DNA from: Echinometra lucunter
Taxonomy: Eukaryota > Echinodermata > Echinoidea > Camarodonta > Echinometridae
Length of the DNA: 64,000 nt
NCBI GenBank assembly: GCA_029962745.1
Contig: CM057151.1
Span: 251,298 to 315,297 of the forward strand
Direction of reading: 5' to 3'
Of the stretch, positions 1 through 64,000 are shown piece after piece. A program made the position numbers and the translations under genes. Under the pieces are notes generated by a model. It did no database searches. It was not told where the DNA came from and saw only the letters and a program-made list of their open reading frames with translations. The stretch's first letter is position 1, and the number at the start of each line of letters is the position of its first letter.

Positions 1-479
1 GTGTCTTTGTATGTTCACTTGTTTTTCCCCATTTTTTTGTTAAAAGCTTTGTAGATGTTTTTCTGTATTGTTTATGTTCAGTTCCATTTATGTGAGTTAC
101 ATGTACATGTGAAATAGTATGTATGTGAAATATTTACATGCATTTGTGAAATATGAAATAAACTAAAGTGAAACTGAAACTGAAAGTATCTACACATTGC
201 ATTTCATTTATAGATTGATGTCTTTGATATCTATAATGTCCCACAAGAAAATAACAACAAAACAATGATTGATTCCAACTTCGATCGACTCTCCACAAGC
301 ACCATGCATTTGAGTTTACACAGTGAATGGAAAAAAGGAATATTTTGAATAAATGCACAGAAAGAATAGTCTGCAATCTGATGATAATATGTTCTATGTT
401 TGATGTAAATCTTCCTGTTTAATGTTAACACTCAACAGGCATTAACTATATAATTAACTTCCACATATGGTATGACCTG
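1..479. other. intergenic, with a LINE-like 3' tail
   Basis: No convincing coding region is seen. Bases about 60-190 read like the 3' end of a retrotransposon or a processed transcript: a T-rich stretch ending in AATAAA followed by short GAAACT repeats. Assignment to a LINE family is inference. Confidence 0.3.
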
Positions 480-654
480 CCAGGGGGTGTTTTATAAAGC
501 TGTTCGTAAGTTACGAACGACTTTCCGCAGGACTGGTGATACCTTCTTATGCTACATGTACATGAATGAGAAACTGATTAGCAACCAAGAACATGTTCCA
601 GTCGTTCGTAAAGTCATTCGTAACTTACGAACAGCTTTATGAAACACCCCCTGG
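480..654. mobile_element. foldback MITE, about 175 bp
   Basis: The ends are long inverted repeats. The left end begins CCAGGGGGTGTTTTATAAAG and the right end is its near-perfect reverse complement (CTTTATGAAACACCCCCTGG). Identity continues inward for about 45 bases through an internal GTTCGTAAGTTACGAAC palindrome. There is no ORF. Elements with similar ends (CAGGG..., TTTCATRAA) recur at 33845 and 43793, so this is probably one family of short non-autonomous DNA transposons. A clear target duplication was not resolved. Confidence 0.8.
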
Positions 655-1230
655 TTGATGATGAATGTGCCATAGAAACAACTCTTCAACCTAACCCACA
701 TGTGATTATTAGCAAGGAAGATGGATTGAGCCTGAAGAAATTTCTTTCACCATAGTCCATCAGCAATGAGTCATTATCCCAGCTCACAGGTCATGATGGG
801 GTCAAAGAACATCTTGCAAGACTCTCTACTTTACATGGAGTTAGGAGGAATACACAAGGGAGGCATAGAAGGGGAATCTCAATATCTTAGGCATGTTTCC
901 TGCTTAGTTTAGGAAATTTTCAATGTTCAGTCAGGGTTATGACCATAATATGGTCACAGATGGTCACACTGTCAAAGATGACTACTTATGATCTATGCTG
1001 CAGCATGTCACAATATGGTAAAAAATAGAATTAAGAACTGAAAAAATATATATGTGTATGGGTGCTGGTTTCTTAACCTATTGCCTACTGGAACCGGGTG
1101 GTCCTTGTGCAAAACCTATGGGTATTGTTAGAATTCAGTAGCCAATGCACTTAGCTTGCAAGTAAAGTTTTTCTTCTTCCTTTTTTTCCCTACAATAAAT
1201 CACAATCAGAAATCAATACAAAAGAAAACA
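655..1230. other. intergenic, nothing recognised
   Basis: Unique-looking AT-rich sequence with no supported coding region, RNA gene or strong repeat on either strand. Confidence 0.4.
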
Positions 1231-1317
1231 AAATTATGGGATGGGCCAGCCATTAAGGTTACATGTACATCTGGCACCCTTCTCTCCCTCCAATGGATAA
1301 CATTTTAATGGTCCTAC

Positions 1318-1710
1318 CTTCAGCAGATGTATCAACAATGAGCTCTTCTTTTGTAATACTGCTCCTTCTCCTCCTTCTCCTCCACCTCTTTCAATATCTT
1401 CTATTACTGTCTGGTCTCCATTCTTGTCCTCCATGAAAATATCTCCATCTATGAAATCCATCCCTTCTAAAATATTCCTGTAACCTTCCAATTTATGTTT
1501 ACCTCTTTCTCCCATACCACCACTGATGCTTCCATAAGCATCTCCATCAATCTTGAAGCCTGTGTCCAGAGCAATATGTCTTCCCTTCCCTTGAAGATTT
1601 TCTCTGTTACTCCAGTTTGTATTTTGGCAGGAGAAGTAAAGTGACAAGAGAAGAATGATGATGAGGAGGAAGAAAACATCACGCACATGATGTCGCAGGA
1701 GTCGCATCAT
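1318..1710 (-). CDS. possible first coding exon of a type II membrane protein (hypothetical)
   Basis: An open frame on the minus strand runs from 1773 to 1234. A reasonable start is the Met pair near 1710, followed by a short basic segment (RLLRHHVRD) and one strongly hydrophobic span (VFFLLIIILLLSLYFSC). That layout suits a signal anchor of a type II membrane or Golgi protein. The downstream part is hydrophilic, rich in Gly, Glu and Asp, and carries a Glu/Asp cluster. At 1318 the minus strand reads CTGAAG then GTAGGA, a good 5' splice site, so the exon may end there rather than at the stop at 1234. I do not recognise the family, and no second exon was found at lower coordinates in the window. 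It could be a chance ORF. Confidence 0.3.
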
Positions 1711-1773
1711 ACAATGCCCTGTCATGGCTAGTATAGTTATACTCATAACAAATCTCAAGAGAAATATGTTCAA

Positions 1774-2483
1774 TGTCGATATTACTAGTGCCTGATTTAA
1801 GAGTCTTTGTCAATGTCCCAATGTATGTCCATAGGATCTTGTGATAAAAAATTTATGCCACACTCAACAAATGAACATAACCAAAGTGCAGGAGTTTGCT
1901 GATGGTTTCATCACAAGTCTGAGAACAGAAAGAAAGAAAAAAAAAAAAAAAACAATGATTTCAATATATCGTGACATAGAAGGTACCTTGAAGTTTTATC
2001 ATCTACTTGATGAATGCTCTTCAAAATCTTTTATCACATGAATGCAAAATTCTTTTTCCACAGTTATTCAGACTCATTGTTTACGACAAATAGGACTCCA
2101 TCTAGACAGTTGTTGCTGCATTAAAATAACAACCAATTTATGTGAAAATCGATTCAATTCTTTTCATGTCTCATCACATCTAAATGTGAAATTTCTCATA
2201 AGAAGGCTAATTTTAATACAAATCTGTAAATAAAGGAGATAGTAAAAAATAACCCAGTTGGCTGGGGCTTCAGCATAACATAAGAGAAAACTGGTCAAAA
2301 AACTGCATACTGTCTATAAGGCATTTGGTAGAGAGGCCTTTCAGTCTATTGGTCTTTACCTGGTTTCCCCTGTAACCATTTTTTTTCAGTGTGTTTTGGT
2401 CCATGCCCAATAGTATACATTCTAAAGGTTTTTCTAAACATCCCCCCCCCCAACAAGCTATATTTAACATATGGTTAGAGAAC
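1774..2483. other. intergenic, nothing recognised
   Basis: AT-rich sequence with an A-run near 1939 and a short C-run near 2441. The open frames are short and show no protein-like composition. Confidence 0.4.
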
Positions 2484-2540
2484 TTAGGGTTAGTGTTAGG
2501 GTTAGGATTATGGCTAGGGTTATGATTAGGGCAAGGGCTA
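2484..2540 (+). repeat. degenerate telomere-like TTAGGG repeats
   Basis: Several exact TTAGGG hexamers and near variants (TTAGTG, CTAGGG, TTATGA) occur head to tail over about 55 bases. This resembles an old interstitial telomeric repeat. It is followed by a G homopolymer around 2570-2590. Confidence 0.6.
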
Positions 2541-2599
2541 TAGGCCCAAGAGTTGGGGTAAGGGATATCGGGGGGGGGGGGGGGGGGGGGAGGGCTTAA

Positions 2600-2990
2600 A
2601 AACCATCTTCTGAGTTCTGTGCTATTGGTGACAAGTACAAGTTAGCAATGGTAACTCAATCACCATCACCAATCACCATCACCCATAAGTGCATCAGCTG
2701 TAAAAGTATCAGTGTGCTACACATTTGTATTGAACACAAGCTTGTATAGGATAGCTCGTATGCCACTCATATGATCTAAGATTCATCTTGCATGCTTTAT
2801 GATTTTATGCAAACAGTGTGATTTTCCTGACACAAATACTAGTATGATATTCTGGCTTACAAATTACAAATAAACAAAGAAACATGGCAGCACCAGCTCC
2901 TCATATTTAACAAGAATGTGGAAAAAGAAATAAGGATTCAATTTTAATTGTCCAGTGCCAGTAGGGCCTACAACCTGAATGTACAGATTT
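2600..2990. other. intergenic, nothing recognised
   Basis: No supported gene. A few short CACCATCACCAAT duplications occur near 2660. Confidence 0.35.
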
Positions 2991-2991
2991 C

Positions 2992-3356
2992 CACCCGCGT
3001 AGCCAGGGGGGGCGGTGGAGACGGTCGCCCTCCCCCCCCCCAAAAAAAAAAGGCCAGAAAAAAAAAAAAAACAGAAAGAAAAAGTGAGCAAGAAAAAAAG
3101 GGTAAGAAAATGTAGGAAGAGAGGTAGCAGACAAGGAGCAATGAAAAAAATAATGTCGGAGCTTCTGCACTTCACACCGAAGTGGGGAAAATCCCCCTCC
3201 CTGCACCCTCCCCCCTACGGAGCCAGCTTTGTGCTCTCAATATGCAATTTGCACACTTCACATGCTCACTACCTCCCCCCCCCCCCCCCCCCCGAAAAAA
3301 ACTAAAAACAAAAACAAAAACAAATGAAATCCAACTTTCAAGCTACGCCACTGCGG
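2992..3356. mobile_element. hAT-like MITE with G/C homopolymer ends
   Basis: The ends pair as imperfect inverted repeats: CCGCGTAGCCAGGGGG at the left, CTACGCCACTGCGG at the right. The interior carries C-runs and the block GTAGCAGACAAGGAGCAAT. That block is found, reverse-complemented and diverged, in the element at 4793-5052, so the two are copies of one family in opposite orientation. There is no transposase. Target duplication is unclear. Confidence 0.55.
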
Positions 3357-3369
3357 ATTTAGACTATAC

Positions 3370-3975
3370 CGGTAATTGCAACAAGGTTTGTCAAACAGCG
3401 TCCTTCACAACACGGGCTCTATCATTGCACACCACTGCACTGCACACACGTACCCGATGGACCAGGCAGAATTTGATAGCATTTTTCGAACACATGACGG
3501 AGCTAGCAGGAGGGAACTAACGTTAGGAGATGGGGGTTAACCGTACGGGTTAACTTAGCTCTCATGCCTCTCAAGTCTCATTGATGATTAAAATAGACAA
3601 AAATTACAACATCAAATATCTAACTGGCATCTCTCTTACCATACGTATATCTATATCTTCCAGTTTGGTTTTTATGCTGTTTTGGCACCGTTAACGTTTC
3701 TGACTGTACCCATCTATGTACACGACTTACGGCTTATAAGCTTAGCTTGTACCCTCACCGTGTGGCGCCTGGCCTGCGTTTGACTCGAATCACTCGATCG
3801 AGGCTAGTATAGGCGAGGGACAGGGGCTTCAGGGGAATCCCTGAAACCCGTCGCATGCTGTCGAGCTGAGAGTTACTGAGCTGAGAGCATGCATAAAGGG
3901 AGCTATAGTACCCAATGAGGTGAAAGTGAGTCCTCCCTGCATGGAGCCTGGAGGACCAGCGGACCAGTGGGTGCG
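3370..3975. other. intergenic, nothing recognised
   Basis: Moderately GC-rich, with no supported gene. Short direct repeats (GAGCTGAGAG) lie near 3865-3890. Confidence 0.35.
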
Positions 3976-4119
3976 TGCTAGGGGTAAGGGCCCGGGGGGG
4001 GGGGGGGGTATCGCCTAATATGCGGGCTAATATGGTATACGGGGTATGCCCGAGGGGTATGCCCCTCTAATGGGTCTCTTTTGCAAGAAATCCCCACAGG
4101 ACATCCCACACTCCCGTAC

Positions 4120-4215
4120 AGAATGATGATGATGGTGATGATAATGATGATGAAGATGATTATAATGATGATGATGAAGATGATGATAATGATGATGATG
4201 ATGATGATGATATCC
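4120..4215 (+). repeat. (GAT)n microsatellite
   Basis: An imperfect GAT/AAT trinucleotide repeat of about 95 bases. The Met/Ile-rich frames across it are artefacts of the repeat. Confidence 0.9.
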
Positions 4216-4269
4216 GTGGCGTATGGTTTTCCAGGATGGTTTTGTGCTGGAAAATCCAAAAACATGCCC

Positions 4270-4790
4270 CCCTTTTTTTAAACATAAGTAACATTACTCT
4301 TCAGAATGATATTCTCGCCCATATTGTCGCTAAAGTACACACACGAGATGCAAAATCCTCCCAAATGGGTACCCTTTTCAGCTTGAAGTTGCTATTCATA
4401 GGTTTTGAATATGCTCTAATTTCATATCAAAATAAAGTTTATGGTGCACAAATCACTATGAAACCGATTGAAACTTTTGAAAAGTAAATGGGAAACAAAT
4501 ATTGCCTCAGATAGTGTAGACCGGGGTGAAGAGATGAACATCATAGCGTAGCTTCAAGTCTTTATCAAGGGTTGTTTGCCTGTAGTACTCTAACATGATT
4601 TCGATTGGGAATTTCATTCGAAAAATATTTTTTAAGGAATTTACTTTTTAGTGTAGGTTGTGATGATTTTCAAGCAAATAAACAGTGAAAATAACCCAGA
4701 TACGAAATTATAACTGAGCTAAGACTACCACTAAAGGCCTAATTGAATTGCAAGCCAAATTACTCTCACCTTCGCCTCACCTCAGTGGCG
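4270..4790. other. intergenic, nothing recognised
   Basis: AT-rich single-copy-looking sequence. No gene is supported. Confidence 0.35.
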
Positions 4791-4792
4791 TA

Positions 4793-5052
4793 ATGAGCCA
4801 AAATATTTGGGGGGGGGGTTCAATCTTTGCGAGGAGCAAAGCGACCAACCCTGAGGGAGTGTAGCGACCGAGCCGCTGAAGCTCCGACGTTTCTTTGAAT
4901 TGTTCCTTGTCTGCTCCCGCTCTTCTTATGTTCTCTTACCTTTTTTCTTTTCTCGCTTCCGCTTTTTTTTTCTTCTACTTTTTTCTTTCTTTTTTGTTGG
5001 TGTTTTGGAGGGGGTGACCGCCCCATCGCCCCTCCCCCCTTGGCTACGCAAG
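4793..5052. mobile_element. hAT-like MITE, second copy of the 2992 family
   Basis: It begins CAGTGGCGTAATGAGCC and ends GGCTACGCAAGTG, giving degenerate inverted ends. It has G- and C-runs just inside and the internal block CTCCGACGTTTCTTTGAATT shared in reverse with 2992-3356. No coding capacity. Confidence 0.55.
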
Positions 5053-5409
5053 TGCACTCCCATGGTAAAGGAGCTTTTGCAGTATTGATGGTTTGCAACT
5101 CTGTAAAAGAATACTATTTGGCACTACAAACTTAAAGCCCGTGTCTAGTTTTGGTAAATCTAAGAATATTCATTTTCAAAGTATGAATCCATTTTCAGAT
5201 AAACAGATAAAACCAAGTGTAATATCATAAAACACATTATAAACACATTGATATTATGCTTGTTTCCTGCCTTGCTATGCATGCTATTTGGGAAATTGTG
5301 AATGTGTTACTTAACAACAGAAAGGGAGTCTAGGGAGAAGTAATGAAATTCGAGTAATATCACTAATATAAAATTGAAAATAAACCATGGTTGAAATTTA
5401 TTTGGGGGG

Positions 5410-5470
5410 CTGACGCCCCCAAGCCCCCCCCCCCCCAGTCAGCTAGGTGGCGGCAGTCAGCTAGGTGGCG
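5410..5470 (+). repeat. short satellite outlier (about 2 units of the 18-bp repeat)
   Basis: A C-run is followed by two units of GTCAGCTAGGTGGCGGCA. These precede the first copy of the flanking 200-bp segment. Confidence 0.8.
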
Positions 5471-5471
5471 C

Positions 5472-5673
5472 CCAATTTTTATCCATTTTCCATTATCCAT
5501 TTTCATTTCCCTCTGTAGTTTTTTTTCTCCTGCTTGTTTTCCTATTTTTTCACTACAGCCCCAGCTATAGAGATTTGTTCTTGTATTTCCTCGAAATCCA
5601 CTCACTACATGGTCCTGAATGAATCTCCTGTACTATAGAGCCTATAGACGTCTAGGACAAAAGAATTAATACG
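5472..5673 (+). repeat. flanking duplication, copy 1 (about 200 bp)
   Basis: The segment from TTTTTATCCATTTTC to AATTAATACGGAGC reappears nearly unchanged at 6130-6321, on the far side of the 18-bp satellite. Copy 1 has a small extra piece (CCATTATCCATTTT). Confidence 0.9.
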
Positions 5674-6090
5674 GAGCTAGGTGGCGGCAGTCAGCTAGGT
5701 GGCGGCAGTCAGCTAGGTGGCGGCAGTCAGCTAGGTGGCGGCAGTCAGCTAGGTGGCGGCAGTCAGCTAGGTGGCGGCAGTCAGCTAGGTGGCGGCAGTC
5801 AGCTAGGTGGCGGCAGTCAGCTAGGTGGCGGCAGTCAGCTAGGTGGCGGCAGTCAGCTAGGTGGCGGCAGTCAGCTAGGTGGCGGCAGTCAGCTAGGTGG
5901 CGGCAGTCAGCTAGGTGGCGGCAGTCAGCTAGGTGGCGGCAGTCAGCTAGGTGGCGGCAGTCAGCTAGGTGGCGGCAGTCAGCTAGGTGGCGGCAGTCAG
6001 CTAGGTGGCGGCAGTCAGCTAGGTGGCGGCAGTCAGCTAGGTGGCGGCAGTCAGCTAGGTGGCGGCAGTCAGCTAGGTGGCGGCAGTCAG
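5674..6090 (+). repeat. 18-bp satellite array, about 23 units
   Basis: The unit GTCAGCTAGGTGGCGGCA repeats perfectly for about 23 copies. Because 18 is a multiple of three, every frame stays open; the minus-strand frame reads a Cys-Arg-His-Leu-Ala-Asp hexapeptide repeat. I treat this as satellite DNA, not a gene: no start context, splice signals or non-repeat coding flank are seen. Confidence 0.95.
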
Positions 6091-6129
6091 CGTAGGCTGG
6101 CGCAGGATGCGTTGCGCACCCCACTCTGC

Positions 6130-6321
6130 CCAATCTTTATCCATTTTCATTTCCCTCTGTAGTTTTTTTTCTCCTGCTTTTTTTCCTATTTTTTCACTAC
6201 AGCCCCAGCTATAGAGATTTGTTCTTGTATTTCCTCGAAATCCACTCACTACATGGTCCTGAATGAATCTCCTGTACTATAGAGCCTATAGACGTCTAGG
6301 ACAAAAGAATTAATACGGAGC
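6130..6321 (+). repeat. flanking duplication, copy 2
   Basis: Near-identical to 5472-5673. Together they show that the 18-bp array and its flank were duplicated as a unit, or that the array expanded between duplicated flanks. Confidence 0.9.
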
Positions 6322-6359
6322 CCCACTAACGATCCATTGTTAACCACAGGTGATTAGAA

Positions 6360-7000
6360 ATGCCTACGCTTTCTTAAAGCTACAATTCAACTTTTTAAAG
6401 ACTCCATGAAATGTGACTATAAGAGTAGGATTGTATTACCAAATGGTTGGCAGAAATGATATTTGCTTACGAATTAATGCAAGCTAATAAATTATACCAA
6501 CGTTCATCGGACGAATTTATGCATGGTAAAATGTAAAATTCACTAGAGTAATTCATTGAGAATTTTTTCTTTTGTTTAAGGTCCTCATCAAAGGGACATG
6601 AGTGTCAATCACCTTCAATACATTATCAAAAATCATGAATAAGTTGATTCATATACACAATCTCATAGTTTATTCTTGCCTTTTTGTATTCAACTGCAAG
6701 CCGAATTCGAAGAAAATTCAAACACAAAAGTCCAAATGTTAATTGTACGACGCTGTGTGAGCTGTGTAATCTTGATTGCAGTTTCTCCACCGGTTCGTTT
6801 TATTCTAAATTATTCTCCCCTGCTGTTTTTAATGTGATGCCTGATACCACATTTCCTTTTCATGTGCTATAAATGCTTATGACATACAGTGAAAATCACT
6901 TACATGCATAATATATTTGGACTTTCGTTTGATTTGGGGAAAGAAGGATCATCCCCTTAAAATGCTAGTATTTTTGCTCCGTCAAGAAGATCTGTTTACT
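6360..7000 (+). repeat. divergent segmental duplication, copy 1
   Basis: This stretch matches 7283-7670 and then 8455-8735 in the same orientation. Shared landmarks are TACAATTCAACTTTT / TACAATTGAACTTTT, the AAATGGTTGGC block, GAAAATTCAAACACAAAA and GCTTATGACATACAG. It is unit one of an old tandem duplication. No gene is recognised in it. Confidence 0.75.
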
Positions 7001-7003
7001 CAC

Positions 7004-7270
7004 ACTATGAACATGGCGGACAAAGAAAGCGGACAAAATAAACAACCTCTCATTCTACCCTTCACAATAGTTCTGGTAGTCAAAAGAACATCCCTTCACA
7101 GCTATTATGTTTAATCATGTAGTTCCAGGTGAATATGCATGTGACACCTGTTCCACATATTTTAGACAATAGCAGTGAAGGGATGTTCTTTTGACTACCA
7201 GAACCATTGTGAAGGGTACAATGAGGGGTTGTTTATTTTGTCCGCTTTCTTTGTCCGCCATGTTCATAGT
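7004..7270. repeat. large inverted repeat (two ~102-bp arms, ~62-bp loop)
   Basis: The arm at 7004-7105 (starting ACTATGAACATGGCGGAC) is almost perfectly complementary to the arm at 7168-7270 (ending GTCCGCCATGTTCATAGT). A transcript through here would fold into a long hairpin. It sits at the junction between the two tandem copies 6360-7000 and 7283-8735. Confidence 0.92.
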
Positions 7271-7282
7271 GCCAGTTTCCAA

Positions 7283-8735
7283 GTGCCTTCGCCTACTTAA
7301 AGGTACAATTGAACTTTTGAAAACGCATAACCTCAAAAAAGTTAGAAAGATGAGTGAAAATAAAACTGTAGGAACGAAATGGTTGGCTGAAATTGCATTT
7401 GCTTACAAGTTAGAATTATTAATGTCGTGATAATATACCATAATTCATCTGACGAATTTATTCATGGCAAAATGTATTCAGTCATTCCTGGAGATTTTTT
7501 TTTTTTTTTTTTTTTTGTACGAGTCGTCATCAAAAGAACATGACGGTCAATTACCATCAAAACATTGTTGATTAATGTACACTGTTTCATTTTATTTCAT
7601 TTTTGTCTTTTTTCATTTTCAACTTCAACCAAATTCAAAGAAAATTCAAACACAAAATCACATCACATTGTTGTAGATTTATACTGTTTTCACACTGCCG
7701 AAACGGAATATCCATGCCGTTATATTTCATGACGCTTCACTTTCAAAACGCTTCCAAAACGCTTCTGGTTTCTGTTCACACTGAACCAATGAAGTCCATT
7801 TGAGCGAAAGCGTAATATTACGGTGTGAGAGAGTGCGGAAATACATCATTACCCATCATGCATTTTGCTATCTCTAGCTGTATAATTTTTTTTGTTTTAT
7901 TTGATATATGTAACAAAACAAATCAGTTATTCAGAATAAAATGTATAATTATTACTTAACTTATTGCAATTTGTTTAAATTTACTGAATAATTATTTTTG
8001 TTATTTGTATTTATAGTTTAATTTTTAAACTCATGTACGAATGCTAACGCGTTTGTTTCTTCATACATGATTCGCGTCCATGCAGCTAGTAGCGTCGAAC
8101 GTACGCTGCACGCTGCCATGCCGATCCATGCAGCTCGCTAGCGCTGCGATCGAAGATACCCGCGCTTTCACTCGTTTCCTGCATTTTCCAGGTTTTTGGT
8201 GGGAACCTGGTTGACCTTTGGCATTTCATTCCGCTTTATTTCCCTTTTTCTGTACATACCAAAAAATAAAGCGTCATATTTGGAATATTCCGTTTTCAAA
8301 ACACCTCAAAACCTAGTGATAGACCTCACACGTAGATTGCGGAATATTTGATTCCCTTTTCAAATATGACGCTTTGCCGAGTGTTCATACCAAAGCGTTT
8401 TTTTCAAAAAACGCTTTTATTCCGTTATATTTGTTTGGTGTGAAAGTGGTATTAGATGTGAGTGCCTTGTTATGCCGTTTAAGCTGCCAATCTTGTTTGC
8501 ACTTTCGCCACTGGTCCGTGTTTTCAAAATCATTCGCTGTTCTGTCCCTACTGTTTCGTGATGCCCGATACAACTTTTCACTTTCATTCATGCTTATGAC
8601 ATACAGGGAAGCTCATACAAGCATAGTATAGTAGACATTCGTTGTGACTTAGGGAACGAATTAAGGACCATCCCTTTAAAGTGGAACTATGTTGCTCTTC
8701 CAAGAAGGTCTTGCTATACTGCCTTTCTTTAATAA
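7283..8735 (+). repeat. divergent segmental duplication, copy 2 (interrupted)
   Basis: Homologous in order to 6360-7000, but split by an insertion at about 7681-8452. A 19-base T-run at about 7497 is also specific to this copy. Confidence 0.7.
7681..8452. mobile_element. insertion in duplication copy 2, probable TIR element (~770 bp)
   Basis: The segment is absent from duplication copy 1. Its ends are imperfect inverted repeats (ATACTGTTTTCACAC / GTGTGAAAGTGGTAT). The flanking heptamers are TAGATTT and TAGATGT, a plausible decayed target duplication. Subterminal blocks with repeated AAAACGCTTC and CGGAATAT motifs pair across the element. No transposase ORF is present. Confidence 0.6.
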
Positions 8736-8739
8736 TCTG

Positions 8740-10100
8740 TTACAAAAGGAATTTGACGCACAAAGAGTTCACTATCCTCTTGCTATGGGTAATTAGAACT
8801 GAATGGCATTCCCTTTTAATTCATTGCTGTATCGGGGAGCCTCATACCTCAATCTCTTCTTTGTTATGTTTGTGCAGATGTATTATCACGGCGACATTGA
8901 TGTATAGTGTGTCCCCGGAAAAATAGAAGTCCTAAAAGTTGTAAAAAAAAAAATTGTTATGGAAACTAAACTGTGCTCTTTGACTAGAAGAATTTTAAAC
9001 GTCTAGTACAAGACAGTATTATGCTTTCATGTTCATATTATATTTTGATGTCCTAGTATCCGCACATGCTTCACCTAACAGTATTATTTTGAAAATGACA
9101 TGTGAAAATCACAGAAAGGATCAACATTAACACCTTAAACTCTCAATGAGAAAAATGTTTTCACCTACCTAATGATAAAGGAAAATCCTTCATCATAAAC
9201 GAAGGAAGGTCGACGTTTTGTAGATAGTAGAAGATAGTGGACGTAAAGTAAAGGCATATCTTTAACTGGAATGGTTTGGCTGTGAAGCATGCATGAATTA
9301 TCTTTTACTTTATGGACGAGATAAGCTTATTCTTTCGTCACGCATAATGAACCATTAGTTTGGGGTTTCGTGTTATTTTTTTCTTGGACATACTGTATCA
9401 TGCACATTTCTCAAATTACTTCAAATGCCTACAGTATAATACTATTGAAACTCTGTTTTTGTTCATCTTGGGATAGTCACGCTCAAAACATTTGGATGTG
9501 CTCCCTGAATAGTTTTTGTTTCGCTGTTTGAAAGGAATGCTTCCACCTGTGTAACATCGAATGCTCTTGAATGACAATTAGGGGCTGATCTGAGTCTTGC
9601 ATAGGCCATAAATTGAATCCGTTAATACACCCTGACATACACCCTGACATTGAAGTATAAGGGGAGGGGAATGTAACTGGATTGTCGCTGATGAACATGC
9701 ATAAAGTTTTAAATTGGCCCATTAATGAAAAATACACTGTATTCATTCTGGATTGATGTGGGATGGAGTATTACCCGTACCATCTATAGGTCCTACCTAG
9801 AGTTTGGCCAATACGCTTTTGATAGGGAACAAATATGGCAATATATTACTTTGCTCATAGCAAGCGCACAAGTTGCCTCTTCATTTTGCAAAATGGAAAT
9901 TTGAAATTGATAACCTCACTACAATGATCAGACTATATCCAATTTCGTTCAGAACAATGTTTAAATGTAAATATGAAACCCAATATTGAAAAGAAATTTA
10001 CTGAATAGATAGTAATAATTCAACCAGTCATTTCATAGTGATGTGAGAACACCAAATTTGAAAATTTTTTAAAAACTGCTATTTCTAATTTATAAGCCTT
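8740..10100. other. intergenic, nothing recognised
   Basis: AT-rich sequence without a supported coding region. A small CACCCTGACATA direct repeat lies near 9630. Confidence 0.4.
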
Positions 10101-10290
10101 TATGAACCCTTGTTCAGGCTTTACTTTTGTATTCGTACAGATTATTTTTCAGTAAAATATTTTATTTCTGCCTCTCCCCATCCCGATCATGTTAATTTTT
10201 TGTAAATTTTGTAGTCATCTGTAATGATGTACCTTACCTCTATTTGACCTGACTGTTTAATAAAAATATAAATACAAAAGAAAGGGTCTT
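10100..10290 (+). mobile_element. possible LINE 3' tail
   Basis: T-rich sequence ending TTTAATAAAAATATAAATAC followed by an A-rich run. This is similar in style to LINE 3' ends, but no adjoining reverse-transcriptase remnant is seen. Confidence 0.3.
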
Positions 10291-10404
10291 GTTAAAAAAA
10301 AACTACAATGAACCCAACACTGGCTTGAGTGCATCGCGTTCATACTTGTATTAGATCATTTGTATAGCGCCATCTCCCGTTTTAAACGATATAGTTAGAA
10401 CTAC

Positions 10405-10555
10405 CGGACTCTCTCTTTCTCTCTTTCTCTCTCTAGCTCTCCCTTCTCCTTCGGAGCTGAAATTAACTAAAGTTTGATTTATATTTTTTTTAAAAGAAAA
10501 AAGACCCCCTACGCACACACACACGCACACACGCACATACACACACACAAAAAAA
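10405..10555 (+). repeat. (CT)n and (CA)n microsatellites
   Basis: A CTCTCTTTCT tract near 10410-10440 and a CA/CG-rich tract near 10515-10548. Confidence 0.8.
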
Positions 10556-10649
10556 AAATCATTCACACAATCTCTAAGCCGGTCTCTAAAGCCGTGGAGC
10601 CTGCTTGCACTCATTGAAGTGAACCCAGTGACCTGGTAATACATGGTAA

Positions 10650-12688
10650 AGGGGCTTTCACATATCCACTCCGTGGCCCGTACGGCGAGTGAAAACAGAC
10701 ATTTTGGCCTATTTCGTACGGTGCCCGGCCGGGGCCCGTACGGCTCCCACAAGTGCCGCGAAATTTTCACTAGCCGTACGGTGCTGAGCTGGCTGCTCCC
10801 AATTCTTTCGGCGTTTTCATCTCACCGTTAAGCCGTAGAAAGCCCGTAGAAGGCCCGTAGTGATACCTTAGGGGTCCCGTGCGGGCTCCGGCCGGTGGCC
10901 GGGTGGTATTCGCATGATTTTTCCTGCTATTTTTCATGAAAAAATATTGACGGGCGCGAGGTTCCCTCACCGGTCCCTCAAGGGTTCCGGGCAATAGTTA
11001 TGTCCAACACCGGGCGCCTGCCGTAAGGGGACCGTTTGATGTAACAATTGCCACTGCGGCCCCCTCTCAGCCAGTGGCGGCACCAAGGGGGGGGGGGGGC
11101 ATGGGGGGGCATTTGCCCTCCAACTCATAAGCTTTGCCCCCCCAGAAATTTTGAGGACTGAAAAGAAAAATTATACAGTAATTTGTAAATAAGTAGATGA
11201 TGTCATAAGCATCATATTCAAGCTGTGAAGTGCTCTAAAATACCATTTTCCACTCTTCACAAAACTTCGAGTGAAAACCCAAAAAAGTGGTTATTTTTGG
11301 CTTGCTCCCTTTTAAAATTTCTTTTCTAAAATGCGATTAAAAACAAGAAAAGTAGCCATTTTTGGCTCGCTCGCTTCGCTCGCTCGACATATATCAGAAT
11401 ATCTATTCGAAAATGCGATTAAAAACAAAAAAAGTGGTTATTTTTGGCTCTCTCGCTTTTAAAATTTCTTTTCTAAAATGCGATTAAAAACAAGAAAAGT
11501 AGCCATTTTTGGCTAGCTCGCTTCGCTCGCTCGACATATTTCAGAATATTTATTCGAAAATGCGATTTAAAACAAAAAAAAAGCGGTCATTTTATGTTCA
11601 CTTGCTTTGCTCGCTCACAAAATTGATATTAAAATGTGTGTAAGAGGAAACAAATAGTCCAAAAATTCAATTATCCCCCCCCCCCACTCCTCAAGTGGAT
11701 TTACGTCAGCGACTAAAACTCGCGCTTCACGCTCGATTTTTCCATTAAAAAAATGACTGCCCCTGCCCCCCAAACATTTTCTTTTGCCCTCCATTTGCCC
11801 CCCCCCCTTAACAATCCTGGTGCCGCCACTTCTCTCAGCGGCATCGAATCCATCCGTTTGATAATACAGTGAGTGACATTGCCCCCCCCCCTCTCTCTCT
11901 CTCTCCCCTCTCTCTCTCTCTCTTTCTTTCTGCCAAAGTCAGCTTTTAGTGCTCATTACAGCACAAGTGAAATGGATAAAGGATTTTCAATTAAGGCCGA
12001 AATTATTGAGGGAAAATTTAATTGTATGGCACATCTCCCCCCCCCCCCCCCGCCCGCCTTCCCCCGAATACTGAAATTCAACCTAACAGGTGACTTTGCT
12101 GTTCAGCACCCCTGTAATAAATCGATGCTAATGGCCTGACCCTCGTCCCCTTTTGAAAGTGCTGTATATTTCAACGTATGTCACCATTTGCTAATTTTAA
12201 GTTCCCCCCCCCCCCCCCCCCACAGGTTCAGATACTCTATGTAGCCATACGTGGGGGTGGGGGAACAAAAAAAGTAGGGGGACTATTTTTTATGTTGAGA
12301 TATCCACCGAACCGACATGTTCTGATTGAATATGAATATGATTATCATATAGGCCTGTGCAAATGGTGCGACGCACGGCACCCGGCACGGCGCTAGCCGG
12401 GCGTCAACAGGACCCCGGCCGGGTCCCAACCGGGCACCTGTTCATCGGACGGAGCCCCGGTTCAAGCTTACCGTACGGCACCCGGCCGGTAACCTTACGG
12501 TTTGTTGACGGGTGCCTTGCGATTTCACTCCATCAATTTTTAACGAGCATCGACCGGGCCCCGTAGAATGTGTGACCACAAATGCCGTAGAAACGAAAGG
12601 CGTAAAGGACCCGTACGGTCTTTAAAATCCACGGGAAGCCGCTGTGTTGGAAAATCGTACAGGGCCCGGTGGATTTGTGACCTAGGCA
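10650..12688 (+). mobile_element. GC-rich Harbinger-like TIR element, copy 1 (with nested insertion)
   Basis: The element is flanked on both sides by TAA (10647-10649 and 12689-12691). Its left end is AGGGGCTTTCACATATCCAC. The right end, read inward on the minus strand, is TGCCTAGGTCACAAATCCAC, so the ends are imperfect TIRs. The GC-rich interior is packed with CCGTACGG and GCCCGGCCGG motifs. An inverted homologue lies at 20577-21957. TIRs plus a 3-bp TAA duplication suggest PIF/Harbinger; this is inference because no transposase is encoded. A hAT-like element is nested at 11072-11831. Confidence 0.85.
11072..11831. mobile_element. nested hAT-like non-autonomous element (760 bp)
   Basis: It starts CAGTGGCGGCACCA and ends TGGTGCCGCCACTT, a 14-bp TIR with one end mismatch. 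It is bounded by the exact 8-bp duplication CTCTCAGC at 11064-11071 and 11832-11839. The homologous empty site exists in Harbinger-like copy 2. The interior has internally repeated blocks of GCTCGCTTCGCTCGCTCG and TGCGATTAAAAACAA. No transposase. Confidence 0.93.
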
Positions 12689-12689
12689 T

Positions 12690-13080
12690 AAGTTAATCTT
12701 TGATCAGTAAGTGTTGCCCAGTGATTTTCAAAGTGATCAAATCCTGTCTTATCCCACAGCACATTATTTTTAAAGTTTTGTATTTTTATTTTCCAGAGAA
12801 TACACTTTTCTGTATAATCTAGTCATATTCTTGGAGAGGAAATATAAACCTTTATAGAATGATGTTGAAACTGGATGCTGGGTAATAATTTATTTTTGCA
12901 GTCTAAGGAAATACAAAGATGATTACGAACAAAAAAAAGCTGCTACCAATCTGGAACCAAGTTTGCACAATTCGTTTTGTAGGCCTTTAGATGGATTTGA
13001 GCATATTCTTCTTTGCCTCCCAAAAAGAGAGATCTAAAATTCTTCATGAGTTTTATGCAGGGGCCACAGAAACAGGACTG
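12690..13080. other. intergenic, nothing recognised
   Basis: AT-rich, no gene supported. A C-run of about 20 follows at 13091. Confidence 0.35.
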
Positions 13081-13185
13081 GGGGGCTGTAGCCCCCCCCC
13101 CCCCCCCCCCAGTTTCAGCTATAAAAAAAAACATATTGATTGTAAAACTTAATATCTAAATTATCATTCCCTAGGCTTTTAACAC

Positions 13186-13545
13186 CATAAAACCCAAGGG
13201 CTTAGGGGCTCCCCTGAACCCCTGGCAGGGTTCCTCAACCCCTATTATGCATAAAACCCAAGGGCTTCAGGGGCTCCCCTGAACCCCTGACAGGGTTCCT
13301 CAACCCCTGTTATGCATAAAACCCAAGGGCTTCAGGGGCTCCCCTGAACCCCTTGCAGGGTTCCGCAACCCCTGTTACACATAAAACCCAAGGGCTTCAG
13401 GGGCTCCCCTGAACCCCTGACAGGAATCCGCAACCCCTGTTATGAATGAAACCCAAGGGCTTCAGGGGCTCCCCTGAACCCCTGGCAGGGTTCCGCAACC
13501 CCTGTTATGCCCCTGGCACGGTTCCGCAACCCGTGTTATGCATAA
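13186..13545 (+). repeat. 65-bp tandem repeat, about 5.5 copies
   Basis: Unit landmarks are ACCCAAGGGCTTCAGGGGCT, CCCTGAACCCCTGRCAGG and CAACCCCTGTTATGCAT. The unit itself contains the inverted pair AGGGGCTCCCCT. Variants show point changes and one truncated terminal copy. Confidence 0.93.
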
Positions 13546-13869
13546 AACGTTCTTTGGAGAGGCAAATAATTATTTGATAAAACATTGCACAAGTATCTAT
13601 TGATAATCTATGGCAGGGGCGGCGCTAGATATAGTTTTTGTATTGTTTTATACAGGGACAGACTATATTCGCAAAAATCACCGTGGTATATCCTTCTTCA
13701 TTTAATGTACTCTTTACCTCTGCCTCTCTCCTTTTCCCAGCCTTCCCCATCAGTCTATCCCCACTCTCTATTCTCGACCTCAGTATTTTCCTTCTTGCTA
13801 TTACGTCTTGCAGAAGAAAAAAAAATTTAGTAATTTTTTGCATGGTGTTCAACTTTTTATTTGTAATTG

Positions 13870-14130
13870 CCCTGGTTAACATGTTTTAATCGCACTTATA
13901 ATCTACTTTCCTTGCTAGTCATTTTACAGCATTATCTTTAAGTCTGTAAATTTATGTGGTAATACCTTGATGTGGTAGAAGTCATCATGTATTGTTGTTT
14001 TAATCATGCAGAACCCTCATTGAAAACAGTTTTTAACTGAAGAGGCAACCCTGTTTAAATGAAATTGTAAAATAAACAAACAAATGAATAAATAAATAAA
14101 TAAATAAATAAATAAATACTTAAATAAGTA
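13870..14130 (+). mobile_element. LINE-like 3' end with (AAAT)n tail
   Basis: A sequence ending AACTGAAGAGGCAACCCTG, a poly(A)-signal-like AATAAA, and then a tetranucleotide AAAT run. This is the usual shape of a CR1/Jockey-type LINE tail. No coding part is left. Confidence 0.4.
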
Positions 14131-14830
14131 TTATCATTATTACTACTTTTACGTTTTCATATGATATCAAGGATTGGAAAATGCCCCTTTTTGCGAATGA
14201 TAGAACACGTTATAGTAAAGAGGCACAATTAAACTGGAAAACTGGCACTTCATAGCACTGAAAAGTAGTGCGATACGAACATGACGAAAGGGGGACATAC
14301 TGTTAAATCTGGACAATATCCTCCTCCGAACCCGACTTCCAGTGGAAGTTACAAGAGGAATTGTTAGCAAGAAAGTTGCCCGATTCGAGTTCAAATTTTA
14401 GGTGTTTAGATCTTCAAAGGATCACAATTTGTAAAAGAAAAGTAAAAAATGTAAAAAGGTTTCAAATTTAGGTGTTTAGATCTTTAAAGGATCACAATCT
14501 GTAAAAGAAAAGTGAGAAATGTGAAAAAGGTACTAATCAGAATCTTTCAGAGAGGGAACACTTATCTTAAGGGAAAAAGGAGAAATTATCAGAGTTGAAA
14601 GCATCATTTAATTGTATATTTAAAAATTAGAGCAGCCATACCTCCTGCTCCTGCATGCGCTCCCCCCCCCCCCCCCCCCCCCCCCAGCGCCTGCTCTGAT
14701 TGGATGAAAATGAGTGAGATTATCTGCTGCGCAGTTATCTAAGCTTTGCGATCAGTGGCTACATAGGATAAGAGGTTACATACGACCGCACCCAGATAAG
14801 ATCGAGGGCTGATACAAAATATCAACTTGA
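14130..14830. other. region upstream of the GPCR
   Basis: Contains a short direct duplication (GGTGTTTAGATCTTYAAAGGA at 14400 and 14470) and a C homopolymer of about 25 bases at 14661-14685. The GPCR promoter may lie here or just after, but no TATA or initiator could be assigned. Confidence 0.4.
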
Positions 14831-14847
14831 CTTCAACGACTGACAAG
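14800..14847 (+). other. possible 5' UTR exon of the GPCR gene (3' boundary)
   Basis: GACAAG then GTAAGTATT at 14847/14848 is a near-consensus 5' splice site. It could pair with the polypyrimidine-CAG acceptor at 15699. The transcription start is unknown, so the left limit is arbitrary. Confidence 0.35.
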
Positions 14848-15698
14848 GTAAGTATTGTGCTCTGATTACTATTATGATAACAATTGTAGCTGAAACTGCA
14901 TCATTGATAATTCATTTTATATAATAACAATTATATTAATATCATTCATTCAGACATGGAATTGTGACAGTATAGTATACAGGTAAACATCCTACGGCTG
15001 TTTACGAGTATGCAGATTTTAGGGGAGGTTGTATGTGAAGGCAAAATAATTATAAGGCATTCTAAAATACTGGAGACGAAGCAGATGAAAATGACCAGTA
15101 ATTTCCAGTTCATGTCGCACAATAGTCCAGCTGACTCAAATCCAAACTCTACGATGATGTTGGTGGTGATTATGATGTCATGTGAATAGCTTTGTCTTTA
15201 TGTCATCTTCATCATGAGCATAACAATAAGCCTTGGTGCCTTATTATTACAATCAAGCAAAGCAAGCGAGCTATTTTCCCTTTCCTCTTTGTTTGTTTGT
15301 GTTTGTTTGTTTTTTGTTTATGATAAACAAATTGAAGTAAACCAGCAAAACCGCCATTTCATACATGCCTGAACGGAAATTTGTGTTGAAAACGTATAAG
15401 GGGATGCACCTAAAAGATCCATGACATACTCAATTCTTGTATTTTTTTGCAGAGGTGATATTTTCATGCCATTAATAATGTTTCTCTTCTGCTTTTCCTA
15501 GACAGTGTCTTCTCCATTTTCTTATAGGAGGGTCCTTTTCAGGTCCCCGAGTACGCCAAGTTGTGAAACTTCCACCAACCCGTTGCTTAGTGTTTCTGTT
15601 TCCATGCCAATCCACTTGCTAAAAAGGTTAGATTGTACTTAGCTGAAAGTCCCTAAAACTAAGAATTACTCTTTCGAATACTTTTCTTTCTCGTTTCA

Positions 15699-15756
15699 GA
15701 ACTATAGGTGATGGACTGGCATTTCATTCCTGCCACATCTCTATCCATTCATCACT
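15699..15756 (+). promoter_or_regulatory. 5' leader with acceptor and overlapping upstream ORF
   Basis: CTTTCTTTCTCGTTTCAG ends at 15699, a strong 3' splice site. An ATG at 15711 opens a 20-codon ORF that stops at 15771-15773 and overlaps the receptor start (15757) in another frame. An overlapping upstream ORF normally represses translation of the main frame. Confidence 0.5.
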
Positions 15757-17049
15757 ATGTCATCAGCGGATAGTCCACACATGATGGTCGAAGTAACCAA
15801 CACAGAAGAGACTGACACGCTAGATAGTCGTGATACTCGCTTTGAGATGATCATTCGTAACACATCCACTGTTTATTATATCATATTAATCATCTTTGGA
15901 GCTGTGGGAAATGGTCTAGTTATTTTTACCTATCATACCCGCGCTAAACTTCGTGTTGTGTCATGTAACTTCTTCCTGGTTCAAATGTCTCAAGTTAACC
16001 TCATTGTCGTATGTCTCATAGATCCTATGATCTTATACAGTGTGTACACTGAAAGACGATCGACAAATAATCTCTGCAAAATCTGGATTGTCATCATGGA
16101 AGTGTGTGCTGGAGTTACAGCTTTCTATATTATTGCTATCGCCGTTAATAGATACTTTCTCATAGTGCATCCAAGACTCTTTAGACGACTGTGCACACCC
16201 AAGAGAATTAAAATTATTATGCTGTTTCTATGGTTGTTCATATTCTCTATCGCGGCATTCGTTACTATTAAACTTGGAGTTAAAAGAGATCGCGTCACTC
16301 AAAGGTGTATGCTAGACAACAGCACGGCACTTAGTCGATTTTATAATAATTTCATCCTTTACTGCTTCTTTATGCCTTTAATGATTGTTGTTCCGTTTGC
16401 ACATGCGCTAACACTGAGCGCCATTCGAGAGAGCAGACGACGAGTAAGAAGCCAAATATCTATCCAAAACATAAGTTTAAGCAACATCCCAAGAGTAGAT
16501 GGCGCCAAAACTCAATGCCATGCACCTGTGCGCCCGAAGACAACTTCTCACAAAGTTACAGGGTCTGGAGATAAGCTGCTCGTAGAAATAGAAAATGCAT
16601 CAAGTTCCACAGTAAAATCTCCTTTCCCTAATATAAGTCCAACTGTCAGAAGAGAAGCAACAAGAAACACTGATTTGGCTAAACGCTCGTCGCATGATAC
16701 AGGAGATAATCGTGTCACATTAAACACACATGAGTTACCACAAAATATGAGTCCATCTACCTACAAGCCATCAAGAGAACCAGTTAATAGGAGCACCAAG
16801 AAGCGGGAATTGCCATTGATTCGTATGATGTCACTCCTATACATTGTACTGTGTTTGTCTTGGGTCCCTTGGTGGATGAAGAATATCATTGATGACAACA
16901 AACAGAATGACATTACAACATTCATGTATACCCTCGCATGGCTTAATCCAATTTATTATTCTTTCAGCCCTTTCATTTACGCACTAAGTAACAGAAATTT
17001 TCGAGTCGCATATGGGGATGTGTTTCGAAGCGCTGTATGTAAAACATAA
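15757..17049 (+). CDS. class A (rhodopsin-like) G-protein-coupled receptor, orphan
   Basis: A 430-residue seven-pass receptor encoded without introns. TM1 is at about 38-60 with the GN signature (Asn52). TM2 is at 71-95. TM3 is at 107-129 with Cys107 and NRY at 131-133. TM4 is at 152-172. Cys184 in loop 2 probably disulfide-bonds to Cys107. TM5 is at 196-222. TM6 is at 355-378 with SWVP at 368-371. TM7 is at 387-410 with SPFIY at 404-408. The third intracellular loop is long (about 130 residues, basic and Ser/Thr-rich). N35 (NTS) is a glycosylation candidate. Odd points: the near-universal TM2 Asp is Asn81, DRY is NRY, and NPxxY is SPxxY. Ligand and subfamily are unknown; lineage-specific expansion is likely (inference). 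The start is chosen as the first ATG giving a normal N-terminus. The gene lies between two inverted copies of a transposon. Confidence 0.95.
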   Translation: MSSADSPHMMVEVTNTEETDTLDSRDTRFEMIIRNTSTVYYIILIIFGAVGNGLVIFTYHTRAKLRVVSCNFFLVQMSQVNLIVVCLIDPMILYSVYTERRSTNNLCKIWIVIMEVCAGVTAFYIIAIAVNRYFLIVHPRLFRRLCTPKRIKIIMLFLWLFIFSIAAFVTIKLGVKRDRVTQRCMLDNSTALSRFYNNFILYCFFMPLMIVVPFAHALTLSAIRESRRRVRSQISIQNISLSNIPRVDGAKTQCHAPVRPKTTSHKVTGSGDKLLVEIENASSSTVKSPFPNISPTVRREATRNTDLAKRSSHDTGDNRVTLNTHELPQNMSPSTYKPSREPVNRSTKKRELPLIRMMSLLYIVLCLSWVPWWMKNIIDDNKQNDITTFMYTLAWLNPIYYSFSPFIYALSNRNFRVAYGDVFRSAVCKT

Positions 17050-17372
17050 CTGAAAACCTTTGCATATATATCGAGCATAATGATAATGATAAGAATTTAT
17101 TCATTCATTATCTTATTTATCTATTTATCTATTTATTAATTTATTTATTCATTTATTCTTTCATTCATTTAATTGGTCACTAACTTTTGTTTTGTTAAAA
17201 AATGCATATGTTCCCATTCAGAGCCACAGAGGGCCCACAATACAAGGGAGCCTTGCTGTAAAACAAAACTGTTTAAACACAAAAATTATGATATGCAAAT
17301 TATAACAACATTACTTTTAACAGAACAAAAGAAGTAAAACAAATATAACATGAAATCATAATACAATGATAA

Positions 17373-17375
<3 letters not shown>
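17050..17375 (+). other. GPCR 3' flank
   Basis: Follows the receptor stop and is probably 3' UTR in its first part. It contains TTATTTATTCATTT-type AT-rich repeats near 17110-17165. No clear poly(A) signal could be chosen. Confidence 0.35.

Positions 17376-17377
<2 letters not shown>

Positions 17378-17444
<67 letters not shown>
17378..17444 (+). repeat. (CA)n(TA)n microsatellite
   Basis: About 32 bases of CA followed by about 34 bases of TA. Confidence 0.97.
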
Positions 17445-17449
<5 letters not shown>

Positions 17450-17451
<2 letters not shown>

Positions 17452-18515
17452 AAACGGAACTCAAAAACAAAACAGAAAAAATGATACATATAATACATAC
17501 AATATATTTTTAAAGTTCATAGAATAGGTGAACTTCTCATTCAGTGAGATGATTACAACATTAAAATAAATCAGGAGATGGCCTGGTATTACCTATAAAA
17601 CGTTCTTTTTTTAAATTTGGAGATAAAAGAATGTTAGAATGTTGTTGCAATGTATAGAAAGAGCGGTGCTTGTTTTCAGTTTTGGGTCTAGGAAGGAAAG
17701 TTTGGTTTAACATGACGGGTTGGGTATTACTTATGGGTAGATGTCATAGTGTTGCGGAATTCGAGTCTACTGAGGTATTGAGGGAAACTTGATAATTTAT
17801 AAACTTAAACAAAATTCTAGAAGTTCAATCTTGTTTCAACGGATAGCCACTGAATAGTACCTAGCAACCTTAATGTTTGAGTATAGTAATCATCATTTAG
17901 GCATGCGTATTTATTTTGACATCTTTGAAGTTTTATTTCAATAAAAACAACATCATAAGTTTGAAAGCAAAATGAAGATTAACCCTTACTTTTAATATTA
18001 GCAGGGAAAAGATAGAATTTACACCAAAAAATCAGACACATAAAAGGACAGTTCTTACTTATCGAAATTCGCCAATCTGATAATATGATCACCGGTAAGG
18101 GGTCCGCCCACTTGACTGAAGGCCCGCGAGACCGAAGGCCCGCGAGGCCGACTTTTCTCGTATCGTATTTTCCTTCATCACAAATAATGCGCTATCGGTA
18201 TATGAAATAATTATGTCTCCTTTAGCATGTTTAGTCCTCGTTGCCCCTTAATAATTATCAAACTTCCTTCTGGCACTGGAATTGGTCAGAGCGGTGTGAT
18301 AAATAGTTCATCATGTTGAAATAATGCAGGGCGAAATCAACCAAATTTCTATGACTTTTTATATATTATGTATAGCAGTAAAAATGTCTGGGGAAATTCA
18401 AGCAAATCATAATTTGCCCAATATTATCAAGATATACTGGTATAATGTACGAATTCAGACTAATGTTTCAATGCCCAGTTATGCATGTTTTATACTCCAC
18501 TTTAGTATATGACTG
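17450..18515. other. intergenic, nothing recognised
   Basis: AT-rich. A small GC-rich patch with the direct repeat GAAGGCCCGCGAG occurs near 18118-18150. No gene. Confidence 0.35.
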
Positions 18516-18908
18516 CACTGGCGTAAATCCCGGGGGGGATGGGGGGGATATATCCCCCCCACTTTTTGGAGAGGGGGGGATGGCGTGTACAAATATCCCC
18601 CCCCCCCCCACTTTTTAAGAAAGAAAATATATTTTGATTAATCCGTTAGTAAAATCTTTGAATATCTGTCATAAACAACCATCATATTTTAGAATTTCTA
18701 TTTGAAAATGTGATTGAAAACCAAAAAAGTGGTTATTTTTGGCTCGCTCGCTTCGCTCGCTCGCAAAATAAGTATTAAAATGTGTGTAGGGGGGTCTGTG
18801 GGGGTCAGTGAGGGTGTGTGCTTATACTTAAGTGTGGGATCGACAGAAAAAAAATCGTCAAAAAAGTCAATCATCCCCCCCACTCCTCAGAGTGGATTTA
18901 CGCCGGTG
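18516..18908. mobile_element. hAT-like MITE (393 bp) with exact 8-bp TSD
   Basis: It starts CACTGGCGTAAATCC and ends GGATTTACGCCGGTG. It is bounded by TATGACTG at 18508-18515 and 18909-18916. The interior shares AAAAAGTGGTTATTTTTGGC and the GCTCGCTTCGCTCGCTCG block with the nested element at 11072-11831, so they are related families. Confidence 0.93.
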
Positions 18909-18919
18909 TATGACTGTAT

Positions 18920-19393
18920 CTAGTATGGTATTCTTGTCTTGGGTATAATTCGTCGAAACTCCAACTGCACAAAATTGTCATGATTGTAGTGATTCTAAAA
19001 ACAGATATCATCTTTAACGCACATAAAATTGGCCGCATATAATTAGCCCCCTCTAATTATTGTTTGAAAAACGTATATTCTGAAAGTTCAAGATATTTTT
19101 AGTTTACAGATGGATTTCCTTATAATTATGTTTCACATGTAAGCAAACGATTTGCCCAAGGCACTATAATCTGTGTTTACATAAAAGCAATCAATTGCAT
19201 AATCACCTTCCAATAATCAGAACACGTTTTGCTTACAATATTTTTGTCTAATTAGGTCCCCAATACTTAACTCTAGATCCCGAAAGAAAAAGAACTTTAA
19301 TTAAGTGTATTTGTATTTACAAGAAAATTAAAGTTGAATATTTTTTTGATATCCGATGAGATCATTAGTTGCAGTCAACAATACTCGGCTAAT
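18920..19393. other. intergenic, nothing recognised
   Basis: AT-rich, no gene supported. Confidence 0.35.
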
Positions 19394-19395
19394 AG

Positions 19396-19695
19396 AGGTG
19401 TTGTGGTCCAGTGGATAAGTCTCCGGACTTTGAACCACAAGGTACGGGGTTCGAATCCCTGCCGCAGCACTAATGTCCTTTGGCAAGACATTAATCTACA
19501 TTTGCACACTCGACCCAGGTGAGGTAAATGGATACCATGGCAGGAATCAATAAAATTCCTTGAAATGCTTGTGCGCTGTATAAGACTGTTGGGCTATAGC
19601 CAGGGTAATAATATCCAAAGTCCTTTGGAAGCGCATAGAGACGTTAGATAATAACGTGATATGCGCTATACAAGAACGGAATATTAATATTATTA
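19396..19695 (+). mobile_element. tRNA-derived SINE, copy 1 (head A, tail X)
   Basis: The head has an RNA polymerase III A-box-like TGGTCCAGTGGAT and a B-box GGTTCGAATCC. A body with CGACCCAGGTGAGGTAAATG follows, then a tail with GGAAGCGCATAGAGACGTTA and GATATGCGCTATACAAGAAC, ending in an ATT-rich run. TAATAG on both sides may be the target duplication. It is not a functional tRNA gene: the acceptor stem does not close. Confidence 0.85.
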
Positions 19696-19699
19696 ATAG

Positions 19700-20573
19700 T
19701 TACAACTCATTTTATATCATGCATTTGATTCATATCCTTTCTTCAATGTGCACATGTATGGTAATAAGCATTGTTATATTTATTAAGTGCTGCATTCTAT
19801 ATGATCATGATAGAAGTTTTAATTTGTACCGTTGAAATACCAGTTGCAGATTCCTCACAACTATTATGTCCGTTCTTTTTTGTTTTGTTTAGTATCTGAG
19901 TAACCCCGTTCTTGTCGCAATTTAGTTTTCTGTCTGGTAAAGTTTGTTCTATTTTCCCTTTTCCATTTCTCTCTCTTCATACCCCTTTCCCGTTCTCTAC
20001 TTCCTCCCCAAGTTACTGATTTTCACTTCCTGTCTGAAACTATTTATTTACATGGCCTATCCACAACAAGCCCTGCTTCACTATTAGCCCCATGCACTAT
20101 TATTACTTTCTTTGTATTTGTTTTGGTATGTATTTGCTTAACAATTGATATAATATTTCACATGCAGATATAGACTGTGTATGATTGATTCCTGTGGAAA
20201 AAAATAAAATTGATATTAAAATGACACTACTTCTGTTGATGAGATGATTAGTTTCTGATTTCACCGTGCCTTTACCAACGGTATATTCTGCGTTATTGGA
20301 GACATTGGATGATTGCTGATGAAATTCAATGGTTCTCTAACTTGATTTTCAGTCAATTCATAAAAAATTTTAATTTAGACACCCTCCCGGCAAATAAACA
20401 TATTTGTATATCGCGAAACTCAATTTCATTTACAATTTGCTCATAATTAAATTTGTAAATTTTCTAAACTTAATATTCCAAGTTCACTGCTTTCCAATGG
20501 ATTTCTCTACACGATAATTTAGATCTACACATGTTTATTTCTTAGGTCTGGAAAAGTGCTACCTCTATCATCC
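19700..20573. other. intergenic, possible LINE tail
   Basis: Bases about 19880-20220 are T-rich and end AAAAAAATAAAATTGATATT, LINE-tail-like. Otherwise nothing is recognised. Confidence 0.3.
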
Positions 20574-20576
20574 TAA

Positions 20577-21957
20577 ATGCCTAGGTCACAAATCCCCCGG
20601 GCCCCGTACGATTTTCACAACCCGGCGGTTTGCCGTGGATTTTAGAGACCGTACGCGTCCTTTACGATTTTCATTTCCACGGCGTTTGTGGTCCCATATT
20701 CTACGGGGCCCGGTTGATGCTCGGTGAAAATTGGTGGAGTGTAATCGCAAGGCGCCAGTCAACAAACCGTAAGGGTACCGACCGGGTGCCGTACGGTAAG
20801 CTTCCAGGCTCCGTCCGATGAACAGGTGCCCGGCTGGGGCCCGGCCGGGGTCCTTATGGCGCCCGGTCAGCGTCCGCCGGGTGCCGTGCGTTGCACTGTT
20901 TGCGTATATGATTATATTTGATAATTTTGCTTGTACGAAAGAAGCTTTTTATTTATTGCACAAAAACAGACAATAGTAGCTGCATAGTACATGATTTGTC
21001 AAAGTGCAACATTGACAGATTCCCTTCTACTGTTCATTTGCCCTCTTTTTTTTTTCTTTTTTTTTTACTTTGACTATAGTCCCCCCCCTGCCTATTCTTG
21101 TCCCCCCCCCCCCCCCCACGTATGGCTACATAGAGTATCTGAACCTGTAGGAGGGGGGGGGGGATTAAGGGAGCAATACTTAATATGAAAAAAATGGTGA
21201 CATATACAACATTTTTCAAAAGGGGACGAGGGCCAGGCCACTGGGAACGATTTTTCACAGGGGTGCTGAACCACAGAGTCGCCTGTTAGGTTGCATTTCA
21301 ATATTCGGGGGAGGGGGGGGGGGGGGGAAATGTGCCATACAATTAAGTTTTCCGGCCTTAAAAATCCTTTATCCAGTTCACTTGTACTGTAATGAGCACT
21401 AAAAGCTGCCTTTGGCAGAGAGAGAGAGAAAGAGAGAAATCGAGGGCAATGTCACTACTGTATTTATATCAAACGGGTTGGATTCGATGCCGCCGTGAGG
21501 GGGCCACACTGGCAATTAATACATCAAACGGTCCTCGTACGGCAGGCGCCCGGTGTTGCGCCCAGGACCCTTAATTGAGGGGCCAGTGAGAGGACCGCAG
21601 GATACCCGTGCGGCAGGCTTGAGCACCGCAAGGCGCCCGTCAATATTTTTTCAAGAGAAAAAGGAAGAAAAATCGTGCGGAGCCCTCCCGGCCACCGGCG
21701 GGAGCCCGCACGGGACCCTTAAGGTGCTACCACGGGCCTTCGACGGGCTTTCTACGGCTTAATGGTGAGATGAAAACGCCGGGAGAATAATTGGGAGCAG
21801 CCAACTCAGCACCGCGGCGCCCGTACGGCTAGTGAATAAAATTATGTCTCGGTACTCGTGGGAGCCGTAAGGGCGCCGGCCGGGCACCGAACTACATTGG
21901 TCAAAATGTCTGTTTTTACTCGCCGTACGTGCCCCGGAGTGATATGTGACACAGGCT
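20577..21957 (-). mobile_element. GC-rich Harbinger-like TIR element, copy 2 (inverted)
   Basis: Flanked by TAA at 20574-20576 and 21958-21960. The left end is ATGCCTAGGTCACAAATCCC; the right end read on the minus strand is AGCCTGTGTCACATATCACT. The interior is collinear with copy 1 on the opposite strand, but the hAT-like insertion is absent. It carries long C and G runs near 21080-21120 and 21150-21325. No transposase ORF. Confidence 0.88.
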
Positions 21958-22203
21958 TAAGTGGTTTCGCGGTGGGGCGCGGAAAATGAGATGGAACGGG
22001 TTACATACACGTCTTTGCCCTGTAGAAGGCGCCCTCCCTTTCCCAAAAACGGGGGTTGGGGGAATAAGACACAACGATAGAGAGAGGAAAAGAAAGTGAA
22101 TGAAAGGAAATTTTTGGAAGGACTGAACGAGGAAAAAGAGACGGGGGGGGGGGGGTAAACAGTGGACCTACTACTACATAGGCAAAGAGACTGAAGGATA
22201 GAT

Positions 22204-22760
22204 TAATTATTCAATTCAATTCAATTTGTTCTTTATTCGCATAAAACAGCACAATCATTTAAAAACATTTACATACCAAAAATACATACATAAATGTACA
22301 TACAAAGATCAAAACATAAAAAATAAAGCATATTCAGCATATTAATAAATAGTACACCTACAGAAATACAGTGAAGGAAGGGGAAAAAATTAACCCAGAC
22401 ACAGAAAGTCAATCAGTTCTTTACATTCACTCAGGCTTAAAAAGGATTCATCCCTTTCATCCCTCATCAAAATCAATTCCCTAATTTGCTCGACTTTACG
22501 TGCAACATTTACTGAAGAGCATTGTACCTCATTCCACTCCCTAATTATCTGTCTATGGTCCATCATATATTTACTTTTCAAGTATTCAATATTGCCTCCA
22601 AGTACAGAGAATGAACCAAACTGACTCATATTTGTGATATATGATACAATAAAGTTATCAGCCTGAAGAGAATTCAATTTGAAATTCATGCATCTCTTAT
22701 GAAACCACAATTTCATGCACATCATTTTGGCAAGAAAAGGTAAAAACACAAAAAACTAAG
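22204..22760 (-). mobile_element. probable 3' end of a LINE, with a C-terminal ORF remnant
   Basis: On the minus strand the sequence ends in short GAATT repeats at 22205-22230, typical of a LINE 3' terminus. A minus-strand frame of about 119 codons (22390-22749) ends in ELIDFLCLG just upstream of that tail. The frame has protein-like composition but no diagnostic motif, so family assignment is open. Confidence 0.4.
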
Positions 22761-22769
22761 TGGTATAAA

Positions 22770-23285
22770 AAAAGGAGATAAAGTATACAGCGAAAGAACA
22801 GATAGAGAGAGGACATCGAGAAAGGAATAAGGTAAACGGTAAAAGAGAGGAAGAGATGGTGACGAAAGAGTGAAAATGAAAGAAAGAAATCTGAAGTGAC
22901 TAAGAGCAAAGGTTGAGAGAAAAACTGACTATAAGAAGTTTGCTATTTCTTAAGAATATGTTGTGTCTGTCTTTTTCATATTACCACCAAAGAAAACTAA
23001 TTACAAATTCACTTTGCGAGATGTCAGAAAGTTCAAGAGTTTACATGCAGAATCAGAGACTGCAAAATAGTGTTCTTTCTATACTCAGTGACCAAAATGA
23101 AAATCAAAGCTTTTGTGACATTTTCCATTTAAGATAGTTACTTTTATCTGTTTCAAATCTTGACGGCATAACAGTCCGCACGGCTATCTTTATTTCTTTA
23201 AGTATAAAATGCTGCATACATTTCTTTATGTATACTTCTCTGTATTCTCCCTCTATATTTCTATTAGTCCCTTACTTTTCCTCTT
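22770..23285. other. intergenic, nothing recognised
   Basis: Purine-rich (AGAGAG) at 22780-22920, then AT-rich. No gene. Confidence 0.3.
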
Positions 23286-23299
23286 CTTTCCCTCTCTCT

Positions 23300-23378
23300 T
23301 TCTTCTTCTTCTTCTTCTTCTTCTTCTTCTTCTTCTTCTTCTCCTTCTTCTTCTTCTAATTCTTCTTCTTCTTCTTCA
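23300..23378 (+). repeat. (TTC)n microsatellite
   Basis: About 25 TTC units with two interruptions. Confidence 0.95.
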
Positions 23379-23384
23379 GTACCC

Positions 23385-24366
23385 GGCGGGGGTCAGTCAG
23401 AATACTGTATATTAACACGCGTGAACACAGGTTTTTCCAAAATCACCCTAGTTTATCCAAATCAAAATCACACCCTATTCGAGGTTTTCTTCTTCTCCTT
23501 TTTTTTTTTCCTTCTTCCTTTTTAAATAGAAAAAAATGTACACCCTATAAAGAAAAGCATACCCGGTACCTCTCGAACATAATGATTAAACTGAACGAAC
23601 AACTCTTTTCCTTATTCGGGGGTCTTTTGGTCTTTTTTTTTTTTCCTGTCTATTTTGACACCCTGAGCTCTAACCCTATAATTCCCCCTTTTATCACTTA
23701 TTTTTTTGTTTTGCTCGTAAAGCAATATATTTGACTCACCCCCCCCCCCCGGATGTTAGTAACGAAACGAATATCTAGCTTCTTTTCTCCACTGGCATTA
23801 TCTTCCTTACTTATCTTCTTACTTATGACCTTTCACTTCTTGCAATGATGGTTTCGTGCAACTTTCACTGATATCATAGCAGCGATTATATATACTTCAC
23901 AGTTCACAGTTCGAAAAAGTCTCGCCATTTAAAAATATTTTTTCAGATTTCCATACCTGAGAGAGCGAGGAGAAAGAGGTGGATAGGCTTAATCCATTGC
24001 AAAAAGAAAAGAAGAAAAGAAAACTTCACCTTCTTCCCCTTGTATTTTTGTCTTCTAGAAAATCCTGTCGAATCTATCAAAATTTGCAAATCCTGCGAGG
24101 GGGAGGGCACATTAATTGATATCATGTCTCAGGCCCGCTGGAGACGGTACGCTGATTTTAAAATCGTTAACCCTAAAAAAGACAGGGGGCCATATAAGGA
24201 CCCCTTTACAAATTTGAACCGCAGCGCTTCACGCCACGCCACTGACCGACATTAATCACGTCGATCTTTTGACACCAAGTTTACGAAAATCGGTCATATC
24301 GTTGCCGAAATCTCATGTCAGCCCGAAAACAAAGGATTTTTTTAGTTTTGTGTACCGTACCAAACT
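23385..24366. other. intergenic, nothing recognised
   Basis: T-rich with a C-run at about 23740. The region 24080-24255 is GC-richer but has no supported exon. Confidence 0.3.
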
Positions 24367-24374
24367 AGTGGGAA

Positions 24375-24647
24375 CATGGCCGTACGCAGATTTTTTTTCC
24401 GGGGGGGGGGGGGCAAGAAGCATAAAAATTTTCGAAGGAGCTTAAAAGCGTGGGAGCGAAGCGACCGAGCTGGTCACGAGGGCGCTTTTGCATTTTTGAT
24501 AGTGAAATTGAATGATTTGTTACACACTTTTCGTGGATTTTGTGAAAATTTTCAGTAAAAAAAGAGGAAATTTTCACAATTTCTGGGGGTAACCCCCCCC
24601 CCCTGCCCCCCCCCCCCCCCCCCCCCCCCCCGCTGCGTACGGCCATG
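24375..24647. mobile_element. hAT-like MITE (273 bp) with exact 8-bp TSD
   Basis: Perfect 15-bp terminal inverted repeats (CATGGCCGTACGCAG / CTGCGTACGGCCATG) are flanked by AGTGGGAA at 24367-24374 and 24648-24655. G- and C-homopolymers sit just inside the ends. The internal GAGCGAAGCGACCGAG block echoes the elements at 4793 and 11072. Confidence 0.95.
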
Positions 24648-24659
24648 AGTGGGAAACTG

Positions 24660-25100
24660 GATTTGCTTATATTTCTTAACCATCCGACTGCACATATTAT
24701 TTCTTCCTTAAGCTGCATCATCTATTGTAACGGAACGGTGGTCCGGATATAAATCCTTGATAGTGAAACAGCAGACTTAATAAAGAAAATTTTAAAAAAG
24801 AACCAGAAAAAAGTTTAAGTAGAAAAAATAAAGAAAATTAGTGGAACAAAAGAATAGGCCTACATTAATTGAAATCACTTTCATTTCTTAGAATAGAGTT
24901 TGCAATGAAAGAACTTCTGCATAGAAATTTTATCTCCAGGGCCTTTCATTGCTTGGTTATCAATCAAACTGTCGGCTATCTATGAATATGATTTACATCA
25001 ATTATAATATTATTAAATATTATTTGAAAAAAAACGAAATTTACCCCCCCCCAAAAAAAAAAAAAAATAAAAAAAATAAAAATAAAAAAAATAAGCAAAC

Positions 25101-25131
<31 letters not shown>

Positions 25132-25244
25132 AACGATGGATTTGGGTTCTTTACGTGATTCTCGAGGTCTTACGTTGGTCATTTCAGTGGCAGATCATAA
25201 ACTTTGAGTAAGATGACATACTGTTTAACATCACATACTGTTTA

Positions 25245-25280
<36 letters not shown>

Positions 25281-25545
25281 CATATATATTTTTTTTTCTT
25301 TCTTTCTTTCTTTCTTTTTTTTTCAGTTACTCGAGAGCCCTCGATAGGCGGGCCCTCTCCTCCTCTCCCTCTCCCACTCCAGCGTCCAAATTTTCCCTTG
25401 TCCATCTTATGAAACAAAAATCATAAAGGCAGACTCGGCGGCGAACAGGCTCTGAACCATCCTACGATTAATATTTGACTGGAAGCTCTCCATAGTCTTT
25501 GCATACATGCGCATTTTTATAGCCCGTGTAATTCTCGGTAAGGAA
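24660..25545. other. upstream region of STRIP with microsatellites
   Basis: Holds A-rich and (AAAT)n repeats at 25055-25135, a (TA)n run at 25250-25276 and (TTTC)n at 25297-25318. The STRIP promoter and 5' UTR must lie in the right part. No TATA box was recognised. Confidence 0.5.
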
Positions 25546-25547
25546 CT

Positions 25548-25643
25548 ATGGACGTTCCCATGGCTGGCGGTCTAGCCGCCAAAAGAGGTGGTGGTTTGCC
25601 TAAATTACGAGAACTACTGCGCCGACAAAGACGGGATTCTGAC
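25548..25643 (+). CDS. STRIP1: STRIP exon 1 (codons 1-32)
   Basis: Encodes a Gly/Ala/Arg-rich start ([20 protein letters not shown] from the second Met). It ends GATTCTGAC before GTAAGT, phase 0. Confidence 0.92.
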
Positions 25644-28600
25644 GTAAGTAGTTTCTGGTGTTTTTCATTAATCTTTTGTGAAAATATTTGAAGAAATGTA
25701 AACGTGTCAGACATTTCATGAACTATCCTTTTCACATGCCCTGTAAACAGGGTAGGCTCCTATATGCGTCAATTCGACCGTCGAGTTCACAGGATGAGTG
25801 CTCCTGTGTAATGCTGCGTAGGTCTAACGTTACATGGTCTACTATGCCAGCCAAACACCCCACACACCGCACCATACCGTACCCGCCGGCCGCACAGGTA
25901 CAGGCGATACTACAGTAGATCTAGATCTACATGTACTAGGTTGGCTATACTGACATGACTGAAGATGCATGAATGAAGAGGGCGAGAGAGAGAGCCAGTC
26001 ACGTATTAATTATGGTTATTGGATGTATTACCGACCTAGACCGAAGTGTTCTGTATCTAACAGTCGTCGTTAGCCTCGTATTCTGGTAGGGTCAGCACTC
26101 CTCCTTTATACTTATAGAGACAGAAGCGCCCTAAGCGTTGTGCGTGCAATCTCATTGTGATGGGCAGCGCAACGAGAAAACTACCTCAAATCATCCATTT
26201 TTCCCCTTTATTCATGAATATAAAAATATCATAGACTATAGAGTATGGCTTACCGATTTTATGATTTATTCCTTTAAATCTCCATTTTCAGGTAAATCCA
26301 GAGTCCTATCGTTAGGTCCTCTCGCTTTTCGCAGGGAGATCAGCGAATTCGCGACTCTTCGCATTTCAGCAGGCCGTATTCAAACGATTGACCACGTACG
26401 TTTGGGCATATACGTACGAACGATGTTTTCACTGTTGTTTCCTGTTGGTCGATCAGTCGATCGTTTTAATACGGTTGAAATGTGAGAGTCGCAAATTCGC
26501 TGATCTCCCTGCGAAAAGCACGGAGGCGACAGAGAAAGAGGTTGGCTGTTGCAAGATTTTCAACCGAGAGGACCTAATGTTAGGATCCTGGATTTGCCTG
26601 AAAATGGAGAGTTAAAAGGAATTTGTATAATAATTTATTTCAAAAAGTTTCTAAAATTAAAGGGAATAAGAAAAGGAAGAAACCTTGGATTGATTCAGTA
26701 TTATTACATAACATAAGTAAGAAAAAACAACTATTTAAAAAATAATGTGAGAGTCCAAATTATAATACCAAAAAGCAATATTTGAAAATAAGAAATTTAG
26801 TTAATAAGTCACTAAAGAAAAAGGAAAAGGTTTTACGAAAGCAAATTCCAGTAGTCCAGTGGTAATCTGAAAAAAACTTGGAACATTATTAAAGAGGTAC
26901 TTGGTACTAAAAAGAAGAATTTGCCTACCTTTGTATATGATGATAGGAACACTATTTCAGGGGATAAGAATACAGGAAACAGTTTTAATAATTTCTTTGT
27001 TAAAATTGGATTATTGTTAAATGATTCTGGAAATCATATGAATAGAATTTAATATGCCAAGTTCTTGCAACCGAAACATTCTAAATCATTATCTTTTGAA
27101 CCTGTAACTGAGAATGAAATACTTGAAGTTGTGAGTCCAAATTATAATACCAAAAAGCAATATGTGAAAATAAGAAATTTAGTTAACAAGTCACTAAAGA
27201 AAAAGGAAAAGGTTTTACGAAAGCAAATTCCAGTAGTCCAGTGGTAATCTGAAAAAAACTTGGAACATTATTAAAGAGGTACTTGGTACTAAAAAGAAGA
27301 ATTTGCCTACCTTTGTATATGATGATAGGAACACTATTTCAGGGGATAAGAATACAGGAAACAGTTTTAATAATTCCTTTGTTAAAATTGGATTATTGTT
27401 AAATGATTCTGGAAATCATATGAATAGAATTTAATATGCCAAGTTCTTGCCACTGAAACATTCTAAATCATTATCTTTTGAACCTGTAACTGAGAATGAA
27501 ATACTTGAAGTTATCAAAAAAATTAAATGTAGTACCGGTAGTAGTTGGGGCATTGATAATTTGAGTCCCATAGCTAGTTATCAAGAAAGTAGTAATACTT
27601 ATTCTGCAACCATTATGTCATATTTTTTAATCTATCATTGTCTTCTGGTGCTATTCCTCCTAAACTAAAAATATCTAAAGTTATCCCTATATATAAAAAT
27701 GATAACCTACACGATATTTCTAATTATCGTCCCATTTCGCTTCTTCCATACTTTTCAAAGATCCTAGAAAGAATTGTTTATAATCGATTATATGATTTCC
27801 TATGCAGTAATTCTCTTTTAAACGATAATCAATTTGGGTTTTTTTAAAATGCTTCTACTGAAATGGCATTGATTAATCTACATGATTATATAATTCATTC
27901 ATTGAATAAGAAACTTCATACTGTCGGAATATTTTTAGACCTAAGTAAGGCATTTGATTGCTTTGACTATGATATATTACTACATAGACTACAATTTTAT
28001 GGAATAAGGGGTCTTCCTCTACTCTGGTATCAGAATTATTTATTTAATCGTGTGCAATATGTTTCTTACAATAATGTTTTCTCTGAGCCTTTAAATGTCT
28101 TATGCGGTGTGCCCCAAGGATCCATCCTAGGGTCGCTCTTATTTTTTATATTTATTAAAGATCTGCCAAACTGTTCAAATAAACTGAGATTTTTACTTTT
28201 TGCAGATGACACCAAGATTTTAGCTTCTCATGAATCTTTACAATCTTTGAATAATGTTCTCAGCTTTGAATTGCAAAAAAAGTATCCAATTGGTTTTATT
28301 GTAACAAATTATCTTTAAATATGGAAAAATCAAATTATATATATTTTTATGTTAATAATGCTTTTAATAACAACATAGAACTTTTAAGTGTCAAAATGAA
28401 TAATCAAGACATAAAACGTGTAAGTCACACAAAATTTCTAGGTGTCTTGATTGATGAAAAACTTACATGGAATAATCACATAACGGATGTAACAAACAAA
28501 ATATCCAAAAATGTTGGAGTCATCCACAAACTTAGCAATTTCTTGCCTCAACATATTCATTTTACTTTGTACAATACCCTAATCTTGCCCAATTTTTATC

Positions 28601-31600
28601 CTATTGTAATGTAGTTAGGACAAACACATATCCAACTAAATTACAACCATTGTATATTTTACAGAAAAAAAAACATTCGTATTTGTTCATTTTCTTGGAG
28701 ACAAGCCCATACTAAAGAGTTATTTGTTTAATTTAATGTTCTTGTTTTTCAATTGAATTCTTAATACTGTGCAATATTACTTTTTAAACATAAGCAAAAC
28801 ATACTCCACAAATCGTTATCATCAATGCTCACCTTGAATTTGTCTGTACATTGTCATAATACTAGAAGCAGAAATAATAATCATCTACATGTATGGACTG
28901 TTAATAAGAATTATACACTTTTTCTTTTAGACACCATGCTCCTGTTATTTGGAATAATCTACCACAAGAAATTAAAACAATTAACTCAATGTGTTCCCTT
29001 AAGAGAAAACTTAAATCTTTCTTAGTCACAAGTGTTTGAAATCTTAATAATACTGCCATGTAATGTTTTGTGATGGGCTTGTGCGGTAAAATGTATTTCT
29101 AAATGTAATGTCATATATTTTTGACGATATTGTTGGGCAACTGAAGCGTTAAGCCTTTTTAATCATGGTCTGTTATTGGTAAGCAAGGTCATGTAGTGAG
29201 TGAGTTTGGAACTTTGCATTTCCTATACAAATTACCCACCAATGTTCGACAGTCTCATCTGAAGCTATAGGCTAGCATTTACATCTTTTCTCCCCTTTTT
29301 GTCGTAATGGAGTTTAAACAGTGCTATCATTACCTATCAGTCAGTGTTTAATCATCTTTTAAACATGTTTCTTGGCATTTTTTAAGGGGATGACATTTCA
29401 AATTTTCTCTGGAAATCTATAGACCTTTCCCCTTGATTTCCTTTGGCTTTTTGTAGTAAATGTAAATTGAACAATAGCAAAATAACTTCAATTTCAAAAT
29501 ACCTTGCTAGAGCATGTTGAAAATATTAAATGTCTTGTAGTGATTTTTTATTCTCAATTAAATTAGACATTACATATTCAGCATATTTTGAGTACATGTA
29601 AAATGTCCTGTTCTATCGCTTCACTGTATTTACTGTTTAATAGTTTGTGGACAGCTCCATTGTGAAGCAGTTGCATAACTAAATTAGACTATCCTCCACT
29701 AATTTTATCTTGTAAAACACAAATATATACATATAAGCAGATATTCTCACTTTCCAAAGAAAAATAATTGTGGAACACAGTCATGCACAGGTCATATTCT
29801 CTAGAGGCATGAATAGTATGTTGCTCTTTTCCACCTTAAAAATTTGTGAGTTTTGGAAACTAAAAATAATTTCCAAATCTGATGATGCACATTAAATTCT
29901 TTGTTTTGATAGGTGATTGATATGACACACTTGGCACATAAGAGTAGATAGCTTGGAAAATCTGTTACAATTTTGAGATTTGAATTTCGGGGGGGGGGGG
30001 GGGGGGGGCAAGACAATCCTTCCAATTGTGATAAATGATAAGTAACAGAGCAGGTAATTACAAAAATGATTTCAAAATATACTGGTGATTGAATTAACAC
30101 GAAGTGGTAGTTTTTACTGAAAAGTTGGTACATGTAAATGGGAAATTTCATGAAAAGCAGTAGTCTGGTATTCTACCGCCTAAATCGGTAGAGTTGGCAA
30201 GTATGAAATTTTCAGGATTAAGAGGACATGTATCGCTTGGAATGTTATGAAATAACTTACGTGTGCTTTCTTGTAATCAAACAAAAGCTATAAAATTTAT
30301 TCCACCATTATCTCTTTCTTATTTCCTTTCTCTAATTCCTCTAATTCCCCATAAGCTGGCTTTTTAAAAGAAAGAATATATCAACATAGTGTTACTGAAA
30401 ACCTCCAAATGGAATATTCACTCACCATAGAAACCTACAGAGAACATCTCAAACAAAAGCTGCACTTCAGTCAGTCTGCACTTTGATGTTTTTTAAACTC
30501 CAGATTACTGCTTTCTGAATCTGATTTCAGGGCCAAAATGATACTCCTGATCTGGATTTCGAATACGCAGATGCTCACAAATATACTTCTGAAATTGCAG
30601 GTAAGATTAGTAGAGGTGCTTTAGTTGAGTGGATTAAAGCACTTGACTAGAAATGAAAAGATCTTAGCTTCGATCCCTGACTTATGTCCTTGAACATGGT
30701 ATTTTATCTACATTGCTTGTACATTAAATAAATCACTGTGATCATATAATAATGATAATTTAATTTCAAGGTGCTCCAATATTATCCCAGCTCTGCTAGC
30801 TGCCATTCCTGGCATCCTGGCACTCACTATGTACCAATGAGTGTATGTGCGTTTCTTTTTTTTTTTTCTTTTTTTTTAAATATTTGAATCATAATAAGAA
30901 TTTTTTAAATTTATCATACTCACCCAGATTTTAGTCATGTGGCTTTAAGTTAAAACAGACTCAGAAGTTTGGAATCTATGTAGATTTGAACTTTTAAAAC
31001 CAATTTCTCTTGCTTGTACAGCATAAGCTTAGGCATATTACAAAATGGAAAAAAAAAAATTATCTGACATTTATCAGGCAGGCCATGCATTTCAAATTCT
31101 GTATGATGAAACTCTTATGATTCGTACCTTGATAAGATTCAACTGATTTACCTCAAATCAAATTGTTTTTTTTTTTCTCAGAATTGTATAGTTATACTGA
31201 GGAACCAGAGTTTTCATTGGGACAGAAGTGTTTTGAAGAAGATTTCCATTCCTATGGTGAGTCAAATAATTTCTATTCATAATATTTTACCTGTAATTTT
31301 CAATACATTTAAATTTTATTGGTGTTTGTGTCAGTCAAATATTTAAGTGATAAGAGTGTTATATCATTGTTATTACATGTCAGGAAGTGCAGTAGATGAT
31401 TCATTTGTAAATCACTTTTGTATGCTCCTGAAGAATTGCATTGCTTTCCTATGAATATCAGTTGTTACAACCAGTCCATCTAATCACCAGATCTTCTAAG
31501 GATTGTCTTCTTATGATGTTGTTTTAAACCTTTTGTTTCCATGGATACAGTTGATGTAAAATGGAGTCAGCTGGATGACAGGAGACGGATGATGCATATC

Positions 31601-34600
31601 TTACGTCTACAGAACAGCTTAGAATGTGCCAAGAGGGAACAAAGAATGAAAACTGCTAGAGCTGTTCTCTATCTTGCTCAAGGTAGGCTTTTCTGCTAAC
31701 AAAATATATTGAAAGCAATGGTGTTACTTGTAACAATATGATAATAATGATATTCTGGATTTTTATAGCGCCTAATACATCTTGCCGATGTTTCTAAGCG
31801 CTTTACAGAAATATTATTACCCCAGTCATCGGATTCAGATCCAACTATGATTATTGTTATTATTGTCATCTATGTTATGCATAAATATTTTTTAGGATAG
31901 TGTTTACATGATTTCCATACATTTACCAATATATGTATACTTATCCTTGATTTATGAACCATACTGCTCTGTTTGATAAGTATCGCGTCTGAAACCTGTA
32001 TTACTTAGGCTGAGAAAAATCTTTATTTCAAATACTCCATCTGTTTATTTCAAATGAGAAGTTCCAGTTAATTTACATATTGTGAGGTACATTGTTACAT
32101 TTAAGAATAACTCTGGTATGTTTATATCACAAGGTGTATTCAGTGAATGTTCATCAGAAGAAGACCAAGTGAAATGGTGTCGTCATAACTGTTTTCTTCT
32201 CTACCGATGTGGCATCTTTACAACATTTGTAGAGTTGTTATGCATGGAGGCAGAGTAAGTTTGTTCTGGGACTTAAAGTATTGTTTAGACATTGCATAGT
32301 AAACCAGATCTCCACACCCCCCCCCCCCCCCCAAAAAAAAAAAAAAAAAAAAAACAAGAATAAAATCTATAGGGAAATTGAATCCTAGTCACAAGGGTGA
32401 AAAAATGTACCTTGTGCATCATATGCACTCTGTATTTTTGTGTGTTTTTTGTAATGATGCAAAGGTATAGAGAGCACTATGCTTATGCCATTTTATTTAA
32501 CTGCAGTGTTTGTTTTTGTTTTTGTTTTTGTTTTTTTGTATTGTGGGCAGTTTACCATGGCAGATGTGAATAAGACCTTATTAGCTATTATCAGCTTACT
32601 GGAGGCTTATAATGTACATTAAGATTTTCTTGTCTGTATCTGCGATTTCCATAATTGTATATTTTTTGTGTAGCATGTCAACATGTTATTGGTACTGATA
32701 GAATGACTGTATAACTATAGTCATGGATTTATGAGTGTCTTAATCCAGCATAGCTGTGATTATAGGACTGAGCAGGATGATCCTGATACCCCTGGGCAGG
32801 GTATTATATATTCTAATTGCCTAGTCTTTTGGAGGAGTCTTTAAGCCGTCTGTCCCGTGTTTAGGAGAACCACACCATAAGCACTTTAAAGATCCTGCTT
32901 CATTTTTTGAAAAAGAGTAGGGAGCCATCCAGATGAAGTAGTTTAAAGCTGATGATTTACTTTAATATTTCATGTAATTTATGTAAGACTTCATCTATGT
33001 TTTTATTGATTGAATAATTTTTTTAGGATGAAAGGATAAAGCTCACCTTTTGATACATCATCTGACATTTAAATGACACAACTGTGTTGATAGTGTTGTT
33101 ATATGTAAACCTAAATCATCCATCCATCCATCATGTATGTTACTTTTATTTGTTTTTATATTTGGAAAATGAAGTGAATCAGTCCATCCATCTAAATTTG
33201 AAGTATCCCAAATCTTAAATCCAGTAAATTCTCTTTCCATTTCATGAATTTTATTAGAAACTCAGTTGCCGCTTCAACTGCACTTCGTAAGCCTGCTGTA
33301 TCTATTGTTGACAGTACAGACCTCAGGTAAGTCTTACAGGCAGCCTGATTTAGCAGATTAAGTTTCCACTTGCTGACTGAATTTTTATTGGGTTGAAATT
33401 TTTCAGTGTTGGTTCATAGTGATTTTTATGAAATGACAATAATAAAGTTCTCTCTCTTGCTTTATTCAGTTTAGTAATCATGGAAAATGTTAAACCATTG
33501 AGAAAATATGTCCATTTTGTATATGAATAATGAAAACTTTATCTGTCTACAATCCATGAAGGTTTGTTGGTTTTTAGTCATGCACAACTGCATAAAATAC
33601 TGAGGCATAGCTGTATACGTGCATGCAGTAGAGCTGAGCTGATATCACACAGAAGTGGCTAAAAGACTTATTGAGTATCATAGCTTAGTGGTTTGGCTTT
33701 CAATAGAAAGATTTAGGATTCAAATCCCCATCTGGCACCTCATTTTAAAAGATTTTAATCTACACTCATCCCTCTCCATCCCAGTGTTAATGCTCTAGTG
33801 GTACTTACATGTACATGTGCATGGATTCATGATTGGGCCATGATCAGGGGAGCATTTCATGAAAGGACTTGTTGGATATTTTATCCGACAAAGTCTGTTT
33901 TATCCGACAGTTGCCATAGTAACGATGCTTCTCAGCCAATCAAAATCAAGGAAAGATGTCAGACGACAAATGTTGATGAAACGCCCCCCAGGTTAATATT
34001 GGAATGCTAGAAATATCACAGCATGTCAGATTATATCATAATGCAAAAAATCCGCTTTTATGATAACAGCAATGTTCTGTTGTTCTTTGCATGCAGAGTG
34101 GTATTAAGTGTACTCTACATCATGGTAGAAACCCTCCGTACTGAGCATCCTGATGATACAGATGAAATGAAGGCACAAATACATAATTTCAAAACAGATA
34201 TAGGTGAGTGCTTTCTATCTTTTTTCCCTGTTGCCTGTTATGCTATATGCCCTATCAAATATTAGGGTTATTATAGCTGTTATGTTTATTATAATTTAAG
34301 CTGTTTTCATTATGATTGATAGTCTGCTGTTGGTTATGCACTGGAGTGTGATGAGATCAGAGGTCATTAGTTCAAAGTATGCATTATGAAACTCATCAGC
34401 ACCAGGAAAAGGCAGTGCATAGATATTACACTTTTCTTGTAAGCAAATACAAGTAGGGTGCATGCATAATTTTATTTGAAGATATTAGATACAAGCTGAG
34501 GACTTCACTTTTCTTTATTGAAGAATTCATACTTTATGAAAGAAAAAAGGACACACTCATGAAAATTACTTTAATATGAATGGATTGATGATGTGAATGA

Positions 34601-37600
34601 AGTGATTGAAACATATTGAATGTTACAAGCAAGTACCAGTAAACTTATTCTTGAATGTATTAAAAGAAAAACAGACAAACAGATTTTCAACTGTATTCAC
34701 GTGGATGTATTATGAGTACTTCACAAACGAACAGGAAAGCTAGGTATTTTGTTTCTCACGAGTTGTTCACATATGTTTGTTAATTACAAACCAGCAGGCA
34801 CTTCGTGAGCAGCGACACTTTCTACCGGGGGACACAAGCATTGCTTTTCAAATGAGTTAATTGTTTTTCTCGAAAATAATTGTTTCATAGAGCCAATAAA
34901 AGAGAGAGAGAGAAAAAAAAACCTGAATTGCATGTAGTATCATGCACTCTAACTTTAGTACACTACAATTCATTACTGTTTAATGTTAATTTTTCAGTTT
35001 CCCCCTTGAAAAAATTTAAGTTATGGTACAAATGATTCATATCAATTTTTTAGTTTCGTTGTATAAATTTGCCCATAAACTATTTTATGATAGAAAGCAT
35101 CTGTGAAGCATTGTGTACATTGTTTTTTAAGTGTATTCCTTTGGCAGTCACAATATATCCTTTCAAATTTCATAGCTCGTACAAAAGCATTGGTGATCTC
35201 CATCGCTACAGGAAAACACCCCCCCCCCCTCAATGTTTCACTCCTCAGTGCGCTTACATAATAGGGGACTGAGGTAGCCCAACAATTTCACCACGGTCTC
35301 TTCCGTAACTACTTTACACTTTCCTGTCAAATTAATGAGCAAAATAATCGTTTATGAAGGTTACTCATGCAAAAATGTTCACAAATATTTGTGATCCAAT
35401 CAGCTCTCATTATATCACGATTTTGCACTGTGTCTGAAATGTTCTAGGATAGGTTGATTTTATCATGGATCGTTTGATAAAGGCCCTACTCTTAAAGTGA
35501 GCAGCACAAACATACATGTGTTCCTCTTTTCGCACGAGAAAAATATAATTATGTAAATGTTATATTAGTGACAAACTGCTTCTTTTTTTTTCCTTTGGTG
35601 ATGAGTAGGGTTGGGTTGAAGTAATTCTGTTTCTTGCTCCTACCATGAGCTTTAGCTGACTTTTTAGAGAGATTGCCGTTCTCTTTATAAGAAGATTTTA
35701 ATTGGCTGCTGATGTATTAAACCAGGATGATACGTCAAGTCACCATGGAAATTTCATCTAAATGTAAATTAATAAATCCTAAAGGATTTACCAGGTAATG
35801 ACATATGAATATCAAGTAAGACTGTTAGTGTTACCATCCTACTCATTTAATTGTCAGGTGGTATAAAGTCGATAATTTTTCATCTGTTTGTTGGTATTAG
35901 AAAGCCCCAAATATATTCGTAATTTAAGCTTTACTTGCTCCTTATAGCTATGCAGTAAATATTGCCTTTGTAAAGTCTAAAATAAATATTTAATTGTTTT
36001 GAAACAGGTCAAGCTGTCAAGGAAGACGACTCTCTTTCTATCATTCTCTTCAACATGGTTACTAAATTCTGCAGTGGTCATGCACCACATTTCCCTATCA
36101 AGAAAATACTGCTTCTTCTCTGGAAAACTATTCTGGTAAGTTTGAAATATTTCTCTCCTTGGAAACCATTTTAGAGTTGTAATCATAAGCTTAACCCATT
36201 CGTGACAGGAATTATTTAAAGCCTAATTTGATCAGCTTTTATTTTTCAAATTGGCAACACCAACATTTTCATTTTATTGCTACATTTTCTTATAAAATGT
36301 CATGTATCTGAAATGAATATAAATTGACAGAAATTATGATGAGAAGTCAAAAAGTTGCCAATTTGCAGGGGGAAATGGTGATTTTAAACTTTCTATCACA
36401 TTGTCAATTTAAGGATTTTAATGCTTATTTTCCTTTAAATAATTTTCAGCATCAAACAACGAAAATTGACACAACCGAAATGGGCACAGTTTGTGTAGAA
36501 TTCTTTTGCTGTTTCTGCTCATGTATTTGGTATGATTTTTAGGGCTTTGCATCAAAAGATATTAGGCCAAACCACAAAATGTGGACCTCTGCCATGAATG
36601 GGTTAACTAGTACAATTGGGTGTATTTTTGTAATTGAACTTTCTTTGCACAATGAAGCTTGTATATAGTTTTTATTTTTGTATTTTTTTAAATTAGTACT
36701 ATTTTGTCATTTGAATCAGTTAATTGCTTTAAAAGCCTCATGAAATTGCACCAAAAGTCAAATAATGAGAGTACCTCCCCTTCCAAACTTTGCAAGGATT
36801 CAAAATTTCTTGTAGGAAATTTCAAGTTCCATTCTATATCAGAGGTGAAGGATGGGTCAAGGTGATCCCTTGATCCACTTCATAATAGTCTCACTAATCT
36901 TACAATTTGATGTGTAAACTTTATAAACGTTTCTAAAAGCTTATCCATCAATAGATTTGAATTATTATTTGATAGTGCATCCCCTGAGCTTTGCTGTTGT
37001 TGATGGCATCTTTTCTACAGTTCTCATTAGGTGGTCTAGCAGACTACTCACAGATGAAACAGACTACAAGGAAAGCAGCTGGTCTACCACCTGTTCGAGA
37101 AGATACCATGTGTGTTGCCAAGACAATGAGGGCATCCTCTCCTCCAATGGCAGCAGCTGAAGTCTTTGATCCACAACGAAGGTCAACCAGACAAACCAGA
37201 AGGGTATTCTTATTAAACCTAATCAAAAATCTATCTTTATAGCTCTTTAATGCTCAGAGTTCATCTATTCTTGTTTGATTTGAAAGATACTGAGTATGCC
37301 ATAATATCAAATCATTGTTAAGTATATTTTGAGGGAAATTTTGTGTCTTTGTTTTTCCTTACATTTCGTACATAAGTGATACTACTCTTTACTATCAAAC
37401 ATATTCTGAGGTCAGGTTGATGATATAACCTTGTCCCAAATTGTTTTCAACACAATTATTGTTTTGTCTCCCTTTCTCCCTCCCTTCCTCCCTTCCTCCC
37501 TTCCTCCCTTCCTCCCTTCCTTCTGCTCTCCCTCTTCTCTCTCCCTCCCTCCTTTCCTCTCTCCCTCTCCTTCCTCCCTTCCTCCCTTCCTTCCGCTCTC

Positions 37601-40600
37601 CCTCTCTCTCTCCCTCCCTTCCTCCCTTCCTCCCTTCCATCCGCTCCTCCCTCTTCTCTCTCCCTCCCTTCCTCCCTTCCTCCCTTCCTTCCGCTCTCTC
37701 TCCCTCCCTCCTTTCCTCTCTCCCTTCCTTCCTCCCTTCCTCCCTTCCTTCCGCACTCCCTCTTCTCTCTCCCTCCCTCCTTTCCTCCTTTCCTCCTTCC
37801 TCCTTCCTCCATTCCTCCCTTCCTCCCTTCCTTCTGCTCTCCCTCTTCTCTCTCCCTCCCTCCTTTCCTCTCTCCCTCCCTTCCTCCCTCCCTTCCTCCC
37901 TTCCTTCCTCCCTCCCTCCCTCTTCTCTCTCCCTTCCTCCCTCCCTCCCTCCCTCTTCTCTCTCCCTTCCTCCCTCCCTCCCTCTTCTCTCTCCCTTCCT
38001 CCCTCCCTCCCTCTTCTCTCTCCCTTCCTCCCTCCCATCCTCCTTTCCTCTCTCCTTCCTCCTCCCTCCCTCCTCTTCTCTCTCCCTTCCTCCCTCCCTC
38101 CCTCTTCTCTCTCCCTTCCTCCCTCCCTCCCTCTTCTCTCTCCCTTCCTCCCTCCCATCCTCCTTTCCTCTCTCCCTTCCTCCCTCCCTTCCTCCTTTCC
38201 TCTCTCCCTCCCTTCCTCCCTTCCTCCCTCTTCTCTCTCCCTCCCTCCCTCCTCCCTCCCCCTTCCTCCCTCTCTCTTCTCTTTCCCTCCCTCCTTTCCT
38301 CCCTCCCTTCCTCCCTCCCTCTTTCCCTCTCTCCCTCCCTCCCTCTCTCCCTCTCTCCCTCTCTCCCTCCCTCCTCCCTCCATCCATCTCTCTTCTGTCC
38401 CCTCCCCTCTCTCTCTCTCTCTCTTTCCCTCTTAGTGCAGTTTTTTCTAATGTACCATCACTGTAACCATAGATTCCTATTTATATACTTTAATTCAGTT
38501 GGTTGTATAATTGATATATGTTTCTACCTTTTCAATTAAAAAAAAGGTTGATTTTCTGTAATTCCCAAATTATTATTCCATAGTATCAGTATCATTATTT
38601 TTGTTGATCCCCATGATGTAAGTGATCGGTTTGTATTAATGGTATGACATAATTTTCTGTAGAAACTTACATTGGTTGATTTTTAAAATGAAGTTATTAT
38701 CTATTTGATAAAATGAAGAAAAGAAAGTACAATAGTGGAAGCACACATGATTATTGCTAGTATGAATATTTGTTTATTGGAAACTGAAAATTCAGAGTTA
38801 CAGAGTAGTGCAGAGTTTGAAAAATGAAATTGGACAAAGAATAAGAAAGGTGTATAACATGACACATAATGACTGAATTATGAATGATTGAGTAAGTGCA
38901 CCAGGAGTGATCTTTTCTTTTTTAAGAATTGAACATACTTGTTCTTTGTCTAATGCTCTTAAACTTTCATTTAAGTGTTGCTTGTTTTAAGAATTAGCTA
39001 TTGCTTTGAAATTTGATACTGGTGGGTGTTTCACTTCATAGAGCAATCACTTATTAGAATATTAATGTCACTGGTCCATTCTTGGTGCTGAAGGGATGTA
39101 GGATTACATGTAGTCCCATTTGACCAATAAGATCAAGAATAACTGCAACTTTAAAGTATTCCAATCATTGCTTTCTGAAGTATGAAGAAGTACTAGATAG
39201 CAGTGTTTGCGACGCCTCCATTTTATGAAACTTAGTGCTGTAAGTTTTTAAGGATAATTTGATTAGGTTGGACCTGCAACACATGTATCCAATACCTTTT
39301 ATACATTAAGTTCAGGATGCAGGTTTCTGAAGGATTTATGGCTTTTAGTAAAGATTTTTTTTTTATTTTGGTCAAATAGGACTGCCTGTATTGCATGAAC
39401 GCTCATCTTTCTAAAATATTTATGCAGTAATAGATTCCATTGCACGGCAAAGGTAGAGAAGAGTAATGAAGGCTGTAGAACACATAAAAGCAGAGTGTTG
39501 CTGCCAAAGTCTCTTCCTGTTTTTCTTGCCTTCATATCTATCTTTGACTTGCTCTTTTCAGATGTTTGAAACAAATATGGTGTGATTTAATTTAATGTTT
39601 ATTTTTTTATTTACTGGCTAACCTGTTTTGTTCTATTTCTTTACCCCATAGGTGTAGTAATACTGACTTGCATGGTCATGTGGGTTGAAAAATTAACACT
39701 TGTCAAGTTGAAGCACATCCTAAACTATATATGGCATCTGAATATATATTTCAACAGCAGGTTTCTTTTTCAAACTTTCATCTTTTTAATGGCTGATGAT
39801 CAGTAATATGGGCTTTAATACAGAGATCTTAAAAGGGGACATTGGAAAAACTTCAAAATAATATGGCCAAAGTGAAATTGAGTTTCTGTTTAGCAAACTA
39901 GAAGAGTTTTTAATTTTTAAAGAAATATATATTTGGTATTTACTGATCAGTGAGACAAAGGAGTAAGAATATTTTTGTGAGATAAAATTATTTTGTCATT
40001 GACCCTTTCCACTTCACTCTGCTTTAAATAATGTCCTCTGTTTTCTCCAACAAATGGGAAAAATGCACCCACACACCTTTGTTTCTTGTGGAACTCAACT
40101 AATTGCCCTGACCTTTCACCCCTGACCTGACCTGATTCTGCTGTCGCTGGCGGTTACCCATCATCCATCACCGTGACCCACCCTTGACATCATTTGCTTC
40201 TCGTGTACGTGGAGTGTTGAGTAGTTACCACAGTAATGTACTGTTTCTGCAGTCATTCATAACATTTTTCTGGATTGTGGAAATTGCATCTTTATGTCTG
40301 CAAGAGTTTTGTTTCAAATGTCAGTTTTGTTGATCAGTTCCCTTACCATTTTTATAATTTTAGTGTACCTTTGTTGCATGTTTTGATTTCTAGTGGTGTC
40401 CCTTCTTGTAGCCTTAAGTTCTGTTGAAGAATAAAATGTTTGATTTTAATTGTCTAAATTGTTACTTGGACTTGATTGAACTTGTTAGAATATTGTACTC
40501 TTTTACTTGATCAACAAAAGCTTTTTGAGAAATGTTATATCTGGGCAATTGCAGAGATTTCATGGATCATTGGATATATGAATTCTATATAAATAATTGC

Positions 40601-43600
40601 ATATCCCAGGTCAGAAAGGGTAATGGATTATTATATTTCAATGATACCATGGGTCCATCATGAGGTGTTGTAGCATTAGTAAGAGCTTATTTTATACAAC
40701 TCACCCTGAGACATACAATATTCTGAATCATTTTCATACATAGTCATTGCTGTTTTGATGTTATTCTCAATACAATATCTCTCATCAACTGTGGTGCTAT
40801 AATGATAAATACCGCAGTCTAAGAGAAAGCAAGCAAAATTTGAGACATATTCAAGCAGACAGTCAGGAATGGTGGAAGAAAGTTTGTCCTTTTGCTTTTT
40901 CCTTACTTTTATTTAGCATGCTTTATCAAATCACATTGCAAGCCAGGATGTATAGGGTTACTCATGGTATATGGCTTTGAAATTAAGACTTTCTTTCACA
41001 CCTCTGTAATGTCAGTGCAAGATTCATGAATTCACTGTCATAGAGGGTATAGATAGGAACATTCAAGCATGTGTTCAATTAGAATGCACACAAGAAAAAC
41101 AACTCTGCTCAATAAGATTGCATGTATTGTGCATGAACTTGACTTATTCTAAAAAGATTTTTTTTTTTAATGCAACATTTATTTTGTAGAGACATGTTAG
41201 TCCATAACTTAGTGGTTTTTAACTATTTTCAGCATTAGCTGTAAATGTACAGATTGAAGAAGGTATTGATACATGTATAAAAGCCTATATCTGATCCTAT
41301 TCAGGATTGAGGATTTTCCTTTTGGATTCAGGAATTATGAATTTTATGACAACCTTCAAACTTACCTCTGGGAAGATATAAAGTGGCACTCATTTCCAAC
41401 TGAGAATTCAGTATGCACTTTTTCAGTTACAAGAATCACAATCTTATCCTTGAGTGAAATTTGTGACTTTGATATTGAACTGAATAGGAACTCAGGCTTC
41501 AAAATATCTGTTCTGCATTATGAGGTATAACTCCCAATTTTGCTTTGTTTTAAATTTTGCACATCAATTGTGGTAAGATCAACAAAATATCAAACCAACC
41601 CATTTTAACATTGGTATATGTAAGGCATTTTTATTGTCCAAGGATTCCAAGCCTCAGAAGTCTGCTTACAATGAATAGGTTTAACTTTAGGCAAACTTAA
41701 ACTCTACCTGAATAGGATTAGATGCATACAGTCTATAAGTACAATAAACATGCCATTTCTCCTCATGTATTGATGTAATTCATTGCTTTGCAGATATCTG
41801 TCTATTTTTTAATCAGGAAATAAGACGTCACAAATATATTTTTTAGATTTGTACATGCATAATATGTGTTTAAAAAATAAATCATATGTAATGGAAGAAT
41901 TTCATTTAATACAGTCAGGGAAATAACATGACCAAATAATATTCTGATACAAAGAATATTTTGTGTATTGTAAAGTTTGGCTGTACTAGTAGCTGCGAAG
42001 CTGGAAACTTTTGCAAAATGATTTTTTTTTTGGGGGGGGGGGGAGGAGACAGTCATCCATTGCAAAAAGTAATGTAATTGTGTCAGTTTTGATCACTTAT
42101 ATTATTGGCATAAAACTGTCACATATGTGAACCAGTCACAAAACTCAAAAAAATTCTCATGCATGCAAAAGTTTCTAGTTTTGAGAGTATTGTAGATGAT
42201 GATGATTGCTGAGAATATGCTGTCATGATATGGTAGGTAAACACTGATAAAATAAGATTTTGTTCAATGGATTGAATATAGGGTTTGGTGAAGCAGAATG
42301 GGATAGATGAACCAATGCCTGAAGATCCTAACAACCAGGATAAAGATGATGGAAATGGGAAAGAAGATGGAAGTAATGGTAGTGAAGAAGATGATGATGG
42401 GAATGGTAGACCACCTGATACTCCTAGAGAACCAAGAGTTCTACCATGGACACCTAAAGTCAGGTATATTGTATGGTCCTCTATTATTGACAATGAAACA
42501 TTGAAATGGAAGGCCGTTGATGTGTTGTATGATTTTGAAAGCCTTCCCCTTTGTAACTGTCAATTGTATGGTCCTCTATTATTGACAGTGAAACATTGAA
42601 AGGGAGGGCCGTTGATGTGTTGTATGATTTTAAAAGCCTCCCCCTTTGTAACTGTCAGTAGGAGCTCCAAATAGCTAGGTATTTTATAATGGGTTAATTG
42701 TAAATGAAGAACTGTAGAACATTTTGGAGTACTACATGATGAATGATATTGGGAAATATATAGTTTTAAAATCATCTTTATTTTATTTCCACTCATTTCA
42801 AAATCAAAATACCTGTTTTAAAATTAAAGGCATTGGCTAACATTGTTATGATTTTAAAAAAATCTCATTTTGTTACTTAAAAATGGGATAAACATTAGGG
42901 TTATAGTGTAAAAATACCAGTGTGAAAGTTTCAGAGCATAATATCCACGGGAAGTATTTTTAAATATTAGAAATGTGAACCAATGTTTGAAAATATACGA
43001 GGGTCGGTTGCATAGACCCAACGTAAGGAGTGCGCATGCGCACATGACTCAACGGACCGCACTGTGTGTATTGACGTATCACGCGGCGGAAGGCAAGTAA
43101 CGGTATTTTTGAATTCGCGCAAACGGTCCTCTTAGTTCAGTGTCTCTCGAGACGAAAGCTAATAAAATCGCGGTTTGTGTCTAACTTACAGCTTTTCCTT
43201 CCAAATTATGGTTGGTTTCAGGGTTTCTGAGTATAAATACAAGTATTCATACACATGTTTCATCTTAGTTTGAGAATTTTTTAAATCAGCTGCTCACAAA
43301 GTTAGCCAATGCCTTTAAATAGATTGATATGTTTTTCTTTTTTTATTTTGTTATGATTAACAGGCAAAGAGACTTGGACAATTTCTTGGATCACACTAGG
43401 AACAAATTTGTAGGATATCAAGTGCCAAGGTGAGTCTATAATCATAATCATCAAAACGTTTGTTATGATGTACTAGTAGTTTTGTGAAATATCATCTGAT
43501 TGACTTCATTAAAAGAATAATATCTGAGTTCAGTGAAAATGTAATTGTTTTTGTTTCAATGTTTACAGTGACACAACGACTCTAGCTGGCCTTCCACAAC

Positions 43601-46600
43601 CCATCCATGAAGGTGTACAAATTTTGAAAAAGGTTAGTTAATTTTACTTTTAATTCATATTAATAGTTTGTAATTTAGGCAAAATATATTCTTGTTGAAA
43701 TAGAGTTAATAATACAAACTTGATCTTGGAATTTAGTCTTTGATCCACAGAAAATTGAAAGGATACAAAGAAGACCTTGTGAATGCAATGATCAGGGCCC
43801 TGTTGCATAAAACTTACCATTGATGGTAACTTTGCCATCAATTGTAGCTGCCATGGAAACCATGGAATTTGATTGGCTGTTACCATGGTAGTTACCATTG
43901 ATGGCAGAGTTATCTTTGATGGTAAGTTTTATGCAGCAAGGCCCGGGTATTACAGTGCATGTATGACTTCTTCAAAATGTTGATATAAATAAAATGCCAG
44001 GATTTGTGCTTTAATGTAAAGTATTAATGGGGCATAAATCAATGCAGGAATGTAATACTGATTTAAGAATTATTTGGGGGCCTTATTTTTGTGTACTGAT
44101 TCTAATAATTCTCTTTTTATTGATAATCATTTCATTTTCAGATTTATATTTTGTTTTATCTTTCCAGCATGTGTATGTTTCACTGTGTGAATTACAAATC
44201 AAGAGAGAGGAGGAAATCAATAAAAATCCACTTTCTAAGGTAAGATGAATGAAGGTCTAACTCTGACAATGGCATTGAGTGTGTAGGATTCAGGGAAACC
44301 AGTTTGTAATTATGCTTCCACTGGAACACAAGCTAAGAAGCAATCTAACATTTGTTTGTGACTGTGTTAAAATGTTTTAATAGTTCACAAAATTAGGTAC
44401 TGATAATTATAAAATGATATCGTGGGTTTGTGTAGGCAGTATTACCTTTCAGATGTACATGTATTTTAATGTTATACAATAATGTGAATGTTTATAGAGC
44501 ACTGAAATAATAAGTATTATGAGGGACTTACTTACATGTTGCTTCATTGTATCTTTGTTATCATGTTTACAGGGAGAAGGTGACTCTGTTTCATCATCTG
44601 TAGAATATCTCTACCAATCCATGCTACCCAATTTACCCCAGTACATGGTGAGACATGTTTACTCAATGTTCTTATTATGTATGAAGAAGAAGACATAGTT
44701 CTTACGTTACATTTAGACTTTCACATTAGGCCAAGCTTCAAGGCCAAGCTTCAAGGCCACCTAGAACCAGTGTAAAAAAAAAAAAAAAAAAGGAATTTAT
44801 TTTAAAACACCTGGGTGGTATTCTGAGACCATTTTATCTCTTAAATATTTTATTCCATCTTTGAAAGTAAATGGGTATTCTGAGACCTCTTTTCATCTCA
44901 GATTTTATCATAATTTTATCTCAGTTTCTCACTTCTTGCGCACGTAGATATGATGTGTCCAGCTTTTGCCCTGATGTCCATCTTACATTTAAGGATAATA
45001 TTTTAAAAAACTTAGAGTAGGGGTTATTTTATCTCTCAGACATCTGCTGTGTTCAGTATTTCAGGATAATTATGCTGCTGGTCTTGCTATTAAAAGTATG
45101 AAAAACAGTCTATTGATCTTAATACTGAAGCATCATTCCCATTGGATAGTCATTGTGGATTTAAAGACTAATATTGTCCTTGAAATGATGCTTTTAAAGA
45201 TGTGCTAAAACTGCTGAAAATACTGAAGTCATTCTTCAAGGAAATTCTGTTGTGATAGAAGTTTAGCAAAATTTGTACAAAATAACACATTTGCACTGTA
45301 TCGCCCTATTATTGGCAAAAAGCGATTTTATTGGCTGAGCAAGATGAAAGTGCAATTTCCTATTGGTTGTTGTATCATAAATTAGCTTGTTTCGGATGAG
45401 ATGAAGTCTTGCTAAAAAGGTTCTCAGAATACCGATTTTTAAAGATGAATGGGTATTTTGTCTTACTGACTTACTGTGGAAGCGTCGTGGTCTGGTGGTT
45501 CTGACTCTCGTCTTTCAATCAGAGGGTCGTGGGTTCGAATCCCAGCCATGGCGTTAATTTCCTTCAGCAAGAAATTCATCCACATCGTGCTGCACTCAAC
45601 CCAGGTGAGGTGAATGGGTACCTGGCAGGAATTTATTCCTTGAAATGCTTGCGCGCTGTAAACGGCTGCCGGGCTAAAGCCAGGGTAATAATATCCAAGT
45701 CCTTTGGAAGCGCATAGAGACGTTATATCATAATGTGATATGCGCTATACAAGAACTGTATATTATTATTATTATTATTACTGACTTAGAATCTCAGATT
45801 TTGTCTCAGATAAAAAAAGGAATTTCAGAATACCACCCCAGATGCTAGCCATGTAGCTGGTGTCTAGCCCAGATCTTCTTCATTAGATTATTCTTATCTT
45901 CACTCTCTTTGATATTTCTAAGGGACATGCTAAATGTTCATCACTGTAGTGCTATTATCTATAGACACGTTGCTTATGATTCTTAATCTGATACATTCCC
46001 TCATGTAGATATCTCTGTTAATAGACAGTTGTTTATGATTCCTAATCTGATACATTCCCTCATGTAGATATCTCTGTTAATAGACAGTTGTTTATGATTC
46101 CTAATCTGATACATTCCCTCATGTAGATATCTCTGTTAATAGACAGTTGCTTATGATTCCTAATCTGATACATTCCCTCATGTAGATATCTCTGTTAATA
46201 GACAGTTGTTTATGATTCCTAATCTGATACATTCCCTCATGTAGATATCTCTGTTAATAGACATTTGCTTATGATTCCTAATCTGATACATTCCCTCATG
46301 TAGATATCTCTGTTAATAGACAGTTGCTTATGATTCCTAATCTGATACATTCCCTCATGTAGATATCTCTGTTAATAGACAGTTGCTTATGATTCCTAAT
46401 CTGATACATTCCCTCATGTAGATATCTCTGTTAATAGACATTTGCTTATGATTCCTAATCTGATACATTCCCTCATGTAGATATCTCTGTTAATAGACAT
46501 TTGCTTATGATTCCTAATCTGATACATTCCCTCATGTAGATATCTCTGTTAATAGACAGTTGTTTATGATTCCTAATCTGATACATTCCCTCATGTAGAT

Positions 46601-49600
46601 ATCTCTGTTGAAGATCCTTCTTGCAGCAGCTCCTACATCTAAAGCCAAGACTGAATCTATCAATATCTTAGCTGATGTTCTTCCAGAAGAAATGCCGTAA
46701 GTATTCTCCTATGATTTCTACCAGAAATAACCATCAAATCGTGTTACCTGGTGGACTAGGTTCATACTAAAGATACATGTAGAGATCGATGGGCCATCTG
46801 TCATGTATCTTTATCTCCTTTGATTTGTTTTTATTTCTAAATGTATTCCTAAATGTGCAGTAGGTGCATTTTCTTATATTGCATAGACACATACCACGAA
46901 CAAGGGTCATAGAGAATGACTGTGTAAAGTATATTAACACCAAACCATACTCCTGAGGATGGTAAACCCATTTCCAAGAAAGAATACATGGTTTACCATG
47001 AAGCCTTTTACTGCTGTACATTCTACCACCATGGAAATCTTCAAAGGATATTAACCAGCCTGTGGCTTTGCTATTTAGAGTCTTATTAATTTTAGCACTA
47101 TGTTATACCTGTTCTATTTCAGAATCTGTTCTGCTATTTATAGTCTTACTGATCTTTAGCACTGTGTTGTACCTGTTCTATTTCAGAATCACTGTTCTAC
47201 TATTTATAGTCTTGTTAATCTTTAGCACTATGTTTACCTGTTCTATTGTAGAATCACTGTTCTACAAAGCATGAAGCTAGGAGTGGATGTCAACAGACAC
47301 AAGGAGATTATTGTGAAAGCAATATCAGCTCTTCTACTTATCCTTCTCAAGCATTTCAAGCTCAATCATGTTTACCAGGTAATTAAACCTGTACCATGTT
47401 TGTGACCTCATATCCTACCCAAGTACCAATATCTTGATATTCTTATGTTACAATGAAAAACTGCCATTTTGTTTTGCCCCCAAAATAGACAAAGGTACTT
47501 ACCGGTATATTCTCAAGGTTGTTCTTATGTAAAATGATTAAAGCTTCTGTCTAAACAATCAGAACGGAATTAAGACCCCACAGTGAACTCTTAAAAAAGT
47601 TAGGATCATTGTTGCATTCCAAGTAACACAGATGAGGTAAGATATCCACTGATCACTGAGCTGGTCAAGTCCACTGATAAGGTCCTAGTGAGACTTTTTC
47701 CAAGATAGAAAAATTATACTCTGCAATCAGACAATCTGATTAATTTTAAAGCATTTTGAGACATTTTTATCCATTTTAAAGCAGTCTGAGGACTCATAAT
47801 TATGATATCTTCGTTTTTCTTATGTTAGTTTGAGTTCATGAGCCAACATCTGGTGTTTGCCAATTGCATCCCTCTTGTGCTGAAATTCTTCAATCAGAAC
47901 ATCCTCTCCTATGTTGGAGCTAAGAACAGGTGAGCCTTTACAGATGGATTTACTTCTTTCAACATGCATTTGAGTAGGATCAAGAATGCCTCTTTGAAGA
48001 AGGGACAGTTTTATTCAATTATGAAAGTTAGTCACAATTATGATAGGTCCAGTCAGTGCAATTGCTCAGCCATCATGGTGCATTGTCTGAGTAATGCTGC
48101 ATAATTTAAGTGTACATTTATTTTCCAATTCATGTTTTATGGTTTACTTAGATTAGATATGTATGATTACTACATAAATCTAATGATACTTCAACAGCTT
48201 ATGTTTCAGAATGATTTTTTTGCACAGATTTTGTTCAAGAAGCTTAATCAACATAACTAAGAAATATAACGGTAACTTCAAATCAATTTTCTGTGTAATC
48301 TATCTTTGGATAAATTGTTTATATTTTTTCTTGAAAGCTTATATTGATAATTTACTTCGTTTTTGTATTTGGTGTACAGTATTCATGTAATGGACTTCCC
48401 ATCCTGTGTTATTGGTGACCAACCTGAGCTTACAGCAGAGAGTCTAGTAAGTATTTCATTACAAGCTACTATACCACTGTTAATTTATGTGTACAGCTAC
48501 AGCACTTGCCATAGTTCCTCTTTCTACATCATGTCTGGATAAAGAGTATGTTGAAATATATGTTTCAGGATTTATCATAGACTGTTGAAACAACACTGAA
48601 GTTGAGACTAACTCATTATACAAGTGTATCATTTTCTAAATGGCAACATTTTATAAATGAGAGTTGAGGCTTGATGAAATTTTGGAAAGAAATAAGTTTT
48701 ATTTTGCATTAGGCATCTTAGGAAAACACTGTGGTGCGAAAAGACATGTTTGGAAAGCAAAATGAAAAAAATTATTGAAAATCAGAATTTTCAAACAAAG
48801 ATTGATAATTACATGGATAGCATATAGACCTTATAAATGAATATACAGTCTTGCTGTGGAATGATATTGGCTCAAATTTCTTTGCAGTATGTCACAGTAG
48901 ACATTTTAATTTTTGCATTTTTGCATTTTGCATTCCAGATGCATTCTTTTGCACCACAGTGTTTTCCTAAGATGCCTTATGTAAATTTGTTTATAAAACC
49001 ATCTGTGAATTAGATCAGATACTCTGAATACTAATAATCCACTAAATTAATGTCTTGAATTCATTTATTGATTATAGGAAGCTGGAGACAGTCAGCCTTA
49101 CTGCTGGAGGAATCTTTTCTCATGTATTAACCTGCTAAGAATCCTCAACAAGCTTACTAAATGGAAGCATTCAAGAACAATGGTAAGATTAGATTTAGTA
49201 AAGGAAAGGGGTTCTTAGATTGAGTACGGTGAAGGGGGGTGGAGGGGGTAGTAGATTGAGTAGGTACTCCTTACCCTCTCCTATATATTAACCTGCTCAG
49301 AATTCTCAACAAGCTTACTAAATGGAAGCATTCAAGAACAATGGTAAGATTAGATTTAATAAGGGAAAGGGGGTTCCTAGATTGAGTACAGTGAAGGGGG
49401 TGGAGGGGGTAGTAGATTGAGTACGGTGAAGGGGGGTGGAGGGGTAGTAGATTGAATAGGTACTCCTTACCCTCGCCTGTATATTAACCTGCTCAGAATT
49501 CTCAACAAGCTTACTAAATGGAAGCATTGAAGAACAATGGTAAGATTAGAATAAGGTTAGAAGGACAGATAAGGAGACATCTAGATTGAGTAGCCTGAGG

Positions 49601-51426
49601 GAACAGTGAAGGTAGGGTATCTATAATGAACTGGCATGAAATCAACTGTTCATGTATGTAGATGTGAACCTTTGAACAGTGAAGGTAGGGTACCTATAAT
49701 GAACTGGCATGAAGTCAACTATTCATGTATATAGATGTGAACCTTTGAACAGTGAAGGTAGGGTACCTATAATGAACTGGCATGAAGTCAACTATTCATG
49801 TATATAGATGTGAACCTTTGAACAGTGAAGGTAGGGTACCTATAATGAACTGGCATGAAGTCAACTGTTCATGTATATAGATTTGAACCTTTGAACAGTG
49901 AAGGTAGGGTACCTATAATGAACTGGCATGAAATCAACTGTTCATGTATCTAGATGTGAACCTTTGAACAGTGAAGGTAGGGTACCTATAATGAACTGGC
50001 ATGAAATCAACTATTCATGTATATAGATGTGAACCTTTGAACAGTGAAGGTAGGGTACCTATAATGAACTGGCATGAAATCAACTGTTCATGTATATAGA
50101 TTTGAACCTTTGAACAGTGAAGGTAGGGTACCTATAATGAACTGGCATGAAATCAACTATTCATGTATATAGTTGTGAACCTTTGAACAGTGAAGGTAGG
50201 GTACCTATAATGAACTGGCATGAAGTCAACTATTCATGTATGTAGTTGTGAACCTTTGACATTCAGTAGGAAGGGAATTCTGATATTTAATGTGCATGGC
50301 CAAGAGTTTGCCACTTTCAAAGTGACATACTTTAATTTATGTCCATACATAGGTTTTAATACCATGCTCACATAATAATATATTGCTCTCTACTCCATTC
50401 CTCTCCATCCACTAACAAAACAAATAATAGAAGAAAAGTTAATGAGTTGGAATCTTTGTTCCTTTTTTTTTAAATCATTATTTAAAAATTCTTCTTATCT
50501 CATTATTTGTAGATGTTAGATAGTCTTCAAAAAGGCTGTCAGTCTGAAGCCTTTATAGTGCTTGCTGAATCAATATGTTTTATCTCCTGATAATCTATAG
50601 ATGCTTGTAGTCTTCAAATCAGCCCCAATTTTGAAGCGTGCATTGAAGGTGAAACAAGCAATGATGCAGCTGTATGTGCTGAAGCTGTTGAAAGTACAGA
50701 CTAAATATCTTGGTCGTCAATGGAGGAAGAGTAACATGAAAACGATGTCAGCTATCTATCAGAAGGTTCGTCATAGACTCAATGATGACTGGGCATATGG
50801 CAATGGTAAGTCTTCTGTCCCCACTTCAAAAATGATATTTCAAATGGCAGTAGTTTTTGTAGGAAAATATGTATAGATGTCCATTATCTATAATTATTGA
50901 TTCAGGATAGGAATATGAAATTATATTCAAACTTGTAGTTTTTCTGCAATATTTATGAATGTTTGAGTCTGTGAATGTCGTCCGTTTAGTATACTAGCTA
51001 GTACACACATTATGAATGCAGTTCTGCAGACAAGACAACGGGCATTAAGTACATGCTAAGCACATTTAATCCAAAGAGGATTTTTTTAATGGGAAGTTAA
51101 TCTTTTCAAGCATACATACATGTATATCTTGCTTTGTTGGTTAATTGTCTACAGATATGGATGCCAGACCATGGGACTTCCAAGCTGAAGAATGCGCATT
51201 AAGAGCATGTGTGGATAGATTCAACTCTAGACGATATGAACACAATAACTCATCATGCCTACATCCTGAGCTTGCTCCTGTTGATAATAACTTACAAAGT
51301 GTGCTAAGTCAGAAGGTAGAATTGAGTGAAGAATTCCAACGGTACTATGAGGTGTGGTTAGACAGAGAAGTCTTCTCAACACAGATTAACTGGGACCTAC
51401 TTCTGAGAGATCAGGTGTGTATATAA
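25548..51426 (+). CDS. STRIP1: striatin-interacting protein STRIP1/2 orthologue (complete gene, 21 coding exons)
   Basis: Scaffold of the STRIPAK phosphatase-kinase complex (with striatin and PP2A), cytoplasmic; it affects Hippo signalling, cell shape and trafficking. Joining 21 exons gives 2,415 bases, 804 residues plus stop, close to the usual length of about 800-840. All introns are GT-AG and all phases agree. The N-terminal N1221 region spans about residues 40-330 ([28 protein letters not shown]). A Gly/Asp/Glu-rich low-complexity linker is at about 335-375. The C-terminal DUF3402/Far11-type region spans about 430-800 ([47 protein letters not shown]). An in-frame TAA at 25539 supports the ATG at 25548, and a second in-frame ATG at 25560 also has good context. 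The vertebrate STRIP1/STRIP2 split is not resolved here. Several introns carry tandem repeats that copy splice sites. Confidence 0.97.
26267..26623. mobile_element. large palindromic element in STRIP intron 1
   Basis: The left arm (from ATTCCTTTAAATCTCC) and right arm (ending GGAGAGTTAAAAGGAAT) are inverted repeats of more than 100 bases. They include TCGCTTTTCGCAGGGAGATC and CATTAGGTCCTCTCG. The right arm carries an extra segment of about 45 bases (near 26521-26565). A MITE or foldback origin is likely. Confidence 0.85.
26749..27512 (+). repeat. 382-bp tandem duplication inside the LINE
   Basis: Copies at 26749-27130 and 27131-27512 are nearly identical from GAGTCCAAATTATAATACC to GAATGAAATACTTGAAGTT. 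This indicates a recent local duplication after the LINE had already decayed. Confidence 0.93.
27642..28617 (+). pseudogene. reverse transcriptase remnant of the LINE
   Basis: Covers the catalytic palm. The first Asp lies in FLDLSKAFD and the FADD box is intact. The reading frame breaks at a TAA at about 27845, another at about 28316 and a stop at 28612. The polypeptide cannot be made as one piece. Confidence 0.85.
30531..30600 (+). CDS. STRIP1: STRIP exon 2
   Basis: Starts after CTGATTTCAG. Encodes [20 protein letters not shown] and ends GCAG before GTAAGA, phase 1. Confidence 0.93.
30608..30730 (+). mobile_element. degenerate tRNA-derived SINE fragment
   Basis: A decayed A-box (TTAGTTGAGTGGATT) and B-box (TTCGATCC) are correctly spaced, followed by TTATGTCCTTG as in the SINE bodies elsewhere in the window. 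It sits in STRIP intron 2. Confidence 0.55.
31182..31256 (+). CDS. STRIP1: STRIP exon 3
   Basis: A long T-run and CTCAG precede it. Encodes [20 protein letters not shown], a highly conserved block. Ends before GTGAGT, phase 1. Confidence 0.95.
31551..31682 (+). CDS. STRIP1: STRIP exon 4
   Basis: Starts after TGGATACAG. Encodes a helical, charged segment ending in ARAVLYLAQ. Donor GTAGGC, phase 1. Confidence 0.94.
31740..31860 (+). mobile_element. SINE-like 3' fragment in STRIP intron 4
   Basis: A TTTTTATAGCGCCTAATACA ... TTTCTAAGCGCTTTACAG block of the kind seen in marine invertebrate SINE or LINE tails, flanked by ATAATAATG. Family inferred. Confidence 0.35.
32134..32254 (+). CDS. STRIP1: STRIP exon 5
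   Basis: Starts after TCACAAG. Encodes [19 protein letters not shown] and onward to LLCMEA. Donor GTAAGT after GCAGA, phase 2. Confidence 0.94.
33258..33326 (+). CDS. STRIP1: STRIP exon 6
   Basis: Starts after TTTTATTAG. Encodes [20 protein letters not shown], conserved. Donor GTAAGT, phase 2. Confidence 0.95.
33665..33775 (+). mobile_element. degenerate tRNA-derived SINE fragment
   Basis: TCATAGCTTAGTGGTTTGG (A-box-like) and GATTCAAATCC (B-box-like), followed by TTTTAATCTACACTCATCC resembling SINE bodies. In STRIP intron 6. Confidence 0.5.
33845..33992. mobile_element. foldback MITE (~148 bp) in STRIP intron 6
   Basis: Ends CAGGGGAGCATTTCATGAAA and GATGAAACGCCCCCCAGG are imperfect inverted repeats. 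Same end style as the MITE at 480-654. Confidence 0.75.
34097..34203 (+). CDS. STRIP1: STRIP exon 7
   Basis: Starts after TTTGCATGCAG. Encodes [20 protein letters not shown] and onward. Donor GTGAGT, phase 1. Confidence 0.94.
36008..36135 (+). CDS. STRIP1: STRIP exon 8
   Basis: Starts after TTTTGAAACAG. Encodes the invariant [15 protein letters not shown] block and [12 protein letters not shown]. Donor GTAAGT, phase 0. Confidence 0.97.
37021..37203 (+). CDS. STRIP1: STRIP exon 9
   Basis: Starts after TTTTCTACAG. Encodes [13 protein letters not shown], a GLPPV motif and MRASSPPM. Donor GTATTC is weaker than the others, and a homopyrimidine tract begins about 260 bases downstream. Confidence 0.95.
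37464..38433 (+). repeat. ~970-bp homopyrimidine tract (CCTT/CTCC)n in STRIP intron 9
   Basis: The plus strand is almost entirely C and T (repeats of CCCTTCCT and CCCTCTTCTCTCTCC), with only rare G or A, mostly in CCGCTC variants. All six frames stay open by composition only; the Arg/Gly/Glu and Ser/Pro/Leu frames are not genes. Confidence 0.98.
42282..42463 (+). CDS. STRIP1: STRIP exon 10 (acidic linker)
   Basis: Starts after TTGAATATAG. Encodes [16 protein letters not shown], then a Gly/Asn/Asp/Glu-rich low-complexity segment, then [14 protein letters not shown]. Donor GTATAT is weak, phase 2. Confidence 0.94.
42466..42660 (+). repeat. ~95-bp tandem duplication next to the exon 10 donor
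   Basis: TTGTATGGTCCTCTATTATT to CCCCTTTGTAACTGTCA occurs twice in tandem, starting within 10 bases of the exon 10 splice donor. Confidence 0.92.
42828..43314. mobile_element. TTAA-flanked MITE (487 bp, piggyBac-like) in STRIP intron 10
   Basis: Terminal inverted repeats AGGCATTGGCTAAC and GTTAGCCAATGCCT are flanked by TTAA at 42824-42827 and 43315-43318. The interior includes a CpG-rich patch at about 43005-43155 with the palindrome GTGCGCATGCGCAC. No transposase. Confidence 0.85.
43018..43045. promoter_or_regulatory. NRF1-type palindrome in the TTAA-flanked MITE
   Basis: GTGCGCATGCGCAC contains the consensus GCGCATGCGC bound by NRF1-family factors. TTGACGTATCACG, partly CRE-like, lies about 40 bases downstream. 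Function is inferred only. Confidence 0.35.
43364..43429 (+). CDS. STRIP1: STRIP exon 11
   Basis: Starts after GATTAACAG. Encodes [20 protein letters not shown]. Donor GTGAGT, phase 2. Confidence 0.94.
43569..43632 (+). CDS. STRIP1: STRIP exon 12
   Basis: Starts after GTTTACAG. Encodes [20 protein letters not shown]. Donor GTTAGT, phase 0. Confidence 0.94.
43793..43947. mobile_element. foldback MITE (~155 bp) in STRIP intron 12
   Basis: Ends CAGGGCCCTGTTGCATAAAA and TTTTATGCAGCAAGGCCCGG pair as inverted repeats, followed by ACTTACCATTGATGG on both arms. The central ACCATGG motifs are also palindromic. Confidence 0.85.
44168..44239 (+). CDS. STRIP1: STRIP exon 13
   Basis: Starts after ATCTTTCCAG. 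Encodes [20 protein letters not shown]. Donor GTAAGA, phase 0. Confidence 0.92.
44573..44647 (+). CDS. STRIP1: STRIP exon 14
   Basis: Starts after ATGTTTACAG. Encodes [17 protein letters not shown] at its end. Donor GTGAGA, phase 0. Confidence 0.94.
45474..45777 (+). mobile_element. tRNA-derived SINE, copy 2 (head B, tail X) in STRIP intron 14
   Basis: Flanked by an exact 11-bp duplication TTACTGACTTA (45463-45473 and 45778-45788). The head (TGGTCTGGTGGTTCTGACTC ... GGTTCGAATCCC) differs from the head at 19396 and 56995. The body and tail (GGAAGCGCATAGAGACGTTA, GATATGCGCTATACAAGAAC) match copy 1. Confidence 0.93.
45961..46610 (+). repeat. 59-bp tandem array carrying the exon 15 splice acceptor (11 copies)
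   Basis: Unit landmarks are TTATGATTCCTAATCTGATA, CATTCCCTCATGTAG and ATATCTCTGTT. The last unit supplies the true acceptor (CCTCATGTAG, 46598) and the first 11 bases of exon 15. The ten upstream units each have the same acceptor and pseudo-exon start but continue into AATAGAC. Confidence 0.97.
46599..46696 (+). CDS. STRIP1: STRIP exon 15
   Basis: Encodes [20 protein letters not shown] and [13 protein letters not shown], near-invariant in the family. Its first 11 bases belong to the tandem array. Donor GTAAGT, phase 2. Confidence 0.97.
47064..47265 (+). repeat. 64/65-bp tandem repeat carrying the exon 16 acceptor (3 copies)
   Basis: Unit: CTATTTATAGTCTT ... TTTAGCACTATG ... CCTGTTCTATTTCAG AATCACTGTTCTAC. 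Acceptor-like AGs end at 47122, 47186 and 47251. Only the last continues into the real exon. Confidence 0.95.
47252..47378 (+). CDS. STRIP1: STRIP exon 16
   Basis: Encodes [20 protein letters not shown] and [10 protein letters not shown]. Donor GTAATT, phase 0. Confidence 0.97.
47829..47929 (+). CDS. STRIP1: STRIP exon 17
   Basis: Starts after CTTATGTTAG. Encodes [20 protein letters not shown] and onward. Donor GTGAGC, phase 2. Confidence 0.96.
48380..48446 (+). CDS. STRIP1: STRIP exon 18
   Basis: Starts after TTTGGTGTACAG. Encodes [20 protein letters not shown] and ESL. Donor GTAAGT, phase 0. Confidence 0.94.
49078..49182 (+). CDS. STRIP1: STRIP exon 19
   Basis: Starts after TTGATTATAG. 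Encodes a conserved [20 protein letters not shown] block ending KWKHSRTM. Donor GTAAGA, phase 0. Its last 60 bases and donor are copied twice downstream. Confidence 0.97.
49120..49560 (+). repeat. repeat carrying the exon 19 3' end and donor (3 copies)
   Basis: The real exon end is at 49182. Partial copies end at 49342 and 49539, each with the AAATGGAAGCATT-AAGAACAATG coding end followed by GTAAGATTAGA. The spacer is GGGG-rich (GTGAAGGGGGGTGGAGGGG). Confidence 0.95.
49601..50258 (+). repeat. 73-bp tandem array (9 copies) in STRIP intron 19
   Basis: Unit landmarks are GAACAGTGAAGGTAGGGTAC, TATAATGAACTGGCATGAA and TTCATGTATATAGATGTGAA. Copies differ at a few positions. Most carry AAG-GTAGGG (donor-like) and TATAG-ATG (acceptor-like). 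Confidence 0.97.
50601..50805 (+). CDS. STRIP1: STRIP exon 20
   Basis: Starts after TAATCTATAG. Encodes the near-invariant [20 protein letters not shown] and [20 protein letters not shown]. Donor GTAAGT, phase 1. Confidence 0.98.
51155..51426 (+). CDS. STRIP1: STRIP exon 21 (terminal coding exon)
   Basis: Starts after AATTGTCTACAG. Encodes [20 protein letters not shown] ... [13 protein letters not shown], stop TAA at 51424-51426. Confidence 0.97.
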
Positions 51427-53400
51427 AGACACCTCAGACAAGGGACCATAGACTATGTCTGTGTGTAGAGATCAACAATCAGGTCTTTATAATCAAACCA
51501 GACACCAGAGCTGTAAATGGAGACCCAAGACCAGATCTGTAGTTTGTGTTTAAAGACAGGGCTTCAAGTCTGTGTATATGGATCAAAGATCTTGCCTACA
51601 TGTTTAGACCATAGACTAGATGGGGTCAATAAGAACGGATACATGGTCTATTCCCAAAGAATGGTTTGGGGTAAAGACAAGAATCTAGGTCTAGATACAT
51701 GTAGAGACCAGCTATGTGCAATGCTTCTGATTCATTGGAAAATCTGTGTTGTTAGTATAAAAACTGAAGATTCTGGCACTACTCCCAATTGAACTAAACT
51801 TTGTGTACACACATCATGATTAAGTTCTCAATTTCATAGCATATGCAATTTCCAGCTTATGTTATAATTCAGTGAGATACAAGATTTGGAGTTTGTGGGG
51901 TTTTTAAAGTGAAAGCTCCTGCAGCACATGTTGTTTTTAAATGGTTGCATTGTAACCTCAGGTTAAGTTGCATTTTGCAGTACAGGGACTTTGCATTCTC
52001 AAGCATTTGTGCATAGACACATCTTCCCAATTTATCAAACTCATATTTTGATGTAAACTCTATTCAAAGTGTCCATTTTCAGGATTTGTATATTAAGCAC
52101 ACATCTCATCCCATCTTACAGAGGAACATTATAATAAAAATGGATAGTGATACAAATATATTGTTTTTCTTTTCTTTTCTAATGCAAAAACAAAAGAATA
52201 AGTTATTATGATTTTGATTCTAATGTTTCAATTTCATCATGCACATTAACGGTACTATTATGAAATACAATATTTGTGATTAAGTATACTTTTAGATGAA
52301 TCAAAAAGTTTTAAGTAATGGGTTTTTAAAATGAAATTTATATTAATTTTAATTTTATTGCACCTTATGTTAGAAGTTGTCTGTAGGAAACGGTTTGAAT
52401 AGTGAATATAGGTATGGAGATCTGTTTGATTTTGGAAGAGGATTGAATAGGTTTCTTCTGTAAGCTGAAATCTAGTATTCTGTCATAATTTTGTGGTGTA
52501 GATTTTGAGCTTGAATTGATAGAACCTTCAACCTTGTGCAGTATTTCCTACTAGTACTATAGCAGAATTGTTTCAGTAAGTACGTTATGTTATAGGCTCA
52601 ACAACCATCCAATGATATAGTGTATTGTATTGTATTTTCTTTATTCTTTGCAACTCAAGACGTTGGATTGATCCATAAAGTAACATAAAACATATTTCCT
52701 TAAAATACATGATCAACATCAAAACAACTTATACTGTATACAAAATCTTAGATGGTTATTGAGGCAACTACCCATTCTTAATTTATAGTGCTCATATTAT
52801 GTTCCTGAGACCCCATAATACAAACTTTAGGCCAGTTAAATACTGTAAAGGTAATAGTAGTTTGATCTAATTTTTAAATTTTTTTAGCCTTTATATTGAT
52901 ACATTTGATTTATTCATTGATAAAATCATCAAAAGAATAGAACATTTTGTACTCTTCATCTCAGAATTTTCTTTCATCCGAATTTGCTCTAAAACTTTTT
53001 ATTTCTTTAGAAAGAAATGCAAATATTATTAAGGAATCATCTCATCTCTGATGATTCTTTGCCAGATTAATTTAGATGATCATAGACAGATTTCCATGTC
53101 CTTTTGTTTGTGCTATTTTGATCTGCAGATTTATAGATTAATTTTGTGATTTTTCTGGGAAGGATTAGCTCCATGTAAATAAATATATCATATTAATGGA
53201 ATATAGATTGCTCATCTTGAAAAATTGTGTCCATGAAGATTGTCACCTCAGTTTGTGTTAATATATCGATATGAGCTTGAATACAAATTATCCTTCTTAG
53301 GAAAGGTGATCGTGTGTATAAACTTCATGTATGTTTGTAATAATTGTAAATAGGTTTGACTTAATTTAAAATAAACAAGATCATGCCCTGTGTGATCTGT
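51427..53400 (+). other. probable STRIP 3' UTR and flank
   Basis: No further coding region. An AATAAA at 53370-53375 is one candidate poly(A) signal, but the true end is unknown. About 52617-52690 looks like a reverse-oriented LINE tail (ATTGTATTGTATTTTCTTTA). Confidence 0.35.
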
Positions 53401-55013
53401 GAACCAAATTCTTGCTTTGTAATATATCAGTATGTAGTTTTTTATGTGTTGATGTTTGTTTTTATCATAATCCTTTACAAATCCTTTGCCAACCAATCAA
53501 ATGCCATAATAGTATGATGCCATGTATAAACAAACACTGAATGAAACTGAGCAAAGAAACTGAATTTTGATTATGTGTATGTTCCTCAGTCTATATTGTC
53601 ACCCTCTATTCTAATAACATTATTTTGAAGACAAAGTATTCAGTGTTTGTTATTTATTAATTTTGCAATGTTTAAAACTAATTCTGATTCATTGAAAAAT
53701 GGAGGAAAAAAAGACTAATTCTGTTTCTTTAATGATGACAATATCACAAGCAATACTTGACAAAATACATCACTCTTTTAGAAGTTTAGTCTTGTTTAAT
53801 TCAATGGAGAAACAACATAATGTGAATACTATATACTGAACAAAACTGGGGATACCACATGTCACATGTTGACTTTCCTTCACCATATACTGGTAATGCA
53901 GTGATAATCACAAACTAAATGATCTGCTAACAAGTGATGTGATATACTAGGCAGTACTCAGTATTACACTGAATGACATTTGTTTTCAATTTACAACCCT
54001 GGCTAGTACTTCTGTCCCAGTGACCTTGTCATAATTAGCTACATGGAATTTTTCCCCACAACTTAAATATTTACGAGTTGATGCTGAATTCAGAACAAAA
54101 AAAAATAATTTTTATGCAAAGCTTATTATGACTCGTGACTTATGACTTATCATGACTTCTATTGATGTTTGTTGGATCAATGCATGCATCAACAAATCAT
54201 TAAATGTATAAATGTAAATATCAATCGCATATGTTTAAACAAATTTTTATATGAAGTGAACAATTCATGTCAATTGCAAAATTGTAGTGTATTTTACTTG
54301 ATAGAAACTAAAATGAAATATTGATCGATATAAAAAGCAATAATGTTCACCTGTTTGAGAAGTACTTATACTTTTCAGTCAATTCCAGTCAAAATCTTTG
54401 GAATCTTATTTCATTAAAATGGAAATTTACATGCATAATCTATGATTCAAAGAGAGTTCCATATGTATGCATGAATTTATTATCTATAAACTTCATCATT
54501 CCTAACCTTGAGCATGTCATGATTAGGAACTTCAACCTCCCCAGTGGTCCCCACACACACACACATTTATTCCTATTGTAAAAGCGGCATAGATTATAGG
54601 TATGTTCCACAGTACAACCACATTTTGACTGCAAGCATTACTTAATTTAAAGCACATTCCTATACTTTCTCTAGGCACTCTTGTTATATAATTCTATGAC
54701 CAAAAAGCGGACAATGAAAAATGCCAATGTGAAATGAATGTACAAATTCTGTTATTTCATTCTTTTTTTAAGGGTAATAGTGTTTTAACCCTAAACATCC
54801 TTCCAAACCAAACATCACTGCATTCTTTGACACCATACTGGCTCGAAAGAATTAAAGGTGTGTTTATCAGGGCGACCAAAGTTCTGTTAAGTGATCCAAG
54901 TACCTGACCAGCTCACCCATTACCCTCGATGAACACAACAGCGACTTGATTACCTGATTAGCGTCGTGGACTTGAGTTCCACAAAAATAGGGGGAATTGA
55001 TTACCAGTTGACC
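53400..55013. other. intergenic, nothing recognised
   Basis: AT-rich. A short CA repeat occurs at about 54552. No gene supported. Confidence 0.35.
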
Positions 55014-55126
55014 AGGGGGTGTAACATTTTTTTTAAAAATCAGTCTTTATTGATATCATTCGTAAATCTATGGCAAACTATGTACTAAAGAGTTACAATT
55101 GATTGTAACTCTTTATGTTACACCCC
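55014..55126. mobile_element. small foldback element (113 bp)
   Basis: Ends AGGGGGTGTAACAT and ATGTTACACCCC are inverted. Near the right end is a perfect 28-bp palindrome, AAAGAGTTACAAT-TG-ATTGTAACTCTTT (55087-55114). Confidence 0.7.
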
Positions 55127-55129
55127 ATC

Positions 55130-56990
55130 TGTGACTCGGGTCATGGCGAAAACACAACACAATCTGAGTTGTGTGTAAAGCTGCGCAGAGGCAACAAGCT
55201 CGGGCCAGATTTCGGGAACTCAAATCACTACGATAAACACAACATCCAGAGAGTTGTGACCACAATCTGCGTTCGCGTTCGCGATTCAAGTACCCCTTTC
55301 TTATTTCTAGAAAACAAGTCGCCCCAATAAACAAACTCATCACTTCATTAAAGCAGACTCGGATAAAACAACCACAAAATGTGTCCCTTCTTTATCATGT
55401 CCCAAGGAAAGGTAATATAAACATGCATGTATCCATGTGATGGTTAATATCTACTGTATTACAAGCCCTCAATATTCATCAGAAGAAGCAATTGGCAACA
55501 AGAAATACTATGTTCTTTCCACATTAAAGTAATTGGTAATATGAATGATTCTTTTAAACATGTATACACAATGAAACTGTAGCAGAGCGTAACAATTTCT
55601 ATTTAGCTCATCCCTAATATAACATAATATTCTTGGTTAAAAAAAGACAGAAAAAATACAGAAAAGGAGATATGATGCAATCTTATACATGAACATGTAT
55701 TTATCTGAGTTATCTCCGTTAATGATTTCGAATCCATGAAAGCTTCTTCCCAATTTACCTAGTGATAAACTATTGCAGTATTAACCAGATCGTTTCTTCC
55801 AATTTCGTAGCTAAAATGTAAAATGCATGTTATATACATTACTGGTTAGGTCAGAAAAACTGAAAAGCAACTTAATCCAGAAAATATGCATTAGAATCAT
55901 ATTTCACAACAAAAAGAATGAGGTCTTAGACAAAAGGGGAAAGATGACTCCCCCCCCCCCCCCCCCCCCATAAAATGTTAGAAATATGTAGACTAAATGT
56001 AAAATTAGTACCTGACTGCATGTACACATTCATAACTGATTTCTTTTGTTTTTGCTTAGTAGGAAATGGAAAAAAAAAAGAGAAAGACTTTGAAGTAGAA
56101 ATTCCAAAATGCACCACTTTTGTTCTGGCATTAGGTCATAAAAGGTAATATAACTTATGAAAGTTGGGCACATCTTGGCAGGTTTGTAAACCTCTGAATA
56201 AAAACAGTTGCAACACCCCAAGGAGTGTTTTTGGGGGAATGGAAAGTTTTCAGAAAAATTCTTGGAAAGGATGGGAGGCATCATGATCCTGTAAACATGC
56301 ATTTCTTAGGACATAATATAAGTGTCCTACTCTAAGGTATTTTCATGTATTTCACAGAAATACAGTCATGAGCCTATAGACCAGTTTGTAAGATTGTTTT
56401 TCACAATATCAAACTCACAAATATAGTTTCAGATGTTGTTCTACATATTCAGTTCAACTGTACTTGTCCCTACTAGTATTCAACAGTCAAGTTTCTGGTT
56501 ATATTGCTTTAAACCAAGAGCTTTTTATATAAACATGTATATAAAAATCACATCTAACATGCAGCAAGTTCAAGGAATAGACTCATTCATACAAACAAAT
56601 TTTACTCATGAAAAATACATCTCTTGTATACTTACATGGCAAAGTTTGAATTCTTTTCTCAAATTTTACACTTCAGGAAGTGCCTTTTTTAAAATCATAT
56701 TTGTTGTTTTCACGTAATTCATACTTTTACAAAAGTATTGATTAATTTCAGACAAACAGAACATTAAACAAAGTAATCCATAGAGATTAATAAAAAAACA
56801 TTTAAACATTCAAATAATCAATGAAATACATTTAAACACTGAACAAAGATTAATTTCTCAAGGAAGCATAGGGTGGCAGGTTATAATAAGAGTTGGCAAT
56901 TAGACAACACAAGATCACTATCAAGTTATTCTTAAACATACTGAATGCATTCTTCATACTGTCATATCAATTTTCAATCAGAAATAATCT
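55130..56990. other. intergenic, nothing recognised
   Basis: Contains a C homopolymer of about 20 at 55951-55969. No gene supported on either strand. Confidence 0.35.
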
Positions 56991-56994
56991 CAAG

Positions 56995-57231
56995 AGGTGT
57001 TGTGGTCCAGTGGATAAGTCTCCAGGCTTTGACCACAAGGTACGGGGTTTAAATCCCTGCCGCAGCACTAATGTCCTTTGGCAAGACACTTATCTACATT
57101 TGCCTTACTCGACCCAGGTGTAAATGGGTACCGGCAGGAAGGAATTCCTTGAAAGCTGTGAGCGCCGAAAATGGTAGCCTAGCTTAGCTGAGGTTATATT
57201 GGGAGCGCCTTGAGCACCTAAATATAAACAT
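56995..57231 (+). mobile_element. tRNA-derived SINE, copy 3 (head A, tail Y)
   Basis: The head matches copy 1 (TTGTGGTCCAGTGGATAAGT, GGGGTTTAAATCCCTGCCGC) and so does the middle (CGACCCAGGTG, AATGGGTACCGGCAGGAA). The tail is different (TTATATTGGGAGCGCCTTGA, GCACCTAAATATAAA) and runs straight into the ATT array. Confidence 0.88.
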
Positions 57232-57786
57232 CTACTATTATTATCATTATTATTATTACCATTATTATCATTATTATTATTATTATTATTATTATCATTA
57301 TTATTATTATTATTATTATTATCATCATTATTATTATCATTATTATCATCATTATTATTATTATTATTATTATTATCCTTATTATTATCATTATTATTAT
57401 CATTATTATTATCATCATTATTATTAACATTATTATTATTATTATCATTATTATTTATTTTCATTATTATTATCATCATTATTATTATCATCATTATTAT
57501 TATCATCATTATTATTATTATTATCATTATTATTATCATTATTGTCATTATTATTATTATCATTATTATCATTATTATTATTATCATCATTATTATTATC
57601 ATTATTATTTATTATCATTATTATTATCATCATTATTATTATTATCATCATTATTATTTATTATCATTATTATTATCATCATTATTATCATTATCATTAT
57701 TATTATCATTATTATTATCATCATTATTATCATTATTATTATTATCATCATTATTATCATTATCATTATTATTATCATTATTATTA

Positions 57787-57820
<34 letters not shown>

Positions 57821-57838
57821 CATTATTATTATTATTTT
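57232..57838 (+). repeat. ~600-bp (ATT)n/(ATC)n array
   Basis: Almost pure ATT with frequent ATC substitutions. It probably grew from the SINE tail. Open frames (poly Ile/Met or Asn/Asp) are artefacts. Confidence 0.98.
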
Positions 57839-57849
57839 CATGGGCTATT

Positions 57850-59070
57850 TTGATCAGAATCGGTAATCATTTTCATGGAAACTTATTACTAAAACATATT
57901 CACACAGAACATTTGGATTTCATGCCAGTATACTTTATCCAAAATATTACCTTAATACAGTAAATCATTGTCATGATAAGTTTCAAATACTAAAACTACG
58001 AAGGTAATAGTGAATTAGGAATTAACTCTCTAACTCTAATTGGTAATTACACAAATGAAGTCAATGATCTTTTAAGTGCACATTAGTGCACCAAAGTTAA
58101 CTTTAAGGGGTGCTTTTCACTTCATAACCATTTGAATGTCTTCTGTATTGTTTTTCATAATTGTATGCCATCATGTATATATTTTGATGATTAGTTCCAT
58201 GTGATATCTAAGTGAATTATGTAACAGAACGTAGCAATGGAGAGAGACATTCACTTCATCATCATGCTTCCTCTATCAACTGCATTGCACTATACACTGA
58301 CAAACAAATCATGATTGGTATTTCAAATTTCCTATACACTAATATCTCGACAAATATACTCAGATATGACGTATTAAGTATTACAGCCAAATCCAGCAGT
58401 TTTCCCACACACTTTACACATGCCCATTTCTATTTTCTAATTCTTCTGACAATTAGCATACATAACATTTCACAAGAATATAGGCAAGGATGACTCTTAT
58501 TTTACAAATATAAATCACATTTACTGAATAGCTTTCATTATTTGGCAGAAAATACTTCACACATGTACTTAACATGACTCCTAAAACATCTCATCACTTA
58601 GAATGGAAGATTGATTTTTCTACATGATAAAATTATATTTCATATACATAAGTACTGATTCAATAAAAATATTGATTACATATAACAATTAAAAATATGA
58701 TCAGTACAACAACAGAAGTACTTAGTGTAGTGTTAATAGAAAATTTTCTTTTGGCTTGATTTTCATGTACATAATCATATAACATTTGCACATTTCTACA
58801 AATGACAAATATTTCAAAGATCTATGTGGCTATACACATACAACATACTATGCATACTTAGTCACTTCCCATGTTATGTTCACAATATACTGGTTACGTA
58901 TATCATCTTCATTCAACACATTAACCCTTCTTTAGTTAACATCCATGGTACATGCAATAATGTATGAAAGAAAATATGTCATATTGAATGGTCTATCAAA
59001 AAGATGACTATGTTAAGCCTATAACTCTAACTGCAGCTCTCTTTTGCTTTATAGATCTACATAACATAAT
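57850..59070. other. intergenic, nothing recognised
   Basis: AT-rich, no gene supported. Confidence 0.35.
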
Positions 59071-59157
59071 GGCCCGAATTCACATAGGTGGTTCAGATTT
59101 AGACTACGGTTTATGCAGATTTCATGGTAGTGCGCTTGATTTATTGCATACATTTTA

Positions 59158-60014
59158 GGGGCTGTCTTACCGGGCTTTGCGTAGAGTTACGTAGTGTTAC
59201 GTAGTGTTGCGTAATGAATACGCAGCTATGTGCAACTATACGCTGTGCCTGCGCAATCCTACGTAACGATATGCCGAGGGAAGCAAAAGGTGTACACAAG
59301 ATGGATGCAAAAAATTAGACATGTTTAATTTTTTCACGCACCCTCGGCGTAGAACACTGACGCGCAGTTTGTACGCAAGTCTATGCACACTGTTGCGCAC
59401 TGTTGCGTATGTGCTTGCGTAGACTTACGTATATCTGACTTACATTTGTGTAGTGATGCTTATAGTTGCGTACCCTAGTGCAGATTTGACTTTCTTATGT
59501 TTGATCCCTTTTGAACAACTGCTAGATTTCATTCATGAAATTCGTAATTTCTAAAATCTCCATATATATGTAGGGATTAAAATATATCAAAGATTTCAAC
59601 AAGATGATATGGAGTACCATCACCTCTAAGGATACAATTCTGTTCAATTTTAATTCAATTCAACCATAAAAACATAATTATGAAGAGCTTGTTTGCAAAA
59701 GGGGTTATAATCCACTTTTTGATGAAAACTCAGTTATTGACATCAGCTGTGTCACCAGCATAATAACGCGATGAAACTATATTATAATATTGTATAATTG
59801 TCATTATTATAATGGTCATCATTATTTTCATTGTTATTATCATAGATACTATGTTATTCATGTTATCATAAAAAATAGTATCAATGTCCTAATTATTACA
59901 TCAAAATCGTCATCACCTTCACAACCACCATTACTAGTACTATTATTATCATCATCATCATCATCATTATTATTATAATTATCATTACTATTATTATTAT
60001 CATTATTATAATTA

Positions 60015-60046
<32 letters not shown>

Positions 60047-61110
60047 TTTACTATTATCATTATTATCATTATTATTATCATTATTAGTATCATTATTATT
60101 ATTACTATTATCATTATTATTATTAGTCATCATCATCATCATCATCATTATCTGAGTAATTAATCATTGTCTCGACAACGACAATAATTAATTGTCAGTC
60201 CCTTTGAACTCTAAATTTTCCCTGCAGACACCATAGGAAGAATATGAAGTGGCGTCCACCTGATCGTATCTTCACAAAGAGATTTTCTTCTTCAAAGTCA
60301 CCTTGTCATAAAATTGTGTTTTAAAATATAACTGACACCGTGTGCTGTGAATATAAACACAATGCTGTGAATAACCCAGTACTGTGAATATAAACACACA
60401 AAAAAAATAACTTTCCCTAAATCAAATTAGCATAACTTTTTTATGAAGAAGTTTTAGGCAAAATAATTTGACAGGAGCATTCTTACACTAAATCTTATTG
60501 ACTAAATTCTGTTTGAAAATGAGATTGATCTGTCCAGTCATGTATGAATGAGCAGGCATTACACGCAAAAATGTCACTTTTCAAAAGTCACATTTTAGGG
60601 GGTCTGTGAAACAAGGTTTCTCTGGTGATGTTTATCAAGGTTGTGTCTTGGTTGGGTGAGAACATGTTTAATAAAGCAAGAAGCATGAAGCAAGAAATGC
60701 TAAAAAAATTACTCTTAAAAAATCTCTATCCCTTTCTCTGTATTTTTTCTTCTCTTGCTCTTACTCTCATTTATCTTTCTATCTTTCTCTCTTCTAGCTC
60801 TCTTTCTCTTTATAGCTCTGTCATATCCTACTCCTTTATTTCATTATGACATTTCAAAAGTTGTCTTTCTATGTCATTTCGTTTTTACCAATCTTGTAAG
60901 CAACTGTACGCAACTGTAAGCAAACATACGCAGCCTAGCCCGGTACGCGGTTCCTACCTAATGCTACGTAAACATACGTAACCCTACGCAGGGAATACAC
61001 CAACCCTGTGTGTAGCATTACTTTTTTTTCCCCACGAGTATGCAGCCAATTTCGGCATACTCAATACGCAACACTACGTAACTCTACGCAAAGCCCAGTG
61101 TGAAAACCCC
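59158..61110. mobile_element. inner TIR element (~1.95 kb) nested in the outer one
   Basis: The left end GGGGCTGTCTTACCGGGCTT and right end (minus strand GGGGTTTTCACACTGGGCTT) pair. They are followed on both sides by TGCGTAGAGTTACGTAGTGT. TTTA at 59154-59157 and 61111-61114 may be the target duplication. Subterminal regions are crowded with ACGTA and TACGCA motifs. The interior includes an ATT microsatellite. No transposase. Confidence 0.82.
59935..60155 (+). repeat. (ATT)n/(ATC)n microsatellite inside the inner element
   Basis: Imperfect ATT/ATC trinucleotide run of about 220 bases. No gene. Confidence 0.95.
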
Positions 61111-61399
61111 TTTAGAAAAGTCCAATAATGAATGCAAGTGTTTGGCGTAGGGTGCTAAATTCATGCTAGTTGCTAAGGTTTAGACCATGGTTTATTTGCA
61201 TCATTTTAAGTAAATCATGAATTAAATTTAAATAAACCGTGGTCTGAACCACAGCAAATAACATGAATTAGCGCCCTATGCCAAACACGCTCGTTCATTA
61301 TTGGACCTTTCTGAGTGTACATGCAAAATCAAGCTCACTTATACCATGAAATTCTGCATAAACCATGGTCTAAATCTAAACCACCTTTTTGAATTCCAG

Positions 61400-62307
61400 C
61401 CAATGTCTCTGCCCAATACAGAGAAGCACAGATGTACTGTAAGTTTTGAAATTCTCAGATATTTCAACATACACTGAAGTAAGTAAAGCTTGGAGGTAAC
61501 AAACTAGAACACGATGCAGGTATCTACTAGTTTCTCAAATATGAATATTCTATATTCAGAGTATCAGTAAACAGTACTGATTAAGATTTGTTTGGGCTGT
61601 GCTACATTATACAAATAGCGAATAGACATGAGTGTGATGGTACGAGATTTCGCATGAGGTGAAAGAGCGACCTTCGAAGTAATTTGTGGGAATCTACTGT
61701 GACGTCACGCTAACCGTGCAATGGTACATTTTGGATGGTACGAGTGCAATGGTACGAATATCGCGCGTTCAGCTCCCATAGACTTGCGTACAACAAGCTG
61801 AGTAGGCGTTGTACAATATGAAGCTACCTTTGAAAGGAGAAAAGAAATTACACTTTTTTGAATGAACAATACTGTGCAAAATACTGTCCATGTAATATTG
61901 GACCTGTATCTACTCTTAATTCTGTTGAGATCATAGAAGGATGCATCATCTTTTACGTGTTTGTATTGAGCATCAATTTCTCTTTATCTGTCATACGATG
62001 GCAGGAGAGAAGTCACGTTACTACTATAAAGCTTGGGTTGGCACAGTGTGTCAAACTTACACGTACCAAGGTTGTGCATCACCTTATTGGCATACATGTA
62101 CATGTATGTTATTTCAGAAATTTTCTCTCCCCTGAAATAATGAAGACTCGGTGAAGACTCCAACATATTGCCAAATCCAGAGTATATGTTTGTCTCCTTC
62201 TAATCTTGAAGCTAATCCATTCTTCTGCATACCTACTTCAAGCACCTCATCTGTGTTTATTCCAATCAACAACCACAGCCAGCTAGTAGTAGTCATTACT
62301 GATAATG
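61400..62307 (-). other. probable 3' UTR and flank of the PP2C-like gene
   Basis: Lies downstream (minus strand) of the phosphatase stop codon. No coding region is recognised. A poly(A) site could not be fixed. Confidence 0.4.
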
Positions 62308-62506
62308 TCAACTACTTATAGGACTTGCATCATGTGACTCTGTCATACTACTTTGTCTATCCATACTAGTATGCTTATTGAGAGGAATCACAAAGACTGT
62401 AATATCATCCCCTGAGCCAGATTTGTTTTCTTTTAATGTCCTCCATCCATTTAATTTCAGCACCCCTCTAGCTGCCATGATAAGCTCCTGGGCTGCTGAT
62501 GCATAC
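62308..62506 (-). CDS. PP2C-family Ser/Thr phosphatase (PPM1H/J/M group), terminal exon
   Basis: On the minus strand, after TTTTATGATAG, it encodes YASAAQELIMAARGVLKLNG and WRTLKENKSGSGDDITVFVI. It then has a short polar tail ending ISS, with the TGA stop at 62308-62310. The SGSGDDITVFVI strand is the last conserved PP2C motif; its Asp pair sits at the Mg/Mn-dependent active site. The W-R-(x)n-GSGDD spacing matches PPM1H/J/M rather than PPM1A/B. It enters in phase 2 and joins the exon at 62961-63112. Confidence 0.88.
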
Positions 62507-62639
62507 CTATCATAAAACAAACAAATAACATATAATTATACTAAAATATACCTCACACAACAACTGAAATATATATGAACTATTCATTCAAGAAGACAAT
62601 TCAAAACAAAATTGTAAACCCACAACATATCAAGCTGAA

Positions 62640-62815
62640 TAACATCTTTTTCTGTACATTTTTAATGTGTACTCTTTGATAAGCTCGTGATTTTATTGTA
62701 CATGTATTTATTTGTTGTTCATATGCTTTTATATATGTTGCCTTGTATAGTTTTAAAATTGTATATTGTACCTTTTTGAAGAGGTGAATAAAGACAAAAT
62801 GAAATTTGGTTAAAT
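62640..62815 (+). mobile_element. possible LINE 3' tail in the phosphatase intron
   Basis: T-rich sequence ending GAAGAGGTGAATAAAGACAA then AAATGAAA, LINE-tail-like. Confidence 0.35.
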
Positions 62816-62960
62816 TCTCAGTCTTTGTAAAAGATAATCAGCTTTTGCATGGATGCAAGGTATGTTCATAATGCATCAATTACAAACCATAGCTTCTTAT
62901 AAGTTCACTTTTTATCTCACTAAGACATAAACATAAAATAGGAACACTGAAAAGACTTAC

Positions 62961-63112
62961 TTCTTGTAATCATTGGAAGGGAAGCTATTGAGAACTTCTG
63001 TCACTACCTCTGTTACTCTGTCATTTGATAACACATCCCATAATCCATCAGATGCCATGATCAATACATCATTCTCAGAATTGTCCTTGTCAAATAGGTT
63101 GTAAACTTTCAC
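62961..63112 (-). CDS. PP2C-family Ser/Thr phosphatase (PPM1H/J/M group), penultimate exon
   Basis: Bounded on the minus strand by GATTTTCAG (acceptor) and GTAAGT (donor after AAGAA). It encodes VKVYNLFDKDNSENDVLIMA, SDGLWDVLSNDRVTEVVTEV and LNSFPSNDYKK. DGLWD carries a metal-binding Asp conserved in PP2C enzymes. It starts in phase 0 and ends in phase 2, fitting the terminal exon. Upstream exons lie beyond the right edge, so the gene is partial here. Confidence 0.9.
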
Positions 63113-63479
63113 CTGAAAATCAGCAGAAGAAATATCAAATCAAATGTTTACAATTTATGGGATGTAAATTCATATCAAATCACACAATCAAAAAATAAAT
63201 ATGCCCCAAACAAGAAAATCACTTGAAAATGTATGCATATTCAATAGGTGGTGTAGAGTAGAAATAAAAGAAAGCGCAAATTAGCGACTGACCCATTACC
63301 CTACTGGATTAACACAAATATCAAACCATCAAGTTCAATTAATTGCCACCAGCAATTAGAATGTTCACAAAGACCAGGTACTAGTAATAGGAATAATAGC
63401 TTTCCTCAAGCATTCAGTGACCAGTTATCAGTCAAAGAAGCAATTTTTTTAAGCTCCTGTTGTCAGTGATGGGATCAAT

Positions 63480-64000
63480 ATATTACCTCAAGTACTGGTG
63501 AAAGAAATGGAACTAGTGATATGAGTGGTTCCTTACCTAAGGTATTGGTGGTAGGAATGGTTTCTTACTTCAGGTACAATTGATAGAAATGGTTCCTTTC
63601 CTTAGGTACCAGTGATATGAGAATGGTTTCTTACCTAATTAAGGTACTGCGGTGGTATATGATTCCTTACCTCGGGTACCAATGATACGAATGGTTTCTT
63701 ACCTAATTAAGGTACTGCGGTGGTATATGATTCCTTACCTCGGGTACCAATGATAAGAATGGTTCCTAACCTAATTAAGGTACTGCAGTGGTATATGATT
63801 CCTTACCTCGGGTACCAATGATAAGAATGGTTTCTTACCTAATTAAGGTACTGCGGTGGTATATGATTTCTTATCTCAGGTACCAGTGATAAGAATGGTT
63901 TCTTACCTAATTAAGGTACTGGAGATAGGAATGGTTCCTTACCTAAGATACCAGTGATAAGAATGGTTCCTTACCTCAGGTACCGGTGATAAGAATGGTT
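63480..64000 (-). repeat. tandem array (~70-bp unit) rich in splice-donor motifs, phosphatase intron
   Basis: Plus-strand unit: GAATGGTTTCTTACCTAATT, AAGGTACTGCGGTGGTATAT, GATTCCTTACCTCGGGTACC, AATGATAA. On the gene's own (minus) strand each full unit holds two donor-like sequences, GAG-GTAAGG and TAG-GTAAGA. The array reaches the window edge. Confidence 0.93.

Follow-up and report, generated by a model that had tools for sequence, protein, structure and literature searches.

Eleven tandem copies of the exon 15 splice acceptor in a sea urchin STRIP gene: a probable mirage-type minisatellite

Minisatellites that span an exon-intron boundary have been described in amphioxus, where they were named mirages in Adh3 and were also found in the globin genes BflGb6 and BflGb9 (PMC3087553). 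In that account, the AG or GT splice signals are kept in many, not all, of the repeats, and either boundary of an exon can be duplicated. The two BflGb6 haplotypes carry mirages of 6 and 3 units, which are 150-160 bp long and 81-100% similar, and both length instability and somatic instability are reported for amphioxus mirages. Data on Adh3 together with RT-PCR on the globins suggested that regular splicing is undisturbed (PMC3087553). Among the matches listed from the open-licence literature, which leaves most subscription journals outside, we met the name mirage for amphioxus alone, and no title or abstract opening described a boundary-spanning minisatellite in a sea urchin.

Here we describe such an array in a 64,000-nucleotide stretch of the Echinometra lucunter genome (the window), which carries a gene for striatin-interacting protein (STRIP). 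The gene model, guided by tblastn, comprises 21 coding exons with GT-AG introns and consistent phases (Table 1). The 772-amino-acid version used in comparisons excludes exon 1; it is 93% identical to STRIP of Strongylocentrotus purpuratus over 100% of the query and 91% identical to that of Diadema antillarum, and its residues 1-766 match STRIP1 of PDB 7k36 (1079 bits), which we take to be the human protein. Both STRIP-family domains are detected, N1221 (PF07923, E 2.8e-51) and DUF3402 (PF11882, E 1.3e-94). Exon 15 alone (33 amino acids) matches no Pfam family, whereas the whole model does. A first-pass annotation of this DNA had named the gene STRIP and the exon next to the array its fifteenth, and both assignments hold: it is the 15th coding exon of the model, and the homology to the S. 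purpuratus and PDB 7k36 proteins identifies the gene.

Table 1. Coordinates of STRIP features in the window (positions count from its first letter; a slash marks a splice junction).
Feature	Position	Strand	Details
STRIP coding region	25548..51423	+	21 coding exons in the model
Coding exon 14	44573..44647	+	ends ...CAGTACATG (...QYM), phase 0
Exon 15 acceptor array	45961..46609	+	11 copies of a 59-bp unit; spans the intron 14/exon 15 boundary
Ten decoy acceptors of exon 15 (first exonic bases)	46009, 46068, 46127, 46186, 46245, 46304, 46363, 46422, 46481, 46540	+	
Coding exon 15, from copy 11	46599..46696	+	donor GTAAGT at 46697
Exon 16 acceptor array	47071..47265	+	3 copies of ~65 bp
Exon 16 acceptors (first exonic bases)	47123, 47187 (decoys); 47252 (authentic)	+	decoys TTTCAG/AATC; authentic TTGTAG/AATC
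Exon 16	47252-47378	+	
Exon 19	49078-49182	+	
Exon 19 donor array	49125..49550	+	3 copies; authentic donor 49183, decoy donors 49344 and 49540; all ATG/GTAAGAT

Tandem Repeats Finder (TRF) reports positions 45961-46609 as a repeat of period 59 with 11.0 copies, 98% matches and a score of 1233. The 21-mer CCTCATGTAGATATCTCTGTT occurs 11 times on the forward strand, at 45999 + 59k, with a spacing of 59 in all ten intervals; its expected count from base composition is ~3e-8. Eleven copies of a 59-60-bp unit had been proposed in the first-pass annotation, and both analyses bear this out (copy 1 has 60 bp), although the array ends at 46609 and not at 46610 as given there. Each unit combines 48 intronic bases, which include branch-point-like motifs followed by the 3' splice site CCTCATGTAG, with 11 exonic bases. 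The sequence ...CATGTAG/ATATCTCTGTT is retained in 11/11 copies, in agreement with the earlier claim that every copy holds the whole 3' splice site together with the exon's initial 11 bases. As also claimed, the last copy alone continues into exon 15: exon base 12 is G after copy 11 and A after the other ten. Two branch-point-like yTnAy motifs lie in the intronic part of copy 11: CTAAT, whose A is at -23, and CTGAT, whose A is at -18. After neither of them does another AG intervene before the acceptor AG. The array has the structural features of a mirage, namely a boundary-spanning repeat, retained splice signals and an intact exon-adjacent boundary.

The copies are nearly uniform. Compared with copy 11, copies 2-10 carry 9 differences in 432 intronic bases and none in 99 exonic bases, and all of these differences are confined to two sites, -40 and -36; copies 2, 3 and 5 match copy 11 at every one of the 59 bases. 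From -35 to +11, ten copies are identical and copy 1 departs by one base, a private substitution at -26; the 60-bp length of copy 1 is due to an extra base near -41. We found no dispersed source of the unit, as no ungapped match of at least 36/59 exists outside the array on either strand of the whole window.

Protein homology indicates which copy provides the acceptor. Exon 14 ends in phase 0 (...CAGTACATG at 44647), as had been stated, and joining it to copy 11 yields the junction of the homologues: its residues are identical in both sea urchin proteins compared, S. purpuratus STRIP among them, and one residue is changed in STRIP1 of PDB 7k36 (QYM/IALLKILL). The authentic boundary is intact beside exon 15 by this measure, which supports the earlier proposal that the last copy is probably the real acceptor. 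Exon 15 is 98 nt long and lies between introns of 1951 nt (intron 14) and 555 nt (intron 15). Use of a decoy acceptor from exon 14 would lengthen the exon to 157-688 nt and, for all ten decoys, bring in a TGA at codon 10; the premature stop that had been predicted for decoy use is therefore found throughout. The peptide given for it, ISLLIDSCL, is exact for seven of the ten decoys, the other three having I in place of S (ISLLID(S/I)CL, then TGA in each case).

The array is not the only one at a STRIP boundary. The exon 16 acceptor and the exon 19 donor are each duplicated in a three-copy array (Table 1); neither sister array, nor the published mirage precedent, had been noted in the first-pass annotation. 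In gapped alignment the exon 16 decoys at 47123 and 47187 match the authentic copy at 58/69 and 59/67 positions; when ungapped the copies are only 0.58 identical because of indels. Their reading frames meet stops at codons 13 and 30, and read-through past the first donor of exon 19 meets one at the 12th codon. In all three arrays, the copy that touches the exon is the one that yields the protein conserved in S. purpuratus. TRF match levels (98% for the exon 15 array, 87% and 94% for the two sister arrays) point to the array at exon 15 as the youngest of the three.

A scan of 39 of the 40 internal boundaries, all but exon 1's donor, detected copies at three. At the exon 10 donor, an array begins 4 nt into the intron (42468) and the GT falls outside the repeat. 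Six arrays with a period of at least 30 were counted in STRIP (nine TRF rows minus three period-35 rows, at 49368, 49378 and 50030, that overlap the 161-bp and 73-bp arrays), and three of the six span a boundary. With random placement and one unit per array, the probability of three or more is P = 0.055, and an enrichment of arrays at exon boundaries, which we considered, is not clearly above chance.

What could direct the spliceosome to one of eleven near-identical acceptors? Local site strength offers little. With a leave-one-out matrix the exon 15 acceptor scores -4.9, the lowest of 20 in STRIP, a ranking that is suggestive only given a training set of 18 acceptors, and with the gene's own matrix it outscores just 40.5% of 1152 intronic AGs. 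Since the site scores poorly, its identity rests on protein homology and not on sequence strength. For exon 16, a matrix from 18 other STRIP acceptors, itself a weak measure, gives the two decoys 3.28 and 4.64 and the authentic site 1.88; on this measure, the choice at exon 16 is not explained by local site strength. We also considered whether the two repeated acceptors are weaker than all others in STRIP. Both came out lowest of 20 on a self-trained matrix, but leave-one-out scoring kept only exon 15 there and moved exon 16 to fourth lowest of 20, and the generalization was dropped. RNA structure as a mask over the decoys finds no backing in the fold of 46422-46720, which is not notable compared with shuffles (z = -1.28; 22/200 as good), and Rfam at gathering thresholds has no match anywhere in the window.

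Because the copies are near-identical, and copies 2, 3 and 5 do not differ from copy 11 at all, the selection of copy 11 must come from outside the unit. Copy 11 alone has a 5' splice site at a distance of 98 nt and is separated from it by the native exon. From the conserved junction we infer that copy 11 is the acceptor the spliceosome picks. The literature on such choices is mixed. Exon definition is reported to favour the sites closest across the exon when introns are long, and alternative 3' sites to show an overall upstream preference that is significantly reduced under exon definition (PMC9225289). In a designed library, two tandem acceptors showed no order preference, with native pairs lying 2-59 nt apart, and the first of two consensus donors won (PMC6783452). 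The authentic donor of exon 19, the first of its array, fits that first-donor preference (PMC6783452). For the acceptors, the reports taken together (PMC9225289, PMC6783452) make some leakage into decoys plausible and even expected, and such leakage would undercut the near-neutrality of the array. One idea, to which exon 15 contributes the one clear case, is that boundary duplications could persist at sites whose own signal is weak, where the choice falls to exon context.

We consider it quite likely that the array at exon 15 is a mirage-type minisatellite, recent and largely neutral, which is tolerated because the copy nearest the exon is the one that exon context selects. Tandem duplication would have begun with a 59-bp segment across the boundary of intron 14 and exon 15, and the array would then have expanded and been homogenised, probably through slippage or unequal exchange. 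That copy 11 resembles copies 2, 3 and 5 rather than its neighbour copy 10, from which its variant pair differs, is expected of unequal exchange or conversion. When a segment that spans a boundary is duplicated, the exon should keep one intact copy at its edge, which is the 3'-most copy of an acceptor or the 5'-most copy of a donor, and since this copy stays on the exon, the reading frame survives provided that the exon-proximal copy is used. Copy 11 would owe its selection to exonic sequence and to cross-exon pairing with the 5' splice site at 46697, at the far end of the 98-nt exon. Leakage into the ten decoys would bring in the TGA, the tenth codon of the lengthened exon, and, with exons 16-21 downstream of it, the resulting transcripts are expected substrates of nonsense-mediated decay. 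The copy used in RNA, exon definition as the selector, the means of expansion and near-neutrality are the elements that we infer from this architecture.

The same features could be read as a length-dependent dial on STRIP output, in which decoy-spliced transcripts receive a stop and are degraded, and a copy number that varies between individuals sets the productive fraction. Each decoy is a full acceptor copy followed by an early stop (10/10), and the leave-one-out score of the exon 15 acceptor (-4.9, the lowest of 20 sites) makes competition plausible. In the designed library, tandem acceptors had no intrinsic order preference (PMC6783452). A length effect has a parallel in human ABCA7, whose VNTR length tracks the skipping of exon 19 and is inversely correlated with expression; however, the product most comparable to decoy use, in which one unit is retained, does not change with VNTR length in that report (PMC5954066). 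The regular splicing suggested for amphioxus mirages (PMC3087553) also speaks against a dial, and the near-identity of the copies points to a recent expansion that has left little time for selection. On balance we regard a dial as unlikely. Its bolder form, a natural multi-acceptor rheostat in which copy number varies between animals and sets the loss of STRIP pre-mRNA to decoys, with sea urchins, like amphioxus, carrying boundary-spanning arrays in many genes, is a speculation that we hold to be rather improbable.

It is very unlikely that the copy number is an assembly artefact, with the repeat over- or under-expanded. Assemblies are error-prone at arrays of near-identical units, and the mirage in haplotype 1 of amphioxus BflGb6 was apparently misassembled in the draft genome (PMC3087553). 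Against this, variant combinations differ among the copies in non-periodic order: at the two variable sites, copies 2-11 read GT GT GC GT TC GC GC TC TC GT, which forms no simple series and in which the pair of copy 11 recurs in copies 2, 3 and 5. The extra base and the substitution of copy 1 are private to it, and STRIP contains two further boundary arrays that are independent and more diverged. A repeat array therefore probably does exist here, its count of 11 coming from a single assembly. That the copies are recursive splice sites or nested mini-exons is hardly credible: the acceptors are regularly spaced within the 1951-nt intron, but AGGT is absent from the array, and on a self-trained matrix the three GT sites in the one unit scored, the first, reach -2.15, -0.18 and -6.41, against 3.9 to 13.7 for STRIP donors (1.43 to 12.94 for the donors in leave-one-out).

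Returning to the mirage-type minisatellite that we favour, two human loci share part of its design. In ABCA7, the VNTR of intron 18 is likewise an exon-adjacent tandem repeat that carries a splice site, its 25-bp unit beginning with the splice donor, and one cryptic product retains one unit and runs into an early stop; unlike STRIP exon 15, it lies on the donor side and forms far larger arrays, and its length affects skipping of the next exon and not unit retention (PMC5954066). The minisatellite of IFI6 (6-16, G1P3) also offers several splice sites, here donors instead of acceptors, and in alternative transcripts its units reportedly serve as donors, a difference from STRIP exon 15 (PMC4526556). 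The amphioxus mirages resemble the STRIP array in being tandem repeats over an exon-intron boundary with splice signals kept, although BflGb6 has 6 and 3 units of 150-160 bp (PMC3087553) and STRIP exon 15 has 11 acceptors in units of 59 bp. That a single sea urchin gene has three arrays across its exon boundaries suggests that mirages occur in echinoderms too. The exon 15 array is a large case of a kind of repeat already described, for which, among the literature listed, echinoderms would be a new phylum. Eleven near-identical acceptors before one exon of a conserved gene provide a natural test of how an acceptor is chosen beyond the local splice site, and mirage arrays offer raw material for new introns, as has been proposed for the amphioxus globins (PMC3087553).

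Two further exon boundaries in the gene for the striatin-interacting protein (STRIP) lie within tandem repeats. At exon 16 we scored the acceptors with a matrix built from 18 other acceptors of the gene, a weak measure, and by it the TTTCAG at both decoys, the repeated copies of the splice site that lie away from the exon, outscores the authentic TTGTAG. At exon 19 the repeated unit includes the donor, and its third copy carries an in-frame stop. A 73-bp intronic minisatellite of nine copies (49601-50259) follows immediately after the exon 19 donor array.

Repeated splice sites at STRIP exons 16 and 19 (window coordinates)
Feature	Copies	Position	Strand
Exon 16 acceptor	3	47071-47265	+
Last 58 bases of exon 19 and its donor	3	49125-49550	+

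Elsewhere in the window, a PP2C-type phosphatase coding stretch was identified on the minus strand (62957-63139 and 63515-64000; PF00481, E 3.1e-07), near a tandem array with a 68-bp period (63589-63976) in which AGGTAAG is repeated on the minus strand. Other coding matches comprise a rhodopsin-family GPCR open reading frame (15712-17049; PF00001, E 3.6e-27) and a reverse transcriptase fragment within STRIP intron 1 (27848-28318; PF00078, E 2.9e-14).

Finally, two copies of a 95-bp repeat (42468-42657) are found downstream of STRIP exon 10; as the repeat begins 4 nt into the intron past the donor, it adjoins the exon boundary without covering it. Exon 10 has two candidate acceptors, spaced 15 nt apart (42282-42297), and use of the upstream one would add the residues GLVKQ. 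When one protein was compared per organism, these residues were absent from those of S. purpuratus and Diadema and present in that of Asterias.
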